Origin: a virus
Virus record (IMG/VR): IMGVR_UViG_3300046009_006755
Location: 1-48,789 of that record
Length of the DNA: 48,789 nucleotides
Direction: 5' to 3' (one strand)
The translations under genes and the position numbers were made by a program. The notes under the pieces are model-generated. The model did not search any database. It had not been told where the DNA came from and saw only the letters and a list, made by a program, of their open reading frames with translations. Shown here in pieces: positions 1 through 48,789 of the stretch (its first letter is position 1; the number at the start of each line of letters is the position of its first letter).

Positions 1-79
1 GAGAGGACTGTTGGTTTTCCCTAGACAGTCATTCCTCTTGCGAGGGGGTATGGGGTTTTGCGCGGATTTACGAGGGTAA
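1..79. other. Noncoding left end; possible packaging-site half
   Basis: No ORF is seen here. The stretch begins with AGGACTGTTG, which also occurs close to the right end of the window, and contains GGTTTTCCCTAG followed by a G-run (GAGGGGGTATGG). The right end carries an imperfect inverted counterpart (GTATCCCCCC, CTAGTCAAAACC). If the molecule is circular, these form an interrupted dyad between the HNH and terminase genes, where a cos or pac site would be expected. This is inference; the ends could equally be arbitrary assembly cuts. Confidence 0.35.
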
Positions 80-1216
80 TCAACGCAATAGCAGCAATTG
101 ACCAGACCATGCTGCACCTTTGCGCACGTTGCACTTCAAACAGGCACAGCGAACATTGTCCCACTCATGCCCCTTGATGCCTGCGCTCAAAGGGTAGGGA
201 TGGTGGTCAACTGTCGGCGACATCGGATCAGCACGACCGTCTCGAATAACATACTTCGCCAGGGTCTTCTTCTTGCAGATGTGGCAGCGATAGCCATCTC
301 GCTCAAAGACTGCCGGCCTAGTGACTTTCGGATCATAGAACACACCGAATCTCCTACATCTCCTTTTAAAGTCTCCGCTCAGTTTCTTGTGTCTCTTGAG
401 CACACACCTATTGCACACCGGCTTTTCTTTTCTTGCCTCAACACTCCCGCCGATGAAATGAATCTTCATTGGGCGATTGCAGCATGTGCACACAGCATCT
501 ATGCAATCTTTCCTCGCACACTCCCAGGAGCAATGCGGCAACTTCCAAGAAGCAGGCTTGATGCACTGAAGCCCACATAGTTTGCATGAAAGAACCTTCG
601 GGATATGCCGAACAAAAAACGCAAACCTACTGGCAGCCACGGCAACCGGAGCTCGCGGCTGCTTCTGTACAACGCGCTTCCACATCCTGCCAACGCTTCG
701 CAGAAATGCTTCCCTGTCTTTCACTCCTGCGCGAGCCGCGTACCTCTCAGGCGACTGACTTACATTGTTGGGCCGCCTTCTCGCAGCCTCTTCAATCTTG
801 CTCCTGTCCCACGCTTGTATGCCTGCGTTCCTTGCCTCATGAAAGCAGCGCGTTGAGCAATACTTCCGGCCGTTTTTCGACGTGACATCAGAGCCGCACA
901 TCGCGCATGGAGGACGAGTCTTCTTTCCTCTCGGCTTGCTGGGAGTTCCTTTCCTTGACGCTACGCTCGCCTGTATAGTCGCCTTGCGGCGCACGGCTTG
1001 GCATTCCTTGGAGCAGCACTTCCGTTTCTGTATCTCATCCAAGCCGACGGCGACAAACTGCCCACCGCACACAACGCACGCCTTGTGTCCCGTCGGGTCT
1101 TGGTATCGCCCAGCCTTCCGCTCTTTGCATCGAGCGAGCTTGCAACACTCTGGGCAAGAAGCCCTGTCTGCACCGCGAATCGTCGTCCATGCCGACCCGC
1201 ATTTTCTGCACGCCAT
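80..1216 (-). CDS. Zinc-cluster HNH endonuclease
   Basis: A 378-residue protein built from several CxxC zinc knuckles (CRKCG, CPEC, CVVCG, CAMCG, CKLCG, CTCC) followed by a C-terminal HNH nuclease core: VFERDGYRCHIC, then TVDHHPYPLS, then WDNVRCACLKCN. HNH nucleases cut DNA with a single metal ion. In HK97-like phages an HNH protein near the terminase assists cos cleavage, and this gene would lie just upstream of the terminase block if the genome is circular. The start at 1216 is chosen because GGAGG lies five bases before that ATG; upstream in-frame ATGs at 1228 and 1219 are worse placed. Multiple zinc knuckles could also suit a homing-type mobile nuclease. Specific role uncertain. Confidence 0.8.
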   Translation of the reverse strand: MACRKCGSAWTTIRGADRASCPECCKLARCKERKAGRYQDPTGHKACVVCGGQFVAVGLDEIQKRKCCSKECQAVRRKATIQASVASRKGTPSKPRGKKTRPPCAMCGSDVTSKNGRKYCSTRCFHEARNAGIQAWDRSKIEEAARRRPNNVSQSPERYAARAGVKDREAFLRSVGRMWKRVVQKQPRAPVAVAASRFAFFVRHIPKVLSCKLCGLQCIKPASWKLPHCSWECARKDCIDAVCTCCNRPMKIHFIGGSVEARKEKPVCNRCVLKRHKKLSGDFKRRCRRFGVFYDPKVTRPAVFERDGYRCHICKKKTLAKYVIRDGRADPMSPTVDHHPYPLSAGIKGHEWDNVRCACLKCNVRKGAAWSGQLLLLR

Positions 1217-1252
1217 CATCACCTCCATGTGACGGCTGGAATGTATCGCGGC

Positions 1253-1570
1253 CTAGTTCATCTGGCGAGACTCTGCATTCGTCTTCTTCTGATGGCACGA
1301 CGCACACCGGCACGCACCGTTTGATACTTCATACCGCAAGTCAGGCCGCGACTTGACCGGGATGATGTGGTCGGCATGGGCCTCGCCCTTGCTGCCGCAC
1401 ACCCGTGCGCAGTCGCGGCAGACGTAGCCGTCACGCTCGAGCACAGCCCGCCGCCACGCCCGATGCCGCCCATCTGTGTACCCTCGCCGGTATGCGTTGG
1501 GTCGCGCCTCCGCGACGCGGATCTGATGCTTGGCCCGAGGTGGCCTCCACATCTCGATACGCTGCGGCAT
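1253..1570 (-). CDS. Small phage HNH endonuclease
   Basis: A 105-residue, single-domain HNH protein. The core reads RRAVLERDGYVCRDC, then HADHIIPVKSRPDL, then NGACRCASCHQKK, with paired zinc-binding cysteines on both sides. Small HNH proteins of this size are standard in the packaging modules of cos-type HK97-like phages, where they associate with the large terminase. It lies 3 bases after the stop of the 1574-1930 gene and before the larger HNH gene, so both HNH genes are probably on one transcript leading toward the terminase genes across the window ends. Domain call is firm; participation in packaging is inferred from position. Confidence 0.85.
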   Translation of the reverse strand: MPQRIEMWRPPRAKHQIRVAEARPNAYRRGYTDGRHRAWRRAVLERDGYVCRDCARVCGSKGEAHADHIIPVKSRPDLRYEVSNGACRCASCHQKKTNAESRQMN

Positions 1571-1573
1571 GGA

Positions 1574-1930
1574 CTAGCTCTTGAGCGTGACAGTCGCCGT
1601 GACCCCGGTGCCAGCGGTGTTGCCTACGAGCACTTCCAAGAACGGCACTCCGAACACAGCGTCTGGCAACTGGTACATCGTGCCAACCGAAGTGCTCGGG
1701 GCGAGCGTGATGTCGGCCACGCTGCCATCGGTGTTGTAAAGCCTGCGGAAGTTGCCGCCCTCAGCCGACGAGCCCCACATCTGGAGCGTGGTGGCAGCGG
1801 TCGCGATGGTGCCGATATCAACCACACCGCCCGCGAAGTCCTCGGTGAACAGCGTGGTCGCGTTCGCCGTCGAGGTCGTGAGGGTGATCGGGATCTGCCG
1901 CGAGCGGCGGCGCATCTTGATTTCTGACAT
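1574..1930 (-). CDS. Hypothetical protein, possible small virion protein
   Basis: A 118-residue protein with a basic N-terminus (KMRRRSRQIPITL) followed by a Thr-, Ala- and Gly-rich body rich in predicted beta strands. I do not recognise a family. The composition resembles small phage decoration or tail-associated beta proteins, and the closing segment (TGTGVTATVTLKS) resembles the ends of the structural proteins at 37753-38606. A good ribosome-binding site (CAGGAG, 8 bases before ATG) supports the start. It sits between the methyltransferase and HNH genes. Confidence 0.65.
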   Translation of the reverse strand: MSEIKMRRRSRQIPITLTTSTANATTLFTEDFAGGVVDIGTIATAATTLQMWGSSAEGGNFRRLYNTDGSVADITLAPSTSVGTMYQLPDAVFGVPFLEVLVGNTAGTGVTATVTLKS

Positions 1931-1945
1931 TGCTCAACTCCTGGG

Positions 1946-2052
1946 ATAAGGCACTGGTCGGGCCAGCCACGCGGCCTACAGATCCGATCCTAGAGCGAGG
2001 GGCTGGCAGGCTTGCAGCCCGGGGCGACCGTGTCTCGCCGCAGTAGCGCACT
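1946..2052 (-). terminator. Intergenic hairpin, possible weak terminator
   Basis: The gap between the 2053-2745 methyltransferase and the next gene contains a perfect 6-bp stem (GGGCTG 2000-2005, CAGCCC 2015-2020) with a 9-base loop. No T-tract follows, so factor-independent termination is doubtful. The loop side holds CTGCAAGCCTGC (sense strand), a 12-mer also present at 15777-15788. Confidence 0.35.
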
Positions 2053-2745
2053 TCAGGCAACGGCTCGCGTCTCCAAGATGTACCGCATGGCCTGCTCGCC
2101 AACGTGTTTGGTGTAGGCCGGCGGGAATCCTTCCTTCAGTTCTTCCCACGACATATCCCGTTCGACGCCCATTGCCTCGCGGCCTTCCTCCACCGTCCTG
2201 GCCGTCGATCCGCCAATGACCAGTTTCCCGGTCTTCTTGCAGACGCCTTTGCAGGTGTCACCCATAACGTGATAGACGCCCACCGGCTTGCCTTGCTCTT
2301 GGTGCCGGCAGCCCGAGCCGACGAGCGGGAACGATGCGAGGAACAGCCGGTGCCGCCGCACCTTCAGCCCGTAGGCCGAGCCGCACTCAATCGCTGCCCC
2401 CTCCATGCCTGGAGCCCCAACTACGTTCTCAACGACCCATGGAATGTCATACGTTCGCAGGAGGGCCAGCGTAGGCGTCAGGAGGTCGCCGTGCCTGCTA
2501 CGCCCGCCTTGGGCAGCTCGCAGATGCTTTGCCCGCGTGTGAGCCTGACACGGCGGCGAGGCGTGGATCAGATCGAACTGCGACACGAAGTCCCGATCCC
2601 CAAGGATCGCAAGAGCGTGAGCCCACACGAATCGGTGCGGGTAACTGGCTCGCAGGAAGATGTCCACGCCGGTCGGCTCAAAGCCCGCCTGGGCGTAGCC
2701 ATCGGCAGCCATCCCGGCCCCGCAGAAGAGATCGAGCACTCGCAT
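2053..2745 (-). CDS. DNA cytosine-C5 methyltransferase
   Basis: A 230-residue protein that transfers a methyl group from SAM to cytosine C5 in DNA. Visible motifs in order: motif I DLFCGAGMAADGY near the N-terminus (SAM site), motif IV ASPPCQ with the catalytic cysteine, motif VI WVVENVVGA, motif VIII RRHRLFLAS, and a motif IX/X-like GFPPAYTKHVG near the C-terminus. It is shorter than restriction-system enzymes (usually over 300 residues), so the target recognition region is small, as in other phage solitary enzymes. No cognate restriction enzyme is visible nearby, so protection of phage DNA or regulation is likelier than a restriction system. No Shine-Dalgarno is seen; see the promoter 6 bases upstream. 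Confidence 0.92.
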   Translation of the reverse strand: MRVLDLFCGAGMAADGYAQAGFEPTGVDIFLRASYPHRFVWAHALAILGDRDFVSQFDLIHASPPCQAHTRAKHLRAAQGGRSRHGDLLTPTLALLRTYDIPWVVENVVGAPGMEGAAIECGSAYGLKVRRHRLFLASFPLVGSGCRHQEQGKPVGVYHVMGDTCKGVCKKTGKLVIGGSTARTVEEGREAMGVERDMSWEELKEGFPPAYTKHVGEQAMRYILETRAVA

Positions 2746-2751
2746 AGCGCG

Positions 2752-2779
2752 GTTATACGCGCGCTGCCCAGTTCTGAAA
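2752..2779 (-). promoter_or_regulatory. Sigma70-like promoter abutting the C5 methyltransferase start
   Basis: Minus strand: TTTCAG, 16-base spacer, TATAAC, then only 6 bases (CGCGCT) to the ATG at 2745. With initiation about 7 bases after the -10 box the transcript would begin at or beside the start codon, so a leaderless mRNA is suggested. The rest of the 2746-2891 gap holds a short palindrome (CGCTATAGAGCG) and nothing else I can identify. Confidence 0.45.
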
Positions 2780-2891
2780 TGCCCCTAACGACGCGATGTT
2801 CGCTCTATAGCGCACCGATCATATTGGAAACCCACCGCAAAACGTCGTTTTTCTCATACGGAAAGGGCGTCCCTCTCTGCGGCGTGTGGCG

Positions 2892-3098
2892 TCACTGCTC
2901 TAGCAAGTCGGCGTCGATCATCTCGCGGATTCCCTCGGCCAACCTCTGCTCTGCGTCCGTTGGCTGGCCGTGCTTAAGCAAGCAGCGGCACTTGTGGTCG
3001 ATGTGCCACAGCACACTGAGAGCTTTGCTGCCCAGCCGGGCGGCGTCGTACTCGCTCTGTTCGTCTGGCAGCGTGAATCGGAGGGTGACGGTCGGCAT
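2892..3098 (-). CDS. Hypothetical small protein
   Basis: A 68-residue acidic protein of unknown family (starts MPTVTLRFTLPDEQSEYDAA, contains WHIDHKCRCLLKHG). It looks cytoplasmic, with no signal or membrane segment. It stands alone between a terminator-like hairpin upstream and the C5 methyltransferase promoter region downstream. There is no Shine-Dalgarno in front of the ATG, and a -10 box lies 7 bases upstream, so it may be read from a leaderless transcript. An early or accessory phage gene is possible; function unknown. Confidence 0.65.
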   Translation of the reverse strand: MPTVTLRFTLPDEQSEYDAARLGSKALSVLWHIDHKCRCLLKHGQPTDAEQRLAEGIREMIDADLLEQ

Positions 3099-3105
3099 GG
3101 CTCAC

Positions 3106-3133
3106 ATTCTAACGCCCGCAGCAACGGGCGCAA
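3106..3133 (-). promoter_or_regulatory. Sigma70-like promoter abutting the 68-residue ORF
   Basis: Minus strand: TTGCGC, 16-base spacer, TAGAAT, then 7 bases (GTGAGCC) to ATG at 3098. The spacer contains a GCCCG/CGGGC stem that could be an operator. The spacing again implies a start codon at or next to the +1 position. Confidence 0.5.
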
Positions 3134-3160
3134 TGCCGTTTTGTGTCCAGTTTTTCTTAC

Positions 3161-3203
3161 AAAAAACGTGGCACTCCCGGCGGAAGTTGGCCGGAAGTGT
3201 GGC
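3161..3203 (-). terminator. Rho-independent terminator
   Basis: On the minus strand an imperfect GC-rich stem (arms like GGCCACACTTCCGGC and GCCGGGAGTGCC) is followed by ACGTTTTTTG. It lies 25 bases or more past the stop of the 3228-3425 gene and before the promoter of the next gene, so it plausibly ends the long lysis-to-fibre transcript. Confidence 0.6.
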
Positions 3204-3227
3204 CGTCTCCTGGTGCAAGAGCGTCGC

Positions 3228-3425
3228 TTAGCGGTCGATGAAGGGCCACGAAATCCAAGTCGTGTTTCCCTCTCCGTCCGCGTACCCACGCCCGCCCTGA
3301 CTGTCGGTGTCGAAGTATCGCCATTCGCGGCCACTGGATCGGCACGCTCCGTTGTTCCATTCGTAGAAATCGTGCCACCAACACGCAGCCATTGTCAGGA
3401 TGGCGAACGCAACAAGGGTTAGCAT
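3228..3425 (-). CDS. Small exported or membrane-anchored hypothetical protein
   Basis: A 65-residue protein starting MLTLVAFAILTMAACWW, a hydrophobic N-terminal segment ending in AACWW that could be a signal anchor or a poor lipoprotein signal. A Trp/Gly/Asp-rich exposed part follows (WHDFYEWNNGACRSSG and later GRGYADGEGNTTWISWPF). The start at 3425 is favoured over an in-frame upstream ATG because GGGAGAG sits about 5 bases before it. It is the last gene before a terminator. No family recognised. Confidence 0.65.
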   Translation of the reverse strand: MLTLVAFAILTMAACWWHDFYEWNNGACRSSGREWRYFDTDSQGGRGYADGEGNTTWISWPFIDR

Positions 3426-3455
3426 CGGTTCTCTCCCTAAAGGTGTAGAGCGCAA

Positions 3456-3770
3456 CTAGACCACCGGATCGGGCGGCAGCAACGCCACCGCCTCCGACCA
3501 GGGCAGCACCTCAACAGCCTGCCCTAGCGCCTGCTTGTCGGCGGCCTCCCACATGGCGTTGAGCAGGCCGCCGGGCATGACTTCTGTGAGAACGTCGGCC
3601 GACAGAACGAGACGACCGTCAGTCAGGGCACGCGGAATGAGTATCAGATTGCTGCCTCCAAAACTTGCGTGCAGTTCCGACAACCGGGCCGCAAGTTGTG
3701 GCGTAAACGCGAGGCAGTGCGCACGCGCCCACTCTAAATCAACAGGCAGAGTCACATCGGCCAGTTTCAT
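3456..3770 (-). CDS. Hypothetical protein downstream of tail-fibre-like gene
   Basis: A 104-residue, mostly helical protein (MKLADVTLPVDLEWARAHC...) ending in PPDPVV. The ATG overlaps the stop of the upstream tail-fibre-like gene (TAATG), so translation is coupled. Position suggests a fibre chaperone or another virion accessory, but no motif supports this. No signal or membrane segment. Function unknown. Confidence 0.65.
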   Translation of the reverse strand: MKLADVTLPVDLEWARAHCLAFTPQLAARLSELHASFGGSNLILIPRALTDGRLVLSADVLTEVMPGGLLNAMWEAADKQALGQAVEVLPWSEAVALLPPDPVV

Positions 3771-4633
3771 TAGGTGCGCCCAATAGTGGTGAGAAATGTT
3801 GTTAGCGCGGTGGTGTATGCGGAGGCTTGGGCCGCGCTTAATCCGTCGCCTAGCGAGTATGCGTACACGCGGCCTGTGAAGCTGCTAGCAACGGAATCAG
3901 AACCACTCACCGAACCAGATGCGTACACGGCAAACCGAGCATCTGGATCGGGCGTCGTCGTCGCACCAGTGCTGCCGCCACCTTCCACGCCAGCCTCGTA
4001 GATGGAGTTTCGTCCTCCGTTGCGCGTGTTGATAAGGATCATTCGCCCAGATGCCGATGCGGGCGTCCAAGAAAACGCCCGCGTACCCCAAAAAATAAAC
4101 TGCGACCCGCCGTAGCGCGCGTTTACATGATATGCCTCGCCACTGCCGGCTGTCTGTATGCCGATAAGCGGCGATGTTGCAGACGGCGAGGAGTTTGCCC
4201 CTGTAACGGCGACCGCAACGTGACCACTCTGTCGGTCGTTTCCGGACGGCAGCAGCGTTGAAAACGGCCGAGCGTTGCAGCGCAGGTATTTACTGCTAGT
4301 CGTATTATCGAAACTGCCCGCCAGCGTGTAGTCACCGGACACAAATCCGACGTTTTCATCTGTCGCAAGACCCAGCACCGTCCCACCCAATGCCGTCGAT
4401 CTGTAGAGCGGCACCAGTGCGGCCAGCAGATCATTTCCGCACAGGAGCGACAAACGGTAGAACTTCGCCCGCAATCCGGTCGTCTTGTCGATGTCTGCGC
4501 AGAACTTTGACACGGCCGTGAGCGTCGATCCGCTCACCGTACCTCCGTTGTCGATGACGCGAGAACGCCAATTCGCCGCTTCCGGGTGAACGCCGGAGGC
4601 TCTCGGCCTCAACAGTCTCGGTGACATTGGCAT
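3770..4633 (-). CDS. Putative tail fibre or receptor-binding protein
   Basis: A 287-residue protein. After a short N-terminal stretch it has the segment NGGTVSGSTLTAVSKFC, then CADIDKTTGLRAKFYRLS and LVPLYRSTALGGTVLG. I recognise this as the start of a domain repeated in virion-associated and tail-fibre-like proteins of phages and prophages. The remainder is Gly/Ser/Thr-rich and beta-like, ending in a helix (SAAQASAYTTALTTFL), as in concanavalin-like or jelly-roll fibres. The true start is taken as ATG 4633; the longer ORF upstream overlaps the membrane-protein gene and has a basic shadow-like composition. Receptor binding is inference. Confidence 0.7.
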   Translation of the reverse strand: MPMSPRLLRPRASGVHPEAANWRSRVIDNGGTVSGSTLTAVSKFCADIDKTTGLRAKFYRLSLLCGNDLLAALVPLYRSTALGGTVLGLATDENVGFVSGDYTLAGSFDNTTSSKYLRCNARPFSTLLPSGNDRQSGHVAVAVTGANSSPSATSPLIGIQTAGSGEAYHVNARYGGSQFIFWGTRAFSWTPASASGRMILINTRNGGRNSIYEAGVEGGGSTGATTTPDPDARFAVYASGSVSGSDSVASSFTGRVYAYSLGDGLSAAQASAYTTALTTFLTTIGRT

Positions 4634-4662
4634 GGGCGCGACGCTCTTGTGGTGATGTAAGG

Positions 4663-4941
4663 TCAGTTCTTCGGGGCTGGCTCGACCGGCACGACAACGC
4701 TCGTCTGATACGCCCGCTCTGCCTTCGGTTGTAGGGCATAGAGCAACTTTGTCTGCTCTTGAATCGCTCCGCTGATGTCTTTCTGCGTCTCGCCAAGCTG
4801 CTCGAGGAACTGCGTGTGAGCCTGCACGAGCGGCAACAGCACGTCCTGCCTGAGCACCCAGCCAAACGCGATCGCGACCAAAGTGGGAAATCCCCACCGC
4901 TCGATGATCGAGAACATCGTGCCTTTTACTTCATCGGTCAT
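4663..4941 (-). CDS. Small membrane protein, holin-like candidate
   Basis: A 92-residue protein: short cytoplasmic start (MTDEVKGTMFSIIERW), one hydrophobic segment (FPTLVAIAFGWVLRQDVLL), then a long amphipathic helix with coiled-coil character (THTQ-type region: VQAHTQFLEQLGETQKD) and a proline-rich tail. This resembles XhlA-like or short holin-associated phage proteins. The start codon overlaps the previous stop (ATGA) and has GGAG upstream. It lies in a run of overlapping small membrane proteins next to a peptidase, so a role in lysis is plausible. Confidence 0.7.
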   Translation of the reverse strand: MTDEVKGTMFSIIERWGFPTLVAIAFGWVLRQDVLLPLVQAHTQFLEQLGETQKDISGAIQEQTKLLYALQPKAERAYQTSVVVPVEPAPKN

Positions 4942-5300
4942 TTCGTCATCTCCGCCTTCCAGCCTTCGAGCAGTACCCTGTTGGCACGACGTTCGAGCCA
5001 CCACTTCACAAGGTATTCAATCACGGCGACCGCCACGGCTTGCAGCAAGAACACCCAGATGAACCCGTACTCCTGGGCCTCATAGGGGCTCGCTGCCTGG
5101 TGCAGCCGCTTCATATGCCCGAGCAGGGCATGCGTGTAGACGCCGCGCTGCTGGTTGTCTTGGCAGGCATTGAGATATTCGCCCTCCCAATTCTCGACGG
5201 CGAGCGTCACGAAATCGTTCACCGTCTCCCGGCCCACGATCCGCTTCCGAATTGGCGGCAGCGATGCCCAGACGTTGTCCCGAAGTTCGGCGAGCGTCAT
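4938..5300 (-). CDS. Membrane protein in lysis-like block
   Basis: A 120-residue protein with a soluble helical N-terminal part (MTLAELRDNVWASLPPIRKR) and one clear C-terminal membrane segment (FIWVFLLQAVAVAVIEYLV) followed by a basic tail (KWWLERRANR). The architecture would place the N-terminal domain on one side and the charged tail on the other. Start chosen at 5300 because ATGA overlaps the stop of the lipoprotein gene. Family not recognised; holin or holin partner is a context inference. Confidence 0.7.
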   Translation of the reverse strand: MTLAELRDNVWASLPPIRKRIVGRETVNDFVTLAVENWEGEYLNACQDNQQRGVYTHALLGHMKRLHQAASPYEAQEYGFIWVFLLQAVAVAVIEYLVKWWLERRANRVLLEGWKAEMTK

Positions 5301-5548
5301 TTCGGTTTCTTCCCCGTGCCGCCACAGACCTGGCACTTCACCTTGATCCTGCCATCGCCGACAAATCCGTCGATGCAGTTTTCGCAGTCATCGCTCGCAG
5401 GGGCTGGCGACGGCGACGGCGGCTTCAGCCGGTAGAGAACGGCGAGCCGGGCACCCTCGCACGCGAGATCCGCCGCGACGGTCGGATCGACCGGGCCGCG
5501 ATCGATACAGCCGGCGAGCACCAGGGCGAGCAGGGGAATCCACCGCAT
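5297..5548 (-). CDS. Small lipoprotein with DnaJ-type zinc motif, spanin-like candidate
   Basis: An 83-residue protein beginning MRWIPLLALVLAGC: a short signal peptide with lipobox LAGC, so the mature protein would be lipid-anchored at its first cysteine. The exposed part has a Pro/Ser-rich linker (PPSPSPAPASDDC) and a C-terminal CENC...CQVCGGTGKK pair resembling half of a DnaJ CxxCxGxG zinc centre. Its ATG overlaps the stop of the peptidase gene (TGATG) and its stop overlaps the next ATG. Small phage lipoproteins in lysis blocks are often outer-membrane spanins; the zinc motif is not typical of them. Confidence 0.75.
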   Translation of the reverse strand: MRWIPLLALVLAGCIDRGPVDPTVAADLACEGARLAVLYRLKPPSPSPAPASDDCENCIDGFVGDGRIKVKCQVCGGTGKKPK

Positions 5549-6477
5549 CAGAGCACCCCCTTCAGCCATCCGGCCTCGGGCATGAGCTCGGGCTGAAAGC
5601 CGTTGAACCCCGCGACGGCGTAGGAGTCACCCTTGCACATGCCGTCGATCACCTCGGCATCGACCCAGCCCGACGAACGCTGGAGCGCCTTCGGCAACCG
5701 CTCGTCTACTGGGCCGTCATAGCAGTCGCCCCACGAGTTCGGCACGAGTAGAGCGGGGCGATCCCACCTCAAGTCGCAGCCCATCATGCAGTGGAGCCAC
5801 GTGCCGGCGGGCGTGAGCCAGCCGCCACCGAGGGAGCCGCGGTCAGCGAACCGCATGGAAAAACCACGGGACGAACAAAGGTAGACCGGATACCCGTTGG
5901 AGATCGCCTTCGCACAGTCATCGAACGACCGCACGAGCGTGACTTCAGTCACCTTCCGCTTCGCCGCGTATGGTTCGAGGTCATCGGGCAAGCCCTCGCG
6001 ACCGAGTGCCTTCTCCTGCGTGCCCGAGAGCGGCGACTTGTAGACCGTGCCGCCGTAGTTCTGACCGAAGTGCAGCGTGCCGAAATCTCTGATCGCCTTC
6101 GCCGCGTGGAAGCCCGTGCTCCCGTCGCCTCCCAAGTTCCGCGACTGCCCGCGGGCCTCGACACGCGAGAGCCCGTAGACCACGCCCGGGATGCAGAGCC
6201 CGCCCCACACTTCGGGTTCGCGGCGCAAGAGAATGTCGGCGGCGGCGAGGCAGTCCACCGCCATCGCGGTTCCCCACCCCACACACGAGCCGATCGGCTG
6301 CGAGCCTCGCTTCCACGAGGGCATGCACTTCAGCAGCATCTCCGACAGGCTCACGTCGTGCTGCGCCGCCTGGAGCCCCGGCCCGGCTTCGGCGAGCGTC
6401 GGGTGCGGCAGCGACGAGACGAACGCTTCAGCCCCAGCGGGGTCGGGCGTGTAGCCGAACAACGGGACGAACGCCAC
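5548..6477 (-). CDS. Papain-like (C1-type) cysteine peptidase
   Basis: A 309-residue protein with the papain catalytic order: Cys in QPIGSCVGWGTAMAVD (about residue 65), His in PAGTWLHCMMGCD (about 230) and Asn in LVPNSWGDCYDG (about 249). Papain-like enzymes hydrolyse peptide bonds through a Cys-His pair. No signal peptide is visible. It lies in a block with a lipoprotein and several small membrane proteins, where a phage would normally keep its endolysin, and no conventional lysozyme or amidase is seen in the window. It might cut peptide cross-links of the host wall or process phage proteins. The peptidase call is firm; the lysis role is inferred. Confidence 0.8.
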   Translation of the reverse strand: MAFVPLFGYTPDPAGAEAFVSSLPHPTLAEAGPGLQAAQHDVSLSEMLLKCMPSWKRGSQPIGSCVGWGTAMAVDCLAAADILLRREPEVWGGLCIPGVVYGLSRVEARGQSRNLGGDGSTGFHAAKAIRDFGTLHFGQNYGGTVYKSPLSGTQEKALGREGLPDDLEPYAAKRKVTEVTLVRSFDDCAKAISNGYPVYLCSSRGFSMRFADRGSLGGGWLTPAGTWLHCMMGCDLRWDRPALLVPNSWGDCYDGPVDERLPKALQRSSGWVDAEVIDGMCKGDSYAVAGFNGFQPELMPEAGWLKGVL

Positions 6478-6480
6478 GGC

Positions 6481-6969
6481 TCACCCCCTGCCGATGCCGG
6501 CCCATGCCATCGCCCTAGCAAACTCCGCATACGCTTTGCGGGTGTCGGCTGTCACCGGCACCGTCGCCGCTCCGAGAGCCTTCACGTAGGCAGCCTCGGT
6601 CGCCGTCCGCAGGGCTTCCTGCGACCCGGGCACGTTGCCACCGATCCGCCGCCATGCGATGTCGAGAGCCAGCGTGGTGAACAGCCGTAGGCTCCGCGTG
6701 TCGGTGAACGCGATCTCGGTCGCCACGGCATCGCCTTCGACCACTAGGGCGGCCTTGCTCCACGTGTGAGCCCAGATCGCCCGGTCGCCTGCCGGCAGGG
6801 ATCGCAAAGCCTTCGCCACTGGTTCGACGATCGCGATCATTTCATCACTCGGAGTCTCGGTGTCTACCGTCACGGTTGGGATCGTCGGCACGCTGATGCC
6901 GCGGGGCAGCCCGAACACCGCGAGGTATCCGAGAGCCGCCGCAAGAACGATCCGCGTGCCGCTTGTCAT
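6481..6969 (-). CDS. Membrane-anchored hypothetical protein
   Basis: A 162-residue protein with one N-terminal membrane segment (IVLAAALGYLAVFGLP) and an Ala-rich helical remainder (from PSDEMIAIVEPVAKAL to the C-terminus), probably exposed on one side of the membrane. Start at 6969 is chosen because ATGA overlaps the previous stop. It precedes the peptidase gene by 3 bases. No family recognised; it belongs to the lysis-like block by position. Confidence 0.65.
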   Translation of the reverse strand: MTSGTRIVLAAALGYLAVFGLPRGISVPTIPTVTVDTETPSDEMIAIVEPVAKALRSLPAGDRAIWAHTWSKAALVVEGDAVATEIAFTDTRSLRLFTTLALDIAWRRIGGNVPGSQEALRTATEAAYVKALGAATVPVTADTRKAYAEFARAMAWAGIGRG

Positions 6970-7241
6970 CGCTTCGCCTTGCCTGGACAACCGCCGAGCA
7001 TCACGTCGATCAACTGCTGGCAGAGCGAGACGCCATCCACGCACCCGGCAGCCCTGCACCGCTCGGCGAGATCGAGCACCGTTCGCATTTCGCGAATCCC
7101 GATTGCGGCGGCTTGGGCTTCGGGGCCACCGGCCGCGAGCCTGGCTTTGACTTTGCCCACCACCCAGGAAGCGGCAGGAGCGCCCGCAAGAGCCACTGCC
7201 GCCACGCCGGCGACGATACGAAGAATGCCATCGAAGGTCAC
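6966..7241 (-). CDS. Small membrane protein, GTG start
   Basis: A 91-residue protein starting (GTG) with TFDGILRIVAGVAAVALAGAP, a hydrophobic helix, then a second hydrophobic stretch ending in VVGKVKARL and a Cys-containing helical tail (AERCRAAGCVDGVSLC). The GTG at 7241 overlaps the previous stop (GTGA) with GGAG upstream; the only in-frame ATG upstream would overlap the neighbour far more. A holin-like role is possible for a protein of this size and place, but unproved. Confidence 0.65.
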   Translation of the reverse strand: MTFDGILRIVAGVAAVALAGAPAASWVVGKVKARLAAGGPEAQAAAIGIREMRTVLDLAERCRAAGCVDGVSLCQQLIDVMLGGCPGKAKR

Positions 7242-7546
7242 TTCCGCATCTCCTCGACCTTGAGCAGCACCCATCGCACGAGCGCCTCGCCTTCGGCGGA
7301 ACGCAGCACAGCGGCCAGGTGCTTCACGAGCTCATCGTCGAGGCTGCTTCCCGTGTTCGACGCCAGCCACTCGCAGGCTTCCGCGATGACGATGCCTTGC
7401 TTGTATGGGTCGGCCGACTGCACAAACCGCTGCGCGTAACTGATCAGCGGGGCATACCTCTGGATCAGTGCGAGTTGCTGCCAGATTGAAAGCCGCTCGC
7501 CGTAGCGTGCGTATTCTTCCGCGGTGCCTTCGTAGTTCGGCGTCAT
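7238..7546 (-). CDS. Hypothetical protein in lysis-like block
   Basis: A 102-residue, all-helical, soluble-looking protein (MTPNYEGTAEEYARYGERLS..., ending WVLLKVEEMRK). No motif recognised. Its ATG overlaps the upstream stop (ATGA) and its own stop overlaps the next GTG, so it is translated as part of the coupled series. It may be a cytosolic partner of the neighbouring membrane proteins. Confidence 0.65.
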   Translation of the reverse strand: MTPNYEGTAEEYARYGERLSIWQQLALIQRYAPLISYAQRFVQSADPYKQGIVIAEACEWLASNTGSSLDDELVKHLAAVLRSAEGEALVRWVLLKVEEMRK

Positions 7547-7806
7547 GGCTTGGGCCTCCTCTCTGTTGAGTCTGCCGGTTTGTCGCCGTTACTTGCAGCG
7601 GGCGGGCTTACCGCTCCATCTGCCCACGAATACGCGAGGTTGAACGCGGTGTGCGAGAGATCCACCGCGTCGCGGCGGTCGATCATCCACGGCAACTTGA
7701 ACCGCTCCTCGTCTTCGACGAACCCGTTAGCGTCGCAGCGGTACACGGTGATGTACCAGCGGCCGATGTCGATCAACACTTTGCCGCAGGGAAAGTCTTC
7801 TACCAT
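7543..7806 (-). CDS. Hypothetical protein
   Basis: An 87-residue protein (MVEDFPCGKVLIDIGRWYIT...) with a beta-rich first half (VLIDIGRWYITVYRCD) and a Pro/Asp/Ser-rich C-terminus. The start is set at 7806 because this ATG lies 4 bases before the stop of the upstream gene, in keeping with the short overlaps of its neighbours; the longer reading upstream has a low-complexity Arg/Pro composition typical of a shadow frame. No family recognised. Confidence 0.6.
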   Translation of the reverse strand: MVEDFPCGKVLIDIGRWYITVYRCDANGFVEDEERFKLPWMIDRRDAVDLSHTAFNLAYSWADGAVSPPAASNGDKPADSTERRPKP

Positions 7807-8201
7807 CGCGTGTCGCGATTGAGGTCGTCGAAGAACTCTCGCGCCTCCTCGGGCACCTCGATCTCTTGAATCGTGAACATCGTCGGCTTCGTCACTTGGC
7901 GTTCTGAACGCGTGCGTTCGTCCCAAGTGATCTGCACGCACGTCACGCGGGCCGCGACGGCGGGGGCGAGTGCGAGGCTTGCTTCGCTGGCGGCGATCTC
8001 TTCCGGCGTCGGTGGCGCGGCTCGCTCGGGGCGGTGCCGCAGCCGGCGGTCGTGGCGGGGGGCGAGCGGCACGACCGACTTCAAACGGATCAACTGATCC
8101 TTCGTGATCGTCCAGTGCGTGCAGATAGCGTGCATGGAACTGTGAGAGTTCCACTGCAGCACGAGCGAGGTGAAGTCAATCGTGGCTGTCGAGCCGGCCA
8201 T
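7800..8201 (-). CDS. Hypothetical protein
   Basis: A 133-residue protein. It starts with a beta-like stretch (STATIDFTSLVLQWN), has a basic centre (PRHDRRLRHRPERAAPP), and ends in an acidic segment (EVPEEAREFFDDL). No known motif. The ATG has GAGGTGAAGG just upstream and overlaps the 3' end of the glycosyltransferase gene by 26 bases, so it is co-expressed with the glycan cassette and the lysis-like block. Function unknown. Confidence 0.6.
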   Translation of the reverse strand: MAGSTATIDFTSLVLQWNSHSSMHAICTHWTITKDQLIRLKSVVPLAPRHDRRLRHRPERAAPPTPEEIAASEASLALAPAVAARVTCVQITWDERTRSERQVTKPTMFTIQEIEVPEEAREFFDDLNRDTRW

Positions 8202-9057
8202 CCTTCACCTCTTGAGGCACCCAAAACGAAACGCATCGGCTCGACGGGTTCAACCCGAAACGCCCGCCGTGTGCCGCGATGCTGCGGTGGAACGTCACGT
8301 GCTCGCAGTCCTCGCCGCTGTACCGCCCCTGGAGGAACCGCTCGCCACGGTAGACAGCCAACTGCCCGAACGCGGAGCGGAACTCCACGGGCGGCGAGCC
8401 GACCGACGGATGCCAGAGATGGAACCACGACTGATCGCGACGCTGCCAGTGATTCAGTCGAGCGGCGAAGGCGTCATAGTGGATCGGCCCCATTCCAGAG
8501 AGTTGGGCAACCTCCGCCCACGAGTAAGACGCGAGCCCGTACCACGAGCGGTACAGTTCAAGCCACGCGATGCTACTCGCCACACCGTCAACGCTCCACC
8601 CGCCCCAGGCGTCGGTGTCGAACACGATCACGTAGTCGGGCTTCTCGCCGTGCCGAACAAACTCTTGGCACGCGGCGCGGTACTCCGCAAGCGCGATCGT
8701 TCGCACCGGCTCGATCGTCCCGTTCAAGTGCGGGCGGCCGTTGATGTTCAGCGACACTTGCCGCCGCTCGCCGTCAGCCCACACCGAGAGCACGTCCTTC
8801 GTCTCGTCGATCGAATCGTTCTCATAGATGAACGCCGACCACTCGCGAAACATCGCGCCCGTCTCTTCGACGAGCCGGAGCGTCTGCGGCAGGAACGGCA
8901 TCGCGTTCCGGCAGATGGCAACCAAGGCGACCGTGGCATCCGCCGCGGCGTGCCTCCCGTACTTCACGTCGCGCACGTAGTCGAGAGCGAACTCCGCGTC
9001 GGGCGGCAGGAACGCGTCGGCTTGGTGGGCGGCGACTTCGTCACGCGTGATCTGCAT
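8176..9057 (-). CDS. Glycosyltransferase, GT-A type
   Basis: A 293-residue protein. A Rossmann-like strand and loop (ATVALVAICRNAMPFLPQT) leads to WSAFIYENDSIDETKDVL and then VIVFDTDAWGGWS, a DxD metal-binding motif typical of GT-A nucleotide-sugar transferases. The C-terminal half has conserved acidic and aromatic residues (SGEDCEHVTFHRSIAAHGG). The pattern is like GT2/GT69-type polysaccharide transferases. Sugar donor and acceptor are unknown. It lacks membrane segments. It is the last gene of the seven-gene glycan cassette and has a good GGAGAG ribosome site. Confidence 0.8.
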   Translation of the reverse strand: MQITRDEVAAHQADAFLPPDAEFALDYVRDVKYGRHAAADATVALVAICRNAMPFLPQTLRLVEETGAMFREWSAFIYENDSIDETKDVLSVWADGERRQVSLNINGRPHLNGTIEPVRTIALAEYRAACQEFVRHGEKPDYVIVFDTDAWGGWSVDGVASSIAWLELYRSWYGLASYSWAEVAQLSGMGPIHYDAFAARLNHWQRRDQSWFHLWHPSVGSPPVEFRSAFGQLAVYRGERFLQGRYSGEDCEHVTFHRSIAAHGGRFGLNPSSRCVSFWVPQEVKDGRLDSHD

Positions 9058-9754
9058 GATCGTCTCTCCGCGTCTCCACCCACGCGAGCGGCGGATCGCC
9101 GTCGAGATCGTCCGCAGTCACCGCCACGCGATGATGCTCGGTATGCCACTCCGCACTCGGCACATGCGTGCCTTTCTCGGCACCGATGTTTTGGATTCGC
9201 GAGACGGTGGGAAACGCCTCGTACCGCCCGGCCCGTAGAGCGTGATTGACGATCACATCCCACGAGGTCGCATCGTCACGAGCCCACCCGTGGGCGAGGC
9301 CCAGCCACCGATCCCGCCACGTGCCCCAGCCCCACGGCGTGAACCACCGTCGCAGCCCGCACTCGCCGGTGCGACCGTTGCTGATCTTCTGGTAGCCGCT
9401 CACGTTCATCACGGCGGGATCGTCGCGGTATCGCTCGCGTGCCCAGGCGAACCACCGCAGGCAGTCGCGTGTCGGAACGCAATCATCCTCGAAGTGAAGA
9501 TGAAACTCGCTGCCCATCTGCTCGAAGCCGAACGCGAACGCCGACCGGATCGCCTGGTTGCATCCCACCCGGCGATCAAACGTCGCCGACTCGCAGCCGT
9601 ACCGGGCAGCCAGCCCAGCGGAGCGGGTCGCGTGCTCCGACGGGTCGATCAGCACGACCACGCGGCAGGCTTCGATGCCGATGCACGACCGCAAAGCGGC
9701 GAGCGTCTGCTCGAGATACTCGGGGCGGTTGTAGGCGGAGACGGTGATGTTCAA
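9041..9754 (-). CDS. Family-2-like glycosyltransferase
   Basis: About 237 residues. It opens with LNITVSAYNRPEYLEQTL (typical GT2 start), then VVVLIDPSE and LHFEDDCVPTRD, where EDD is the donor-binding acidic motif, and FTPWGWGTWRDRW, a signature common in GT-A transferases that act on surface glycans. The start is uncertain: a TTG at 9754 gives a 4-base TTGA overlap like its neighbours, while the longer reading to ATG 9814 overlaps the epimerase gene and has shadow-like composition. Acceptor unknown. Confidence 0.82.
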   Translation of the reverse strand: MNITVSAYNRPEYLEQTLAALRSCIGIEACRVVVLIDPSEHATRSAGLAARYGCESATFDRRVGCNQAIRSAFAFGFEQMGSEFHLHFEDDCVPTRDCLRWFAWARERYRDDPAVMNVSGYQKISNGRTGECGLRRWFTPWGWGTWRDRWLGLAHGWARDDATSWDVIVNHALRAGRYEAFPTVSRIQNIGAEKGTHVPSAEWHTEHHRVAVTADDLDGDPPLAWVETRRDDHADHA

Positions 9755-10287
9755 GCGAGCGGATTCCAAGCGGCGTCTTTCGCCGACGTGATCACCGCGG
9801 GCACCGCGGGCCACACCACTCCTATAGCGGGATCGTCAAACCGTGCGCCGGTCTCCGACTCGGGGTGATGCCCGGCGAACGCCACCGAGTAACTGCACCG
9901 CGAGGTCGGGGAGAGCGTCAGCATCCCGTGCGCGAAGCCTCGCGGAACGAACAGGAGATTCCGCCGCTCGTGCGAGAGCGTCACGCCGACCCACTGCCGG
10001 AACGTGGGCGAGTCGGGCCGCACGTCCACCGCCACGTCGAACACCTCGCCGTAGTGGCACGCCACGAGCTTCGCCTGCTCGTGCGGTGCCCTTTGCCAGT
10101 GCAAGCCACGCAGCACGCCACACGAACTCTCCACGAACTTGGTCGAGATCCACGCCCCGGGCAGCCCGGCGTTGGCGAACTGCCACGTGTGCCACGCTTC
10201 GCCGATCCACCCGCGTTCGTCAACGTGCGGCTCGATCACCACCTCGATGACTTCGGGAAGCCTCGTCGGTCGGAAGTCGATCTTCAT
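9751..10287 (-). CDS. rmlC: dTDP-4-dehydrorhamnose 3,5-epimerase-like protein
   Basis: A 178-residue cupin enzyme of the RmlC family, which epimerises C3 and C5 of a dTDP-4-keto-6-deoxy sugar in rhamnose and related pathways. Visible family features: DERGWIGEAWH, GVLRGLHWQ with the catalytic-base histidine, VFDVAVDVRPDSPTF, FVPRGFAHGML, and the closing FDDPAIGVVWP. Length matches the family (about 180). The ATG overlaps the previous stop (ATGA). No RmlA or RmlB homologue is in the window, so the keto-sugar substrate would have to come from the host, or the enzyme acts on another dTDP/GDP sugar. Confidence 0.9.
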   Translation of the reverse strand: MKIDFRPTRLPEVIEVVIEPHVDERGWIGEAWHTWQFANAGLPGAWISTKFVESSCGVLRGLHWQRAPHEQAKLVACHYGEVFDVAVDVRPDSPTFRQWVGVTLSHERRNLLFVPRGFAHGMLTLSPTSRCSYSVAFAGHHPESETGARFDDPAIGVVWPAVPAVITSAKDAAWNPLA

Positions 10288-11669
10288 GCCGTGGGAAAGT
10301 TGGTCGGGGCTCCGGTCGCGCCAGAGTATTCGTGGTACTTCGGGCGGTAGTTCTCGCCCAGCCAGCCAACCGTTTGCTGAAGGATGCCGTCGTGGGCGGG
10401 AGACCCGTCATAGAGTTCAAAGTTTTCGAGCGTGTCCCGGTGCCCGGCGGCGACGAGTTCCTCCCAGAGTTCGGTCCCGGGGAACGGAATGCAGTCGCTG
10501 ATCTGCCAGTGAACGCGGTTGCCGTGCTCCGCCCCCAGCCGCTCGAGCCCCTGGAGCAACTCTTGATCTCGCTGCCACGATCCGGGCTTCTCGCCCGGGA
10601 GGTTTCTCATGGTCGTGAAATGAAACTCCATCCCCGAGTATCGCGTCACGAGATACTTCAGATTCTCGTATGCGACCTGAACGTCGAGCGATTTCTTGAC
10701 GTTGTCGGCGAGCGTCTGATCGAACGTCTCCACCCCGAACCGCATGCCCACGCAACCGGCATCGACCATGCGGTCATAGAGTTCTGGCTTGCTCGTGTCG
10801 ATCCGGCCCATCATCGTCCACGGCAGCGACAGATCCTTGAGCCCGGCGAGGATCTTCTCGATCCTGCTCTTGCCTAGGTTCCACGTGTCATCGTCGAAGA
10901 AGATGCTCTTCATCTCATCGCCGAGCCACGCCTTCGCCTGGCGGAGTTCATCGACAACGGCATCGGCGGAGCGGGCGCGGTACTTGCCCGCGTTCATGAC
11001 GTTCGGCCATTGGCAATACGAACACTTGAACGGGCAGCCGCGCGAGGTCATCACCGTGAGTTGAACCTTCTCGGTCGGCATCGAGGGATCGTAGTAGTTG
11101 GCGAGCATCTCCGCCGGCGGTCGCCATGGGATGAAGTTCCGCCCGTCGGGGAGCGTGTCGATGTTCTCCAAGTGCTCAAAGCGGTAGATCGGCTTCGCCT
11201 GGTCGCCACGCCGGCAGATGTCAAGGACAGGAATGTCCGGTTCCCCGATCACGCAATGATCGACGTGAGGCTGCTCGATCCACCGCTCGGCATACGCTTT
11301 CATGTGCGGCCCGGTGTAGACGTTGCGGCAGTTGAAACTCTCCTTCGCCCACTTCGCGATCCCGTCGATGATGCCGACCGTCGGCGTCGCCACGTCATAG
11401 ACCACCACGTCGGGCTTGAACGAAGCGAACGCCATACGGGTGAAGTCGAGGCTCCAGTGCCGTTGCGCGACGCCGTCATAGAACGCGCAGTCGATCCCGT
11501 GGTGGGCGGCGTAGGTCATCGCCCAACTGAGCCAGAACGGAAACGGGGCGTAGCCTGAGAAGTGCGGCCCGGGATTCGTCCAGGGCCACCGGCTGCCGGC
11601 GTTCGGCCCGGTGTAGATCTCGCCGTGCTTCCACCGGATGAAGGGAATGTTCGCGAATAAGACCTTCAC
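10284..11669 (-). CDS. Cobalamin-type radical SAM enzyme
   Basis: A 461-residue protein with an N-terminal B12-binding-like Rossmann region (VLFANIPF..., VVVYDVATPTVGIIDGIA) and a radical SAM core with SRGCPFKCSYC, the CxxxCxxC 4Fe-4S site, then IFFDDDTWNLG and MRFGVETFDQT. The classical DxHxxG base-off cobalamin motif is not visible, so cobalamin use is uncertain. Such enzymes do methylations, ring rearrangements and other radical chemistry in natural-product and lipid or sugar pathways. A GTG at 11669 gives a 4-base overlap with the upstream stop and is preferred to the in-frame ATG at 11687. Its substrate is probably a sugar or glycolipid, by context. Confidence 0.88.
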   Translation of the reverse strand: MKVLFANIPFIRWKHGEIYTGPNAGSRWPWTNPGPHFSGYAPFPFWLSWAMTYAAHHGIDCAFYDGVAQRHWSLDFTRMAFASFKPDVVVYDVATPTVGIIDGIAKWAKESFNCRNVYTGPHMKAYAERWIEQPHVDHCVIGEPDIPVLDICRRGDQAKPIYRFEHLENIDTLPDGRNFIPWRPPAEMLANYYDPSMPTEKVQLTVMTSRGCPFKCSYCQWPNVMNAGKYRARSADAVVDELRQAKAWLGDEMKSIFFDDDTWNLGKSRIEKILAGLKDLSLPWTMMGRIDTSKPELYDRMVDAGCVGMRFGVETFDQTLADNVKKSLDVQVAYENLKYLVTRYSGMEFHFTTMRNLPGEKPGSWQRDQELLQGLERLGAEHGNRVHWQISDCIPFPGTELWEELVAAGHRDTLENFELYDGSPAHDGILQQTVGWLGENYRPKYHEYSGATGAPTNFPTA

Positions 11670-12550
11670 AGTTTTGTCTCCAGCCAATCCACGAGGGCGG
11701 TCATGCGGTGGGCGAACGTGTGCCGTTCGAGTACGAGCCGCCGGCCCGCTTCGCGGAACGGTTGCGTCTCGTGCGGATGCTTCAAGAAATGTCCTACCAC
11801 CCGCCGCAACTCCTCGCCGCCGTCAGTGAACGCGAGGCATCCGGCGAACTCGGCTTCCAACTGCGGCGACCAATCGCTCACCATGAAGCCACCGCAGGCG
11901 AGGGCGCAGAAGATCCGGTAGTTGAACGAGCCGTACTCGAGGTGCTCGCGGAGGTGAGAATTCAAGCAGACGCCGGCGGCCGAGTACGCTGCCGCCTCCG
12001 CTTCGACCGAGCACTTCCCGCGACACACCGGATCGTTCCACGCCGCCGGATTGCCGAACACGACGAGCCCCTGGTCGCGGCAGGCGAGGATTTGCCGCTC
12101 GGTGGTCTCGCGGTCGCGGATGTTGTTCCCCACGAACACGACCGGAAGCGGTGCCGCGTTCTCACGTGGATAGAACACCTCGGGATCGACGGCGAACTGC
12201 AGCACGAGCCCGTCGCCGCACCGATCCCGCAGCCCCGGCGAAGGAAACACGAACGCGTCGAAATGCGGGCGAGCCCGGGCGAACATCTCGACCGTGCCCG
12301 GCCACTCCGGTTGTGGGAAGACGTTCTGGAGGTAGAGCACTTGAAGCCCTGTCGTGCCCTTGGCAAACGGCGTGAATGAAACGCAGGCGTCGGCGGGCTC
12401 GAGCCCGTTGAGCTCGGCACGCTCCACGCGGGCGTCGCGGGCGAGGTACTTCACCCAGGCCCGGGCGACCATCTCGTCGCCCTGCACGTTCGCTCCGTTG
12501 TCCTCGGTCGAGATCGACGAGACCGAAGGCACGAGCACGTTGATCTTCAT
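11666..12550 (-). CDS. Glycosyltransferase with CgeB-like C-terminal domain
   Basis: A 294-residue protein starting MKINVLVPSVSSISTEDNG. The middle has FVFPSPGLRDRC and VVFVGNNIRDRETTERQ; the end has the pattern CLNSHLREHLEYGSFNYRIFCALACGGFMVSDWSP, which is typical of glycos_transf_1_2/CgeB domains in GT-B enzymes (nucleotide-sugar-binding half). Enzymes of this kind add single sugars to surface glycans, spore coats or natural products. The ATG overlaps the RmlD-like gene's stop (ATGA). The reading frame extends far upstream but overlaps the neighbour and is rejected as shadow. Confidence 0.8.
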   Translation of the reverse strand: MKINVLVPSVSSISTEDNGANVQGDEMVARAWVKYLARDARVERAELNGLEPADACVSFTPFAKGTTGLQVLYLQNVFPQPEWPGTVEMFARARPHFDAFVFPSPGLRDRCGDGLVLQFAVDPEVFYPRENAAPLPVVFVGNNIRDRETTERQILACRDQGLVVFGNPAAWNDPVCRGKCSVEAEAAAYSAAGVCLNSHLREHLEYGSFNYRIFCALACGGFMVSDWSPQLEAEFAGCLAFTDGGEELRRVVGHFLKHPHETQPFREAGRRLVLERHTFAHRMTALVDWLETKL

Positions 12551-13248
12551 GCCGTCACCAGCGACAGGTCGCGCGGCACGAGCGGGTTGTCGCACCGCCC
12601 CGGAACCACGAGGTCGGGATCGAGCCCGCGAAGCACGGCGATCGTGCGGAAGAGATCGAAGCGGTTCACACGCCGCCCGCCGGCCACGTGGATGATTCCC
12701 CGGCGACCCTCGCCCACGGCGTCGAGAATGCCCGCAGCAAGGGTGTCCACCGGGGTTGGGGTATTGAACCGATCCTCCCACGCCTCGACCGTCTGGCCGC
12801 GTGCCAGGCGGTCCACGAGCCACGCGATCCACGGGCAGCCTTCGGCGATCACGTGAGCGGTGCGGACGATCAGCACCGTCGGGCAGGCGGCGAGCACGGC
12901 ATCCTCGCCTCGAACCTTGCTCACGCCGTAGGCGGTCTTCGGATTCGGGGCTTCGTTGGCGGCGTACCCGCCCCGGCTGCCGTCGAACACGTAGTCGGTG
13001 GAGACGTACACGAACACCCCGCCGGCCCGGCGGGCGACCTTCGCCGCCGCCCGCATGTTCCGGCACGCTGCCATCGCGGGATCAGACTCGCACGCACCGA
13101 TCGCCTTCGTGCCGCTGGCCCACACGACGAGCGACGCGTACTCAATCGCCGGAGAGACTGCCGCCTCTTCGGCGCTGATCGGCTGCCCCGGAAACTCCAT
13201 CGCGGCATGGAGCGACCGCCCGACGAAGCCGCGACCCACGACGATCAT
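12547..13248 (-). CDS. RmlD-like NAD(P)-dependent sugar reductase/epimerase
   Basis: A 233-residue short-chain dehydrogenase of the extended type. The start MIVVGRGFVGRSL holds the Gly-rich nucleotide-binding turn; VYVSTDYVFDG and TAYGVSKVRGED carry the Ser/Thr and YxxxK catalytic residues. PTVLIVRTAHVI follows. The set matches dTDP-4-dehydrorhamnose reductase (RmlD), which reduces the RmlC product, but the protein is about 60 residues shorter than usual RmlD and the glycine motif is GRGFVG rather than GxxGxxG, so another NDP-sugar reductase is possible. Four-base overlap at both ends. Confidence 0.82.
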   Translation of the reverse strand: MIVVGRGFVGRSLHAAMEFPGQPISAEEAAVSPAIEYASLVVWASGTKAIGACESDPAMAACRNMRAAAKVARRAGGVFVYVSTDYVFDGSRGGYAANEAPNPKTAYGVSKVRGEDAVLAACPTVLIVRTAHVIAEGCPWIAWLVDRLARGQTVEAWEDRFNTPTPVDTLAAGILDAVGEGRRGIIHVAGGRRVNRFDLFRTIAVLRGLDPDLVVPGRCDNPLVPRDLSLVTA

Positions 13249-13871
13249 CGCCGCACCCAGATCGAGGCACCGTTGCGGATCGCGTCGTTCTCCCACACGA
13301 GCCGCCACTCGCGATCGGCGGCGAGCTCGGCGTGAGCCCGGCTGCACTTGTACGCGTGATGCACGTCATCAAGCATGAGGCACTTCGCGTGTGGCTTCGC
13401 GAGCCGGTAGTCATCGAAGCCGGCGAACTCGCAGCCATCGACAAGCACCACGTCGAACGTCTCGCCTTCGAGGCATTCGAGGAATCCGACTTTCACATCC
13501 GCGAGAAACGCCTGCGTCTCATCCCACCACTTTTGCACCAACTCGCGCGGGTAGCGGAGGTGATTGTGCGGCGAGTCCCAAATCTCTTCGAACGTCTGCG
13601 GCGTGAGCGAAGCCCGCGTGATCGACGAGCCGAACACCGGCTTGATCCACGGGTAGTCGCGCACGTTCTCCACGAGTTGCACGTACCGCGTGGCGTTCGC
13701 CTCCAGGGCGACGATCAGCGGGTCTTGCGCGTGTGCAAGAGCCTTGATCAAGACACTGGTCGAACCCGTGCCATCCCACGCGCCGATCTCGAGCACCGTC
13801 TCGAAGCCGTGCTCGCGGATCGCCTGAATGATGGCGCGACCGAACGAATCGTCGGCGGTGATTTCGGGCAT
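13245..13871 (-). CDS. SAM-dependent methyltransferase
   Basis: A 208-residue class I methyltransferase. Motif I is TVLEIGAWDGTGSTSVL; the acidic residue after strand 2 is in IVALEANATR; DVVLVDGCEF and CLMLDDVHHAYKC correspond to later strands. The arrangement resembles small-molecule or sugar methyltransferases (Methyltransf_24 or FkbM-like) rather than DNA enzymes. Start ATG 13871 overlaps the RusA stop by one base (TGATG); TTG at 13874 is an alternative. It leads the glycan cassette, so methylation of a sugar is the likely job. Confidence 0.8.
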   Translation of the reverse strand: MPEITADDSFGRAIIQAIREHGFETVLEIGAWDGTGSTSVLIKALAHAQDPLIVALEANATRYVQLVENVRDYPWIKPVFGSSITRASLTPQTFEEIWDSPHNHLRYPRELVQKWWDETQAFLADVKVGFLECLEGETFDVVLVDGCEFAGFDDYRLAKPHAKCLMLDDVHHAYKCSRAHAELAADREWRLVWENDAIRNGASIWVRR

Positions 13872-14278
13872 CAACTGATGCGGATCGTAGTCCGTCCCTC
13901 CGTTCCGAAACTCTTCTCGACGATCACCTTCCCGACTTGGGTGTCATCCACCCACGCCACGCCGTTCAGCGAATCTTCGATTCCCTTGAGCACGTTCGAG
14001 CAATCGGCCCGCGGGAGCTTCGGGGCGTCGGGCTTCAGCCCTGCTTTGCGGTAGTGGCTCTTCGGGCGGGCGAACACGAGATCGACGATCAGCGTGATCG
14101 GCACCGCGTCGCTGGGCTCCGCCCCCGCGGCCCGGGCGGCAGCCGCAACCGCCGCCCGGTACGCGTGGATCGGATGATCACCCGGCGTGTACGCCCGGCC
14201 GAAGCCACCGCGAGTGGAGATCCTCGCGCGGGGCTGCGGCACCGGGTCGCCTTCGACGGTGAAGGTGACGGTCTTCAT
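13871..14278 (-). CDS. rusA: RusA-type Holliday-junction resolvase
   Basis: A 135-residue protein of the RusA family, which cuts four-way DNA junctions during phage recombination and packaging. Family signs: VEGDPVPQPRARI near the start, a basic central segment, RADCSNVLKGIEDSLNGV, and WVDDTQVGKVIVEK. In the usual DxDN motif the second aspartate is serine here (DCSN), while the distal DD is kept, so activity should not be assumed. Length is normal (about 120-140). It has a start at 14278 and overlaps the next gene by one base. Confidence 0.85.
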   Translation of the reverse strand: MKTVTFTVEGDPVPQPRARISTRGGFGRAYTPGDHPIHAYRAAVAAAARAAGAEPSDAVPITLIVDLVFARPKSHYRKAGLKPDAPKLPRADCSNVLKGIEDSLNGVAWVDDTQVGKVIVEKSFGTEGRTTIRIS

Positions 14279-14280
14279 GA

Positions 14281-14574
14281 CTAGCGGTAGCGAATCACCG
14301 CGTACCAGCGACGCGTGATCGGCGAGTAGGCGACGCCTTCCTCGACGATCGTTCGCTTCCCGAAGAAGCAGCAGTTCCTTCTCGCCGCCTCGGGCGTGCT
14401 GCCCGTGCCGATCCCTTCTGTCTGCCCGCACTGCGAATGCACGAGCGTGCCGCGGCGAGCGATGATCGTCGCGTGCTCCTGGGCAGAGATCACGGCGGGG
14501 CCACGAACGATCACCGTCTGAGCCTGGGCGGCCAGCGGCAGAAACAACACGACGAGCGCAAAGACAAACTTCAT
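14281..14574 (-). CDS. Small exported cysteine-containing protein
   Basis: A 97-residue protein with a clean signal peptide (MKFVFALVVLFLPLAAQAQ, cleavage after AQA) and a mature part with SQCGQTEGIGTGSTPEAAR and RNCCFFGKR, followed by aromatic SPITRRWYAVIRY. I recall similar small exported proteins from Planctomycetes, function unknown. The second ATG (14574) is preferred because AGGAG lies 8 bases upstream, whereas the first ATG is only 2 bases from it. It could act in the periplasm on the host during lysogeny. Confidence 0.75.
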   Translation of the reverse strand: MKFVFALVVLFLPLAAQAQTVIVRGPAVISAQEHATIIARRGTLVHSQCGQTEGIGTGSTPEAARRNCCFFGKRTIVEEGVAYSPITRRWYAVIRYR

Positions 14575-14576
14575 AG

Positions 14577-14987
14577 TCATCTCTCCTGGGGTGCTTCGGA
14601 CCAATCTCCATATCGGTCCCTTCGGAACAGCCGCGTCTCGGAGAACCCGAGATCCCGAGCCAACGAAACGCACTCGGGAGAAAACACGGCGAGCGGTTGA
14701 TCGCGGCGGAGGTAGCCGCCGGCGAGAAGCACGAGCGAAGCGATCCGGCACAGCCCGCGCCGCCGCCACTCCTCGTGCGTGAATCCTTCGAGCGTCTGCA
14801 GCCCGCGCCACTGGTGCGAACACACCCAGGCGACCGGCTGCTCTTCGTAGACCACGACCATCGGCGTGAGCGACTTCGCCGCCTGGAGCTCCTGCTGGAA
14901 CTCCGAGCGATCGCGGCAGAGGTGGGCCGCGATGTAGGCGGCGTCCTCGGGCTCCAAGCCCATCGGCGTGTCGGTCGAGATGATCAT
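14577..14987 (-). CDS. GNAT-like acetyltransferase
   Basis: A 136-residue protein with GNAT features: PMVVVYEEQPVAWVCSH (strands 3-4), then FTHEEWRRRGLCRIASLVLL, equivalent to the acetyl-CoA-binding motif A (R/QxxGxG/A), and VFSPECVSLARDLGFSETR, the C-terminal half typical of the fold. GNAT enzymes move acetyl groups from acetyl-CoA to amines on proteins, peptides or sugars. Start 14987 (MIISTDTPMGLE) lacks a clear Shine-Dalgarno. It lies between the exported protease and the small exported protein. Confidence 0.7.
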   Translation of the reverse strand: MIISTDTPMGLEPEDAAYIAAHLCRDRSEFQQELQAAKSLTPMVVVYEEQPVAWVCSHQWRGLQTLEGFTHEEWRRRGLCRIASLVLLAGGYLRRDQPLAVFSPECVSLARDLGFSETRLFRRDRYGDWSEAPQER

Positions 14988-15013
14988 GCCGGCGAGTGTG
15001 CCGGGCTTGTCAA

Positions 15014-15751
15014 CTAATCGCCGCCAATGATCCCGGTGATCCACTCCCGGTGCAGGCTCACGCGGGTGTGTCCGCTCTCCTCGCCCGCCTTCGACTTGAG
15101 CGGCCCGCGATCCGCCGACGTGAAGGAGTTGATCCCGGCGAGTTTTCCATCGACGAATAGCGGCCCGCCCGAGTCACCAGGGGCGATGCCGTACTCGAGC
15201 GGCGACGAGCCACGCGAGATGAGGCATACGATCACGCCGCCCTCCAGCCTGGTGATCGTCTGCGTGCCCGCCCGGAGCTTGGCATCCGCCGTGGTGTAGC
15301 CCGTCGAGATCCGGCCCGTGATGCCGAACCCGGCGATCTGGCAGAGGTCGCCCGCCTCTTCACCGCCGTCGCAGAGCGGCGGATACCACGAGAGGCCGAC
15401 CGGGGCAGCCGTCCGCAGCAACGCAATATCGTTCAGCCCCATCCGCCCGGGCTGCCACTCGTGATGCACGTAGATCGTCTCGATGCGGATGCTCTGATCG
15501 TTGACCACGACCAGGCACGTGCCCGCCTCGCTCGCCACGTGTGCCGCCGTGAGCACCCAGCGGTCGGCGATCGCCACGCCGGTCGCGTAGTAGACCCGGC
15601 GGTCTGAGGCTTCGAGACCCGTCACAAACGCAGTGTAAGGGGCGAAGCCGGCGGCGTAGTCGAGATACCGGGCATCGGGAATCCCGTCATCGGTCGTGCC
15701 CGCGAGCGCGGCCGTGGCTGCCAGCACGATCGAGATCGCGAGCGCCCGCAT
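15014..15751 (-). CDS. Exported trypsin-like serine protease
   Basis: A 245-residue protein: signal peptide (MRALAISIVLAATAALAG), then the S1 triad: VLTAAHV (His), LNDIALLRT (Asp) and APGDSGGPLFVDG (Ser, oxyanion hole). Two cysteine pairs may form disulfides, as expected outside the cytoplasm. It cleaves peptide bonds; specificity is not readable. Trypsin-like exported proteases are unusual in phage genomes, and this one sits among replication genes, so it looks like a lysogenic-conversion or defence-related cargo gene. A strong hairpin separates it from the clamp gene upstream. Confidence 0.9.
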   Translation of the reverse strand: MRALAISIVLAATAALAGTTDDGIPDARYLDYAAGFAPYTAFVTGLEASDRRVYYATGVAIADRWVLTAAHVASEAGTCLVVVNDQSIRIETIYVHHEWQPGRMGLNDIALLRTAAPVGLSWYPPLCDGGEEAGDLCQIAGFGITGRISTGYTTADAKLRAGTQTITRLEGGVIVCLISRGSSPLEYGIAPGDSGGPLFVDGKLAGINSFTSADRGPLKSKAGEESGHTRVSLHREWITGIIGGD

Positions 15752-15784
15752 GCCTGCACTTTGCCACGACGGGCAAGCAGGCTT

Positions 15785-15823
15785 GCAGCGGCGGGCCGGG
15801 AGCGCACCCGGCACCGCCGCTGC
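15785..15823 (-). terminator. GC-rich hairpin after sliding-clamp gene
   Basis: Perfect 10-bp inverted repeat GCAGCGGCGG (15785-15794) and CCGCCGCTGC (15814-15823), with an inner GCCGGG/CCCGGC extension. There is no T-tract, so it may be a pause, an RNA-stabilising element or a factor-dependent terminator. It is followed by CTGCAAGCCTGC on the sense strand. Confidence 0.5.
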
Positions 15824-15831
15824 TCACCACG

Positions 15832-16959
15832 TCAGCCGGTCGGATCGAGCGGCATGATCACACTGCGGTACTCATCGTCCTCGCCGAACGTCAGCACCAC
15901 CGCGTCACCCGGCCCAGCGGTCGAGAGCCGCATGTTGGGCTCGCCGTCGAGAGACGAGAGAGCCCGGCACACGTCGGCGACGAATCGCGGATCAAGTTTC
16001 ACCGTGCCCGACGTGCCCGCCGTCACGATGTCGCACTCGACCTTGCTCTCGCCGCTCTCCGAGCTCTGCCCGTGGAGCGTGATCCCTGAGTCTGTGAACG
16101 TGTAGTCCACACCCTTCGACTGCTCGGTGGTCACGACCGCAGCCGCGCGAGTCGCCGAGAGAAGAGCACCGATCTCGACCACGTGCTCGGTGGCGTCCCG
16201 ATCGGGGAACACGTCCCGCCACTTCGGGAAGCGACCCTCGATGAGCCTCGCCGTCACCGTCTGCCCGTCGAACGTGGCGACGATCTCCGACTTGGATGCC
16301 TCCAACTGCACGGCGGTGCCGTCGCCCTTGTGCTTCATGGCGATCGCCGCCATCTGCTGAATCGCATGCTCTGGCACGAGTACCTCGACCGGGTCGAGAT
16401 CTTGGCCGAACTCGATGAGCGCGACCGACAGCCGCCGGCCGTCACTCGCGCACAGCGTGCACTCGCCCTCCTGCACCTCGATCTGCACCGCCCCGAGCGC
16501 GAACCGACTCGACTCGTTGTCGCAGGCGTAGGAGACGCTGCGAACAGCCCGGGCGAACTGGTCGCACGGGATGCGTGGCAACGCCGTGAGTTTGCCAGTC
16601 TCCCACGTTGGGAACTCTGCCGCGTCCTCCACCGGGAGCCGCCACTCGCCGCGGCCCACGTTCACGATGCACGCCGCACCGTCCCGGGTGAGCGTCACTT
16701 CGTCGCCGGTCGCCGTCTCGAGGATCGACCGCAGCCGCGCGTGCGGCAGGAGCAGCGGATCGTCGTGCCAGTCGAGGTGGCAGTCGATCCGCAGTTCAAG
16801 GTCGGTCGCCGTGATGAGGCCGTCGTGAAGCAAAACGTTCGACAGGATCGGCTTCGGCCCTCGGGTCGCAACCGCCGCCGCCACGTCTTTCAACGCCGCG
16901 AGCAACTGCCCGCGGTCCATCGTCACACCGGCTTTGCGCCGCTTCGTCGCTGTAGTCAT
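15832..16959 (-). CDS. dnaN: DNA polymerase III beta sliding clamp
   Basis: A 375-residue protein matching bacterial beta clamps in length and pattern: three repeated domains, with MDRGQLLAALKDVAAAVATRG..PILSNVLL opening domain 1, SRFALGAVQIEV and CTLCASDGRRLSVAL in domain 2, and a C-terminus ending VIMPLDPTG that resembles the family's VMPMRL-type tail. Clamps encircle DNA and tether the replicative polymerase. Start 16959 has AAAGGA upstream. No DNA polymerase is seen in the window, so the clamp probably recruits the host enzyme or other partners. Confidence 0.9.
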   Translation of the reverse strand: MTTATKRRKAGVTMDRGQLLAALKDVAAAVATRGPKPILSNVLLHDGLITATDLELRIDCHLDWHDDPLLLPHARLRSILETATGDEVTLTRDGAACIVNVGRGEWRLPVEDAAEFPTWETGKLTALPRIPCDQFARAVRSVSYACDNESSRFALGAVQIEVQEGECTLCASDGRRLSVALIEFGQDLDPVEVLVPEHAIQQMAAIAMKHKGDGTAVQLEASKSEIVATFDGQTVTARLIEGRFPKWRDVFPDRDATEHVVEIGALLSATRAAAVVTTEQSKGVDYTFTDSGITLHGQSSESGESKVECDIVTAGTSGTVKLDPRFVADVCRALSSLDGEPNMRLSTAGPGDAVVLTFGEDDEYRSVIMPLDPTG

Positions 16960-17068
16960 GAGAATCCTTTCTCTTTGAAAGTGAAACACCTACCGCCACT
17001 CCAAGGGCGAACACGATCGCCTGGAGAATGCTGCCAAACATCACGCACACCACTTGCTCGATGGTCAT
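16796..17068 (-). CDS. Possible small membrane protein overlapping dnaN
   Basis: Reading from ATG 17068, which makes a 4-base ATGA overlap with the upstream stop, gives about 90 residues. A strong membrane helix (VMFGSILQAIVFALGVAVGV) is followed by SLSKRKDSHDYSDEAAQS and then a low-complexity Arg/Gly tail that runs 164 bases into dnaN in another frame. The hydrophobic head and coupled start argue for a real gene; the tail argues for recent extension or loss of an earlier stop. Function unknown. Confidence 0.5.
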   Translation of the reverse strand: MTIEQVVCVMFGSILQAIVFALGVAVGVSLSKRKDSHDYSDEAAQSRCDDGPRAVARGVERRGGGGCDPRAEADPVERFASRRPHHGDRP

Positions 17069-17517
17069 CTGACGCCCTCCAGCCAATCCGCCATCTGCAC
17101 AAGCCACTTCCCGAACGCCCGCACCTCGACGGCGTCGGCGTCGTTGCCGTACCAGGCGACCATCGGCACAGTGAGCGTGCGGAACGGGCCGAGCTCCGCG
17201 TCGAAGTCGGGCCGCTGCGGGTCTTCGTTGTTCAACTCGGCGAGCGCGGCATCCGGCCCGACCATCACATCGCCTTCGCAGAGATCGAACTCCCAGGCGA
17301 CGGTCGAACCGATCGACTCCTTCGGCACCTCGTCATCCGCCTCGCTCGTCTCGACTTGGTGGGCGAGCGCGACGCAACGCCGCATCACCGCCCGGATCGT
17401 CTCGGCGGCGAGCTCGAGCACCTTGCGAGTGTCCTCGTTCGCAGCCTGTCGCCACGCCTCTTGAGCGCAGAGATCGGCGACGATCGCGGGGGCAGGGAGT
17501 TCGCGGGGTTCAGCCAT
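17065..17517 (-). CDS. Hypothetical protein in replication block
   Basis: A 150-residue, acidic, largely helical protein (MAEPRELPAPAIVADLCAQE...), with a central helix LELAAETIRAVMRRCVALAHQ and a C-terminal FGKWLVQMADWLEGV. No family recognised. Start 17517 has GGAGGGAAATCCCG before the ATG and overlaps the winged-helix gene by 8 bases. Translation is coupled to its neighbours, suggesting a replication or regulation role. Confidence 0.65.
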   Translation of the reverse strand: MAEPRELPAPAIVADLCAQEAWRQAANEDTRKVLELAAETIRAVMRRCVALAHQVETSEADDEVPKESIGSTVAWEFDLCEGDVMVGPDAALAELNNEDPQRPDFDAELGPFRTLTVPMVAWYGNDADAVEVRAFGKWLVQMADWLEGVR

Positions 17518-17779
17518 CGGGATTTCCCTCCAAGAGTTCGACGCCGGCTTGCGTAGGGCGGATCGTGCGGGCCTCACCAGGCTGCCACGTCACGAGGTCG
17601 CGGCGGCGGAGAGCTTTCAAGTGCATCACCGCCGCGTTCGGCGAAGCGAACTTGAACGCCTTGCAGATCTGGCGAACCGTCACGGCGTAGCCGCTGTCGG
17701 AATAGAACTTGGCGATGAACGCGAGCACTTCGCGCTGGCGGGGGGTGATTGGCGGCTGTTCAACCTGGGGGCTCGTCAT
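17510..17779 (-). CDS. LexA-type winged-helix DNA-binding protein without protease domain
   Basis: An 89-residue protein whose core ITPRQREVLAFIAKFYSDSGYAVTVRQI...FASPNAAVMHLKALRRRDLV matches the LexA N-terminal DNA-binding domain (winged helix; recognition helix in SPNAAVMHLKAL). LexA normally carries a C-terminal S24 autoprotease, absent here, so the protein cannot be cleaved in the SOS response in the usual way. It overlaps the initiator gene by 20 bases and has an AAAGGA site. Likely a transcription regulator of phage or host genes, or an origin-binding accessory. Confidence 0.8.
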   Translation of the reverse strand: MTSPQVEQPPITPRQREVLAFIAKFYSDSGYAVTVRQICKAFKFASPNAAVMHLKALRRRDLVTWQPGEARTIRPTQAGVELLEGNPDG

Positions 17780-18422
17780 GGGATTCCTTTCCGGGCGGCT
17801 CTTCAGCCGCTGTGGTCTTAGTCTCTTCGTCAACCGGCGATCCGTCGCCTGTCTTCGTGTTCAGCATCCGATGGGGACGGAGACGCCGGGCTGGTCCAAC
17901 ACCGGCCCCGGCGGTCTCCGCACTGATACTCTCACTGGTACTTACTGAAGTACCACTGAGAGAGACTGAATAGCGCGCACCGCCTGTGCGCGCAGTGTGC
18001 ACACCATGTGCGCGCTGCGCGCACGCCTCGTGCTCACTGCGCGCACGTAGCGTGTCCGGAGCGCGCACGCCTTGTGCGCGCAAGCGCGCACACTGTGTGT
18101 CCGGGGTGTGCACGCTACGTGCGCGCAACGGGATGACATATTTCGTCCTAGACCGGCCGTTCCCGGGCTCCAAAACCTCCAGAACGCCGACCTTGACGAG
18201 TTGAGATATGCCCCTCCGTACAGTGGTGATATGGGTCTGAATGGCTTCGGCGGCCCGGCGGAGCGAGAACCGAACCTCACACGTAGACCAATCGGCCCGC
18301 TCGAACACGTAGAGGGCCACCAGGCGGCCTTCGCTCCCAAGCGAGGCTAGGGAGCCGTCGGCGAGAAACTCCCGCCAGCGGCTGCGTAATGCGGCCTTAT
18401 GGTGTGGCTTCTTCTTCGCCAT
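17760..18422 (-). CDS. Winged-helix replication initiator candidate with internal iterons
   Basis: A 220-residue protein. The first about 100 residues form a winged-helix domain (WREFLADGSLASLGSEGRLVALYVFE..., VRFSLRRAAEAIQTHITTVRRGISQLVKVGVLEVL). After it comes an Arg/Ala/His-rich segment encoded by a GCGCGC-rich repeat cluster (17973-18128), then a Ser/Thr-rich part and an acidic tail. Next to a primase-helicase, with repeats inside the gene, this is the arrangement of lambda O-like initiators, whose gene contains the origin. Start 18422 overlaps the helicase stop (TGATG). Role inferred from domain plus context. Confidence 0.72.
   Translation of the reverse strand: MAKKKPHHKAALRSRWREFLADGSLASLGSEGRLVALYVFERADWSTCEVRFSLRRAAEAIQTHITTVRRGISQLVKVGVLEVLEPGNGRSRTKYVIPLRARSVHTPDTQCARLRAQGVRAPDTLRARSEHEACAQRAHGVHTARTGGARYSVSLSGTSVSTSESISAETAGAGVGPARRLRPHRMLNTKTGDGSPVDEETKTTAAEEPPGKESHDEPPG
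17931..18128. repeat. Iteron cluster and hairpin, candidate replication origin
   Basis: Between 17973 and 18128 there are about nine GCGCGC-containing boxes, five of them TGCGCGCA palindromes. Two copies of a 45-bp unit lie in tandem (codons for LRARSVHTPDTQCAR and LRAQGVRAPDTLRAR on the minus strand). Beside it, 17931-17960 holds a near-perfect inverted repeat (13-base arms, one mismatch, loop ACTG, core GGTACTT/AAGTACC). Repeats plus hairpin within the initiator gene are what an iteron origin looks like. Confidence 0.6.
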
Positions 18423-20173
18423 CAGTTCACCGACCAGTTCACATTATTGAACTCTGGAAACTCGGGGATGGCTGTCGCGTCCTCGAACTCTTGATACTTC
18501 CCGAAGAACCAGAGATCGACATCCTCCATCTGCCCTTGGCGAATCTTCTTCGCCTTGAGTTGCACCTTGATTTCACCGTCGCCGCCAACCTCGCCGACCC
18601 GGTAGGCGAAAAGCAGATTGTCAACGTCGAAATCAATCTGGTTCGATCCCTTCCCGATGTTCCCGATCTCAGTGTTCTCGTCGCAGCCCTTGGCGACATT
18701 GGTCACGAGTAGCGTGGCGATATTGCGGGTTGTCGTGATCTCGCGAAGTTTCAGTAGGCAATCGTTGATTTCGCCGGTCTTGTCTTGAAAGTGTCGCGTC
18801 GCGCGAACCAACTGGAGGTAATCCACGATCAGAAGCGTCGGGCTGTCTTTGATCACTGACCGCTCGATCTTGTCGATCACGAGCGGAGTCTCCACGAGCT
18901 TCAGCCGCGACCCGACGGTGCTTGATAGTTTCAAAGCAACTTCGCGCGACGGCGGTCGCTTGTGAATCACGTCTTGAAGCGTGAGGCCGTGCTCGCGCCC
19001 ACCAAAGTTGCAGATCGCTCGAGCCGCCAGTGCCGCGCGTGTCATCTCGCCAAGGCACCAAATCGCGACCGTATCTTGATTGTTCTCGAGACATTGAATC
19101 GCCAGTTGCAAGGCGAGTGCAGACTTGCCAACGCCGGGGGCCGCCGCGAGTGCCGTCATCTGCCCGAGCGGAAGGCCGCCGTCAAAGAGCTTGTCGAGAG
19201 CAGGGATGCCGGTGGCGATCGCCGGCGTCTCTTCCTGTTTGATCCACGCGTCGATCGCATCCACCAGCGTCGGCGTCGGGGTCTCGTCGATAGCATCCGC
19301 AACCGGCACCGCCTCTTCGGCCTTGCCGAGCACCGGCAGCCGGGCACGCTTCCAGGCGTTCGCGACCTGGCGTGGGCAGTCTTCAAGGTCATCCGACCGC
19401 AGGCCAACGCGCCGCATCCTCTCCATGATCAGAGAGGTCGCCTCGGCCACGCCCCACCCACGGGCAGCGAAGTCGCAAGCCACCGTGAACATCGTCTGCC
19501 GCCGGCCCGCCGGCAGCGTAAAACCTTCCTCGAGGAATCGCCTTGTGAGGTCGCTCATGCTCTTCGGTGTCACGACAACCGACTGCGCCGCCTGGCCGGC
19601 GAACCGCGTGAGCGGGTACACCCGTGTCGGGTCGCAGTCCTTCAGCACTGAATACGGTCGCTGCTCGTGCTTCCAGTTGATGAACCCGGGCAGCCTCATG
19701 ATTCTCGGCCAATCGCAGATCGACTGATCCGATCCAAGTGCCGCCGCGATCGCCTTCATCCGCACGTGCCACGCGTCGGCGTCGGTCATGGGCTGATCGA
19801 GCCGCCACCAGGCGTGGATGCCACCGCCGCTTTCCAGCGTTGCCGTGGGCCACGGCAGCCCGGCCGCCTTGATGCGGCTCATCGCCCCTTCAAAGTCGGT
19901 GCCGCCGTCGAAATCGGCGAACAGGCATCTCGCGAGCTTCACACCCTCGGCTTGCGACGCCCCCTTCGCCGTCCTCGGGTTGCCGCCGAAGTACGCGTGA
20001 ACACGCTGTGTCTCGTCAGCGTTGAGTTTCTGCAGCCATTGAACGATGTCGGGAATCTCTGTGAGCGGCGACCACCTTCGCCCGGCTGCCGGAGGCAGCG
20101 GCCGGAACTCGATGATGTCCTCGGGCTCGAAGATCGCGCCGAGAAAGTCAATGCACTGGGAGAGAGTATCCAT
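18422..20173 (-). CDS. Primase-helicase (AEP-like N-terminus, DnaB-like C-terminus)
   Basis: A 583-residue protein. The N-terminal half has the archaeo-eukaryotic primase-like motifs CLFADFDGG (metal-binding acids), SGGGIHAWWRL (GxH motif) and DWPRIMRLPGFINWK. The C-terminal half is a RecA-fold helicase: Walker A AAPGVGKSALALQL (about residue 345), Walker B LLIVDYLQLVR and an arginine-bearing end. Such fusions make primers and unwind phage DNA. Excellent ribosome site (GGAAGGGAA). It lies directly upstream of the initiator in the operon; with the clamp it forms most of a phage replisome apart from the polymerase. Confidence 0.88.
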   Translation of the reverse strand: MDTLSQCIDFLGAIFEPEDIIEFRPLPPAAGRRWSPLTEIPDIVQWLQKLNADETQRVHAYFGGNPRTAKGASQAEGVKLARCLFADFDGGTDFEGAMSRIKAAGLPWPTATLESGGGIHAWWRLDQPMTDADAWHVRMKAIAAALGSDQSICDWPRIMRLPGFINWKHEQRPYSVLKDCDPTRVYPLTRFAGQAAQSVVVTPKSMSDLTRRFLEEGFTLPAGRRQTMFTVACDFAARGWGVAEATSLIMERMRRVGLRSDDLEDCPRQVANAWKRARLPVLGKAEEAVPVADAIDETPTPTLVDAIDAWIKQEETPAIATGIPALDKLFDGGLPLGQMTALAAAPGVGKSALALQLAIQCLENNQDTVAIWCLGEMTRAALAARAICNFGGREHGLTLQDVIHKRPPSREVALKLSSTVGSRLKLVETPLVIDKIERSVIKDSPTLLIVDYLQLVRATRHFQDKTGEINDCLLKLREITTTRNIATLLVTNVAKGCDENTEIGNIGKGSNQIDFDVDNLLFAYRVGEVGGDGEIKVQLKAKKIRQGQMEDVDLWFFGKYQEFEDATAIPEFPEFNNVNWSVN

Positions 20174-20657
20174 CTAATTCCCTTCCTCTGAGATCCTTGT
20201 ACGGGTGGCACTTGTTGTGGCAGTCGCGGCAGAGCGAGACGAGATCGCAGAGGAGCTCGTCGAACAGGCGTTCGTATGTCGCGTGGTGCACGTCAGTCGC
20301 AACGGCCTCCATGCAGCCTTGGCACAGATGCCGATCTCGCTCTAGGGCTTTTGATCGCTTGGCATACCACTCGTAGGAATCGAGGTAGGCGAGATACTCG
20401 GCACGCCTAGACTCGGACAATTCTGTCCGACGCTCGTCTGCAAGAGCCCTAGCGTGCTCTTGAATGCGCCGCTGCAGTTCGTCATCCCAGAGCGGAAGCG
20501 TGTCGATGTCCACGTTCGCAGGCTTGGGAACCCACGGCCCTGCGCCAGTCTTCGCGTTGTCGATCGAGCCGCACCTCACGCACTGGTACGTGTAGTACGT
20601 TTTGCCTCCCGAAGCAGGCTTGCGCACTAGGTGGCTGTCGTGTGTCGTGCACTCCAT
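20148..20657 (-). CDS. HNH endonuclease in replication block
   Basis: A 169-residue protein. The N-terminal zinc-ribbon-like part has YQCVRCGSID with a lone second pair of cysteines, followed by a charged helical linker (ALADERRTELSESRRAEY). The C-terminal HNH core is ALERDRHLCQGC, TDVHHATYERLFDEL and LVSLCRDCHNKCH. It overlaps the primase-helicase by 26 bases. Such nucleases in phage replication regions may be homing-type elements or recombination nucleases; no intron or intein is seen beside it. Confidence 0.82.
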   Translation of the reverse strand: MECTTHDSHLVRKPASGGKTYYTYQCVRCGSIDNAKTGAGPWVPKPANVDIDTLPLWDDELQRRIQEHARALADERRTELSESRRAEYLAYLDSYEWYAKRSKALERDRHLCQGCMEAVATDVHHATYERLFDELLCDLVSLCRDCHNKCHPYKDLRGRELDGYSLPVH

Positions 20658-20682
20658 TGCACTGCTCCGATTGTTGTCTGAA

Positions 20683-20973
20683 CTAGATCACCCGCCACTC
20701 CCGCTCCCGCCGCCCGCTCGCACTCTCGACGAGCCGCCCCGTCTCTTCGATCAGCCCGGCTTTCGCGAGCTCGTGCAGCCGCTTGCCGACTTGGTGGGCG
20801 ACCAGGCCGCAGCGTTCCGCGATCGCCGACGCGCCGCCTGGTGCCGCGCGGAGCGCCTCGAGGATCGCCCGGTGGTGCTCGCCGCGGAATGACTTGGCTT
20901 CGGCCGCAGCAAGGCGGCTCGTCACCGGGTCAGTGCGGCGAAAGAGCGGAAGGTCTTCAAGGTCTGTAGTCAT
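20683..20973 (-). CDS. Small winged-helix protein
   Basis: A 96-residue protein starting MTTDLEDLPLFRRTDPVTSRLAAAEAKSF, an arrangement I know from many phage early proteins. A winged helix follows (HRAILEALRAAPGGASAIAERCGLVAHQVGKRLHELAKAGLIEE) in which VAHQVGKRLHEL is the recognition helix. It likely binds DNA as a MarR-like or structural helix-turn-helix factor. GGAG lies 11 bases before the ATG. Target unknown. Confidence 0.72.
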   Translation of the reverse strand: MTTDLEDLPLFRRTDPVTSRLAAAEAKSFRGEHHRAILEALRAAPGGASAIAERCGLVAHQVGKRLHELAKAGLIEETGRLVESASGRREREWRVI

Positions 20974-20977
20974 CGTG

Positions 20978-21343
20978 CTACCACTCCCCTCCAAAACGCG
21001 CCCTCATCCTGTCGATGTATTCGTCTTCCCGCCCCGCCCGGAACGCCGCCATGGCCGCCGCGTTCCCAGGTCGCAGAAAGTCACCACCCGCGGGTGGCGT
21101 CCAATCGTCGGCGAAGTAGATCGAGGTGATCTTCGCCCCGCTGGTGTAGACGCGAGTGCGGTAGGTCTTGCCGTCGCGCGTCTCGCTCGTGTCACTGACG
21201 AGATCGCTCGCCGGCTCGCGCGGTTCCGCCTCGAGCACCTTGCCGATGTCGGGCTCAAACGTCGCGTGGTCGGCAGCCTCGCGAGCCATTCGCTTGCGGA
21301 ACTCGTCGATCGACTCAAAGTCGCGTCGGAATGTGTCCTTCAT
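20978..21343 (-). CDS. Hypothetical early protein
   Basis: A 121-residue charged protein (MKDTFRRDFESIDEFRKRM...). A beta-like central part (KTYRTRVYTSGAKITSIYFADDW) precedes a basic C-terminus (DRMRARFGGEW). No family recognised and no membrane segment. It lies 4 bases upstream of the winged-helix gene in the same operon. Function unknown; early expression likely by position. Confidence 0.65.
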   Translation of the reverse strand: MKDTFRRDFESIDEFRKRMAREAADHATFEPDIGKVLEAEPREPASDLVSDTSETRDGKTYRTRVYTSGAKITSIYFADDWTPPAGGDFLRPGNAAAMAAFRAGREDEYIDRMRARFGGEW

Positions 21344-21392
21344 CTCTCACCTCCTTGTGTATTGGCCCCGTGAGGTGGGGCAGCCCGCGAAG

Positions 21393-21551
21393 TCAGCCGG
21401 CGGCTGGAGGCTTGGGTTGCCGACCCTTCGCTGCGGTGGTGGTTTTCGGTACTCCCGCTGACCGTCCGCTTCGCCGCGATGATCGGCGAGTCTGGCCCTG
21501 CGGCTGGGCCTTCTGTTTCAGTCCCTTCCATCCAACGTCGTGCCATGCCAT
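21393..21551 (-). CDS. Small basic protein (52 residues)
   Basis: Starts MAWHDVGWKGLKQKAQPQG and continues as a Lys/Arg/Ser/Gln-rich chain (RRSSRRSGRSAG, KTTTAAKGRQPKPPAAG). The ATG at 21551 has AGGAGAG 6 bases upstream, good support for translation; an overlapping frame lacks such a site. The charge suggests nucleic-acid binding. It fills most of the 21344-21571 gap. No family recognised. Confidence 0.6.
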   Translation of the reverse strand: MAWHDVGWKGLKQKAQPQGQTRRSSRRSGRSAGVPKTTTAAKGRQPKPPAAG

Positions 21552-21571
21552 TGGGTCTCTCCTGTTGTGGG

Positions 21572-22000
21572 TCACGAGCGTTTGGTTATGTACTTGCCGT
21601 GTTCCATCAAGTGATGCACTCGGCACAGCCAACGAACCTCTAGAGGTCGCGAATAGTCATCGTGGTGTGCATCAACAGTGCCACAACCGCATACCTCACA
21701 CACGCCCCTGGCCAGCTTCCCGCTGCGAACTGCCCTTGCCACTGCGGCATGCGCCGCATCCTTGTGCGGGTTAGCCTTCCTGTATGACACCATTCGCGCT
21801 GCGCGAGTTAGTTGTCTGCTTGGATCGTGAAAGCGCTTCCTGTCATAGTCGCGGTAATAATCAAGCCGTTGCCGCCTGTTGTTCCTAGCGTCAGCACAGC
21901 AGCACTGCTTGCACTTGTTCAGCCTTCCATCTGCCATGTTCGGGTGCTTGTAGAAGCAGTCGAGTGGCAGCAGGGCAGAACACTTGATGCAGTTCTTCAT
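21572..22000 (-). CDS. HNH endonuclease with N-terminal zinc motif
   Basis: A 142-residue protein. The N-terminal part (MKNCIKCSALLPLDCFYKHPNMADGRLNKCKQC) is a zinc-binding recognition module seen on phage HNH proteins. The C-terminal part has VCEVCGCGTVDAHHDDYSRPLEVRWLCRVHHLMEHGK, a compact HNH core with His-His-Asp and the last His. The start at 22000 has CGGAG upstream; the longer reading overlaps the SSB-like gene. It is separated by 2 bases from its upstream neighbour. Possibly a mobile nuclease inserted in the operon. Confidence 0.8.
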   Translation of the reverse strand: MKNCIKCSALLPLDCFYKHPNMADGRLNKCKQCCCADARNNRRQRLDYYRDYDRKRFHDPSRQLTRAARMVSYRKANPHKDAAHAAVARAVRSGKLARGVCEVCGCGTVDAHHDDYSRPLEVRWLCRVHHLMEHGKYITKRS

Positions 22001-22002
22001 GG

Positions 22003-22542
22003 CTACGCTCCGAAAACAGAAGACACGGCAGATGCGATGAACGGCACGATCCACAGGAACGGGATGTCGTCATCGGGCACGCTCGCCATCACCGCCCGCC
22101 TGGTCGCAGCCGTCGGGCTCGCCGCTCGTGCCGCCTTCGGCGTGGCGACCGCCGGCACGTACTTCTTCACGACCGCCGAGACCTTGCCGGCCTTGCTGGT
22201 GTAGTGCGTGATCTCGACCGTCACCTTCTGGCCCACGAGCTCGTCGGGCACGAGGTCGAGAGCGTCACCCGCGGGCACGATCGCGAGGGCGGCGGCGAAC
22301 TGCCGAGCCCGCCACGCGAGGTGCTGCGGCAGATCGTCGAACACGAACTTGTGCCCGCCGTCGGTGCCCAGGCGGAGCTTGAGGCAGAGCCCCTCCGGGT
22401 TCTCGTCGCTCTGCTTGTACGCGTTCGGGCCTTCCTCGGCATGAACGATCGTCAGCACGTGCGTTCCCGGCGGCACGAGCGGACGGTCGACCGTCTCGAC
22501 CGGGGCGGGGGCTTTGTCATCCTGAGTCATATCGAATCTCAT
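22003..22542 (-). CDS. ssDNA-binding candidate with DDDIPF tip
   Basis: A 179-residue protein: beta-rich body (PPGTHVLTIVHAEEGPN, LCLKLRLGTDGGHKFVFDDLP, VGQKVTVEITHYTSKAGK) typical of DUF669-like phage proteins next to RecA-like ATPases, then a flexible Ala-rich linker and VPDDDIPFLWIVPFIASAVSS. DDDIPF is the peptide tip that bacterial SSB uses to recruit partners, but here a hydrophobic stretch follows it instead of the C-terminus. AGGAG precedes the ATG at 22542. Single-strand DNA binding is inferred. Confidence 0.65.
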   Translation of the reverse strand: MRFDMTQDDKAPAPVETVDRPLVPPGTHVLTIVHAEEGPNAYKQSDENPEGLCLKLRLGTDGGHKFVFDDLPQHLAWRARQFAAALAIVPAGDALDLVPDELVGQKVTVEITHYTSKAGKVSAVVKKYVPAVATPKAARAASPTAATRRAVMASVPDDDIPFLWIVPFIASAVSSVFGA

Positions 22543-22570
22543 GGGTCTTTCTCCTGGGGGTGTGGTGGGT

Positions 22571-23476
22571 CTACTTGTCGGACACTGCCGCCGGCTCGAT
22601 ATCGTCGTGCCTGGCGTTGACTTCGTCGGTGAGTGCCGACCATTCGTCGCCGGTGATCTTGTCCTCCGAGACAAGGGCATCGAGGCGGTCGGTGATCGCG
22701 CCCAACTTCTTCACGGTGGTCGCCGCCGCGATCGTGGAGCGGATCGTCTCGACGAGCGGCGATGCCGTAGGCGTCGGCTCGATCGCAGTTCCGCCGGCCA
22801 GCCAATCGGCGAACGCCTTGCCCGTCTCGACCGTGATGGGCTTCGGGTCTGCAGAGAAGATCCCCGTGCGATCCTTGGACGCGACGGCAAAGTGCCCGTC
22901 GTGCACGATGTCGAGACACGTCGTGAACTCGTATTCCGCACCGTCCCTCGACTCCAAACGCATCCCGAGCTTCACGACCTTCTTCCGGCCGCCATCGTCG
23001 ATCTGCGCCGTCTCGGTCTTGGATCGCCCGGTGGCGATGATGTGGGCCGAACTCCGCAGCATCCGGTCGATGAACGAGCGGTGACGCGGCGTCAGTTCGC
23101 TCCAGGCACTCCACGTGTTGCCCTTGAACTTCGCTCGGGCGATTTCATCCACGAGCTCGAGGCAGCCGCCCTTGCCGTTCCACTCGTGAGAGATCGAGTC
23201 GATGATGATGCAGTCGGCCCCGGCGGCCTCCGCTGCGTCGATCGCCTCGATGTACGCTTCAGGAGTGAACGGCGGCGCGAGGTCGATCACGTCGAAGTCG
23301 TGCAGCCGATCGTAGAGATCGCTCGAACCCTGTTCGGTGTCGATAACGATCGTCCGCTTGGAGCCGAGCCCTTTCGCCACCAGCAGCCCGCCGTAGGTCT
23401 TGCCGCTGCCGCTCGGCCCGGTGAGTAGAAGCCGTAGTTTCGTGGCACTGCGGCGGGCCTTTCTGATCTGGATCAT
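22571..23476 (-). CDS. RecA-fold ATPase, Sak4-like recombination protein
   Basis: A 301-residue P-loop protein: Walker A LLTGPSGSGKTYGG near the N-terminus, TIVIDTEQGSSDLY, Walker B ADCIIIDSISHEWNG and HIIATGRSKTET, the pattern of AAA_24/Sak4 phage ATPases that promote single-strand annealing or exchange together with an SSB-like partner. The C-terminal about 80 residues are a helical extension. AAAGGA precedes the ATG. It is 28 bases upstream of the SSB-like gene, the usual neighbour. ATPase call is firm; the recombination role rests on family and context. Confidence 0.85.
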   Translation of the reverse strand: MIQIRKARRSATKLRLLLTGPSGSGKTYGGLLVAKGLGSKRTIVIDTEQGSSDLYDRLHDFDVIDLAPPFTPEAYIEAIDAAEAAGADCIIIDSISHEWNGKGGCLELVDEIARAKFKGNTWSAWSELTPRHRSFIDRMLRSSAHIIATGRSKTETAQIDDGGRKKVVKLGMRLESRDGAEYEFTTCLDIVHDGHFAVASKDRTGIFSADPKPITVETGKAFADWLAGGTAIEPTPTASPLVETIRSTIAAATTVKKLGAITDRLDALVSEDKITGDEWSALTDEVNARHDDIEPAAVSDK

Positions 23477-23584
23477 GTTCCGTTTCCTTTCGGTTCTGTC
23501 GTTCTGAAAAAGCCGCTTTGCCCTCCTGGCTCCACGGCACGATGCATCCCTGCGTTCGGCGTCTCCGACGCCTCTCCTGTTGGT

Positions 23585-23869
23585 CTAGAAGGGCCGGAAT
23601 GAGTCGATGTGGGCCGCGATCACTTCCTGCCCGCCGCCGATTAGGTGGCATCGCACGAGGTAGAAGTCGCCGTCTTGGGCCTCGATCACGTAGCCGCGGC
23701 GGGGCTCGCCGAGTTCGTCGGTGAACTCCACGTAATCGCCGACCGCGTGGGTGTCGTGGAGGCGACCGGCACGCATGGTGGTCGTGGGCGGCGTCAGCGG
23801 GCGGCCGTAGGTTTCATTCATCGCCGCGGCGGCGGCGGCGTACTCGGCGGCGTGGGGATCGCAGATCAT
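23585..23869 (-). CDS. Hypothetical early protein with beta-barrel-like segment
   Basis: A 94-residue protein. The N-terminal part is Ala-rich (EYAAAAAAMNETYG); the rest reads as small beta strands (VGDYVEFTDELGEPRRGYVIEAQDGDFYLVRCHL), suggestive of an SH3/KOW-like fold. AGGAG lies before the ATG. It is the first gene downstream of the promoter at 23922-23949 and heads the recombination-replication operon. No catalytic motif; an adaptor or regulator is possible. Confidence 0.65.
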   Translation of the reverse strand: MICDPHAAEYAAAAAAMNETYGRPLTPPTTTMRAGRLHDTHAVGDYVEFTDELGEPRRGYVIEAQDGDFYLVRCHLIGGGQEVIAAHIDSFRPF

Positions 23870-23921
23870 CGGGGGGCTCCTTTTTGGGTAGGGGACAAAA
23901 GTTCAGGTAGTGTGGGACGGG

Positions 23922-23949
23922 AATGTATCGAGCGTTCAAATCGTGTCAA
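23922..23949 (-). promoter_or_regulatory. Strong sigma70-like early promoter
   Basis: Minus strand: TTGACA, 16-base spacer (contains TTTGAACG), TACATT. The predicted start near 23915 gives a leader of about 45 bases to the ATG at 23869. It is one of the closest matches to the sigma70 consensus in the window and would drive the recombination and replication genes. Confidence 0.65.
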
Positions 23950-24010
23950 GCAGCCGCGGCAGAAATCCGTCGGGGCTTTGATTTACGGCGGTTTCGTTTC
24001 TCGATTCGTT

Positions 24011-24025
24011 AGATCGTTGCATATG
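24011..24025 (-). promoter_or_regulatory. Operator-like repeat, copy 1
   Basis: The 15-mer AGATCGTTGCATATG (plus strand) recurs exactly at 24863-24877. Here it spans the expected transcription start just downstream of the promoter at 24024-24052. A second ATATGCA lies 22 bases away, next to that promoter's -35 box. Confidence 0.6.
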
Positions 24026-24052
24026 TATACGGCGGTCTGTGCATATCGTCAA
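24024..24052 (-). promoter_or_regulatory. Strong sigma70-like promoter with adjoining operator
   Basis: Minus strand: TTGACG, 17-base spacer, TATACA. The -35 box overlaps the end of the tiny gene at 24049-24192. The downstream side merges with operator copy 1. It would feed transcription into 23869 and onward. Confidence 0.65.
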
Positions 24053-24192
24053 GCAAGAATCTGGCTCACGATGCGGATACTCCAGTCGATCCCGGCTGCG
24101 ATGTTCTGCGCCAGATCCGAGTCGGTGCCGAGCTCCTGTCCAAGCCGCACCCAGAGAAGCGTTTCGAGCAGGCGGTTCCATGTGCGTTTCAT
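24049..24192 (-). CDS. Tiny early protein (47 residues)
   Basis: Reads MKRTWNRLLETLLWVRLGQE, then LGTDSDLAQNIAAGIDWSIR to the end IVSQILA: a single amphipathic, partly hydrophobic helix pair. Its ATG overlaps the stop of the upstream 55-residue gene (GAATGAAAC), so it is translationally coupled. The gene's end coincides with the -35 box of the promoter at 24024-24052. Family unknown; it is probably an inhibitor or regulator-sized early gene. Confidence 0.55.
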   Translation of the reverse strand: MKRTWNRLLETLLWVRLGQELGTDSDLAQNIAAGIDWSIRIVSQILA

Positions 24193-24356
24193 TCGGCGGC
24201 CTCCATAGCGCGAAGGGTGTCGCGGGCTTCATCCTTCGTGTCGCACACGGCGACGATCTCGGTCGTGCCTGCGGCAGCGTCGCGGGCCTCGATCTCCCAC
24301 CAGCGGAAGCCGGGGGTGCGGGGGTCTTTGATCGTGATGATGCGGTAGGTGGTCAT
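24189..24356 (-). CDS. Small early protein (55 residues)
   Basis: Reads MTTYRIITIKDPRTPGFRWW, then EIEARDAAAGTTEIVAVCDT, ending KDEARDTLRAMEAAE. A beta-beta-helix layout is suggested. AAAGGA lies 6 bases before the ATG. It precedes the 47-residue gene with a 4-base overlap. No family recognised; it belongs to the first early transcript from the promoter at 24852-24880. Confidence 0.6.
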   Translation of the reverse strand: MTTYRIITIKDPRTPGFRWWEIEARDAAAGTTEIVAVCDTKDEARDTLRAMEAAE

Positions 24357-24412
24357 GGGTTTCCTTTGGGGTCGTGCCCGCCGGCCATGGTGCCGGCGGG
24401 TGAGGAAGTTGA

Positions 24413-24799
24413 TCAGCCAGCGAGCACCGGCATTGCGATTTCAGCGTCGGGGGTGCCAGTTCCACTGCCGCTCCAAACGTGCACAACGCCGCGAGCGATA
24501 TTGAACGGGTAGCCGTAAATCGTCGCCCGGCGAATTTCGTGGTAGCCACCGCCAGCAGCTACCACCGAACGAATCCTGTCGATGTGCTTCGCAAACCGCG
24601 ACAGGTACTTCACGTCGGTCGCAGTGCCGCGATCACCACGAACCTTGCTTGCGCAGATAACGCCCCAGCACTGAACGTCGCCAGCGTGATTTCCGTCGCA
24701 ATCGACCGGCATGACGTAGACGCGACGCTTGGGGCAGTTGGCACCGCAGTGCTCGCACTTGCCTTCTTCAGCCATCCCCACGACCTTGAAGCCACTCAT
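24413..24799 (-). CDS. Zinc-ribbon early protein
   Basis: A 128-residue protein starting MSGFKVVGMAEEGKCEHCGANCPKRRVYVMP. The CEHCGANC segment with DVQCWGVICASKV looks like a zinc-binding ribbon followed by an alpha/beta domain (RFAKHIDRIRSVVAAGGGYHEIRR, IYGYPFNIARGVVHVW). GGGAG precedes the ATG at 24799; the frame is open further upstream but through a promoter. Function unknown; nucleic-acid or protein binding is likely. Confidence 0.65.
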   Translation of the reverse strand: MSGFKVVGMAEEGKCEHCGANCPKRRVYVMPVDCDGNHAGDVQCWGVICASKVRGDRGTATDVKYLSRFAKHIDRIRSVVAAGGGYHEIRRATIYGYPFNIARGVVHVWSGSGTGTPDAEIAMPVLAG

Positions 24800-24851
24800 C
24801 GTTTCGTCTCCCTTGCTTGCGGCTGCGAGTCTCAATCGCTCGCATGCCCCA

Positions 24852-24880
24852 ATCATATCGGCAGATCGTTGCATATGCAA
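24852..24880 (-). promoter_or_regulatory. Early promoter overlapping operator copy 2
   Basis: Minus strand: TTGCAT, 17-base spacer, TATGAT. The -35 box lies inside the perfect palindrome TTGCATATGCAA (24869-24880). The 15-mer shared with 24011-24025 occupies the spacer at 24863-24877, so a protein bound there would block RNA polymerase. The leader to ATG 24799 is about 45 bases. Confidence 0.65.
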
Positions 24881-24921
24881 TAGGGGGAAATGCCGGGGAA
24901 AACTCGTTTTCTTGAAAATTC

Positions 24922-25257
24922 CTACCGCCGGCTGGGCTTCGTTGCCGCCTTGGCAGACTTTGCCGCGCGGCGTTTCGGCTTCTTCGCCGTCTCAGAGTCG
25001 CCCTGCCCTCCGCGATCGCGTCCGCGGGGGAAGCCGACGCCTGGAGCTCGAGACGCCTCTTCCTGCAGGAACGCCTCTACGCTCTTCCGCTGGATCATCC
25101 AGCCGTGCCCGGGGATCAGGGTGCCGGCCAGCCGCTTCCCCTCGGGCCGGGGCTTGTCCTCGTCGTAGGCCAGGCGGCAAACGGTGCTCGGGGCGCGAGC
25201 GCCGATTGCGTCCATCACCTGCCGAACCGTCATGTATCCCGCGAACGGGCTCACCAT
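24922..25257 (-). CDS. Helix-turn-helix DNA-binding protein with basic tail (excisionase- or repressor-like)
   Basis: A 111-residue protein. GYMTVRQVMDAIGARAPSTVCRLAYDEDKPRPEG is a MerR/excisionase-type helix-turn-helix; GWMIQRKSVEAFLQEE continues the winged part. The C-terminus is strongly basic and lysine-alanine rich (KKPKRRAAKSAKAATKPSRR), like histone H1 tails. It is divergent from the integrase, as expected for an excisionase or lysogeny regulator. Start 25257 has GGAGG 9 bases upstream; ATG 25266 would be leaderless from the promoter at 25274-25301. It is a candidate ligand for the operator-like repeats. Confidence 0.75.
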   Translation of the reverse strand: MVSPFAGYMTVRQVMDAIGARAPSTVCRLAYDEDKPRPEGKRLAGTLIPGHGWMIQRKSVEAFLQEEASRAPGVGFPRGRDRGGQGDSETAKKPKRRAAKSAKAATKPSRR

Positions 25258-25273
25258 TGCGATCATCCCTCCA

Positions 25274-25301
25274 ATCGTATCGTGCAACCATTGCAAATCA
25301 A
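25274..25301 (-). promoter_or_regulatory. Promoter of helix-turn-helix gene
   Basis: Minus strand: TTGATT, 16-base spacer, TACGAT, then TGGAGGG and ATG. The spacer has TTGCACGAT, related to the TGCAACGATC part of the operator repeat. Initiation about 7 bases past the -10 would fall near ATG 25266. Confidence 0.5.
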
Positions 25302-25395
25302 ACCGTCCGAGCCATTTGCCCCCGGCTCCCGACCCTCCATAGGATCGGCTGCCGGGGTCAATGTTCGAGTGGAGGCGGCGGGAGTCGCCGTTTTG

Positions 25396-25401
25396 TATAC
25401 T
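25396..25401 (+). promoter_or_regulatory. -10 box upstream of integrase
   Basis: TATACT on the plus strand, 36 bases before the chosen integrase start. No recognisable -35 box lies 16-18 bases upstream (the region is AGGCGG with a small CGGCG/CGCCG stem), so the promoter may need an activator. The 25302-25418 gap also holds a CCTCCA/TGGAGG inverted pair but nothing else identifiable. Confidence 0.45.
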
Positions 25402-25436
25402 AATGAACACCTACACACATGAGGGGCACGAATCCG

Positions 25437-26342
25437 ATGACTTTGCGGGAACTGTTCGAGAGGTACGCCACCCTTCGTAACCTCGACGCCAAGACGATTT
25501 CGCTCTACGGTCAACTCGCCGACCGCGTGGAGCGGTTCCTCGGCCGTGAAGCCACGGTCGCCGACCTCGACGATCTCGTGATCAGCCGGTATCTCCGGTG
25601 GCGAGCCCAGACGCCGGGGTGGAAGGGGAAGATTCCAAGCGCCGCAAGTGTCCAGAAGGATCGCGTGATGCTCCAAGCGGCGTGGAATCTTGCCGCCCGC
25701 AAGAGGTGGGCGAGCGAGTTCCCTGAACTGCCACGCATCAAGGTGCCGAAGAGGCTGCCGGCCGGCCGGGCGTACACGGTCGAGGATGTGACAAAACTCG
25801 TGGTGCGAGCCAAACGCCGACAAGGGCACACCGGCGGCAAGCCTTCGGCGTGGTGGTGGTCGACGGTGGTCTACGCCGCCTACTGCACAGGCGAAAGATT
25901 CACGGCTCTCACGTCGCTCCGCTGGGCGCAGGTGGATCTCGTGCGGCTGAAGGTTGTTTTCCTTGGTGAAACCCGCAAAGGGCACACCCGCGACATTGAG
26001 CGAGACATCACGCCCGAACTCGCGAGGATGCTCGCCACTCAGGAAGGCCCGCCCGATGCCCTGGTGTGGCCTTGGGATCGCAAGAGCCGGTCCCAGTGGA
26101 GCAGCCTCAAGCTCCTCTGTAGGCTCGCTGGCGTGCGGTACAGGGGCTTCCACGGGTTCCGCCGTACTGCCGCCTCCTACGCAGCCCTGGCCGGCGGCAA
26201 GGCCGCTGCGACAGCCCTGCTCGATCATGCAGATCCAGCCCTCCAGCGGGTCTACGTGGATACCGACATCTGCCCGGAGGAGCGGGCCGTGCTGCCGCCG
26301 CTTGATCTCGCCGAGAAGCCGCCTGAGAAGCCAGCGGCATAG
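25437..26342 (+). CDS. int: Tyrosine-family site-specific integrase
   Basis: About 301 residues. An N-terminal SAM-like core-binding domain (TLRELFERYATLRNLDAKTISLYGQLADRV) is followed by the catalytic domain: Arg I in YCTGERFTALTSLRW, a lysine-bearing turn in GETRKGHTRDI, HGFRR (His-x-x-Arg II), LLDHAD (second His) and the nucleophile candidate in LQRVYVD. It joins phage and host attachment sites by a covalent DNA-tyrosine intermediate. The start at 25437 is preferred because GAGGGG lies about 10 bases upstream; ATG 25419 is the alternative. It is the only plus-strand gene and converges on the late genes. The phage is therefore probably temperate. Confidence 0.9.
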   Translation: MTLRELFERYATLRNLDAKTISLYGQLADRVERFLGREATVADLDDLVISRYLRWRAQTPGWKGKIPSAASVQKDRVMLQAAWNLAARKRWASEFPELPRIKVPKRLPAGRAYTVEDVTKLVVRAKRRQGHTGGKPSAWWWSTVVYAAYCTGERFTALTSLRWAQVDLVRLKVVFLGETRKGHTRDIERDITPELARMLATQEGPPDALVWPWDRKSRSQWSSLKLLCRLAGVRYRGFHGFRRTAASYAALAGGKAAATALLDHADPALQRVYVDTDICPEERAVLPPLDLAEKPPEKPAA

Positions 26343-26354
26343 ACGGCAAGCGGC

Positions 26355-26396
26355 GAGCGGCGGCTCGGGGAAAGGGATAAAACCCGGCCGCCGCTC
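26355..26396. terminator. Bidirectional terminator-like hairpin
   Basis: Perfect 10-bp inverted repeat GAGCGGCGGC (26355-26364) and GCCGCCGCTC (26387-26396) with a 22-base loop region containing GGGATAAAACCC. It lies between the convergent integrase and late-operon ends, so it could stop both transcripts. T-tracts are absent, so efficiency is unclear. Confidence 0.55.
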
Positions 26397-26602
26397 TAGC
26401 CGCCGCCCGGCTCCGGTTGAATGATGTTCTCCCTCGCCGCGATGATCGCGAGCAGCCGCTCCCGCTCCTCGAGGAGCCGCCCGATCATGCGGGCCGCCGT
26501 GCCATTGGTCGCGGTCCAACTATTACTCGGCCCGTAGCGTCCGACGAACAGCCACGCCTCCTGGGCCTCGTCTTCGGAGTATGGAATCCGCTGGTCAGCC
26601 AT
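26396..26602 (-). CDS. Small hypothetical protein
   Basis: A 68-residue protein (MADQRIPYSEDEAQEAWLFV, ending IIQPEPGGG) with a charged C-terminal helix (MIGRLLEERERLLAIIAAREN) of coiled-coil character. AGGAGCGTG stands directly before ATG 26602, and a GTG one codon upstream is an alternative. Last gene of the late transcript, 8-base overlap with the DUF1599 gene. No family recognised. Confidence 0.6.
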   Translation of the reverse strand: MADQRIPYSEDEAQEAWLFVGRYGPSNSWTATNGTAARMIGRLLEERERLLAIIAARENIIQPEPGGG

Positions 26603-27077
26603 CACGCTCCTCGCGATGAAGCAGGAGGGCGAGCAGCGAATAACTCGCGAGGTCGAAGAGATTGTCTTCGAGGCTCTCGTTTTCCAGCCGCCCCGTCGCG
26701 TTGTACGCGGCGAGCCGCGTTACCTTGTCGCTCAATCGAACCATCGCACCTTTCCACGACGGGATGCCCACGAACCGCGCCCCGTTGCGAATGTTGGCGA
26801 GCGGATCTTCGCCGCTCGGGCACCCGTAGTCGCGGCTCTTGCGGCGGTGCATCTCTTTGAGCGCGTCGCACAGATCGAAGAACTGCTGCGAGGTGGGATG
26901 CACATCGCTCGATGCGAGCAGCGAATCCCCGATCAGCGGCGGCGGCGAGTCCTCATCCTGCGGATCGTACCACTGATCCGCCGATCGGCCCGCGGCGACG
27001 GCGGCGATCCTCGTCCCGACGGCTTGGCGGAGGGCGGCGTTTGCTTCCTGAAATGTGGTCCCGGTTGCGGTGGTCAT
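26595..27077 (-). CDS. DUF1599/Nmad1-like (MazG-type helical) protein
   Basis: A 160-residue protein whose C-terminal 95 residues match the DUF1599 pattern: EMHRRKSRDYGCPSGEDPLANI, then WKGAMVRLSDKVTRL and ENESLEDNLFDLASYSLLALL. The family (also named nucleotide-modification-associated domain 1) has the all-alpha MazG-like fold with acidic metal-binding residues and is common in phages, often near nucleotide enzymes. A nucleotide-hydrolysing or DNA-modification role is family inference. Starts 4 bases into the phosphoesterase stop. Confidence 0.8.
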   Translation of the reverse strand: MTTATGTTFQEANAALRQAVGTRIAAVAAGRSADQWYDPQDEDSPPPLIGDSLLASSDVHPTSQQFFDLCDALKEMHRRKSRDYGCPSGEDPLANIRNGARFVGIPSWKGAMVRLSDKVTRLAAYNATGRLENESLEDNLFDLASYSLLALLLHREERDG

Positions 27078-28153
27078 TTGTTTTCCTTTCTCAAGTCTCG
27101 GTCACAGAACAACGGATACGCTCGCGTCACTTCCTGCCTGCCGTGATCGACGATCGCCATTCCTTGACACGGCCGCTCTGGAGAGGCGACGCGTTCAGCG
27201 TATGGGCTGTGTCCAATTACGCTGCCGTTCGCGATGTATCGCGCTCCGCGAAGCCAGCCCCAGGAGTGGTAGTGACCGAATATGGTGAGATCGGCCCGCC
27301 GCCCGGCATCCCACCTCGCGATCGCCTTGCTTGCCGGCAGCGCGAGACCGTAGACGCCACCAGCAAAGCGAATTGAGTGACCGTGGGTCGTGCGAACGAG
27401 GAACCCGTCGAGGTCAACGTAGCCGAGATGCCCTTCGGCGATCTGCCACCGGACGTTCTTGTTCCGCTCCTCGCGCGCGAGCGTGAAATACATCAGTTGC
27501 TCCCACGAGTGGTCGAGCTCGGTGGCGATCCGATTCTTCTCGGTGCTCCGCCCGTGGTTGCCGGCGTTCGTGCAGACGATCACCTCGCCCGCCTGGGCGG
27601 AGATCGCGTCGATCAATCGCCGCAGCCGCTCGGCAATCCACCGCGTCGCGTTCATCGGCGAGAGTTGAGCGACCTCGGCACAGTCGGGGTGGATATGCCC
27701 GGTAATGAAGTCGCCGCCAAGCCAGATCAGCACGCGGCGAACGTCGGCCTGGTTGCGCTCGTGCTCCAGGCAGTCGAGGAACCGCTGTTCGAGTTCCTGT
27801 ATCCGCTGCTCACAGACGGCGAGCGAGTAGTCGTTCTCGCCGTTGACCGTCTCGGGCAGCACGCGCTCTTCGGCGTGAACGTCCGAGAGCATAAGGATCG
27901 CCGTCGCGGCGTGCCGCTTCCCCTTGACAGTTTTGGTCAAGGGCTTCGCCGGCGTCGGCTTGATGCCCTGAAGCGACACGAGTGCGTCAGCCCGCTCGCG
28001 TTCGCGGTCGATCTGCTCCAGAGCCGCTTTATACCTGTTTCGGTATGAGGCGATCTCCGCACGCAGCCGCGCGAGTTCGGCGTCGGCGGCAAGTTGCGAG
28101 GCGGCGTCGAGGCGTTCCTCGACGGCTGCGGCTAGAGTTTTTCGTTGAGCCAT
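27074..28153 (-). CDS. Calcineurin-like metallophosphoesterase
   Basis: A 359-residue protein. The first about 90 residues form a charged helix of coiled-coil type (ASQLAADAELARLRAEIASYRN...). The catalytic domain shows the five metal-binding motifs: MLSDVHAEE, WLGGDFITG, TNAGNHGR, RTTHGHS and FGHYHS. Such enzymes hydrolyse phosphomono- or diesters, including nucleic-acid ends. The start at 28153 overlaps the preceding gene by 22 bases. Location between late tail genes and the convergent integrase is unusual for a nuclease; a role in DNA ends or defence evasion is speculative. Confidence 0.86.
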   Translation of the reverse strand: MAQRKTLAAAVEERLDAASQLAADAELARLRAEIASYRNRYKAALEQIDRERERADALVSLQGIKPTPAKPLTKTVKGKRHAATAILMLSDVHAEERVLPETVNGENDYSLAVCEQRIQELEQRFLDCLEHERNQADVRRVLIWLGGDFITGHIHPDCAEVAQLSPMNATRWIAERLRRLIDAISAQAGEVIVCTNAGNHGRSTEKNRIATELDHSWEQLMYFTLAREERNKNVRWQIAEGHLGYVDLDGFLVRTTHGHSIRFAGGVYGLALPASKAIARWDAGRRADLTIFGHYHSWGWLRGARYIANGSVIGHSPYAERVASPERPCQGMAIVDHGRQEVTRAYPLFCDRDLRKENK

Positions 28154-28377
28154 CGGATCACGCTCTGGATGCTTGCGGTATGCCAGCCACGCTCTTGGGC
28201 CGCCTCGATGATCGCGGCGGCATACGCCCTCTTCTGGTGAGTGCTTGCGTCGAACGCCTGCCTCACCGCGTCGAGTTCGTCGCGAGCCTCTGGCGGCAAG
28301 CGGCTGAACCACGTCGAGAAACCTGGGCGGCGGTTTTTGGTGCGGGTCAGCACGTCATCGAGCAGCGTCTTCGCCAT
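28132..28377 (-). CDS. Small helical protein
   Basis: An 81-residue protein (MAKTLLDDVLTRTKNRRPGF) with a helix-turn-helix-like arrangement (RDELDAVRQAFDASTHQKRAYAAAIIEAAQERGWHTASIQSVIRWLNE). AAAGGAGGAGTG precedes the ATG. It may be a small DNA-binding protein. Its ATG overlaps the upstream stop (TGATG), and it overlaps the metallophosphoesterase start. Confidence 0.65.
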   Translation of the reverse strand: MAKTLLDDVLTRTKNRRPGFSTWFSRLPPEARDELDAVRQAFDASTHQKRAYAAAIIEAAQERGWHTASIQSVIRWLNEKL

Positions 28378-28646
28378 CACTCCTCCTTTCGTCGATACCT
28401 CAACGTCGAGTAGAGCAACCGCCGCAAGTCCCTCGCCCCGTTCGTGACGCTCTCCTCCGAGAGATCCGGGTAGAGGCAGTGCAACGCCTCGTGGAGTTCG
28501 ACTTCGAGCCGCCGCTGCGGCGGGAGCCGGTCGTGAATGAGCACCGTCCCGTTGTCGTTCGCCCAGCCGTCGGCCGAGCCACGCAGCCTGGTGTAGCACC
28601 AGTGCCAGACGCGACCGGCTAATCTGACGCGGTGGCGGATTCCCAC
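28377..28646 (-). CDS. HExxH small metalloprotein, putative peptidase-like
   Basis: An 89-residue protein with ELHEALHCLYPDLSEESVTNG: HEALH is a zinc HExxH motif and the following acidic helix could supply the third ligand. Proteins of this size with this motif are common in phages and their function is unclear; proteolysis (ImmA/IrrE-like) is possible. GTG start at 28646 with AAAGGG 9 bases before; no in-frame ATG is available. Shared transcript with the tail genes. Confidence 0.7.
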   Translation of the reverse strand: MGIRHRVRLAGRVWHWCYTRLRGSADGWANDNGTVLIHDRLPPQRRLEVELHEALHCLYPDLSEESVTNGARDLRRLLYSTLRYRRKEE

Positions 28647-28682
28647 GGGCGATCCCTTTCGCCCGTCAATGTGAAGGGGATG

Positions 28683-29060
28683 TCAAGCGGAGGCGGAACG
28701 CTTCGCTTCGGCTATGCGGGCGTTGTGAATCGCACGCTTCACGAGGAGACGGGCGGCGGTGTCGAGGAAGGGGAGGCCGCGAGCCTTGGCTTCGGCACGC
28801 ATCACGCCGACCACATCTTCAATCCGATCCGGCTTGCTGGCCTCGTCGCAACCCCAGGCATCCATCTCGTTCGCCTTGGCGCGACAGGAGCAGGTTGGCG
28901 TTGGCTCGATGCCGAAACGCTTCAAGAGTTTCGAAAGTTCGGTTCCGGCGCGACACTGGAGACGCAGAGCCTTGTACGCAAGCACGCGCTGCTCAAAGTC
29001 GTCAGCAGTTTTCGGAGAGTACAAAATCAATGGCCGGTTTTTCTGGACAGAATATTCCAT
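28683..29060 (-). CDS. Cysteine-containing phage protein of tail region
   Basis: A 125-residue protein (MEYSVQKNRPLILYSPKTAD). Its centre, CRAGTELSKLLKRFGIEPTPTCSC, continues as RAKANEMDAWGCDEASK. I have seen this GTELxxLL-xxxGI-xxxxxCxCxxxAxxMDxxG pattern in proteins encoded near tail genes of phages and prophages; function unknown. Cysteines may bind metal. It overlaps the next tail gene by 59 bases. Confidence 0.65.
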   Translation of the reverse strand: MEYSVQKNRPLILYSPKTADDFEQRVLAYKALRLQCRAGTELSKLLKRFGIEPTPTCSCRAKANEMDAWGCDEASKPDRIEDVVGVMRAEAKARGLPFLDTAARLLVKRAIHNARIAEAKRSASA

Positions 29061-29553
29061 CGCAACTCTCAGAATTGATGTGGTTTACTTGCGGATACGG
29101 CGGGACGCTCGCCAACTGCGACGGAGACCCTAAAGGTATTGCTTGTCCTAGCGCGCGACCGTTGCACCCGGCGGAAGGGAAGCACTGCTCAAAAACACCA
29201 ACTTTGCTGTCAAGACAGTTGTCGCAAGCGGTGCCGAACTCATCGTATCCAAAAGAGTTGTAAGAACCTAAGTTAAAGTACCACACGTTGCCCGCGCATC
29301 GCACGTCGGCTAATATTTGAAATGTCGGTAGACCTAAAGCGTTTTCTGGCGAGACAAAATAAAAGAAAATTGGATAGCGCCCAAAAAACACATTCATGAT
29401 GTGTTCCCATCGCCGATAAACGCCGTTCGCAGTTTCTTCGATCAACTGGTCTACGCCGATGATAAAGTCTTTCCCCATCCACCTTGCCTTCAGCCCATCA
29501 AGACTAACGGTGCACGAGCAGGCGGGTAATGGAACACAACACGGGCAAGTCAT
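29002..29553 (-). CDS. Cysteine-rich distal tail or tip protein
   Basis: A 183-residue protein starting MTCPCCVPLPACSCTVSLDG; cysteines continue in CAGNVWYF, CDNCLDSK, CFPSAGC and SESCDGIFC. Aromatic beta-like segments (FFGRYPIFFYFVSPEN) and no signal peptide. The position directly after two large tail proteins suggests a tip or adhesin component. No family recognised. The base composition is slightly more AT-rich than the neighbouring replication genes. Confidence 0.65.
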   Translation of the reverse strand: MTCPCCVPLPACSCTVSLDGLKARWMGKDFIIGVDQLIEETANGVYRRWEHIMNVFFGRYPIFFYFVSPENALGLPTFQILADVRCAGNVWYFNLGSYNSFGYDEFGTACDNCLDSKVGVFEQCFPSAGCNGRALGQAIPLGSPSQLASVPPYPQVNHINSESCDGIFCPEKPAIDFVLSENC

Positions 29554-29555
29554 GG

Positions 29556-30329
29556 TCAGTCCGGAAACTTAAGGAACGTGGAAGTAAAGACGCTCGTCAT
29601 CACTTGAATCTGCTGCGTCCCACTCATGCTCACAGCAATCGCGGTCTGCGTCCCAGACATTCGCACCGAGACTGCTGTCTGTGTGCCCGCCGAAGAAATC
29701 GTCGTCGCCGTTTGCGTGCTACCGCAACTGCAGAACGAGATCGACTGCTTCGTTGCGTTCACAGAGATCGTGCAGTCAGCGGTGTTCAGCGACGCCGAAA
29801 CGTCGGTGACTACGTTCATCTGTTGCGTCGAACCTGGCGACGAGTACGTGATCGTCTGCGTGGCGGCTGTTCCAGTGCCGAGCACGGCGATCAGCGCGGT
29901 GCTCGCCGTGCCAAAAAACGTGATCCGCGAGGTCGCGCCGGTGCCAAATATCGACCGCGTTACGGTCGCCCCGGCGAACGCCGCCGTTCGTGTCTCCATC
30001 GGCACGTCGATCAAGAACCACGAATTTTTCTCTCGCGCTACACCGCAAAACCGGCCCGCGGGGTTCGGGCTTTCAAGCGGGAAAAAAAGATTCGTTACGT
30101 TCGCCGTTCCGGTCGGGTCGTTCCAGAACTGAACGACTTTGTCTGTGCCGATCGGCCACGGCCCTTGATACGCCGCAACGCGGAACGTCTTGACCTTCCT
30201 AGCGTCAAACAGCGGTTCAAACTGAAGCGACCTGGCAGCCGGCGTATCGAGTTCGGCAGCCCGCACAACACGGGCGATCCGCTCGGCGCTTTCGCGAGTA
30301 AACTGCGTAGGGTCGAGCGGCTTGCTCAT
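29556..30329 (-). CDS. Distal tail protein, beta-rich
   Basis: A 257-residue protein. The N-terminal half has SKPLDPTQFTRESAERIARVVRAAELDTPA and RFCGVAREKNSWFLIDVPMETRTAAFA; the C-terminal half consists of repeated Thr/Ser-rich beta strands (SGTQTAIAVSMSGTQQIQVMT, SSAGTQTAVSVRMSGTQ). Four near-repeats of a GTQTAxxVxMS unit occur at the C-terminus. It follows the tape-measure cluster and precedes the Cys-rich protein, fitting a tail baseplate or fibre component. Confidence 0.68.
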   Translation of the reverse strand: MSKPLDPTQFTRESAERIARVVRAAELDTPAARSLQFEPLFDARKVKTFRVAAYQGPWPIGTDKVVQFWNDPTGTANVTNLFFPLESPNPAGRFCGVAREKNSWFLIDVPMETRTAAFAGATVTRSIFGTGATSRITFFGTASTALIAVLGTGTAATQTITYSSPGSTQQMNVVTDVSASLNTADCTISVNATKQSISFCSCGSTQTATTISSAGTQTAVSVRMSGTQTAIAVSMSGTQQIQVMTSVFTSTFLKFPD

Positions 30330-30331
30330 GG

Positions 30332-31243
30332 TCAGAATGCCGGTGGCGTGCCGAAATAGTAGGCGAAATCAACGCGCGGATTTACCCGAAGGCCAGTGGT
30401 TCCAGTCGGTGCGGAACGGATCGCCGGTGCTCCGAGCGTCAGGCCTCCTGTGTTGTCGAGGCCAACAGGATTTGGGCTTGGAATCCACTCGGAGTTTTGA
30501 AAGTCAAAAACCATCGCTCGCCGCTTTTCCGATCCGTCGATGTAATTGAATCCAACATCTGGAACGAGCAGGTTGTGCGAGGACTGCCGGTACGCAAGCG
30601 TGGCCGTCGCCGCGTAGAACTGAACTGTTGTGTTGTTGAACTGCTCGATTTGGTACTGAACGTCAACGCCGACAACTTTCACGGTGTCGATTGGACATCC
30701 GAGATAGGTGGCGTTGTTCACGCAGTTTTGAACTGATAGCCAGCCATACGCCACAGATGAAAAGTTCTGAGTGACCTTTATTTGCACGAGGCTTTCGTCG
30801 GTAGTGAGCCCCGGGAAATAGTCGTAAGCGGAGTTCGTGAGCGGACGCTGAGTGTTGCCGTCGTAGTAGAAGAAAGCCGGCACCTGACCAGGCTTCGACT
30901 CAAACGACCACACCGCCGCCCTGGCCGTCGGCGTCAGCAGTTCGTCGGCAGTGACGAGCCCGTACTCAACGATCACTTCTATCGCATACGGATTATCTTC
31001 GAACCGTTCGTTGATTGTAATTTTTCGGGCTCGGAGCGCAGTGTGAACGGGGTGCGCGTCGCCCCAAACGTTTCCACTGAGCCCGATCGCGCCCGCAAGC
31101 GCAGTAGCCGGAGGCGGCCCGCCGGCCGTCAGCGTGTCATCGCTCAACATGCACACCCATCGACGCTTCGCCACGCCGCCGGTCGAGCCGATTTCGTTCT
31201 CGAAGGTGCGGGCGAGTTCTCTGGCGCTGACGATAGATGGCAT
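30332..31243 (-). CDS. Distal tail protein
   Basis: A 303-residue protein (MPSIVSARELARTFENEIGS). Beta-rich, with HTALRARKITINERFEDNPYAIEVIVEYGL and a large aromatic central part (YFPGLTTDESLVQIKVTQNF). Family not recognised. It follows the tape measure in the order used by siphoviruses for distal tail (Dit) and tail-associated lysin genes, so a Dit-like or hub function is possible. Three bases separate it from its upstream neighbour. Confidence 0.68.
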   Translation of the reverse strand: MPSIVSARELARTFENEIGSTGGVAKRRWVCMLSDDTLTAGGPPPATALAGAIGLSGNVWGDAHPVHTALRARKITINERFEDNPYAIEVIVEYGLVTADELLTPTARAAVWSFESKPGQVPAFFYYDGNTQRPLTNSAYDYFPGLTTDESLVQIKVTQNFSSVAYGWLSVQNCVNNATYLGCPIDTVKVVGVDVQYQIEQFNNTTVQFYAATATLAYRQSSHNLLVPDVGFNYIDGSEKRRAMVFDFQNSEWIPSPNPVGLDNTGGLTLGAPAIRSAPTGTTGLRVNPRVDFAYYFGTPPAF

Positions 31244-31246
31244 GGA

Positions 31247-34200
31247 TCACCCGAGTACCGCGCCGCCTACGATGGCGACGGGCGTGTTGAAGTAGTTCGA
31301 CGCTGCCTGCGAGATGCCTTGCGCGATTATTTGCAGTTGCTTCGTCTGCTGGCGAGCCTCAATCAACGCCGGGTCTTGCGCATTGGCGGCGAGACTCAGC
31401 ACGAGGTTCTGCCCTTCCTGCGTGCGGATGTCGGCGGTGTTTACAGGGCCAGCCACCGGCCGCATCATTTCTTGCTGTCGCAGGATCTCAGCCGCAGCGG
31501 CATTTGCCGCCTCAAGTGACGCGTTCGCGCCGGCGTAGGCGTTCGTGAAAGACTTGAGGAACGTGTCGTTTTGCTTGGCAACGAGTGATTGAAATTGCTG
31601 GGCTTGAGTGAACCCAGATTGCAGCTGCTGGTTTTGCCTGACGTTGGCAGCGTCGCGACCGTCGGCGATTTTTTGCTGCTGAATTTGCGCCTTCTTCAGA
31701 AGATCAAGTTCTGCCTGCCGAGCCCGGGCCGCCTTCAAATCGCCGGCCTCGCGTGCGGCGGCAATAGACTTCTCGGTAACGGCGATACGCTCCTTTATCG
31801 CAGCGACGTTCTCGGCTGCCGTGATCTCGCGGGCGCGCTTGGCGTCGATGGCGTCAATCTCAGCCTTCGTTCTGGCCTCTAGGTTTGCCTTCAAGAACTG
31901 ATTGATGCGCTCGTTCGCAGCGATTGCAACTTGAAATCGCTGTTGCTGGGCCTGCTGTTCGCGTGCCTTGAGCTCCTCGATGCGCTTCACTTGCTCTTCA
32001 AAAATGCCTTGCACGCGGCGAATGTCGGCGTCAAAGGCTGCCTTGTTGAAGATGCCGTCGCGCGTCTGTCGCTGAGCCGCAGTGAATCCATTTGCAAGAG
32101 TCTGCGCCGCTTGAACGCCTGCGGCTCCGAGTTCCTTGGTGCGTCGCAGAGCGTCATCGAGTGCTGCCGATTGCTGCTCAAATGCTCTGTCGAAGCCTTC
32201 GCTAAACCCTTGGTCAATCGCTTGCTGCTGGTCTTGAAGCCTGGACAAAAGCCGCTCAGATTCAGCAAGGCGATTTTCTGCGTTCTTAGCCGCAGCAACG
32301 TCGTTCCGCTGCCTCGCGTCTGCAATCTGCCGCTCCAATTCAGTGCGGCCAGCGAGCACGACCTGAATCTGCTTTTCTGTCTCCGTTACGGCAGTCAGTT
32401 CCTCGCCGATGAGTTTGATGAGTTGAATCTGCTTGTCATACGTGGCCGTCGCACGTTCAACTTCATCGGAGAGCGTTGTCTGGTTGATTCGCCTGTCTTG
32501 AAACTGCTCGCCAAGGTCGCGGAGTTTGTTCTGGAACCGCAAGGCTGCATCAAATCCGGCCTGGCCGAACTCGCGCGAACCCTTGATCGCTGCATCGATG
32601 CTCCTGTTGAGGTCTCCGAGCGTCTTCTGTGCGTCCGACTCAATCTGAATGTCGAGTTTTGAGTCTTCTGAAATCCTTCCGATTTCGGTCTTGAACGCCG
32701 TCGCAACGCGGTCAGCCTGCTGCCGGAACGTCTCTTCGTTAAAGAGCCCTCGATCGAGTTGTGTCTTGAGGTCTGCAATCCCTTGTTCAAATCGCACGGC
32801 GGCATCAAACCCAGCCTGCCCGAACTCAACGGACTGCAACTTCGCCTCTTCAACCTTTTTGGAGATTTCGTCGAGAGTCTTCGTAAACTCAGCGCTCGGC
32901 GGATCTTCGAGTGTGTCCTTGAACTCTTTGGCCGCCCCGGTCGCGACAGCCAAAACCTCTTCGGCGGTTCGCCCGTCGCGGATCGCCGCAATCATGCTGT
33001 CGGTCACGACCCCCGTGTATTCGCTGCGAAGTTTTTGCAACTCGCGAGAAAACGAAGTGGCGCGGTTCTGCTGATTGAGAAAGTCTGTTATTGCCCCGGT
33101 GGCCTCTGCCAGCGAGTTCGCAATAGCCTCGCCAGCGGGCGCGAACGATGCGTAGAGTTGATCGCCGGCACCCTTTGATGCCGTGCCGAGCCGATCCATC
33201 GCGGCGGAAAACGCGTCAATGTCTCGACGCTGTGAAGTCGCCAGCGTCGCGCCGAAACGCTCCATGTCGGCCGCGGCACCGCCGATGCTGTTGAAGAACG
33301 GAAGCAGTTCGGCACCGGCTCGGCCGAGGAGATTGATCGCCGTCGCGCTTCGGCGGGCTGGATCGGGGATCGCGGCAAGGCGTTGCCCGACGAGAAGGTA
33401 CTGTTCTTCTGGTCGCTTCGCCTGAAGTTCTTCGGCGGCAATGCCGAGAGCGGTGAGTGCCTTCTGTGCGGACTTGCTTTCCTCGTCCACGCCAAGCACA
33501 TTTCGCTGAAGCCTACCGAACGCAGACGCGACGGCGTCCAGGCTTGTGCCGCTGCGGCGGGCCGCATCATCAAGGGTCTGAATAAACTCAAACGAGACGC
33601 CCAGCCTATCGGCTGTGTTTCCGAGCGTCTGCACGCGATCTTTGAGTTGAATCAGCCCGTTCGCGATTGAAGACGCTGCGGCTGCAAATCCGGCAACGGC
33701 TGCAGCCGACAGCGTGAACGGATTGATGAGAGACGTGATGGCACGGCCAACACTTGCGGCACCGGGAACGAGTCCGTTGGAGAAGACGCGAGAAAGCCCC
33801 TCGCTCGCTGACGCGATGCCCGACATACGGCCCGCGATATTGCCCAACGGCCCGGGGAGGATTGCGAGCGTTCCGGCAAGTTCGCGGAACTTCAGTTCCC
33901 CAGGGGCCGCCGCTTGCTCGATCGCGTCGCCAGCCTTGCCTGCCTCGACCACGACCTTCGCAAAAATGCCTGCCTGACGCTCCAGTTCAGTGTTGAACTC
34001 TTGCTTCGTCAGGAAGCCTTGCTGCTCAAGCAGGCGAGCCCTTTCGATCGCCCGGTCGAAGTTTGCTTGCGCTCGCTGCTGTGCGTTGAAACTTGCTTCG
34101 CGGATTCTCTGAGCTTCGGCCTCAAAAGCGGCACGCTCGCGAGCAATTCGCTCCTCGGCGCGGGCTGCATCTTCCGCCGCCGCCTGCTGTTGACGCTCTG

Positions 34201-34693
34201 CGGCCGCGACGGCGTCGGCCCGTTCCTTTGCCGACTGTGCCGCCTGCCTGTTGATGCCAAGTTTCTCGATAGCTGCGCGGTTGAGCGCATCTGTGGAGAT
34301 GGCACCAAGTTGCTCTAGTTCAAGAAGCCGCTCCACCTCATCGGCAGCGATTTTTGTTTGCTCTCCGTACCGCCGCTGAATTTCTGCGCCTTCCTCAAAC
34401 GCATCTGCCGTCGCCTTCGCCTCTTCGGCGATCTGCTCAAAAGCCTTCGCGAACTCCTGCGGCTTGACGATATCTTGTTGCAGTTGCCGGGTGAGCAATG
34501 CAATTCGATCGGCAAACTGATCCTGGGCGCGTGCCGCGGCAGCGGTCTTTTCGGCGAACGGCTCAAAGACAGCCGTGGCTTTTTCCGCTTGTGCCGACAG
34601 GCTGATGAGCGCCCGCTCGGCAGGCTTCAGCGACTGCTGGACGCCGGTAGCGTCCGCGCTGATCTTCATCGCCAAGCCAAGAATGTTCGCCAT
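31247..34693 (-). CDS. Tail tape measure protein
   Basis: The largest gene, 1148 residues, almost wholly helical. Starts MANILGLAMKISADATGVQQ, has long Ala/Glu/Gln/Arg coiled coils, and a hydrophobic central region (about residues 310-365, with INPFTLSAAAVAGFAAAASSIANGL) typical for tape measures, which are thought to enter the host membrane. Four copies of an EFGQAGFDAA..F..G...L..Q...G.F-type unit recur in the second half. Tape-measure length sets tail length; about 1150 residues would correspond to a tail of roughly 170 nm by the usual 0.15 nm per residue. It follows the tail chaperones. Confidence 0.88.
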   Translation of the reverse strand: MANILGLAMKISADATGVQQSLKPAERALISLSAQAEKATAVFEPFAEKTAAAARAQDQFADRIALLTRQLQQDIVKPQEFAKAFEQIAEEAKATADAFEEGAEIQRRYGEQTKIAADEVERLLELEQLGAISTDALNRAAIEKLGINRQAAQSAKERADAVAAAERQQQAAAEDAARAEERIARERAAFEAEAQRIREASFNAQQRAQANFDRAIERARLLEQQGFLTKQEFNTELERQAGIFAKVVVEAGKAGDAIEQAAAPGELKFRELAGTLAILPGPLGNIAGRMSGIASASEGLSRVFSNGLVPGAASVGRAITSLINPFTLSAAAVAGFAAAASSIANGLIQLKDRVQTLGNTADRLGVSFEFIQTLDDAARRSGTSLDAVASAFGRLQRNVLGVDEESKSAQKALTALGIAAEELQAKRPEEQYLLVGQRLAAIPDPARRSATAINLLGRAGAELLPFFNSIGGAAADMERFGATLATSQRRDIDAFSAAMDRLGTASKGAGDQLYASFAPAGEAIANSLAEATGAITDFLNQQNRATSFSRELQKLRSEYTGVVTDSMIAAIRDGRTAEEVLAVATGAAKEFKDTLEDPPSAEFTKTLDEISKKVEEAKLQSVEFGQAGFDAAVRFEQGIADLKTQLDRGLFNEETFRQQADRVATAFKTEIGRISEDSKLDIQIESDAQKTLGDLNRSIDAAIKGSREFGQAGFDAALRFQNKLRDLGEQFQDRRINQTTLSDEVERATATYDKQIQLIKLIGEELTAVTETEKQIQVVLAGRTELERQIADARQRNDVAAAKNAENRLAESERLLSRLQDQQQAIDQGFSEGFDRAFEQQSAALDDALRRTKELGAAGVQAAQTLANGFTAAQRQTRDGIFNKAAFDADIRRVQGIFEEQVKRIEELKAREQQAQQQRFQVAIAANERINQFLKANLEARTKAEIDAIDAKRAREITAAENVAAIKERIAVTEKSIAAAREAGDLKAARARQAELDLLKKAQIQQQKIADGRDAANVRQNQQLQSGFTQAQQFQSLVAKQNDTFLKSFTNAYAGANASLEAANAAAAEILRQQEMMRPVAGPVNTADIRTQEGQNLVLSLAANAQDPALIEARQQTKQLQIIAQGISQAASNYFNTPVAIVGGAVLG

Positions 34694-34694
34694 G

Positions 34695-35353
34695 CTACTG
34701 CCCTAGAATCCCGAGTTGTTTCGCCAGATCACGTATCACATCTGCTGCCTGGGCCTCGTGCTGCGGCGGCTTCTGTAGCGGAATGAAATCCTTTGCCGTC
34801 GGTGCCTTTCCTCGTGCCGAGTATTGGATTGCCGCCAGTGAGGCGAGCAGCCCCGTCTCTGCCCAGGAGTCTGGAATCGCCTCGTAGTACCTCGTGTATG
34901 CCCGCCACTCCGAAAGTTCGCGGGAGTCCATCCGTTCGGACAACTCCCGCACCGTCATCTTCAAATGCCCCGCAAGACGAAACATGAACTGTCTCGTCTG
35001 CGAGACGTTCAACCTTTTCCCAACTCTTCCACGTCCTCCTCGCTCATCGCGTTGTGCTTCATCGCTCGCTCGAACAACCGGCTCATCACCGCGGCGCTCT
35101 TCTTGCCCAACTGCTCGATCTGCTCGCGCGTGAACAGGAGCTTGCCGCCCTCGTCGCAGAGCACGCGCTGCAGATACTCGGTGCGGAAGTTCTCGATGCC
35201 TGTCTCCTTCTTCCCGATCCACATCCGCTCGTAGGCGTCGCGCTCGCCGACGCTCATCACGCGGATGAATACCGAACCCTTCCACTCCTTGACTTTGACT
35301 TCGAGGAGCCCGAGATCATCCGCCGCAAGAATCTGTTCTGCTGAAAGTGCCAT
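34695..35353 (-). CDS. Tail assembly chaperone GT frameshift fusion
   Basis: The downstream frame (34695-35015) continues from the chaperone gene after a -1 slip at GGGAAAA and ends as MFRLAGHLKMTVRELSERM...DSRELSEWRAYTRYYEAIPDSW, the pattern of lambda T/HK97-type chaperone extensions. The fusion is 219 residues (113 from the upstream frame). Lambda GT and relatives bind the tape measure while the shorter G binds the major tail protein. Separate initiation at ATG 34985 is the alternative explanation. Confidence 0.75.
35009..35353 (-). CDS. Tail assembly chaperone, G-like
   Basis: A 114-residue protein (MALSAEQILAADDLGLLEVKVKEWKGSVF) with an EEDVEELGKG end and the general pattern of phage tail chaperones (XkdN/gp13-like). 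It is directly after the tail-tube candidate genes and before the tape measure. Good GGAG site before ATG. The stop codon follows the GGGAAAA slippery sequence, so a fraction of ribosomes is expected to make the longer product. Chaperone role by position and by the frameshift design. Confidence 0.8.
   Translation of the reverse strand: MALSAEQILAADDLGLLEVKVKEWKGSVFIRVMSVGERDAYERMWIGKKETGIENFRTEYLQRVLCDEGGKLLFTREQIEQLGKKSAAVMSRLFERAMKHNAMSEEDVEELGKG
35015..35021 (-). promoter_or_regulatory. -1 ribosomal frameshift slippery site GGGAAAA
   Basis: In the zero frame the codons are TTG GGA AAA GGT TGA, so G-GGA-AAA is an exact X-XXY-YYZ heptamer. After a one-base slip the next codons are AGG TTG AAC, opening into the 107-codon downstream frame. 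Lambda uses the near-identical GGGAAAG in the same gene pair. The zero-frame stop lies 3 bases beyond. Confidence 0.85.
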
Positions 35354-35356
35354 CTG

Positions 35357-35677
35357 CTACTCCATGACGATTTTGAACGTGGAGGTGTAACGAGCCACGT
35401 CGTTCACCTTCCCTGCCGTGGCAAACGTCTGGAGAATCGCCTTCGTGCTGCACGTCAGACCGCCGCCCGTGAAGGCGAGAGTCTTTTTGAGACCACGCTG
35501 CGAGAGCCCGAGATTCGACGCGGACAGGGACAGAATCTCTATAGTCCCCGCGTCAAGCGCGATCACGCTGTCGCGCCCCAGCGGCAGAGAGCCGGCGGCG
35601 TTGATCTTCACGTCAACAACTTCATCCAGCGACGCGCCGCCCCACGTCACCGAAACGCCCGCACAAATCGACGCCAT
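35357..35677 (-). CDS. Tail tube-region protein
   Basis: A 106-residue beta-rich protein (MASICAGVSVTWGGASLDEVVDVKINAAG). A compact fold with one Cys pair region (GGGLTCSTKAILQ) and a C-terminal strand (RYTSTFKIVME). It is immediately upstream of the chaperone gene, where tail tube proteins lie. Shorter than usual tail tube proteins; a tube or tube-associated role is likely. A 4-base spacing separates it from the chaperone. Confidence 0.65.
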   Translation of the reverse strand: MASICAGVSVTWGGASLDEVVDVKINAAGSLPLGRDSVIALDAGTIEILSLSASNLGLSQRGLKKTLAFTGGGLTCSTKAILQTFATAGKVNDVARYTSTFKIVME

Positions 35678-35697
35678 GACGGGCCTCCGTCACGGCA

Positions 35698-36096
35698 CTA
35701 GACGCGGGCGACTCGAAGCGTGGCCTGGCCGCGGATCGCGTCGTTCGTGGCAAGCGTGAGGGTCGAGGCGTTCACGGTGTAAGCGAGCGCCGTAAATCCG
35801 ACGAGCGCTGTGCCACCAACGGTGATCGAGCATGTGCCCGTCGAAGCGTCGGCGATCACGGTGCGACCGAGGTAGTCGAACTGAATCGTCCGACCCGTGT
35901 CGCTCACCGAGCCTTGGAGGGGGCGATCGAGCGTCTGAATCGAGTTGCCAGTGGAGAGCCCGAGGTGCGAAACGTCGATCCGCTCTGCATCCCCCTGAGG
36001 GTCGGTGAACTGAATGACGATGTTCGTCACGGTGTACTGTGTGCCGCCCACATTGAGGACGGTGCCCGGGCCGGCATGGGGAGTCGTGATCGACAT
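35698..36096 (-). CDS. Tail tube candidate
   Basis: A 132-residue protein (MSITTPHAGPGTVLNVGG) with alternating beta strands: TQYTVTNIVIQFTDPQGDAERIDVSHLG, then GSVSDTGRTIQFDYLG, later SLTLATNDAIRG-type ending. The IDVSHLG segment resembles the beta strand edges of phage tail tube proteins. AGGAG precedes the ATG. With the 106-residue neighbour it may represent the tube and its partner. Major tail protein assignment is tentative. Confidence 0.65.
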   Translation of the reverse strand: MSITTPHAGPGTVLNVGGTQYTVTNIVIQFTDPQGDAERIDVSHLGLSTGNSIQTLDRPLQGSVSDTGRTIQFDYLGRTVIADASTGTCSITVGGTALVGFTALAYTVNASTLTLATNDAIRGQATLRVARV

Positions 36097-36100
36097 TTTT

Positions 36101-36517
36101 CTATGTCTCCTGCCACATGAGTGAGAACGTCATCGTCACGCTATACACCGGCGGGGCGTCGCCGCCCGCCAGCTGCACGAACCCGTCGCTCTCGGTGTCG
36201 AGAGAGACGTGCTCTACCTCTATTCCTAGTTTGTTCTCCCCCCAGCCATCCAGCACGCGGCGAATCTTGTCCGCTAAGTCCCTTACTGCCTCATAGGTCA
36301 ACGCGTAGCAGTCGATCGCGAGCACTACCGTGGGCATGCCCATCGGCCCGGAAAGCGTCTGCTGCCGCTGTACGGCCTGCCGCCGCCACGTGATGAATGG
36401 GATGTCCGCGGTCGCCGGGGCAAGCACCGGGTAGATCCGGTCGCCCACGGCAAGGGCTACCGCTGGGTCTTGGAGCAGGGCGGTCGCGACGGCTTGCTCG
36501 GGGGCTTGCAGGGGCAT
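36101..36517 (-). CDS. Tail completion protein (DUF3168-like)
   Basis: A 138-residue protein: PAVALAVGDRIYPVLAPATADIPFITWRR is the characteristic start of DUF3168/gp17-type tail completion proteins, followed by the beta-alpha core and the C-terminal strand VYSVTMTFSLMW. These proteins cap the tail tube at the head-tail interface. Position between gp10-like and tail genes matches the usual HK97-like order. Overall confidence is good. Confidence 0.8.
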   Translation of the reverse strand: MPLQAPEQAVATALLQDPAVALAVGDRIYPVLAPATADIPFITWRRQAVQRQQTLSGPMGMPTVVLAIDCYALTYEAVRDLADKIRRVLDGWGENKLGIEVEHVSLDTESDGFVQLAGGDAPPVYSVTMTFSLMWQET

Positions 36518-36556
36518 ACCCGCAGGATGCCACGCCGCCCCCGGAGGCTTGCAGGG

Positions 36557-37435
36557 CTAGAGAGTGTCGGTGCCTGTGATCGAGCCCGAGTCGCGGTAGC
36601 GCAGGGCGGCCCAGGCTTGAGCCAGCGTCAGCGAGAGTTCCCGCTGGAGGTACTGTGCGACCTCGCCTTGCGTTTGATCCCACGCGGTCTGTACCGGGGG
36701 CTTGCCGGCGACGCCGCCCGGCTGAACCGGAGGCAGCGTAAATGGCACCGCCTTCTTCTTGAAAAACGCCTTCGGGAACGCCGGGTCGGTAGTGAACTTT
36801 TTGCCCTTCGTCCCTTGAATCTTCACGATCTCAAACTCGCCGAGTTCTCTGTAACTGCTGGCGAAATACATCGGCCTGACAGGCGTCACGGTGTGCGCGG
36901 AAACGGGGTGTGCCGCGATCGTGCGACTGCGCACCGAATGTTCCTTGATCGGAACAAGTTTTCCGCCTCGATTCTGCGTGTGAGCACGGCGAATCGAAGC
37001 CTTGAGCGTGACATCGGGCCGCACGAACCCTCTTCGCGTGTGCTGCCTCGGAACGACAGCCTTTTGAATCTTTCTCTCTTTCGTGCCGCGCTCGATCCAC
37101 CACTGATGAAACGCTCGATCTGGCCCGACGCGCACCGCGCCGCCTTGGGCACTCTCTGACTTTTCGGCCCCGGCACGTCGATACCCGATGAGCCCGACCG
37201 CACCACCATTTCGCGGATACTTCTTCACCTTCATCGAGCGAGCACGGTACAGATTCAGCGTCGGCCCGCGTGGCGTCACCTCGCCAAGCCGACGAAACGC
37301 TGGCCAAATCGCCTTCTCGATCGCCTCGCCGAGCACTTCCGACGCCTCTTTCGGCGGGAAAAACGCCTTGATCCGGTCGCGGAGATCGCGCAGTTGCTCG
37401 GTGTTGATGTTGAGCGAGATTCCGGCAACAGCCAT
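36557..37435 (-). CDS. HK97 gp10-like tail-completion protein, enlarged
   Basis: A 292-residue protein (MAVAGISLNINTEQLRDLRDRIKAFF). The N-terminal helix region and GRRAGAEKSE-type basic beta part resemble HK97 gp10-like head-tail joining proteins, but the usual size is about 110-150, so the extra basic regions (TQNRGGKLVPIKEHSVRSRT, PFTLPPVQPGGVAGK) are an expansion. It adjoins the head-tail adaptor gene with no gap. The 36518-36556 gap holds CTGCAAGCCT on the sense strand. Confidence 0.65.
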   Translation of the reverse strand: MAVAGISLNINTEQLRDLRDRIKAFFPPKEASEVLGEAIEKAIWPAFRRLGEVTPRGPTLNLYRARSMKVKKYPRNGGAVGLIGYRRAGAEKSESAQGGAVRVGPDRAFHQWWIERGTKERKIQKAVVPRQHTRRGFVRPDVTLKASIRRAHTQNRGGKLVPIKEHSVRSRTIAAHPVSAHTVTPVRPMYFASSYRELGEFEIVKIQGTKGKKFTTDPAFPKAFFKKKAVPFTLPPVQPGGVAGKPPVQTAWDQTQGEVAQYLQRELSLTLAQAWAALRYRDSGSITGTDTL

Positions 37436-37753
37436 CTACGTTGTCTCCTGGCAGATGACCTCATGCTCACTGCGGTTCGCGTGCTCGAGGAGCGACACGA
37501 TCTCCAGCGTCCGCCCCCGCCACGAGGCCCGCATCTGCTGCGTGAGCCCCGGCACGTAGCGGCAGCGGATGCGGTGGCTCATCTCGATCTGTTGCTGCCC
37601 AGCAAGCAGGAACTCTCGCGACGAGACGCCTTCGACCTGAGCCCACACTGTCTTGAAATCCGCCCAGGTCGAGACGCTCTCGCCGAGCGCGTTCCGGTTC
37701 TCGGTAGGCGATTGCCACGTCACCCGCTCGCGGAGTTTCCCGGCGTCGATCAT
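37436..37753 (-). CDS. Head-tail adaptor (joining) protein
   Basis: A 105-residue protein: MIDAGKLRERVTWQSPTENRNALGES..STWADF is the hallmark start of phage head-tail joining proteins (SPP1 gp16-like), followed by a beta core (FKTVWAQVEGVSSREFLLAGQQQ, SHRIRCRYVPGLTQQM, RGRTLEIVSLLE). It connects the portal-connector to the tail. Start ATG 37753 overlaps the previous stop (TGATG). Confidence 0.85.
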   Translation of the reverse strand: MIDAGKLRERVTWQSPTENRNALGESVSTWADFKTVWAQVEGVSSREFLLAGQQQIEMSHRIRCRYVPGLTQQMRASWRGRTLEIVSLLEHANRSEHEVICQETT

Positions 37754-38202
37754 CACAAGCCCCAGATGACGAGACGGTAGGAGCCTGTTCCTGAATTGCT
37801 GAAGATTCTTATCGTCGGGTTGAAATTTCGTGAGTGCTCGACCGCGGCTCTCCCACGACGCGAAACGAGCCTCGCAACTTCGATATCGGTTTCGTCGCCA
37901 AGCCTCGCATATCCGCCGTCGGCCGCGTCAAACGAAAACGCCATACCTTCCATGTATCCACCGGGGAATCCAAAGTTTTGCCCGTTGGCGTTTGTGTATG
38001 GCAGCCGCCACACGCCGTCGTATAGCGTGACTCCGCTGGTTCCGGCGGTTCCAGAAAACGAGGCTGCGATCATCGGAAATCCGCCCTCTGCAATTTCGCT
38101 CGGAACGCGATAGTCCTCGAACTTGATCACCTTGATTCGGTTCCCCGACGCCTTGTCGTGCAGCGAAATTCCGACTGTGATGTAGCCATCGTCGATGCTC
38201 AT
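37753..38202 (-). CDS. Hypothetical virion-associated protein
   Basis: A 149-residue protein (MSIDDGYITVGISLHDKASG). Beta-rich, aromatic (TLYDGVWRLPYTNANGQNFGFPGGYMEGMAF) and ending GTGSYRLVIWGL. Its last strand resembles the ends of the 38199-38606 protein (TATYSLLVVGT), suggesting that the two share a fold. Located between connector genes, so a head decoration or head-tail associated fibre is possible. Not recognised as a known family. Confidence 0.65.
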   Translation of the reverse strand: MSIDDGYITVGISLHDKASGNRIKVIKFEDYRVPSEIAEGGFPMIAASFSGTAGTSGVTLYDGVWRLPYTNANGQNFGFPGGYMEGMAFSFDAADGGYARLGDETDIEVARLVSRRGRAAVEHSRNFNPTIRIFSNSGTGSYRLVIWGL

Positions 38203-38606
38203 GTGCCCACCACCAGAAGCGAGTAGGTCGCCGTGCCCGTCGTGGTTCGCACTGCGAAGGAAGTGTTCGTCCGCTCGGTGCCGGTCATCTCATAGATGCC
38301 GACGCGGCTGCCGCTAGAGAAGTAGGTTCTGCCGTCGGCGTTCGTCGTGAGCTCGGCGTGCGGATTCGCGGAGAACGCGACGCGCTCCACGAACTGAAAC
38401 GTGACGTTCGTGCCCTCGGCGGCCGTGTATGGAAACGGCTGCCGGGAGATGAAGATCGTCTGCGTGCCTACGGTGCCTGTCGTGAATGCGGCCTTGCCGG
38501 TCGATGCGACGGCGCTGGACGATTCCAGCGACAGGACGTTCAGCGCCGTCGTGCCGTCGAGGTCGTGCACCACCACGTCGGAATTGAATCGCCCATCGAG
38601 CGTCAC
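38199..38606 (-). CDS. Hypothetical virion-associated beta protein
   Basis: A 135-residue protein starting GTG (TLDGRFNSDVVVHDLDGTT), beta-rich, with TIFISRQPFPYTAAEGTNVTFQFVE and a final RTTTGTATYSLLVVGT. The GTG overlaps the previous stop (GTGA). Composition and C-terminal pattern are like the next gene, which suggests duplication and divergence. Role in the virion is inferred from location only. Confidence 0.65.
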   Translation of the reverse strand: MTLDGRFNSDVVVHDLDGTTALNVLSLESSSAVASTGKAAFTTGTVGTQTIFISRQPFPYTAAEGTNVTFQFVERVAFSANPHAELTTNADGRTYFSSGSRVGIYEMTGTERTNTSFAVRTTTGTATYSLLVVGT

Positions 38607-39223
38607 GCGTACTGCCCCCAGGAGACAGAGTCGAGCAGAGCCTTCGCCCCGGCGGGCAGTTGGGCATCGCCGCGCTTCTCGTAGAGTTCGAGCACGGTCA
38701 TCAAGATCGCGTTCTTCACCCGCTGCGGCACGCTCGCCGCGGCACCGTAGCCCGCCCACCACGTGACGCTGATCGAGTTCTGATCGTCACGGTTGCTCGG
38801 CCACGTTCCGCCGTAGAGGTTGCGGATCGCCCCCGGCGTAGCGTCACGATCGACGCGGTACTCGCTCGTCGAAAGCGTTGTTGTCGCCCCGGTGTCGTTC
38901 AGCGTGTACGTGACCACGACAGCCGTAGTGGTGCCGCTGCCGCTCATCGGCGGGCGGGGCACCTCGATCTCCGGGGGGAACTGGTCGAGCCGCATCACGT
39001 ACTGCTGGGTGACGAGAGCCCGGTCGAGGTAGTCCTCGCAGAGTTCGCGGGCGGCGGTGATGTAGCCAGTGATCAGCGAATCGTCGGTGTCGATATCGAC
39101 GCGGCAGTGGCTCTTGGCTTCCGCCAACGTCACCGGCTCCACCGCCGGATCGCTGGTTCGCCTCAGGCTGCGGTATCGCTTGCCGCCATCGTAGAAAGAT
39201 TGACTCAAAGTCTGGTATCCCAC
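38603..39223 (-). CDS. Head-tail connector, gp6-like
   Basis: A 206-residue protein with EPVTLAEAKSHCRVDIDTDDSLITGYITAARELCEDYLDRAL, the well-known start of gp6-like connectors (LxxaKxxLrvdxdxdDxlixxyixaAxxxxexyxgr), and a beta/alpha tail (VKNAILMTVLELYEKRGD). Connectors form rings beneath the portal. Length is as usual. It is upstream of the virion-associated genes. Confidence 0.85.
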   Translation of the reverse strand: MGYQTLSQSFYDGGKRYRSLRRTSDPAVEPVTLAEAKSHCRVDIDTDDSLITGYITAARELCEDYLDRALVTQQYVMRLDQFPPEIEVPRPPMSGSGTTTAVVVTYTLNDTGATTTLSTSEYRVDRDATPGAIRNLYGGTWPSNRDDQNSISVTWWAGYGAAASVPQRVKNAILMTVLELYEKRGDAQLPAGAKALLDSVSWGQYA

Positions 39224-39226
39224 GCA

Positions 39227-39394
39227 TCACCTCCGCTCGGCTTTTGGCTCGGCAACCGCCTTCTCGACTTGGGGCTCGTCGCGGTACTCGACCGCGTAGC
39301 CTTCCTCGATCAACTGCCGGGCAGGCTTCTCGTCAACATCTTGGATGGTGCCTTCCGCCATCTTGCAGAAGCGTTGAATCATGCGGATCTTCAT
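39227..39394 (-). CDS. Small phage protein, paralogue of the next gene
   Basis: A 55-residue protein: MKIRMIQRFCKMAEGTIQDV, then DEKPARQLIEEGYAVEYRDE, followed by a charged tail. The arrangement (beta strands KIRM.. GTIQDV, helix ARQLIEEGYA) mirrors that of the next gene's MRIRMTKPYAAYKKGEVVEL and AESLIAWEYAK. Both are versions of a short phage family found near the portal or connector. ATGA overlap with the neighbour. Confidence 0.65.
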   Translation of the reverse strand: MKIRMIQRFCKMAEGTIQDVDEKPARQLIEEGYAVEYRDEPQVEKAVAEPKAERR

Positions 39395-39570
39395 GGCTGC
39401 TTCTTCTGCTTGGGCTTCGGCGTGTCGAGGAGCGGCTGGTCGGCGTCGGCAGCCCGCTTCGCGTACTCCCACGCGATCAGTGACTCCGCCTGGCGTTCCG
39501 GCAGCTCGACCACTTCGCCTTTCTTGTAGGCGGCGTAGGGCTTGGTCATCCTTATCCTCATCATCTTCAC
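39391..39570 (-). CDS. Small phage protein, paralogue of the preceding one
   Basis: A 59-residue protein beginning (GTG) KMMRIRMTKPYAAYKKGEVV. The GTG at 39570 overlaps the previous stop (GTGA); ATG 39564 and 39561 are alternatives. See the neighbour for shared pattern; together they look like a tandem duplication with later divergence. Ends in a Lys/Pro-rich tail (LDTPKPKQKKQP). Function unknown. Confidence 0.6.
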   Translation of the reverse strand: MKMMRIRMTKPYAAYKKGEVVELPERQAESLIAWEYAKRAADADQPLLDTPKPKQKKQP

Positions 39571-40301
39571 TGAGGCACGCTCCATGCAGACTCCGGGGGC
39601 TTGCGGGTGTTTTGCCATTCGGTCGTGTATTGATAGACCGGGCCGGCGAGGTTCTTTCCGGGCCACGTGATCACGTATTCGCCGTGCCCGATCGTGACGC
39701 GCGGCGTCACGTACAGGCGGTTGCCGCTGGCCTTGAAATTCGCCCAGAACGCGATGTCGGCGTCGCGCCTGCCTTCGCCCCAGCCGCCCTTCGGGTCGGG
39801 CTGTTCGTGAAACCACGGCTTCGCCATGCGGCGGAGAGCCCGCGTCGAGATCACCGTGCAGCCGAAATGCGCGGTGTCCACTTGCTGCACCGGAGCACCG
39901 AACCACCCGACCGGCACCTCGGTGATGCCGCCCTCGGGCGGATTGTCCAGCGTGTCGAGGAGCGTCAGCATCGGGCGACCGTCCTCGCGTTTCGTCTGGA
40001 GCGGCGCGAGCGCGTCGCACTGAAACGTCATCGCGAGAGCGAATAGATGTTCGATGTTGTCCCGGCTCACGAAACTGTCCATATCGAGAGTGATGATGTA
40101 TTCCGTGGTCGGCTCGAACTGTTCGAGCATCCGCGTGAGCACTTGGCTCCAGTAGGCTCCTTGTCCGAGTGTCGGGCGAATATGCAGCGGCATCATCGCT
40201 TCGATGAAGCCGAAGATGTTGATGAGCGGCCCGAAACGCGGGCCGGACAGGATCGCCTCGCACCGCACTTCGACCTTCGTATCGCCAACCTGAACAAGCA
40301 T
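39567..40301 (-). CDS. Glycosyltransferase-like protein in structural module
   Basis: A 244-residue protein. TTEYIITLDMDSFVSRDNIEHL has the DxD metal/donor motif of GT-A enzymes; further features are QVDTAHFGCTVISTRALRR and a late conserved DADIAFWANFKASGNRLY plus VTIGHGEYV. The pattern fits glycosyltransferases such as those encoded in phage structural regions. Start 40301 has GAGGTG upstream. It is separated from the capsid genes by a strong terminator. The natural role could be sugar addition to the capsid or tail. Confidence 0.75.
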   Translation of the reverse strand: MLVQVGDTKVEVRCEAILSGPRFGPLINIFGFIEAMMPLHIRPTLGQGAYWSQVLTRMLEQFEPTTEYIITLDMDSFVSRDNIEHLFALAMTFQCDALAPLQTKREDGRPMLTLLDTLDNPPEGGITEVPVGWFGAPVQQVDTAHFGCTVISTRALRRMAKPWFHEQPDPKGGWGEGRRDADIAFWANFKASGNRLYVTPRVTIGHGEYVITWPGKNLAGPVYQYTTEWQNTRKPPESAWSVPQ

Positions 40302-40311
40302 GGGCACCTCG

Positions 40312-40353
40312 CAAAAAGAAAGCGGCGGGTGTGACGCGTGCCACACCCGCCGC
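40312..40353 (-). terminator. Rho-independent terminator after capsid genes
   Basis: Perfect 12-bp inverted repeat (GCGGCGGGTGTG 40322-40333; CACACCCGCCGC 40342-40353) with an 8-base loop, followed on the minus strand by TTTCTTTTTG. It lies 26 bases after the decoration-like gene. It is the strongest terminator seen and should set capsid proteins at higher levels than the genes beyond. Confidence 0.85.
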
Positions 40354-40378
40354 CTAGATTGCCATGCTTGTCAACCGA

Positions 40379-40840
40379 TCAGCCGACCGCCTGCGTGCTC
40401 GCGCCCTTGTCGGAGGCCGAGACCGGCCCGGCTTCGCCCTTGCTGAGACGAGCCACCGTGATCACGCCGACCGTGCTCACGGGCGTGGCGTACACCGTCA
40501 AGTAGCGCCGGCGGCCGCGGAGGTCAACGTCGAACCGATGCACGTAGCCCGTCGCGGAACCGCTGGTGCTCGTGGCACCGGCGGCAACCGTGAAGTCCGT
40601 TCCGCCCACGAAGCCCGAGATGTTGCTCTGGGCAGCCGTCCCGGTCGTGTCGGAGTGAGCAAGCCGGATCACCGTCGCGGCGGTTGCGGCGGTCGCCGCA
40701 GCCGACGTGAACGGCGAGAAAACAAGGTCAATGGACGCGTACTCGAACCCGAGCGTGTCGATCTCAAGCGAGTGGGTCGCACTCGAGAGCACCGCCGTCT
40801 CGGCCTTCGCAACCGTCTTCTGAGCAGCACCGTAGTTCAT
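40379..40840 (-). CDS. Decoration-like capsid-associated protein
   Basis: A 153-residue protein (MNYGAAQKTVAKAETAVLSS), rich in Ala, Thr and Ser, predicted beta (HSLEIDTLGFEYASIDLVFSPF and later FDVDLRGRRRYLTVYATPV). It lies 26 bases downstream of the major capsid gene, before the terminator, as decoration/head-fibre proteins often do. The fold DTLGFEYASI... resembles small capsid decoration proteins in HK97-like phages. AGGAG precedes the ATG. Confidence 0.75.
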   Translation of the reverse strand: MNYGAAQKTVAKAETAVLSSATHSLEIDTLGFEYASIDLVFSPFTSAAATAATAATVIRLAHSDTTGTAAQSNISGFVGGTDFTVAAGATSTSGSATGYVHRFDVDLRGRRRYLTVYATPVSTVGVITVARLSKGEAGPVSASDKGASTQAVG

Positions 40841-40866
40841 CTACCTATTCTCCTAGAGGGTTGTTA

Positions 40867-42243
40867 TCAGCCGAACCGGAGGGCCACGATCGGACCCGCC
40901 TTCGAGGTCGATCCCAGATCGTTGACCACGATCGCGTTGCGAGCCGTGGCGAACGTGAGGGTCTGATCGAACTCCACGTACCGCTCGCTCGCAGTCTTGA
41001 TCGAGATCGCCCGGCGATCACCGTAGATCGCAGCCTGCGAGAGATCACCGAACAGGGCAGCCACCTGGCCGGTCGTGCCGGTGAGGCGGCTCTCCATCGG
41101 CTGCACGAGGGTCACAGGGTAGCCCAGGAACGTCTCGCCGAAACCGGCCGCGACGTTGTCGGTGCTGTTGCCACCGGCGTTCGACGCACCGCCTGGCAGC
41201 ATGGCGAGCCGCAGCATCGCCGAACCCCAGCCAGCCGGCGAGATGTACCACCGAGCGTTCCGGTTGCGAGCGTACAGCGGCAGCCGGGCGAGCGTGTCGG
41301 TGAAGTTCAGCATCGTCAGCGACCCGAACGTCGTGTTGCTGGTCGCGGTCACCACGCTGCCGGAAAACGCCGACTGCAGGATCTTCGGGCAGACGCCGGT
41401 CACGCCGTGGTATTGGGAGGTGCCATCGCCGATGAACGCCGAATTGTCGATTGCCTCGCTGAACGCCTGAGCCACTTCGAGGGCCATAAGGTCAGCGAGG
41501 TCAATCACCGAGTCTTCGAGCAGCGAGTTCGGGACGCGGTTCGCCACGCCCCAGATCTTCGCGTTCAGTTCGACATTGTCGAACGTCACGTCGCTCGCCG
41601 ACACTTCGACGTTCTCACCCACCGGGCGAGCGGTGAGGCCGCCCGTCCGACGCGGGATGATCATCGTATCGGAGTTCATCGGCATCCGGCGGGCGTACTG
41701 CGGATAGACTCCAAATTCTTCGATAAGACGGATCAGCTCTGTGCTCATCTCGGGGCTAGTCAACACACCGCCGAGCGAGTTGATTCCACCGGCCTGGACG
41801 CGGGTTTCGACGCCGTGATCCTTGCACCACCGACGGGCTTCGGCATCGCCGAACACGTAGCCCTTCAGGTGCATACCAGCGCGGTATGCGGTCTCGTTGT
41901 CGCGGAACGCGCGGAGGTTGTGATTGGCCTTCGGCACGGCGTACTCGGTTCGCGTCTCCACGTTCTTCTCCTCGGGGGTTGCGGCCTTCTCGACCACCTT
42001 CGCGGGAGCGGCACGCTCCAGCACGCTGCGGAGCTCGAGCTCCTTGGTCTGAACTCGCTGCAGGAACTCGATCCGCTCGCGGAGCTTGTCGGCCTTGCCT
42101 TCGAGCGAGCGGAGGGAAGCCTCCTGCTCCTCGGTCATGGGTGCCGCCTCTTCGCCCTCGGGGGCGTCCTCGGTCATCGCTTCCATCTCGGCGACAACGG
42201 CAGCCAACTCGTCCAGCAGAGCCTTGAGCTTCTCGACAGCCAC
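40867..42243 (-). CDS. HK97-fold major capsid protein with scaffold domain
   Basis: A 458-residue protein. The first about 110 residues are a charged coiled coil (EKLKALLDELAAVVAEMEAM..., EEQEASLRSLEGKADKLRERI), a delta-type scaffold domain, removed by the prohead protease in HK97-like phages. The remainder has the capsid fold signatures: GGVLTSPEMSTELIRLIEEFGV (start), VPNSLLEDSVIDLADLMALEVAQAF, FIGDGTSQYHGVTGV, and RWYISPAGWGSAMLRL. Begins at GTG with AGGAG. It is preceded by protease and portal genes. Confidence 0.92.
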   Translation of the reverse strand: MAVEKLKALLDELAAVVAEMEAMTEDAPEGEEAAPMTEEQEASLRSLEGKADKLRERIEFLQRVQTKELELRSVLERAAPAKVVEKAATPEEKNVETRTEYAVPKANHNLRAFRDNETAYRAGMHLKGYVFGDAEARRWCKDHGVETRVQAGGINSLGGVLTSPEMSTELIRLIEEFGVYPQYARRMPMNSDTMIIPRRTGGLTARPVGENVEVSASDVTFDNVELNAKIWGVANRVPNSLLEDSVIDLADLMALEVAQAFSEAIDNSAFIGDGTSQYHGVTGVCPKILQSAFSGSVVTATSNTTFGSLTMLNFTDTLARLPLYARNRNARWYISPAGWGSAMLRLAMLPGGASNAGGNSTDNVAAGFGETFLGYPVTLVQPMESRLTGTTGQVAALFGDLSQAAIYGDRRAISIKTASERYVEFDQTLTFATARNAIVVNDLGSTSKAGPIVALRFG

Positions 42244-42359
42244 GGGCGATCTCCTCGTGTTCGGGGTCGCGGCGGCTTCTCTGCCGTCGCTCTACACCGA
42301 ACCTATGGAGACAGCCCCACACCCTTGCAGCACACGCAAGGCAGGGCAGTAAAGAAGGG

Positions 42360-42533
42360 CTAGGCTGCCGGCTTCACACGCCGCACTTCGGCAGAGGGAA
42401 GAACGTGCTTGTCGGTGTTGCCGCACCGGCACCGCAAGTACCGAATTTGGTACTCGCCCTGGCGTTGACTCGACGCCACGAGCAACTTCCCGATCTTGCA
42501 ATTCGGACACGAATCGCCGGACTTAGCGGCCAT
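42360..42533 (-). CDS. Small zinc-ribbon protein (57 residues)
   Basis: Starts MAAKSGDSCPNCKIGKLLVA and has CRCGNTDKHVLP near the end, so CPNC..CRC forms a zinc ribbon. It overlaps the prohead protease gene by 11 bases. The gap 42244-42359 downstream holds a CCTTGC/GCAAGG hairpin but no clear promoter. Such small zinc proteins near capsid genes are seen in other phages; function unknown. Confidence 0.65.
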   Translation of the reverse strand: MAAKSGDSCPNCKIGKLLVASSQRQGEYQIRYLRCRCGNTDKHVLPSAEVRRVKPAA

Positions 42534-43188
42534 GAGACCTCAGATACTCGCGGAACTCTGCGGTCTTCGCGGCCGACTGCACGCGCCGGGCGACCACCGC
42601 CTCGCGCTGCTGGCGGAACTGTTCGAGCGAACGCTGGGCGACTTCAAGCCCGCCGTCGCCGTAGGCCGGATAGGTGCATGGGCCGACATCAAGAAGCGAA
42701 TCGACCGAGCGAATCGTTCGCACGCTTTGCCCGTCCTCGATCGCCCAATCATCGCCGCCCGAGGGCACGGTGAACGCGAACGAACTGCCGAGCACAATCC
42801 CCGCCGCGATGTTGCTGGCGAGATCACGCCCGTAGGTCGTGTCGGGCACGGGGAACTCATACCGCAGCCCTACCTCGTCCACCGTCAGCGACAGCGTTCG
42901 CGGATAGCGGGCGAGCGGATAGTTCGAGTCGTGATTGAAGAGCGCCCGCGTTTCGAGCTTTCTCTTGCGGCCGCGTCGCTCCGAGACGAGCCCGAACGCT
43001 GCCGGGTCGATCCGCTCGTAGAAGTCACCGAGCAGGAGCGAACGCACGCCAAAGCGGGCGGCGTAGCCGACGATGTATTCGCGCTCGCCTTCGCCCTCGA
43101 TGCTCCGCTTCTCGACTGCGAGCATCGGCACGGCGGCGTCGGCGTTCTCTTCGATCAACAGGCTGCGGCGTTCAACTGCGTTGCTCAT
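42523..43188 (-). CDS. HK97-family prohead protease
   Basis: A 221-residue protein. Motifs: VGYAARFGVRS at the start of the domain, TRALFNHDSNYPLARY (catalytic His), IVLGSSFAFTVP (catalytic Ser). This U35-type protease cleaves the capsid scaffold during prohead maturation. Start 43188 has AGGAGAG upstream. The same frame is open further upstream as LWGGDPGQDWANKLVKQMNA directly after a TAA stop, see findings. It adjoins the zinc-ribbon and capsid genes. Confidence 0.9.
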   Translation of the reverse strand: MSNAVERRSLLIEENADAAVPMLAVEKRSIEGEGEREYIVGYAARFGVRSLLLGDFYERIDPAAFGLVSERRGRKRKLETRALFNHDSNYPLARYPRTLSLTVDEVGLRYEFPVPDTTYGRDLASNIAAGIVLGSSFAFTVPSGGDDWAIEDGQSVRTIRSVDSLLDVGPCTYPAYGDGGLEVAQRSLEQFRQQREAVVARRVQSAAKTAEFREYLRSHGR

Positions 43189-43266
43189 CGTTCTCTCCTC
43201 GTCTGCGGCGTTCATTTGTTTCACCAACTTGTTCGCCCAATCTTGCCCGGGGTCTCCGCCCCATAG

Positions 43267-43545
43267 TTAAAGCGCCCAGGCGATGCGGCCGGCCGACGGC
43301 CAACCTTCTTCGCCTGGGCGGTAGCCCTTTCCTTGCTTGTCGATTTCGTGCCTGTCGAAATACGCCTTCATGCGGCGGGCCGTCTCGGGCGAGATGTTCA
43401 CGCCGTTCGACAGGTCGCGAGCGCGAGCCACGCCAACGGCGGTTCCTCCACGGTTGAACTCGTCGCGCCACGCGAGCCCCTTCGCGGCTTCGTCGCGGAC
43501 GCCACCCGGCGGCGTGAAGTCGATGTGGTCATACTTAGCCGCCAC
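43267..43545 (-). CDS. Small conserved phage protein, truncated at its C-terminal motif
   Basis: A 92-residue protein (GTG start, AAKYDHIDFTPPGGVRDEAA). It has the pattern F.PP.GVR.EA..GL.WR......GG..VGVARARDLSNG..ISPETARRM.AYFDRH, known to me from phage and plasmid proteins, which normally ends P..GRIAWxLWGGDxGxxWA. Here IAWAL is followed by TAA and then, in the same frame, LWGGDPGQDWANKL. So the conserved ending is separated by one stop codon. Overlap of 11 bases with the portal stop. Confidence 0.72.
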   Translation of the reverse strand: MAAKYDHIDFTPPGGVRDEAAKGLAWRDEFNRGGTAVGVARARDLSNGVNISPETARRMKAYFDRHEIDKQGKGYRPGEEGWPSAGRIAWAL

Positions 43546-45397
43546 GCTTGCGCCCCTTCCGCTTTGGCTTGCTGTATGCCTTCTCCTCGACCGGCGGCGG
43601 CTCGGGCAGCGGGTCGATCTTCGTGAGCGTCGCGACCTTGTGCCCGACTTGCGTCTCGGTCGCACGCCATCCGCCGCTCACTTCTTCGTACACCGTGATG
43701 AGGGCAGCCGGGTCTTCTTCGGTCGCGTCAATCTTGAAGTCAGTGCCCGGCACGTCGAGCGTGCCGTAGTCCATGACGTGATCAATTCGTCCGCGAGCAC
43801 GGCCGCCCGACGAATCCCACGAGACGAAGTCGCCTTCGGCTACGCTGCCGGGATCGGCCCGGGCTTCGCTGCTCGCAGCCTCCGCGACGGGGGCGGGTGC
43901 TGGATCAACTGGAGCCTCGCTCGGCATCGTCTCGTTCACGCCGGCAAGAATCGCCGCGATCTGCTGCGCGTTGATGCTCGGGAACGACGCCGCGATGAGG
44001 GCCGCCGCACCTTCCTTCGTGATGAGGCCAACGGGCACTTGTGAGATGATCGCAATGAGTCCCGTGATCTGCGCACCGTTGAGACTCACGTCGGCGACTT
44101 GCGGCGCGGCTGGCTCCGCTGGTGCCGCTGCTGCCTCCGCCGCTGCCAGCCCGCCTTCGACCGCCTGCCCGTCGATGCCGCTCCCTGGTTGCTGCTGCGC
44201 GAGCACGTCGGTCGCCGTCGGCTCCTGGCCCAGCGTGCCCATGTTCAACGGGCGGTAACGCGTGTCGCCGCCTTCAACCGGGTTCATTCCTTCTTCGGCT
44301 CGAATGTCGTTCGTCGAATAAACGCCGAGATCCCACAACTGACGGTACAGCCCGGAGCGGCTCGTGGAGTCGGCCCGCAGCATGAAGCGGGTGTCGAAGG
44401 AAACCTCGAAGCGGTCATCCTCGACGATCAGATCGCGCGTGAACGCCGACTCGAAGCGTCGCAGCCACGGCATGATCGTGTCGGTGAGGAACTCCTGCGA
44501 CGAGGTTTCGAGCGACCCGGGCGGGGTCGAGCCAGCGGCTTGGATTTTCCAACCAGGCACGCGCCAGAGTCGGCAGATTTCCTCGATCTGGAAACGCCGG
44601 CCCTCAAGCCACTGGCTGTCAGTATTTGTGTTCTGCGGCAGCCCGTAGGGCTTCAGCCCGCCCGTGAGTACGGCGGTGCGGTGAGAGTTGCCGACGCCGG
44701 CGTGCTTGCGGTCCCACTGGTTCGCCAGCGTCTCGCGGGCTTCGGCGTTGAGTTGCCCCTCGGTGCTGAGTACGAACCCGGGCCGGGCACCGGCGGCGAA
44801 GTACCGCGCCCCGTGGAGTTCGTAAGCCCGGGCGAGGGCGATCGCGTCCTTGCACGTCTCGACCGGCGAGAGCCCGTTGATGCCGTCCTCGGTGAGCCCG
44901 CGAATGGCGAGAATCTGCTCTTGGTTGTAGAGCGTCTCCTGGCCTCGCTCCTCGCGATACTTGTAGCGGAGCTTGCCGTTCTCCAGCCGCTCGACCTTCA
45001 TCCGCGACGGGTGCAGCGGGATGAGCTGATCGACTGCCCCCGACTGCCCGGGCACGATCTCGCAGTACGCGACGTTGTAGAGGCCCGCATGGAGCATCAA
45101 CTGGCAACGCCACTCAAACGAGGTCTGCCACCCGTTCGGCTGGAGGTTCAACTTCCGGTAGAGCGGGAGTTCGGTCGCGCGACGCTTGCCGCCGTCGCCC
45201 ATCCGCTCGAGCACGTGGAGAGTCGGCGTCGCCACCGCCTCCGCGAGCACGCGGATGCACGCGAACACGGTCGAGACCATGAGCGCGTTGTCGGGGCTGA
45301 TCCGCACTCCGGCAGAGGATCGCGAGCTCGCGTCCTCGTCCCACATGCGTTCCTCGCCGGGAAGCCAGAGGATGCGGTGCTCGTTTTTCGCGATCAT
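43535..45397 (-). CDS. HK97-like portal protein with C-terminal extension
   Basis: A 620-residue protein. The portal core (residues about 25-420) shows NALMVSTVFACIRVLAEAVATPTLHV, then QLIPLHPSRMKVERLENG, ILAIRGLTEDGINGLSPVETCKDAIALA, and GGDTRYRPLNMGTLG. Portal proteins form the 12-mer DNA channel. About 200 residues beyond the usual 400-450: GLITKEGAAALIAASFPSINAQQIAAILAGV and a Tudor/HVA1-like end (GDFVSWDSSGGRARGRIDHV ... EEDPAALITVYEE). Start ATG overlaps TerL stop (ATGA) with no Shine-Dalgarno. Confidence 0.9.
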   Translation of the reverse strand: MIAKNEHRILWLPGEERMWDEDASSRSSAGVRISPDNALMVSTVFACIRVLAEAVATPTLHVLERMGDGGKRRATELPLYRKLNLQPNGWQTSFEWRCQLMLHAGLYNVAYCEIVPGQSGAVDQLIPLHPSRMKVERLENGKLRYKYREERGQETLYNQEQILAIRGLTEDGINGLSPVETCKDAIALARAYELHGARYFAAGARPGFVLSTEGQLNAEARETLANQWDRKHAGVGNSHRTAVLTGGLKPYGLPQNTNTDSQWLEGRRFQIEEICRLWRVPGWKIQAAGSTPPGSLETSSQEFLTDTIMPWLRRFESAFTRDLIVEDDRFEVSFDTRFMLRADSTSRSGLYRQLWDLGVYSTNDIRAEEGMNPVEGGDTRYRPLNMGTLGQEPTATDVLAQQQPGSGIDGQAVEGGLAAAEAAAAPAEPAAPQVADVSLNGAQITGLIAIISQVPVGLITKEGAAALIAASFPSINAQQIAAILAGVNETMPSEAPVDPAPAPVAEAASSEARADPGSVAEGDFVSWDSSGGRARGRIDHVMDYGTLDVPGTDFKIDATEEDPAALITVYEEVSGGWRATETQVGHKVATLTKIDPLPEPPPVEEKAYSKPKRKGRKRGG

Positions 45398-47022
45398 AGG
45401 AAGAAGATTTCGGGGGTGCCGCTCGGCTGTTGCTCGGCACCCATCCAGCAGGCGATGCCTTCACACAACGCCACGATGCCGTCGATTCGCTCGGTGCTGT
45501 TCGCTTTGCTCGGGTACACGTTGCCGTGCCGGTCTTCGGCCACGGCACAGTTCGATGCGTTCCACGAGAGCACCGGATGCCCGGCGTGCCGGGCTTTGCC
45601 GGCGAGCACAAGGGCATCCAGTGATCGCAGGGGGGCCGACATCGCGCGGCCTCCCTGCGGATATCCAACCACTTCCACCCCATCCCCTTGCAGCATGTTC
45701 GCCAGCATCTGCCCGTTGAACTTCAAATCCACGGCCAGTTTCCGCACGCGGTACTGATCGCAGATCTGCGATATGTCGCGATGCAGAACCGTGTAGTCGG
45801 TCACGTTTCCATCGGTCACGCGGATGTGCCCGTCGCGAATCCACCCGAGATAGTCCACCTTGTCACGCTGGGCTCGCTCGGCTGCGTTCGACTCTGGAAT
45901 CCAGAAGAACGGCAGGATGTCGAGGGAGTTGTCGGACGGGTCCGGGCAGACGAGCACCAGGGCGGTGAGGTCATACGTGCTCGCAAGATCAAGCCCGGCG
46001 TACACCGGGCGGTCGCCGAACTCACGCAGCGAGCCGCCGCACGCGGCCCACGCATCCGGCTTGAAGAACCTCGTGTCTTGGGTTGTCCAAACATTCAACC
46101 GATATCTCAAAAAAGAATTCAATTTTGTCGGCGACTGCTCCGCTTCTCGAGCGTCGGCGGCGAATGAATCCTCGGTGATCGTCTGCCCCAGTGACGGGTT
46201 CGCGATCTTCCAGACTTTCGGCGTCTTCCACGTGCCGTCGGTCGCACAGTCAGGCGGGGCGGCGTAGATGCACCCGAAGAACGTCGGGTCAAACGCAGGG
46301 TCGGCGATGCACTTCTCCGCGTAGGCGTGCTGCTCCCAGCAGATCGACTTGCGGTCGAAGCCCGCTGTCGTGATCGACAGGATGAGCGGCTGCCGCCGGG
46401 CCGCGCCACCGTAGCGGAGAGCATCCCAGAGCCGCCGGTCACGCTGGGCATGGAGCTCGTCGAAGAGGAGCATGTGGATGTTCAGACCTTCAGCCCGGAA
46501 CGCGTCGGCGGAGAGCACCCGATAGAAGGAGTTCGTGGTGCGGTCGATGATCGTCTTCCGCGAGTCGATCACCTCGAGCCGCTTCGACAGGGCCGGCGAC
46601 GAGCGAACCATCGACGCCGCCTCGCGGTAGATGATTCCGGCTTGCTCGCGATCACAGGCGGCACCGTAGATCTCCGCCCCCGGCTCGCCGTCGGCGACCA
46701 GGCCGTAGAGGGCAATGCCGGCGAGCGTGGTGCTCTTCCCCATCTTTTTGGGCAATTCGATGTATCCGACCCGATACTGCCGCGTGGTGTCTGGCTTCAC
46801 CCGGCCGAACAGGTTGCCGAGCACATGCTTCTGCCACGGCATGAGCGTGAAAGCCTGCCCGGCCGCTTGCCCCTTGCTGTGTCGCAAGATGCTCTGAAAG
46901 AAGTCGAAGACCGTCTCGGCCTTCGTGTCGGTGATCTTCGGCAAGACGCCAGATTTCTCAGCCGCTTTGATGGCGGGCGAAGAAATCTGCCAAGTCGTCG
47001 ACGGGCTTTTCTTTCGCGGCAC
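45394..47022 (-). CDS. terL: Large terminase subunit
   Basis: A 542-residue HK97-type TerL. ATPase: VGYIELPKKMGKSTTLAG (Walker A with a variant KKMGKST), HMLLFDELHAQ (Walker B). Nuclease: YAGLDLASTYDLTALVLV and RKLAVDLKFNGQM (metal-binding aspartates). Packages and cuts phage DNA at the portal. GTG start at 47022 with AGGAG 8 bases upstream; 65-base overlap with TerS. Length as expected. Confidence 0.93.
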   Translation of the reverse strand: MPRKKSPSTTWQISSPAIKAAEKSGVLPKITDTKAETVFDFFQSILRHSKGQAAGQAFTLMPWQKHVLGNLFGRVKPDTTRQYRVGYIELPKKMGKSTTLAGIALYGLVADGEPGAEIYGAACDREQAGIIYREAASMVRSSPALSKRLEVIDSRKTIIDRTTNSFYRVLSADAFRAEGLNIHMLLFDELHAQRDRRLWDALRYGGAARRQPLILSITTAGFDRKSICWEQHAYAEKCIADPAFDPTFFGCIYAAPPDCATDGTWKTPKVWKIANPSLGQTITEDSFAADAREAEQSPTKLNSFLRYRLNVWTTQDTRFFKPDAWAACGGSLREFGDRPVYAGLDLASTYDLTALVLVCPDPSDNSLDILPFFWIPESNAAERAQRDKVDYLGWIRDGHIRVTDGNVTDYTVLHRDISQICDQYRVRKLAVDLKFNGQMLANMLQGDGVEVVGYPQGGRAMSAPLRSLDALVLAGKARHAGHPVLSWNASNCAVAEDRHGNVYPSKANSTERIDGIVALCEGIACWMGAEQQPSGTPEIFFL

Positions 47023-47446
47023 TCAATCCGCTCCTGGCTGATGGCGTCAGCCCGAACTCTTGCTCGATTCGCAGCATCGACGCGGCCAGCTTCGACAGCA
47101 TCGTCGCGGCCGGCGTCGATTGCATGTACTTCACCTTACCGGCATCGTCACGGATCACGAGCACATCAAGCCCGCGACGGCACTGGTCGAGGTACTTCAC
47201 AAACTGCTCGTGCATCGTGCAGTAGCGGGCAATCGTGTCTACATCGGCATTCGTCATCACGCCCATGCCGATGAGTTTCGGCACGACGTTGTCCCACTTC
47301 TCGCGGGCAACGCCCGTCACCCACCCAGGCGGCGCGATGTCATCGCTTGGCGGTTTTGGTTCGTTGTGGTTGAGGGGCTTTTTGCCTGGGTTGCCCTTGG
47401 CTATCTTCAGGATCGTCGGCTCTTTGCGTGGCCCTCGCTTGCCCAT
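46958..47446 (-). CDS. terS: Small terminase subunit, P27 family
   Basis: A 162-residue protein: MGKRGPRKEPTILKIAKGNPGKKPLNHNEPKPP is the standard start of P27-family small terminases, with PPGWVTGVAREKWDNVVPKLIGMGVMTNADVDTIARYCTMHEQF following. It binds the packaging site and starts DNA packaging with TerL. The gene lies inside the 3' end of the ParB-methyltransferase gene by 107 bases and overlaps TerL by 65 bases. Call firm. Confidence 0.92.
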   Translation of the reverse strand: MGKRGPRKEPTILKIAKGNPGKKPLNHNEPKPPSDDIAPPGWVTGVAREKWDNVVPKLIGMGVMTNADVDTIARYCTMHEQFVKYLDQCRRGLDVLVIRDDAGKVKYMQSTPAATMLSKLAASMLRIEQEFGLTPSARSGLSAAKEKPVDDLADFFARHQSG

Positions 47447-48695
47447 TGGATGCCTCCAGTTCTGCCTTCTTGCCGGTCAGCGTTTCCCACCGCTTCACGA
47501 TCACGTCACAGTAGGCCGGGCTGATCTCCATGCCGTAGCACTTGCGGCCCAGCTGCTCGGCGGCGATGAGCGTGGTGCCGGTTCCGCAAAACGGTTCATA
47601 AACGCTCTTCGATTGGTCGCATAGCGTCTGCATCACCCAAGCGGGAACGTGTAGGGGCATGGTGGCCGCATGGATGTCTGAAAACTCGTTTCCTCTTTGC
47701 GGAGGCGCGACATAGACACTCTGGACGGTGCCTTGCCACGACGAGAGCGGGACGGCCCTCGACGCGCCATTGCTGGCGGCGAAGATAATCATCCACTCGT
47801 AACGCGACGCCATGACGCCTGCCGCCATCTGCGGTGCGGCGTGGCCTTTGTCCCAAGTGGCGACATCAACAAGCCTGCCCGCGTTGTCTGCGATAAACCG
47901 GACCAGGTCTCGCTTGTTTCCGGCCAGTGGCTGCACGTTGACAACCCACACATCCGAAACAGCCGTATCGCTCGCAGCGAACCATGCGGACATCAGTCCG
48001 GCCCACTCGGCGGCGTTGTCTTCGTGATCATCGTATGGGTTCCCGCTTGCTGCCATCTTTTTGTTGCCAGACAACGCGACGGACTTTCCCAGTCCATACG
48101 GCGGCGACGTGAAACACAAATCTGCCTTCGCCCCAGCCATCAGCCGCCCCACGTCATCAGCCTTAGTCGAGTCGCCGCAGAGCAGTCGGTGATCTCCGAG
48201 AATCCAGAGGTCGCCCGGCCTCGTGATCGGATCGACTGGCGGCTCTGGCACCTCGTCTTCGACGATCTCCTTGTCGCCGTCCTGGTAGAGCTCGGCGGCC
48301 TCGGCCAGGTCCGCGTACATCTGCTGGAGCCCTTCGCTCCCGGTATCCACCTCGCGGAGCAAGGCGTCAAGAGCCTGCACATTCGTCTCGGCCAACGCCG
48401 CAAGCGGATCGAGCGACAGGAGGAGCTTGTCGGCCTCGGCTTCGTTTATGTCGAGGATGAGAACCGGAACCTCTTGCTCGGGCGTGGTCTCGGCCCGAAG
48501 GTGCCCGTCCACCAGCATCAGCGAGCCGTCGGGCAGTTCGCGGGCGAGCAAGGCGTCGGCGTAGCCAACTTCCGCCAGGATGCCACGCAGGGCGTCCTGT
48601 TGCGCCTTGGGGTGCGTTCGCCAGTTCCTCGGGTTCGGAGCCAGTTCCGACGCTTTGACCGTGCGGAGGGCTTTGACGCGGTTGCGGATGTTCAT
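47340..48695 (-). CDS. ParB-like nuclease domain fused to DNA methyltransferase
   Basis: A 451-residue protein. N-terminal ParB/Srx-like domain (VKASELAPNPRNWRTHPKAQQDAL, LPDGSLMLVDGHLRAE, VLILDINEAEADKLLLSLD). Then a beta-class amino-methyltransferase: CFTSPPYGLGKS (motif IV, TSPPY), later SVYEPFCGTGTTLIAAEQLGRKCYGMEISPAYCDVIVKRWE (motif I, X). Ends in a basic, Gln-rich tail. Methylates adenine N6 or cytosine N4. Fusions of this kind are common beside terminase genes of phages. Only the last gene before the right end. Confidence 0.88.
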   Translation of the reverse strand: MNIRNRVKALRTVKASELAPNPRNWRTHPKAQQDALRGILAEVGYADALLARELPDGSLMLVDGHLRAETTPEQEVPVLILDINEAEADKLLLSLDPLAALAETNVQALDALLREVDTGSEGLQQMYADLAEAAELYQDGDKEIVEDEVPEPPVDPITRPGDLWILGDHRLLCGDSTKADDVGRLMAGAKADLCFTSPPYGLGKSVALSGNKKMAASGNPYDDHEDNAAEWAGLMSAWFAASDTAVSDVWVVNVQPLAGNKRDLVRFIADNAGRLVDVATWDKGHAAPQMAAGVMASRYEWMIIFAASNGASRAVPLSSWQGTVQSVYVAPPQRGNEFSDIHAATMPLHVPAWVMQTLCDQSKSVYEPFCGTGTTLIAAEQLGRKCYGMEISPAYCDVIVKRWETLTGKKAELEASNGQARATQRADDPEDSQGQPRQKAPQPQRTKTAKR

Positions 48696-48789
48696 TGTGG
48701 CATGCCTGCTTTTTTGGCTGGAAAAACGGAGTATCCCCCCCTAGTCAAAACCTTCGGCCGCTCGCGTGCCTTAGGACTGTTGTCTCCAT
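48696..48789. other. Noncoding right end; possible packaging-site half
   Basis: No ORF. The 94 bases include a T-run near 48709-48716, GTATCCCCCCCTAGTCAAAACC and the terminal AGGACTGTTGTCTCCAT. AGGACTGTTG recurs near the left end, and the C-run/CTAGTCAAAACC part forms an imperfect inverted counterpart to GGTTTTCCCTAG and GAGGGGGTAT at 1-60. Upstream of the methyltransferase ATG only a weak AGG ribosome site is visible. Confidence 0.35.

What the first reader, a model, noticed from the sequence alone, without database searches (positions are those of the whole stretch)
8176..13871. Seven-gene glycan cassette with a radical SAM enzyme inside a phage genome
Directly visible: methyltransferase, RmlD-like reductase, CgeB-like glycosyltransferase, CxxxCxxC radical SAM protein, RmlC-like epimerase and two DxD-type glycosyltransferases in one run, nearly all joined by 4-base overlaps. 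Family knowledge: RmlC and RmlD act on dTDP-4-keto-6-deoxy sugars, and the CgeB-like and GT-A enzymes transfer single sugars. Inference: the set could build or alter a deoxysugar on host surface glycan (lysogenic conversion, receptor masking) or on the virion. RmlA and RmlB are absent, so the keto-sugar would come from the host. A radical SAM step with a B12-like Rossmann region in such a set is uncommon and I do not know a described phage system of this make-up.
Basis: partly seen in the sequence, partly recalled or inferred. Interest (0 to 1): 0.82.

Follow-up and report, generated by a model that had tools for sequence, protein, structure and literature searches.

The report
Swappable sugar-tailoring module in phages
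A virus of bacteria carries a three-gene sugar-attaching set with an exchangeable slot; in this virus the slot holds a radical-enzyme sugar-tailoring module that unrelated giant phages and bacterial surface-sugar gene clusters also carry, suggesting a shared way of disguising cell (or virus) surfaces.

Summary
The seven genes are real and are sugar enzymes, inside a true siphovirus-like contig with an integrase. They are two units, not one cassette. (1) A chassis, methyltransferase–GT-A–GT-A, sits between RusA and a block of small genes in dozens of uncultured relatives; in 17 of 27 contigs holding both the methyltransferase and the first transferase, those genes simply abut. (2) A module, RmlD-like reductase–CgeB-type transferase–radical SAM–RmlC, fills that slot here and in close relatives. 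Reductase, CgeB and radical SAM recur together, rearranged but coupled, in phage contigs up to 356 kb (29–39% GC) and in five bacterial genomes, several with polysaccharide exporters. The radical SAM gene and its CgeB partner were found on the same phage contigs. Its best structural match is AprD4 (sugar diol dehydratase); its best family profile is HpnJ (glucosamine-to-cyclitol). Neither membership test is met. Most likely the trio makes an unusual residue on a glycan by radical dehydration or rearrangement plus reduction; host surface glycan is somewhat likelier than virion. Acceptor, reaction and host are unproven. RmlC is probably an accessory. Undescribed variant of a known kind (phage glycan cassettes), with a natural empty-site series.

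The parts
13245..13871 (-). MT: Rossmann O-methyltransferase-like protein, first gene of the chassis
   Evidence: Methyltransf_24 E 0.015; profile to O-methyltransferase family 3, 1.5e-3; conserved next to GTA1 in relatives
12547..13248 (-). RmlD-like short-chain reductase (233 aa, short C-terminus); trio member
   Evidence: PF04321 7.8e-35; YxxxK and STD motifs invariant across 10 trio members
11666..12550 (-). CgeB-type GT-B glycosyltransferase; trio member
   Evidence: PF13524 4.4e-19; found on the same phage contigs as the radical SAM
10284..11669 (-). Radical SAM enzyme, AprD4/HpnJ-like; trio member
   Evidence: PF04055 2.3e-12; NCBIfam HpnJ 1.8e-32 but below cut-off; AF2 pLDDT 86, AprD4 6fd2 Z 26.5
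9751..10287 (-). RmlC: dTDP-4-keto-6-deoxyglucose 3,5-epimerase, optional module member
   Evidence: TIGR01221 157.5 bits against cut-off 155.75; PDB 2.6e-37 with conserved His, Lys and Tyr
9041..9754 (-). GTA1: GT13-like GT-A transferase of the chassis
   Evidence: profile of 21 relatives matches POMGnT1 3e-14 and GnT-I 3e-10
8176..9057 (-). GTA2: GT-A transferase of the chassis
   Evidence: AF2 pLDDT 89, GT-A fold: Mnn9 Z 18.4, COLGALT1 Z 18.1
13871..14278 (-). RusA resolvase, constant upstream boundary
   Evidence: PF05866 1.1e-21; upstream of the chassis in relatives
5548..8201 (-). Block of six small ORFs (o133 to o309), constant downstream boundary, function unknown
   Evidence: same order after GTA2 in relatives; no PHROG match
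25437..26342 (+). Tyrosine integrase
   Evidence: PHROG integrase 2.5e-25

Best explanation
A phage glycan-modification locus made of a fixed chassis (MT, GTA1, GTA2) with an exchangeable slot. Here the slot holds RmlD-like reductase + CgeB transferase + AprD4/HpnJ-like radical SAM, plus RmlC. Inferred mechanism: the CgeB enzyme attaches a sugar; the radical SAM enzyme abstracts a hydrogen from that residue and dehydrates or rearranges it; the RmlD-like enzyme reduces the resulting keto group, giving an unusual (probably deoxy or ring-altered) sugar. RmlC adds a 3,5-epimerised keto-sugar supply from host dTDP-4-keto-6-deoxyglucose. GTA1 and GTA2 build the rest of a short chain and MT caps it by methylation. 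The likeliest acceptor is a host surface glycan assembled in the cytosol, changed during lysogeny or infection so that it no longer serves rival phages. Shown: gene content, folds, coupling of the trio, slot exchange. Inferred: reaction, order of steps, acceptor, purpose.
For: The radical SAM model's best PDB match by both aligners is AprD4, a sugar diol dehydratase with a reductase partner (PMC5461906). The best NCBIfam profile is HpnJ, which acts on a lipid-bound glucosamine after a transferase (PMC12583986). The N-terminal AGSR[WY] motif is shared with HpnJ and other relatives. The CgeB scan of viral contigs found only contigs already found with the radical SAM: 11, the twelfth being cut at the contig end. 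The RmlD-like gene joins them in each of the ten contigs (window included) where upstream sequence exists in that order. The trio also occurs in five bacterial genomes in two gene orders, beside Wzm/Wzt exporters in two and beside a Wzx-type flippase, a nucleotidyltransferase and transferases in a third. Phage radical SAMs form one clade (100/100) nested among bacterial trio members (99/97). Slot: MT and GTA1 abut in 17 of 27 contigs, inserts of 0.6-3.5 kb in 10; GTA1 starts NTGA on the upstream stop in every junction inspected, whatever gene precedes it. No dCMP/dUMP-hydroxymethylase family member in 13 records.
Against: No biochemistry. Neither AprD4 nor HpnJ cut-offs are met, so the exact reaction may differ (methylation, epimerisation or oxidation cannot be excluded). 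No exporter, flippase or GtrA was found in the phage (GtrA tested), and none of the seven proteins has an obvious membrane helix, so surface delivery would depend wholly on the host. The larger phages show no integrase, so lysogenic conversion cannot explain them. The host is unknown and no cultured relative of the phage was found.
Confidence: 0.5

Rival explanations
1. The locus glycosylates the virion: soluble transferases decorate head or tail proteins with the tailored sugar, hiding the particle or tuning adsorption.
For: All seven proteins lack obvious membrane helices; no GtrA; the trio occurs in large phages without a detected integrase; GTA1 and GTA2 resemble protein-glycan transferases (POMGnT1, COLGALT1); phage glycosyltransferases have been read this way (PMC11256854).
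Against: The bacterial homologues of the trio lie in surface-polysaccharide clusters. GT-A fold similarity does not fix the acceptor.
Confidence: 0.3
2. The RmlC/RmlD pair simply completes dTDP-L-rhamnose from host keto-sugar, and the radical SAM is an unrelated passenger.
For: RmlC is above its equivalog cut-off; RmlD-like active-site residues are kept.
Against: RmlD-like scores far below its cut-off (120 against 224) and is found with CgeB and radical SAM in contigs and genomes without RmlC nearby or, for the 356 kb and 147 kb phages, anywhere on the contig; the radical SAM is the best conserved member (64-66% across phages).
Confidence: 0.1
3. The genes modify phage DNA or make a diffusible small molecule rather than a glycan.
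For: Phages do glycosylate bases (general knowledge); AprD4-type enzymes occur in aminoglycoside biosynthesis.
Against: No hydroxymethylase-family enzyme in any of 13 records; bacterial context is polysaccharide.
Confidence: 0.07

Closest known systems
AprD4/AprD3 (apramycin C3'-deoxygenation: radical SAM diol dehydratase plus NADPH reductase)
   Same: Closest solved fold over 393 residues; radical SAM paired with a separate reductase; acts on an already glycosidic amino sugar
   Different: 19% identity; far below the NCBIfam AprD4 cut-off; here a CgeB transferase is the constant third partner; substrate unknown
HpnI-HpnK-HpnJ (bacteriohopanetetrol cyclitol ether pathway)
   Same: HpnJ is the best family profile; transferase followed by radical SAM on the transferred sugar; shared AGSR[WY] N-terminal motif
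   Different: Far below the HpnJ cut-off; no hopanoid genes or deacetylase seen; different transferase family
Jumbo-phage and cyanophage polysaccharide-modification clusters (PMC7824862)
   Same: Phage-borne epimerases, sugar isomerases and transferases, variable between relatives, proposed to alter host O antigen
   Different: No radical SAM or CgeB is mentioned in that text; here a small integrase-bearing phage with a defined slot
Pelagimyophage hypervariable region with glycosyltransferases and radical SAM cassettes (PMC7029224)
   Same: Gain of radical SAM cassettes near glycosyltransferases distinguishes related phages
   Different: Marine T4-like phages; no described trio, chassis or partner analysis in the passages read
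Gtr seroconversion cassettes of temperate phages
   Same: Temperate-phage glycan change as a model of purpose
   Different: No GtrA found; soluble enzymes only

Membership tests
Radical SAM superfamily | CxxxCxxC motif and PF04055 above cut-off | tested here: met
   C212, C216, C219 invariant; 47.8 bits against 29.5
AprD4 radical SAM diol dehydratase (NF033070) | Score above curated cut-off of 500 bits | tested here: not met
   65.2 bits; fold match Z 26.5 shows similarity only
HpnJ (TIGR03471) | Score above curated cut-off of 577.6 bits | tested here: not met
   112.8 bits
B12-dependent class B radical SAM | Recognisable B12-binding domain (PF02310) | tested here: inconclusive
   No PF02310 hit for the window enzyme; the N-terminal fold matches both AprD4 and B12 enzymes, so cobalamin use cannot be decided
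RmlC dTDP-4-keto-6-deoxyglucose 3,5-epimerase (TIGR01221) | Score above cut-off; catalytic His and Tyr | tested here: met
   157.5 against 155.75; residues aligned
RmlD dTDP-4-keto-rhamnose reductase (TIGR01214) | Score above cut-off of 224 | tested here: not met
   120.1 bits; SDR YxxxK kept
CgeB-type / Glyco_trans_1_2 transferase | PF13524 above cut-off of 25 | tested here: met
   69.3 bits
GT13 (GnT-I/POMGnT1) | Sequence-profile homology over the catalytic domain | tested here: inconclusive
   GTA1 profile 3.4e-14 to POMGnT1; donor and acceptor not testable
GT-A fold glycosyltransferase (GTA2) | GT-A fold | tested here: met
   Z 18.4 over 229 residues
Gtr seroconversion cassette | GtrA flippase | tested here: not met
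   PF04138 absent in all 13 records, some of which are fragments
Glycosylated-base DNA modification system | dCMP/dUMP hydroxymethylase (thymidylate synthase family) | tested here: not met
   PF00303 absent in all 13 records
Sugar-tailoring function of the trio | Enzymatic activity on a glycoside | not testable with these tools
   needs biochemistry

The most novel reading that the evidence does not exclude
A conserved glycosyltransferase-radical SAM-reductase unit that rebuilds a sugar after it has been attached (dehydration or ring contraction on the glycan), acquired by phages from bacterial surface-polysaccharide clusters and traded between unrelated phages, in small phages through an exchangeable slot: a radical-chemistry route to a glycan not described before.
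Probability: 0.4. Interest if true: 0.8.

Novelty: new variant of a known kind. Interest (0 to 1): 0.62.

Why it matters
If right, phages and bacteria share an undescribed radical-SAM pathway for tailoring surface sugars. The related phages form a natural experiment (empty slot, this module, other radical SAM modules), so the effect of one sugar change on phage receptor use can be tested gene by gene. It also gives a functional lead for a radical SAM family now known only by distant similarity to AprD4 and HpnJ.

Tried and rejected
One-cassette reading: rejected after finding empty and differently filled slots. Ordinary host O-antigen cluster misbinned as virus: rejected, both flanks are conserved phage-family genes and the contig holds TerL, portal, head and tape-measure genes. 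Standard rhamnose pathway: see rivals. DNA modification: no hydroxymethylase. Nucleotide search of cultured phages: only short unrelated matches. Cultured phage relatives by protein: radical SAM only Streptomyces phage SF3 at 22%, in a different context; GTA2 none; GTA1 one weak Microbacterium phage; host therefore not assigned. Single-sequence PDB search with CgeB: none; the CgeB profile gave only chance-level hits. Methyltransferase assignment remains weak. Tree placement of AprD4, HpnJ, Lawsonia and SF3 rests on long branches and is not used. The phylum searches sampled 386 and 297 genomes, so frequencies in bacteria are rough.

Full report
Observation. The seven genes exist as described, on the minus strand from 13871 to 8176. 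Refined starts make five of six internal junctions 4-base NTGA overlaps, and third-position GC of 0.80–0.85 shows genuine coding. Pfam supports RmlC, RmlD, radical SAM and CgeB-type transferase clearly and the other three weakly. Profiles from relatives and an AlphaFold model raise GTA1 (GT13-like, 3e-14 to POMGnT1) and GTA2 (GT-A fold, Z 18) to secure glycosyltransferases. MT is a weakly assigned Rossmann methyltransferase. The record is a 48,789-base virus contig with terminase, portal, head protein, tape measure and integrase. RmlB is absent by HMM, and an RmlA-type query gives no hit.

Two units, not one. Scans with GTA2 and GTA1 brought in 54 viral contigs. Many keep the order RusA–MT–GTA1–GTA2–o133 to o309. 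Where MT and GTA1 are both present (27 contigs) they abut in 17 and are separated by 0.6–3.5 kb in 10. The inserts are of several kinds: the RmlD–CgeB–radical SAM–RmlC module (window, L008, and L002 as far as its contig reaches); an Azospirillum-plasmid-like radical SAM plus a conserved protein of unknown function (L058, L059, L064, L065); a radical SAM fused to a transferase-like domain (L070); FkbM methyltransferase plus an unknown gene (L061–L063). In every junction inspected GTA1 begins NTGA on the stop codon of whatever gene lies upstream, so exchange preserves translational coupling. A second variable site lies between GTA1 and GTA2 (17 of 36 contigs with more than 80 nt there).

The module elsewhere. 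The radical SAM protein is 64–66% identical over its full length in contigs of 39–356 kb whose sampled loci have 29–39% GC, against 63% in the window. The 356 kb and 147 kb records, and a 91 kb record that holds only the tail of the gene, have a T4-like head protein. The CgeB scan of the same collection returned 11 contigs, all already found with the radical SAM; the twelfth is cut at its end. The RmlD-like gene precedes CgeB in each of the ten contigs (window included) with upstream sequence in that order, and in the 356 kb phage the pair lies about 3 kb away on the other strand. RmlC is missing from the 356 kb and 147 kb records altogether. In bacteria, two genomes carry RmlD–(other)–CgeB–radical SAM after a Wzm/Wzt exporter pair. 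Three more carry CgeB–radical SAM–RmlD in the other order, one with a flippase, nucleotidyltransferase and other transferases, and two with a GTA1-like transferase close by. The tree places all phage copies in one clade (100/100) inside the bacterial trio clade (99/97), which suggests one acquisition from bacteria and later spread among phages. An alternative, several transfers from unsampled bacteria, is not excluded.

Mechanism. The radical SAM model (pLDDT 86) matches AprD4 best by Foldseek and by VIA-align (Z 26.5, rmsd 3.3, 393 residues), about 2.5 Z units above the next entry. AprD4 is a radical SAM diol dehydratase of a sugar, working with reductase AprD3 (PMC5461906). The best family profile is HpnJ, the last step in converting a transferred glucosamine into a cyclitol ether (PMC12583986). 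Both known relatives therefore act on a sugar already in glycosidic linkage, and both have dedicated partners. The constant company of a transferase and a reductase fits the sequence transfer, radical dehydration or rearrangement, reduction. This is inference; the curated cut-offs of both families are missed by a wide margin, and methylation or other radical chemistry is not excluded. RmlC passes its own cut-off and looks functional, but its absence from many trio settings (the two largest T4-like records and the bacterial loci read here) makes it an accessory.

Purpose. Bacterial homologues sit in surface-polysaccharide clusters, and phage slot turnover looks like an arms race over recognition. 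Host surface modification is my first choice (about 0.5), virion glycosylation the second (about 0.3). The soluble enzymes, absence of GtrA and lack of an integrase in the large phages keep the second alive. The absence of the hydroxymethylase family weighs against base glycosylation. Many viral records are fragments, so absences are soft.

Prior knowledge. Phage sugar clusters proposed to change host polysaccharide are described (PMC7824862), as are radical SAM cassettes near transferases in pelagimyophages (PMC7029224). My searches of the held library found no paper joining CgeB, radical SAM and phage and none on the trio, but that library is partial. The finding is filed as a new variant of a known kind.

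Noticed in passing
L065:2386-4596, L058:3262-5004, L059:1245-3098 versus L064:3655-5004: An intein sits exactly before the second cysteine of the CxxxCxxC cluster motif of the slot radical SAM: full-length with an HNH endonuclease in L065, mini-intein in L058 and L059, absent in L064, whose sequence equals the spliced product at the junction.
   Followed up: partly
L070:3442-4998: A third kind of radical SAM fused to a GT2-like domain fills the same MT-GTA1 slot.
   Followed up: partly
between GTA1 and GTA2 (window about 9041-9057) in relatives: A second variable site lies between GTA1 and GTA2, most often holding one family of about 200 aa proteins (21 members, no Pfam hit for the one tested).
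   Followed up: partly
window 15014-15751: A trypsin-like protease gene with a signal-like N-terminus lies just upstream of RusA and recurs in many relatives.
   Followed up: no
L004:12201-13325 and equivalents in L003, L005, L006, L012: An IMP dehydrogenase/GMP reductase-like gene is part of the extended glycan cluster of the large phages.
   Followed up: no
window 2053-2745 and 47340-48695: DNA methyltransferase genes near both ends of the contig, one with a ParB-like domain.
   Followed up: no
L032:5881-8455 (Streptomyces phage SF3): A distant B12-type radical SAM is followed by thymidylate kinase and NUDIX genes in a cultured phage, possibly a nucleotide modification set.
   Followed up: no
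L031:5627-12105 (Eleftheria terrae plasmid): Related radical SAM beside a PIG-L deacetylase, oxidoreductase, WecB/TagA transferase and a cobalamin-dependent protein, reminiscent of the HpnI-K-J logic.
   Followed up: no

Follow-up and report, generated by a model that had tools for sequence, protein, structure and literature searches.

The window analysed here is a virus record 48,789 bases long. Its head module carries a predicted glycosyltransferase (GT) gene that is universal and highly conserved in a large, uncultivated clade of mostly environmental tailed phages, and that is preceded by a similarly conserved attenuator-like hairpin. On balance, we favor the reading that this is a core, vertically maintained, metal-dependent GT-A enzyme, made late and at attenuated levels, which adds sugar to a virion protein, the likeliest candidate being the major capsid protein (MCP). 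Coordinates are collected in Table 1.

Table 1. Positions of the head-module genes, the hairpin and the accessory cassette in the window.
Feature	Position	Strand	Details
Predicted GT-A glycosyltransferase gene	39567..40301	-	244 aa; ATG 40301, stop 39567
Terminator/attenuator-like hairpin	40320..40355	-	16 bp, T-rich tail; 18 nt before GT start codon
153-aa protein (p153), between MCP and GT	40379..40840	-	S/T-rich (25%)
MCP, HK97 type	40867..42243	-	PF05065 5e-35
Prohead protease S78	42523..43227	-	PF04586 1e-31
Portal protein	43535..45397	-	PF04860 3e-86
Small paralogue, 54 aa	39391..39555	-	phrog_2616/829
Small paralogue, 57 aa	39227..39400	-	phrog_2616/829
gp6-like head-tail connector	38603..39223	-	PF05135, phrog_442; opens at GTG 39223
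Head closure protein	37436..37756	-	phrog_25
Accessory glycan cassette	8176..13066	-	GT2-like, GT2-like, RmlC, radical SAM, GT1-like

On the (-) strand, the module runs from terminase through portal, S78 protease, MCP and p153 to the hairpin and the GT, and continues with two paralogues of about 55 aa, the gp6-like connector, head closure and tail terminator genes. A Shine-Dalgarno-like GAGGTG lies close upstream of the GT start codon. (The C-terminus of the portal protein contains a Hva1_TUDOR domain, PF11160, over cut-off.) An earlier note on this DNA had placed a DxD-containing glycosyltransferase in the structural module, separated from the capsid genes by a terminator and followed by small paralogues and connector genes, and each part of that description agrees with our analysis: the DxD is D73-M74-D75 in a protein with a GT-A fold according to AlphaFold2 with Foldseek and VIA, the separating element is a terminator-like 16-bp hairpin, and the two paralogues precede the gp6-like connector. 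The same note called the gene isolated, which is misleading, as every relative examined has the GT as a constant member of its head module.

Single-protein scans of IMG/VR with the GT returned at least about 600 stretches. So that selection would not rest on the GT itself, relatives were also sought by their MCP, and among the MCP-selected loci with downstream room the GT came directly after the MCP in 70/70, while it was present in 58/58 loci selected by connector alignment and having upstream room; the locus sets overlap between scans and share descent, so these counts show constancy and not independent events. In both selections, the GT sits between capsid and connector. The p153 gene is present in clade A and was not detected in most clade B loci, where the GT follows the MCP by about 92 nt, so that the constant neighbours of the GT are the MCP and the connector.

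Because loci selected by the GT are biased for a comparison of identities, that comparison was redone on the connector-selected loci. Here, median identity to the window was 61% for the GT, 64% for head closure and 57% for the connector, against 40% for the MCP and 38% for the portal; the GT was more conserved than the MCP in 43/54 loci and than the connector in 58/64. Measured against the window, dN/dS was 0.08-0.11 for the GT and 0.09-0.32 for the MCP. The GT is under strong purifying selection, and it is a core gene of the head module in this phage group, not an add-on.

Profile searches of Pfam and NCBIfam left the GT protein without an assignment over cut-off. The Pfam GT2 families PF00535 and PF13641 gave only sub-threshold matches, short of their curated cut-offs, with the weak PF00535 matches covering the DxD segment; an 18-residue match to DUF3954, also under cut-off, was judged to be chance. 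A sequence search of the PDB with the single protein returned no match, and a PDB profile match to an acyl-carrier protein (E 0.74) was likewise set aside as chance. The GT represents a protein family absent from Pfam and NCBIfam. Its connection to annotated glycosyltransferases runs through phrog_1574, which is matched at E<=1 by 8/8 diverse family members (best 1.2e-8; the window protein itself, 0.013). Labelled as of "unknown function", phrog_1574 includes a cyanophage protein annotated as a glycosyltransferase and itself matches phrog glycosyltransferases. Profile-profile comparison links the GT family to the relatives of phrog_1574 (E 1.9e-4) and, across the C-terminal motifs, to a family annotated as "has synthase" (6e-7).

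From these matches, the window GT appears to be a remote relative of phrog_1574 and not a member of it. Both families share the DxD, PWF, D-F/W and GH motifs with the window GT, but at about 20-24% identity, in other genomic contexts and in other phage types; phrog_1574, the cyanophage T4-like GT, lies near baseplate genes. The "has synthase" of the Manatee Spring podovirus ctxSa4 (MW202718.1 6773-7519) is one such remote relative, and its gene clusters with further annotated glycosyl- and methyltransferases. When the window GT was run by tblastn against 50,697 phage records, no relative turned up among isolated phages; a distant member of the GT family gave weak matches leading to cyanophage GTs. 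Among 219 distinct homologues, with identity down to 56%, the invariant residues comprise D73xD75, K104-R-E-D-G-R-P-M, D142 and H145, together with P162-W163, D180xD182 and G205-H-G-E.

An AlphaFold2 model built from 53 sequences of the protein's own family reached a pLDDT of 80.3 and a pTM of 0.83 (with 18 close sequences, pLDDT was 36), and places D73xD75 after a strand at 68-73. Foldseek matched this model to 134 PDB chains at E<=0.001, and the matches listed are nearly all glycosyltransferases or GT-like proteins; the best matches in BFVD are uncultured-phage proteins, several of them named GT-A or glycosyltransferase, with E down to 1e-12. VIA gave Z scores of 17.4 for LH3 (207 residues), 16.2 for mimivirus R699, 15.8 for STIV A197 and 13.9 for Mnn9, where absence of a structure from the VIA list was not counted as evidence. 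The model thus predicts a Rossmann-like GT-A fold for the window GT. Its closest solved folds, PLOD/LH3, ColGalT1, the GT-like domains of mimivirus R699 and Mnn9 (GT62), belong to protein- or glycan-directed GT-A enzymes, at 9-16% identity to the window GT. In the collagen-modifying enzymes, an accessory Rossmann domain comes after the catalytic one (PMC11838735), and the aligned segments, LH3 283-545 and R699 247-455, appear from our assignment of the residues to be accessory and not catalytic domains. Since the top structural matches look like accessory domains, the fold alone is no proof of activity, and the case for activity is made instead from the invariant motifs, which point to a metal-dependent glycosyltransferase.

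The hairpin at 40355-40320 has the GC-rich stem and following T-tract of the terminator consensus, the stem leading into a TTTCTTTTT-like tail. In 161/161 distinct upstream regions, this element stands immediately ahead of the GT; its stem varies in sequence and, when folded, has 12 or more pairs, of which 8-15 are G-C. Control segments inside the GT or upstream of the connector or MCP seldom or never have 7 G-C pairs. The T-tract in relatives contains 3-7 T within 9 nt after the stem and is often interrupted. Across 24 diverse sequences, the stem is paired in 89.5% of cells, compared with 39-56% when slid, and its covariation score of 0.41 (0.207 when shuffled) was reached in 0/500 shuffles. 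No Rfam family fits the element. In some clades, an outer helix of 5-7 bp (GTGCAA/TTGCAC or CGGGCA/TGCCCG, for example) could enclose the Shine-Dalgarno sequence. Such a helix shows a weak excess against swapped tails (6.15 vs 5.87), a slight sign that the hairpin may also act in translational control.

The most plausible reading of the hairpin is an intrinsic terminator that allows read-through, by which capsid protein would be expressed above the enzyme and the connector. In T7, the attenuating terminator Tphi lies after the major capsid gene, gene 10, and before the connector genes. The two elements are alike in standing after the capsid gene or genes and before the connector genes; they differ in that Tphi is a terminator for a phage RNA polymerase, whereas the hairpin described here has a start codon about 15-31 nt away.

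Taken together, these features suggest the following course of events. The head genes would be transcribed late and the GT gene with them, as its position in the head module argues. The hairpin and T-tract after the capsid cistron or cistrons would then stop part of the transcription, leaving capsid protein in excess over the GT and connectors, which would be made in smaller amounts. The GT, presumably a soluble, metal-dependent GT-A enzyme made in small amount, would draw a nucleotide-sugar from the host pool; its DxD would bind the metal and the sugar-nucleotide, D180/D182 and H206 would complete the site, and the sugar would be transferred to a virion protein while the particle is being assembled. 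The MCP is the most likely acceptor because it is the invariant, abundant neighbour, with a connector or tail protein as an alternative. We note that p153, possibly a head decoration protein, is disfavoured as an obligate acceptor, given that most of clade B has no recognisable p153 and yet keeps the GT.

There are precedents for such an activity. In STIV, which has a glycosylated MCP, the GT-A protein A197 is essential (PMC10551542). A197 (PDB 2c0n) is, like the window GT, a minimal single-domain viral GT-A protein, and VIA superposes the two with an rmsd of 3.0 over 170/191 residues at 14% identity; STIV, however, is an archaeal double-jelly-roll virus, and no HK97-type capsid gene adjoins the A197 gene. 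Among tailed phages, the Corndog genes for gp36-38 lie between portal and protease inside the structural operon, and infected cells contain their products, which went unidentified in virions (PMC4351075); gp38 is described as essential for capsid glycosylation (PMC12363180). The window GT shares with those of Corndog and Che8 (gp110) that it is encoded by a tailed phage, and with those of Corndog its place amid structural genes, but their GTs stand in a different place (portal/protease, or the genome end in cluster F) and form sets of several GTs plus a methyltransferase in only some clusters. By analogy, the window GT may act on a virion protein as Corndog gp38 does and as STIV A197 is thought to.

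The GT could instead modify a glycan or receptor on the host cell surface late in infection, serving superinfection exclusion or release. Phage glycosyltransferases can do so, as in serotype conversion (PMC12619734), but we consider this unlikely here: the GT is a single-domain 244-aa protein with no membrane partner genes recognised beside it, its position inside the head module is universal, and its conservation above that of the MCP is not moron-like. Similarly, it is doubtful that a GT-A fold was recruited as a non-catalytic factor for head assembly or head-tail joining. The absolute linkage to MCP and connector and the resemblance of the best structural matches to accessory GT-like domains would fit such a role, whereas the placement behind an attenuator suggests a catalytic amount, and D73xD75, D180xD182 and H206 are invariant in the 219 distinct proteins; a dead enzyme would not be expected to keep every sugar-nucleotide and metal motif unchanged.

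The glycan cassette at 8-13 kb bears on a further possibility, that it and the capsid-module GT form one pathway building a complex virion glycan. Both are encoded in the window, and RmlC suggests a rhamnose-type sugar; the three GT-like ORFs of the cassette have weak matches to PF13704 and PF00535 and a strong one to PF13524. (A radical-SAM protein is encoded beside RmlC, at 10284-11687.) However, cassette GT1 and RmlC occur in just 1/19 relatives carrying the capsid-module GT, and the 18 lacking them include 8 contigs of 43-54 kb in which both are absent, absence from fragmentary contigs being weak evidence. The cassette is accessory and clearly separable from the core capsid-module GT; the two could cooperate in this single genome, but we think a shared pathway quite improbable. 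The earlier note had counted four predicted glycosyltransferases, correctly, though two of the matches are under Pfam cut-offs, and had taken them as a sign of glycosylated virion proteins. As the cassette is accessory, that argument gains nothing from it; virion glycosylation itself remains plausible and is the most economical reading of a GT that is universal in a late head module. Least probable is glycosylation of phage DNA at hypermodified bases in the style of the T-even glucosyltransferases: virus-encoded DNA-modifying GTs are known (Pyle 2024, as cited in PMC12619734) and the phage encodes DNA methyltransferases, but the GT lies in the head module away from the replication genes, and hydroxymethylase or thymidylate-synthase homologues were absent among the 20 early-region ORFs scanned.

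Given that every relative examined has this gene at one and the same position, a sugar coating of the particle is probably a built-in step in making these phages. We suggest more tentatively, as a possibility that may well prove wrong, that capsid glycosylation is an obligatory step of assembly or maturation throughout this widespread HK97-fold clade. A dedicated GT-A family would then belong to the head module as firmly as the protease or the connector does, and capsid glycosylation would not be an optional add-on for evading immunity or defence. To our knowledge, virion glycosylation has been described in few phages, and it is usually viewed as an accessory trait. The present clade, with its hundreds of IMG/VR loci and no close isolate found, differs: the GT is universal, keeps its gene neighbours, and exceeds in conservation the capsid protein that it follows. 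It offers a cheap case in which to test whether glycosylation belongs to the core of tailed-phage assembly.

The only match to a bacterial contig, 14.9 kb long and from a Planctomycetota metagenome-assembled genome, covers a phage module. The host may belong to the Planctomycetota, as indicated by this one contig, for which a binning error is possible. Elsewhere in the window, the early region encodes a trypsin-like serine protease (15014-15814; PF00089, 5e-21), unusual for a phage, and a phage-encoded DNA polymerase III beta clamp lies at 15832-16989. A very strong GC-rich inverted repeat at 17985-18025 (TGTGCGCGCAGTG...), with a stem of 17-19 bp, is a candidate origin or terminator.
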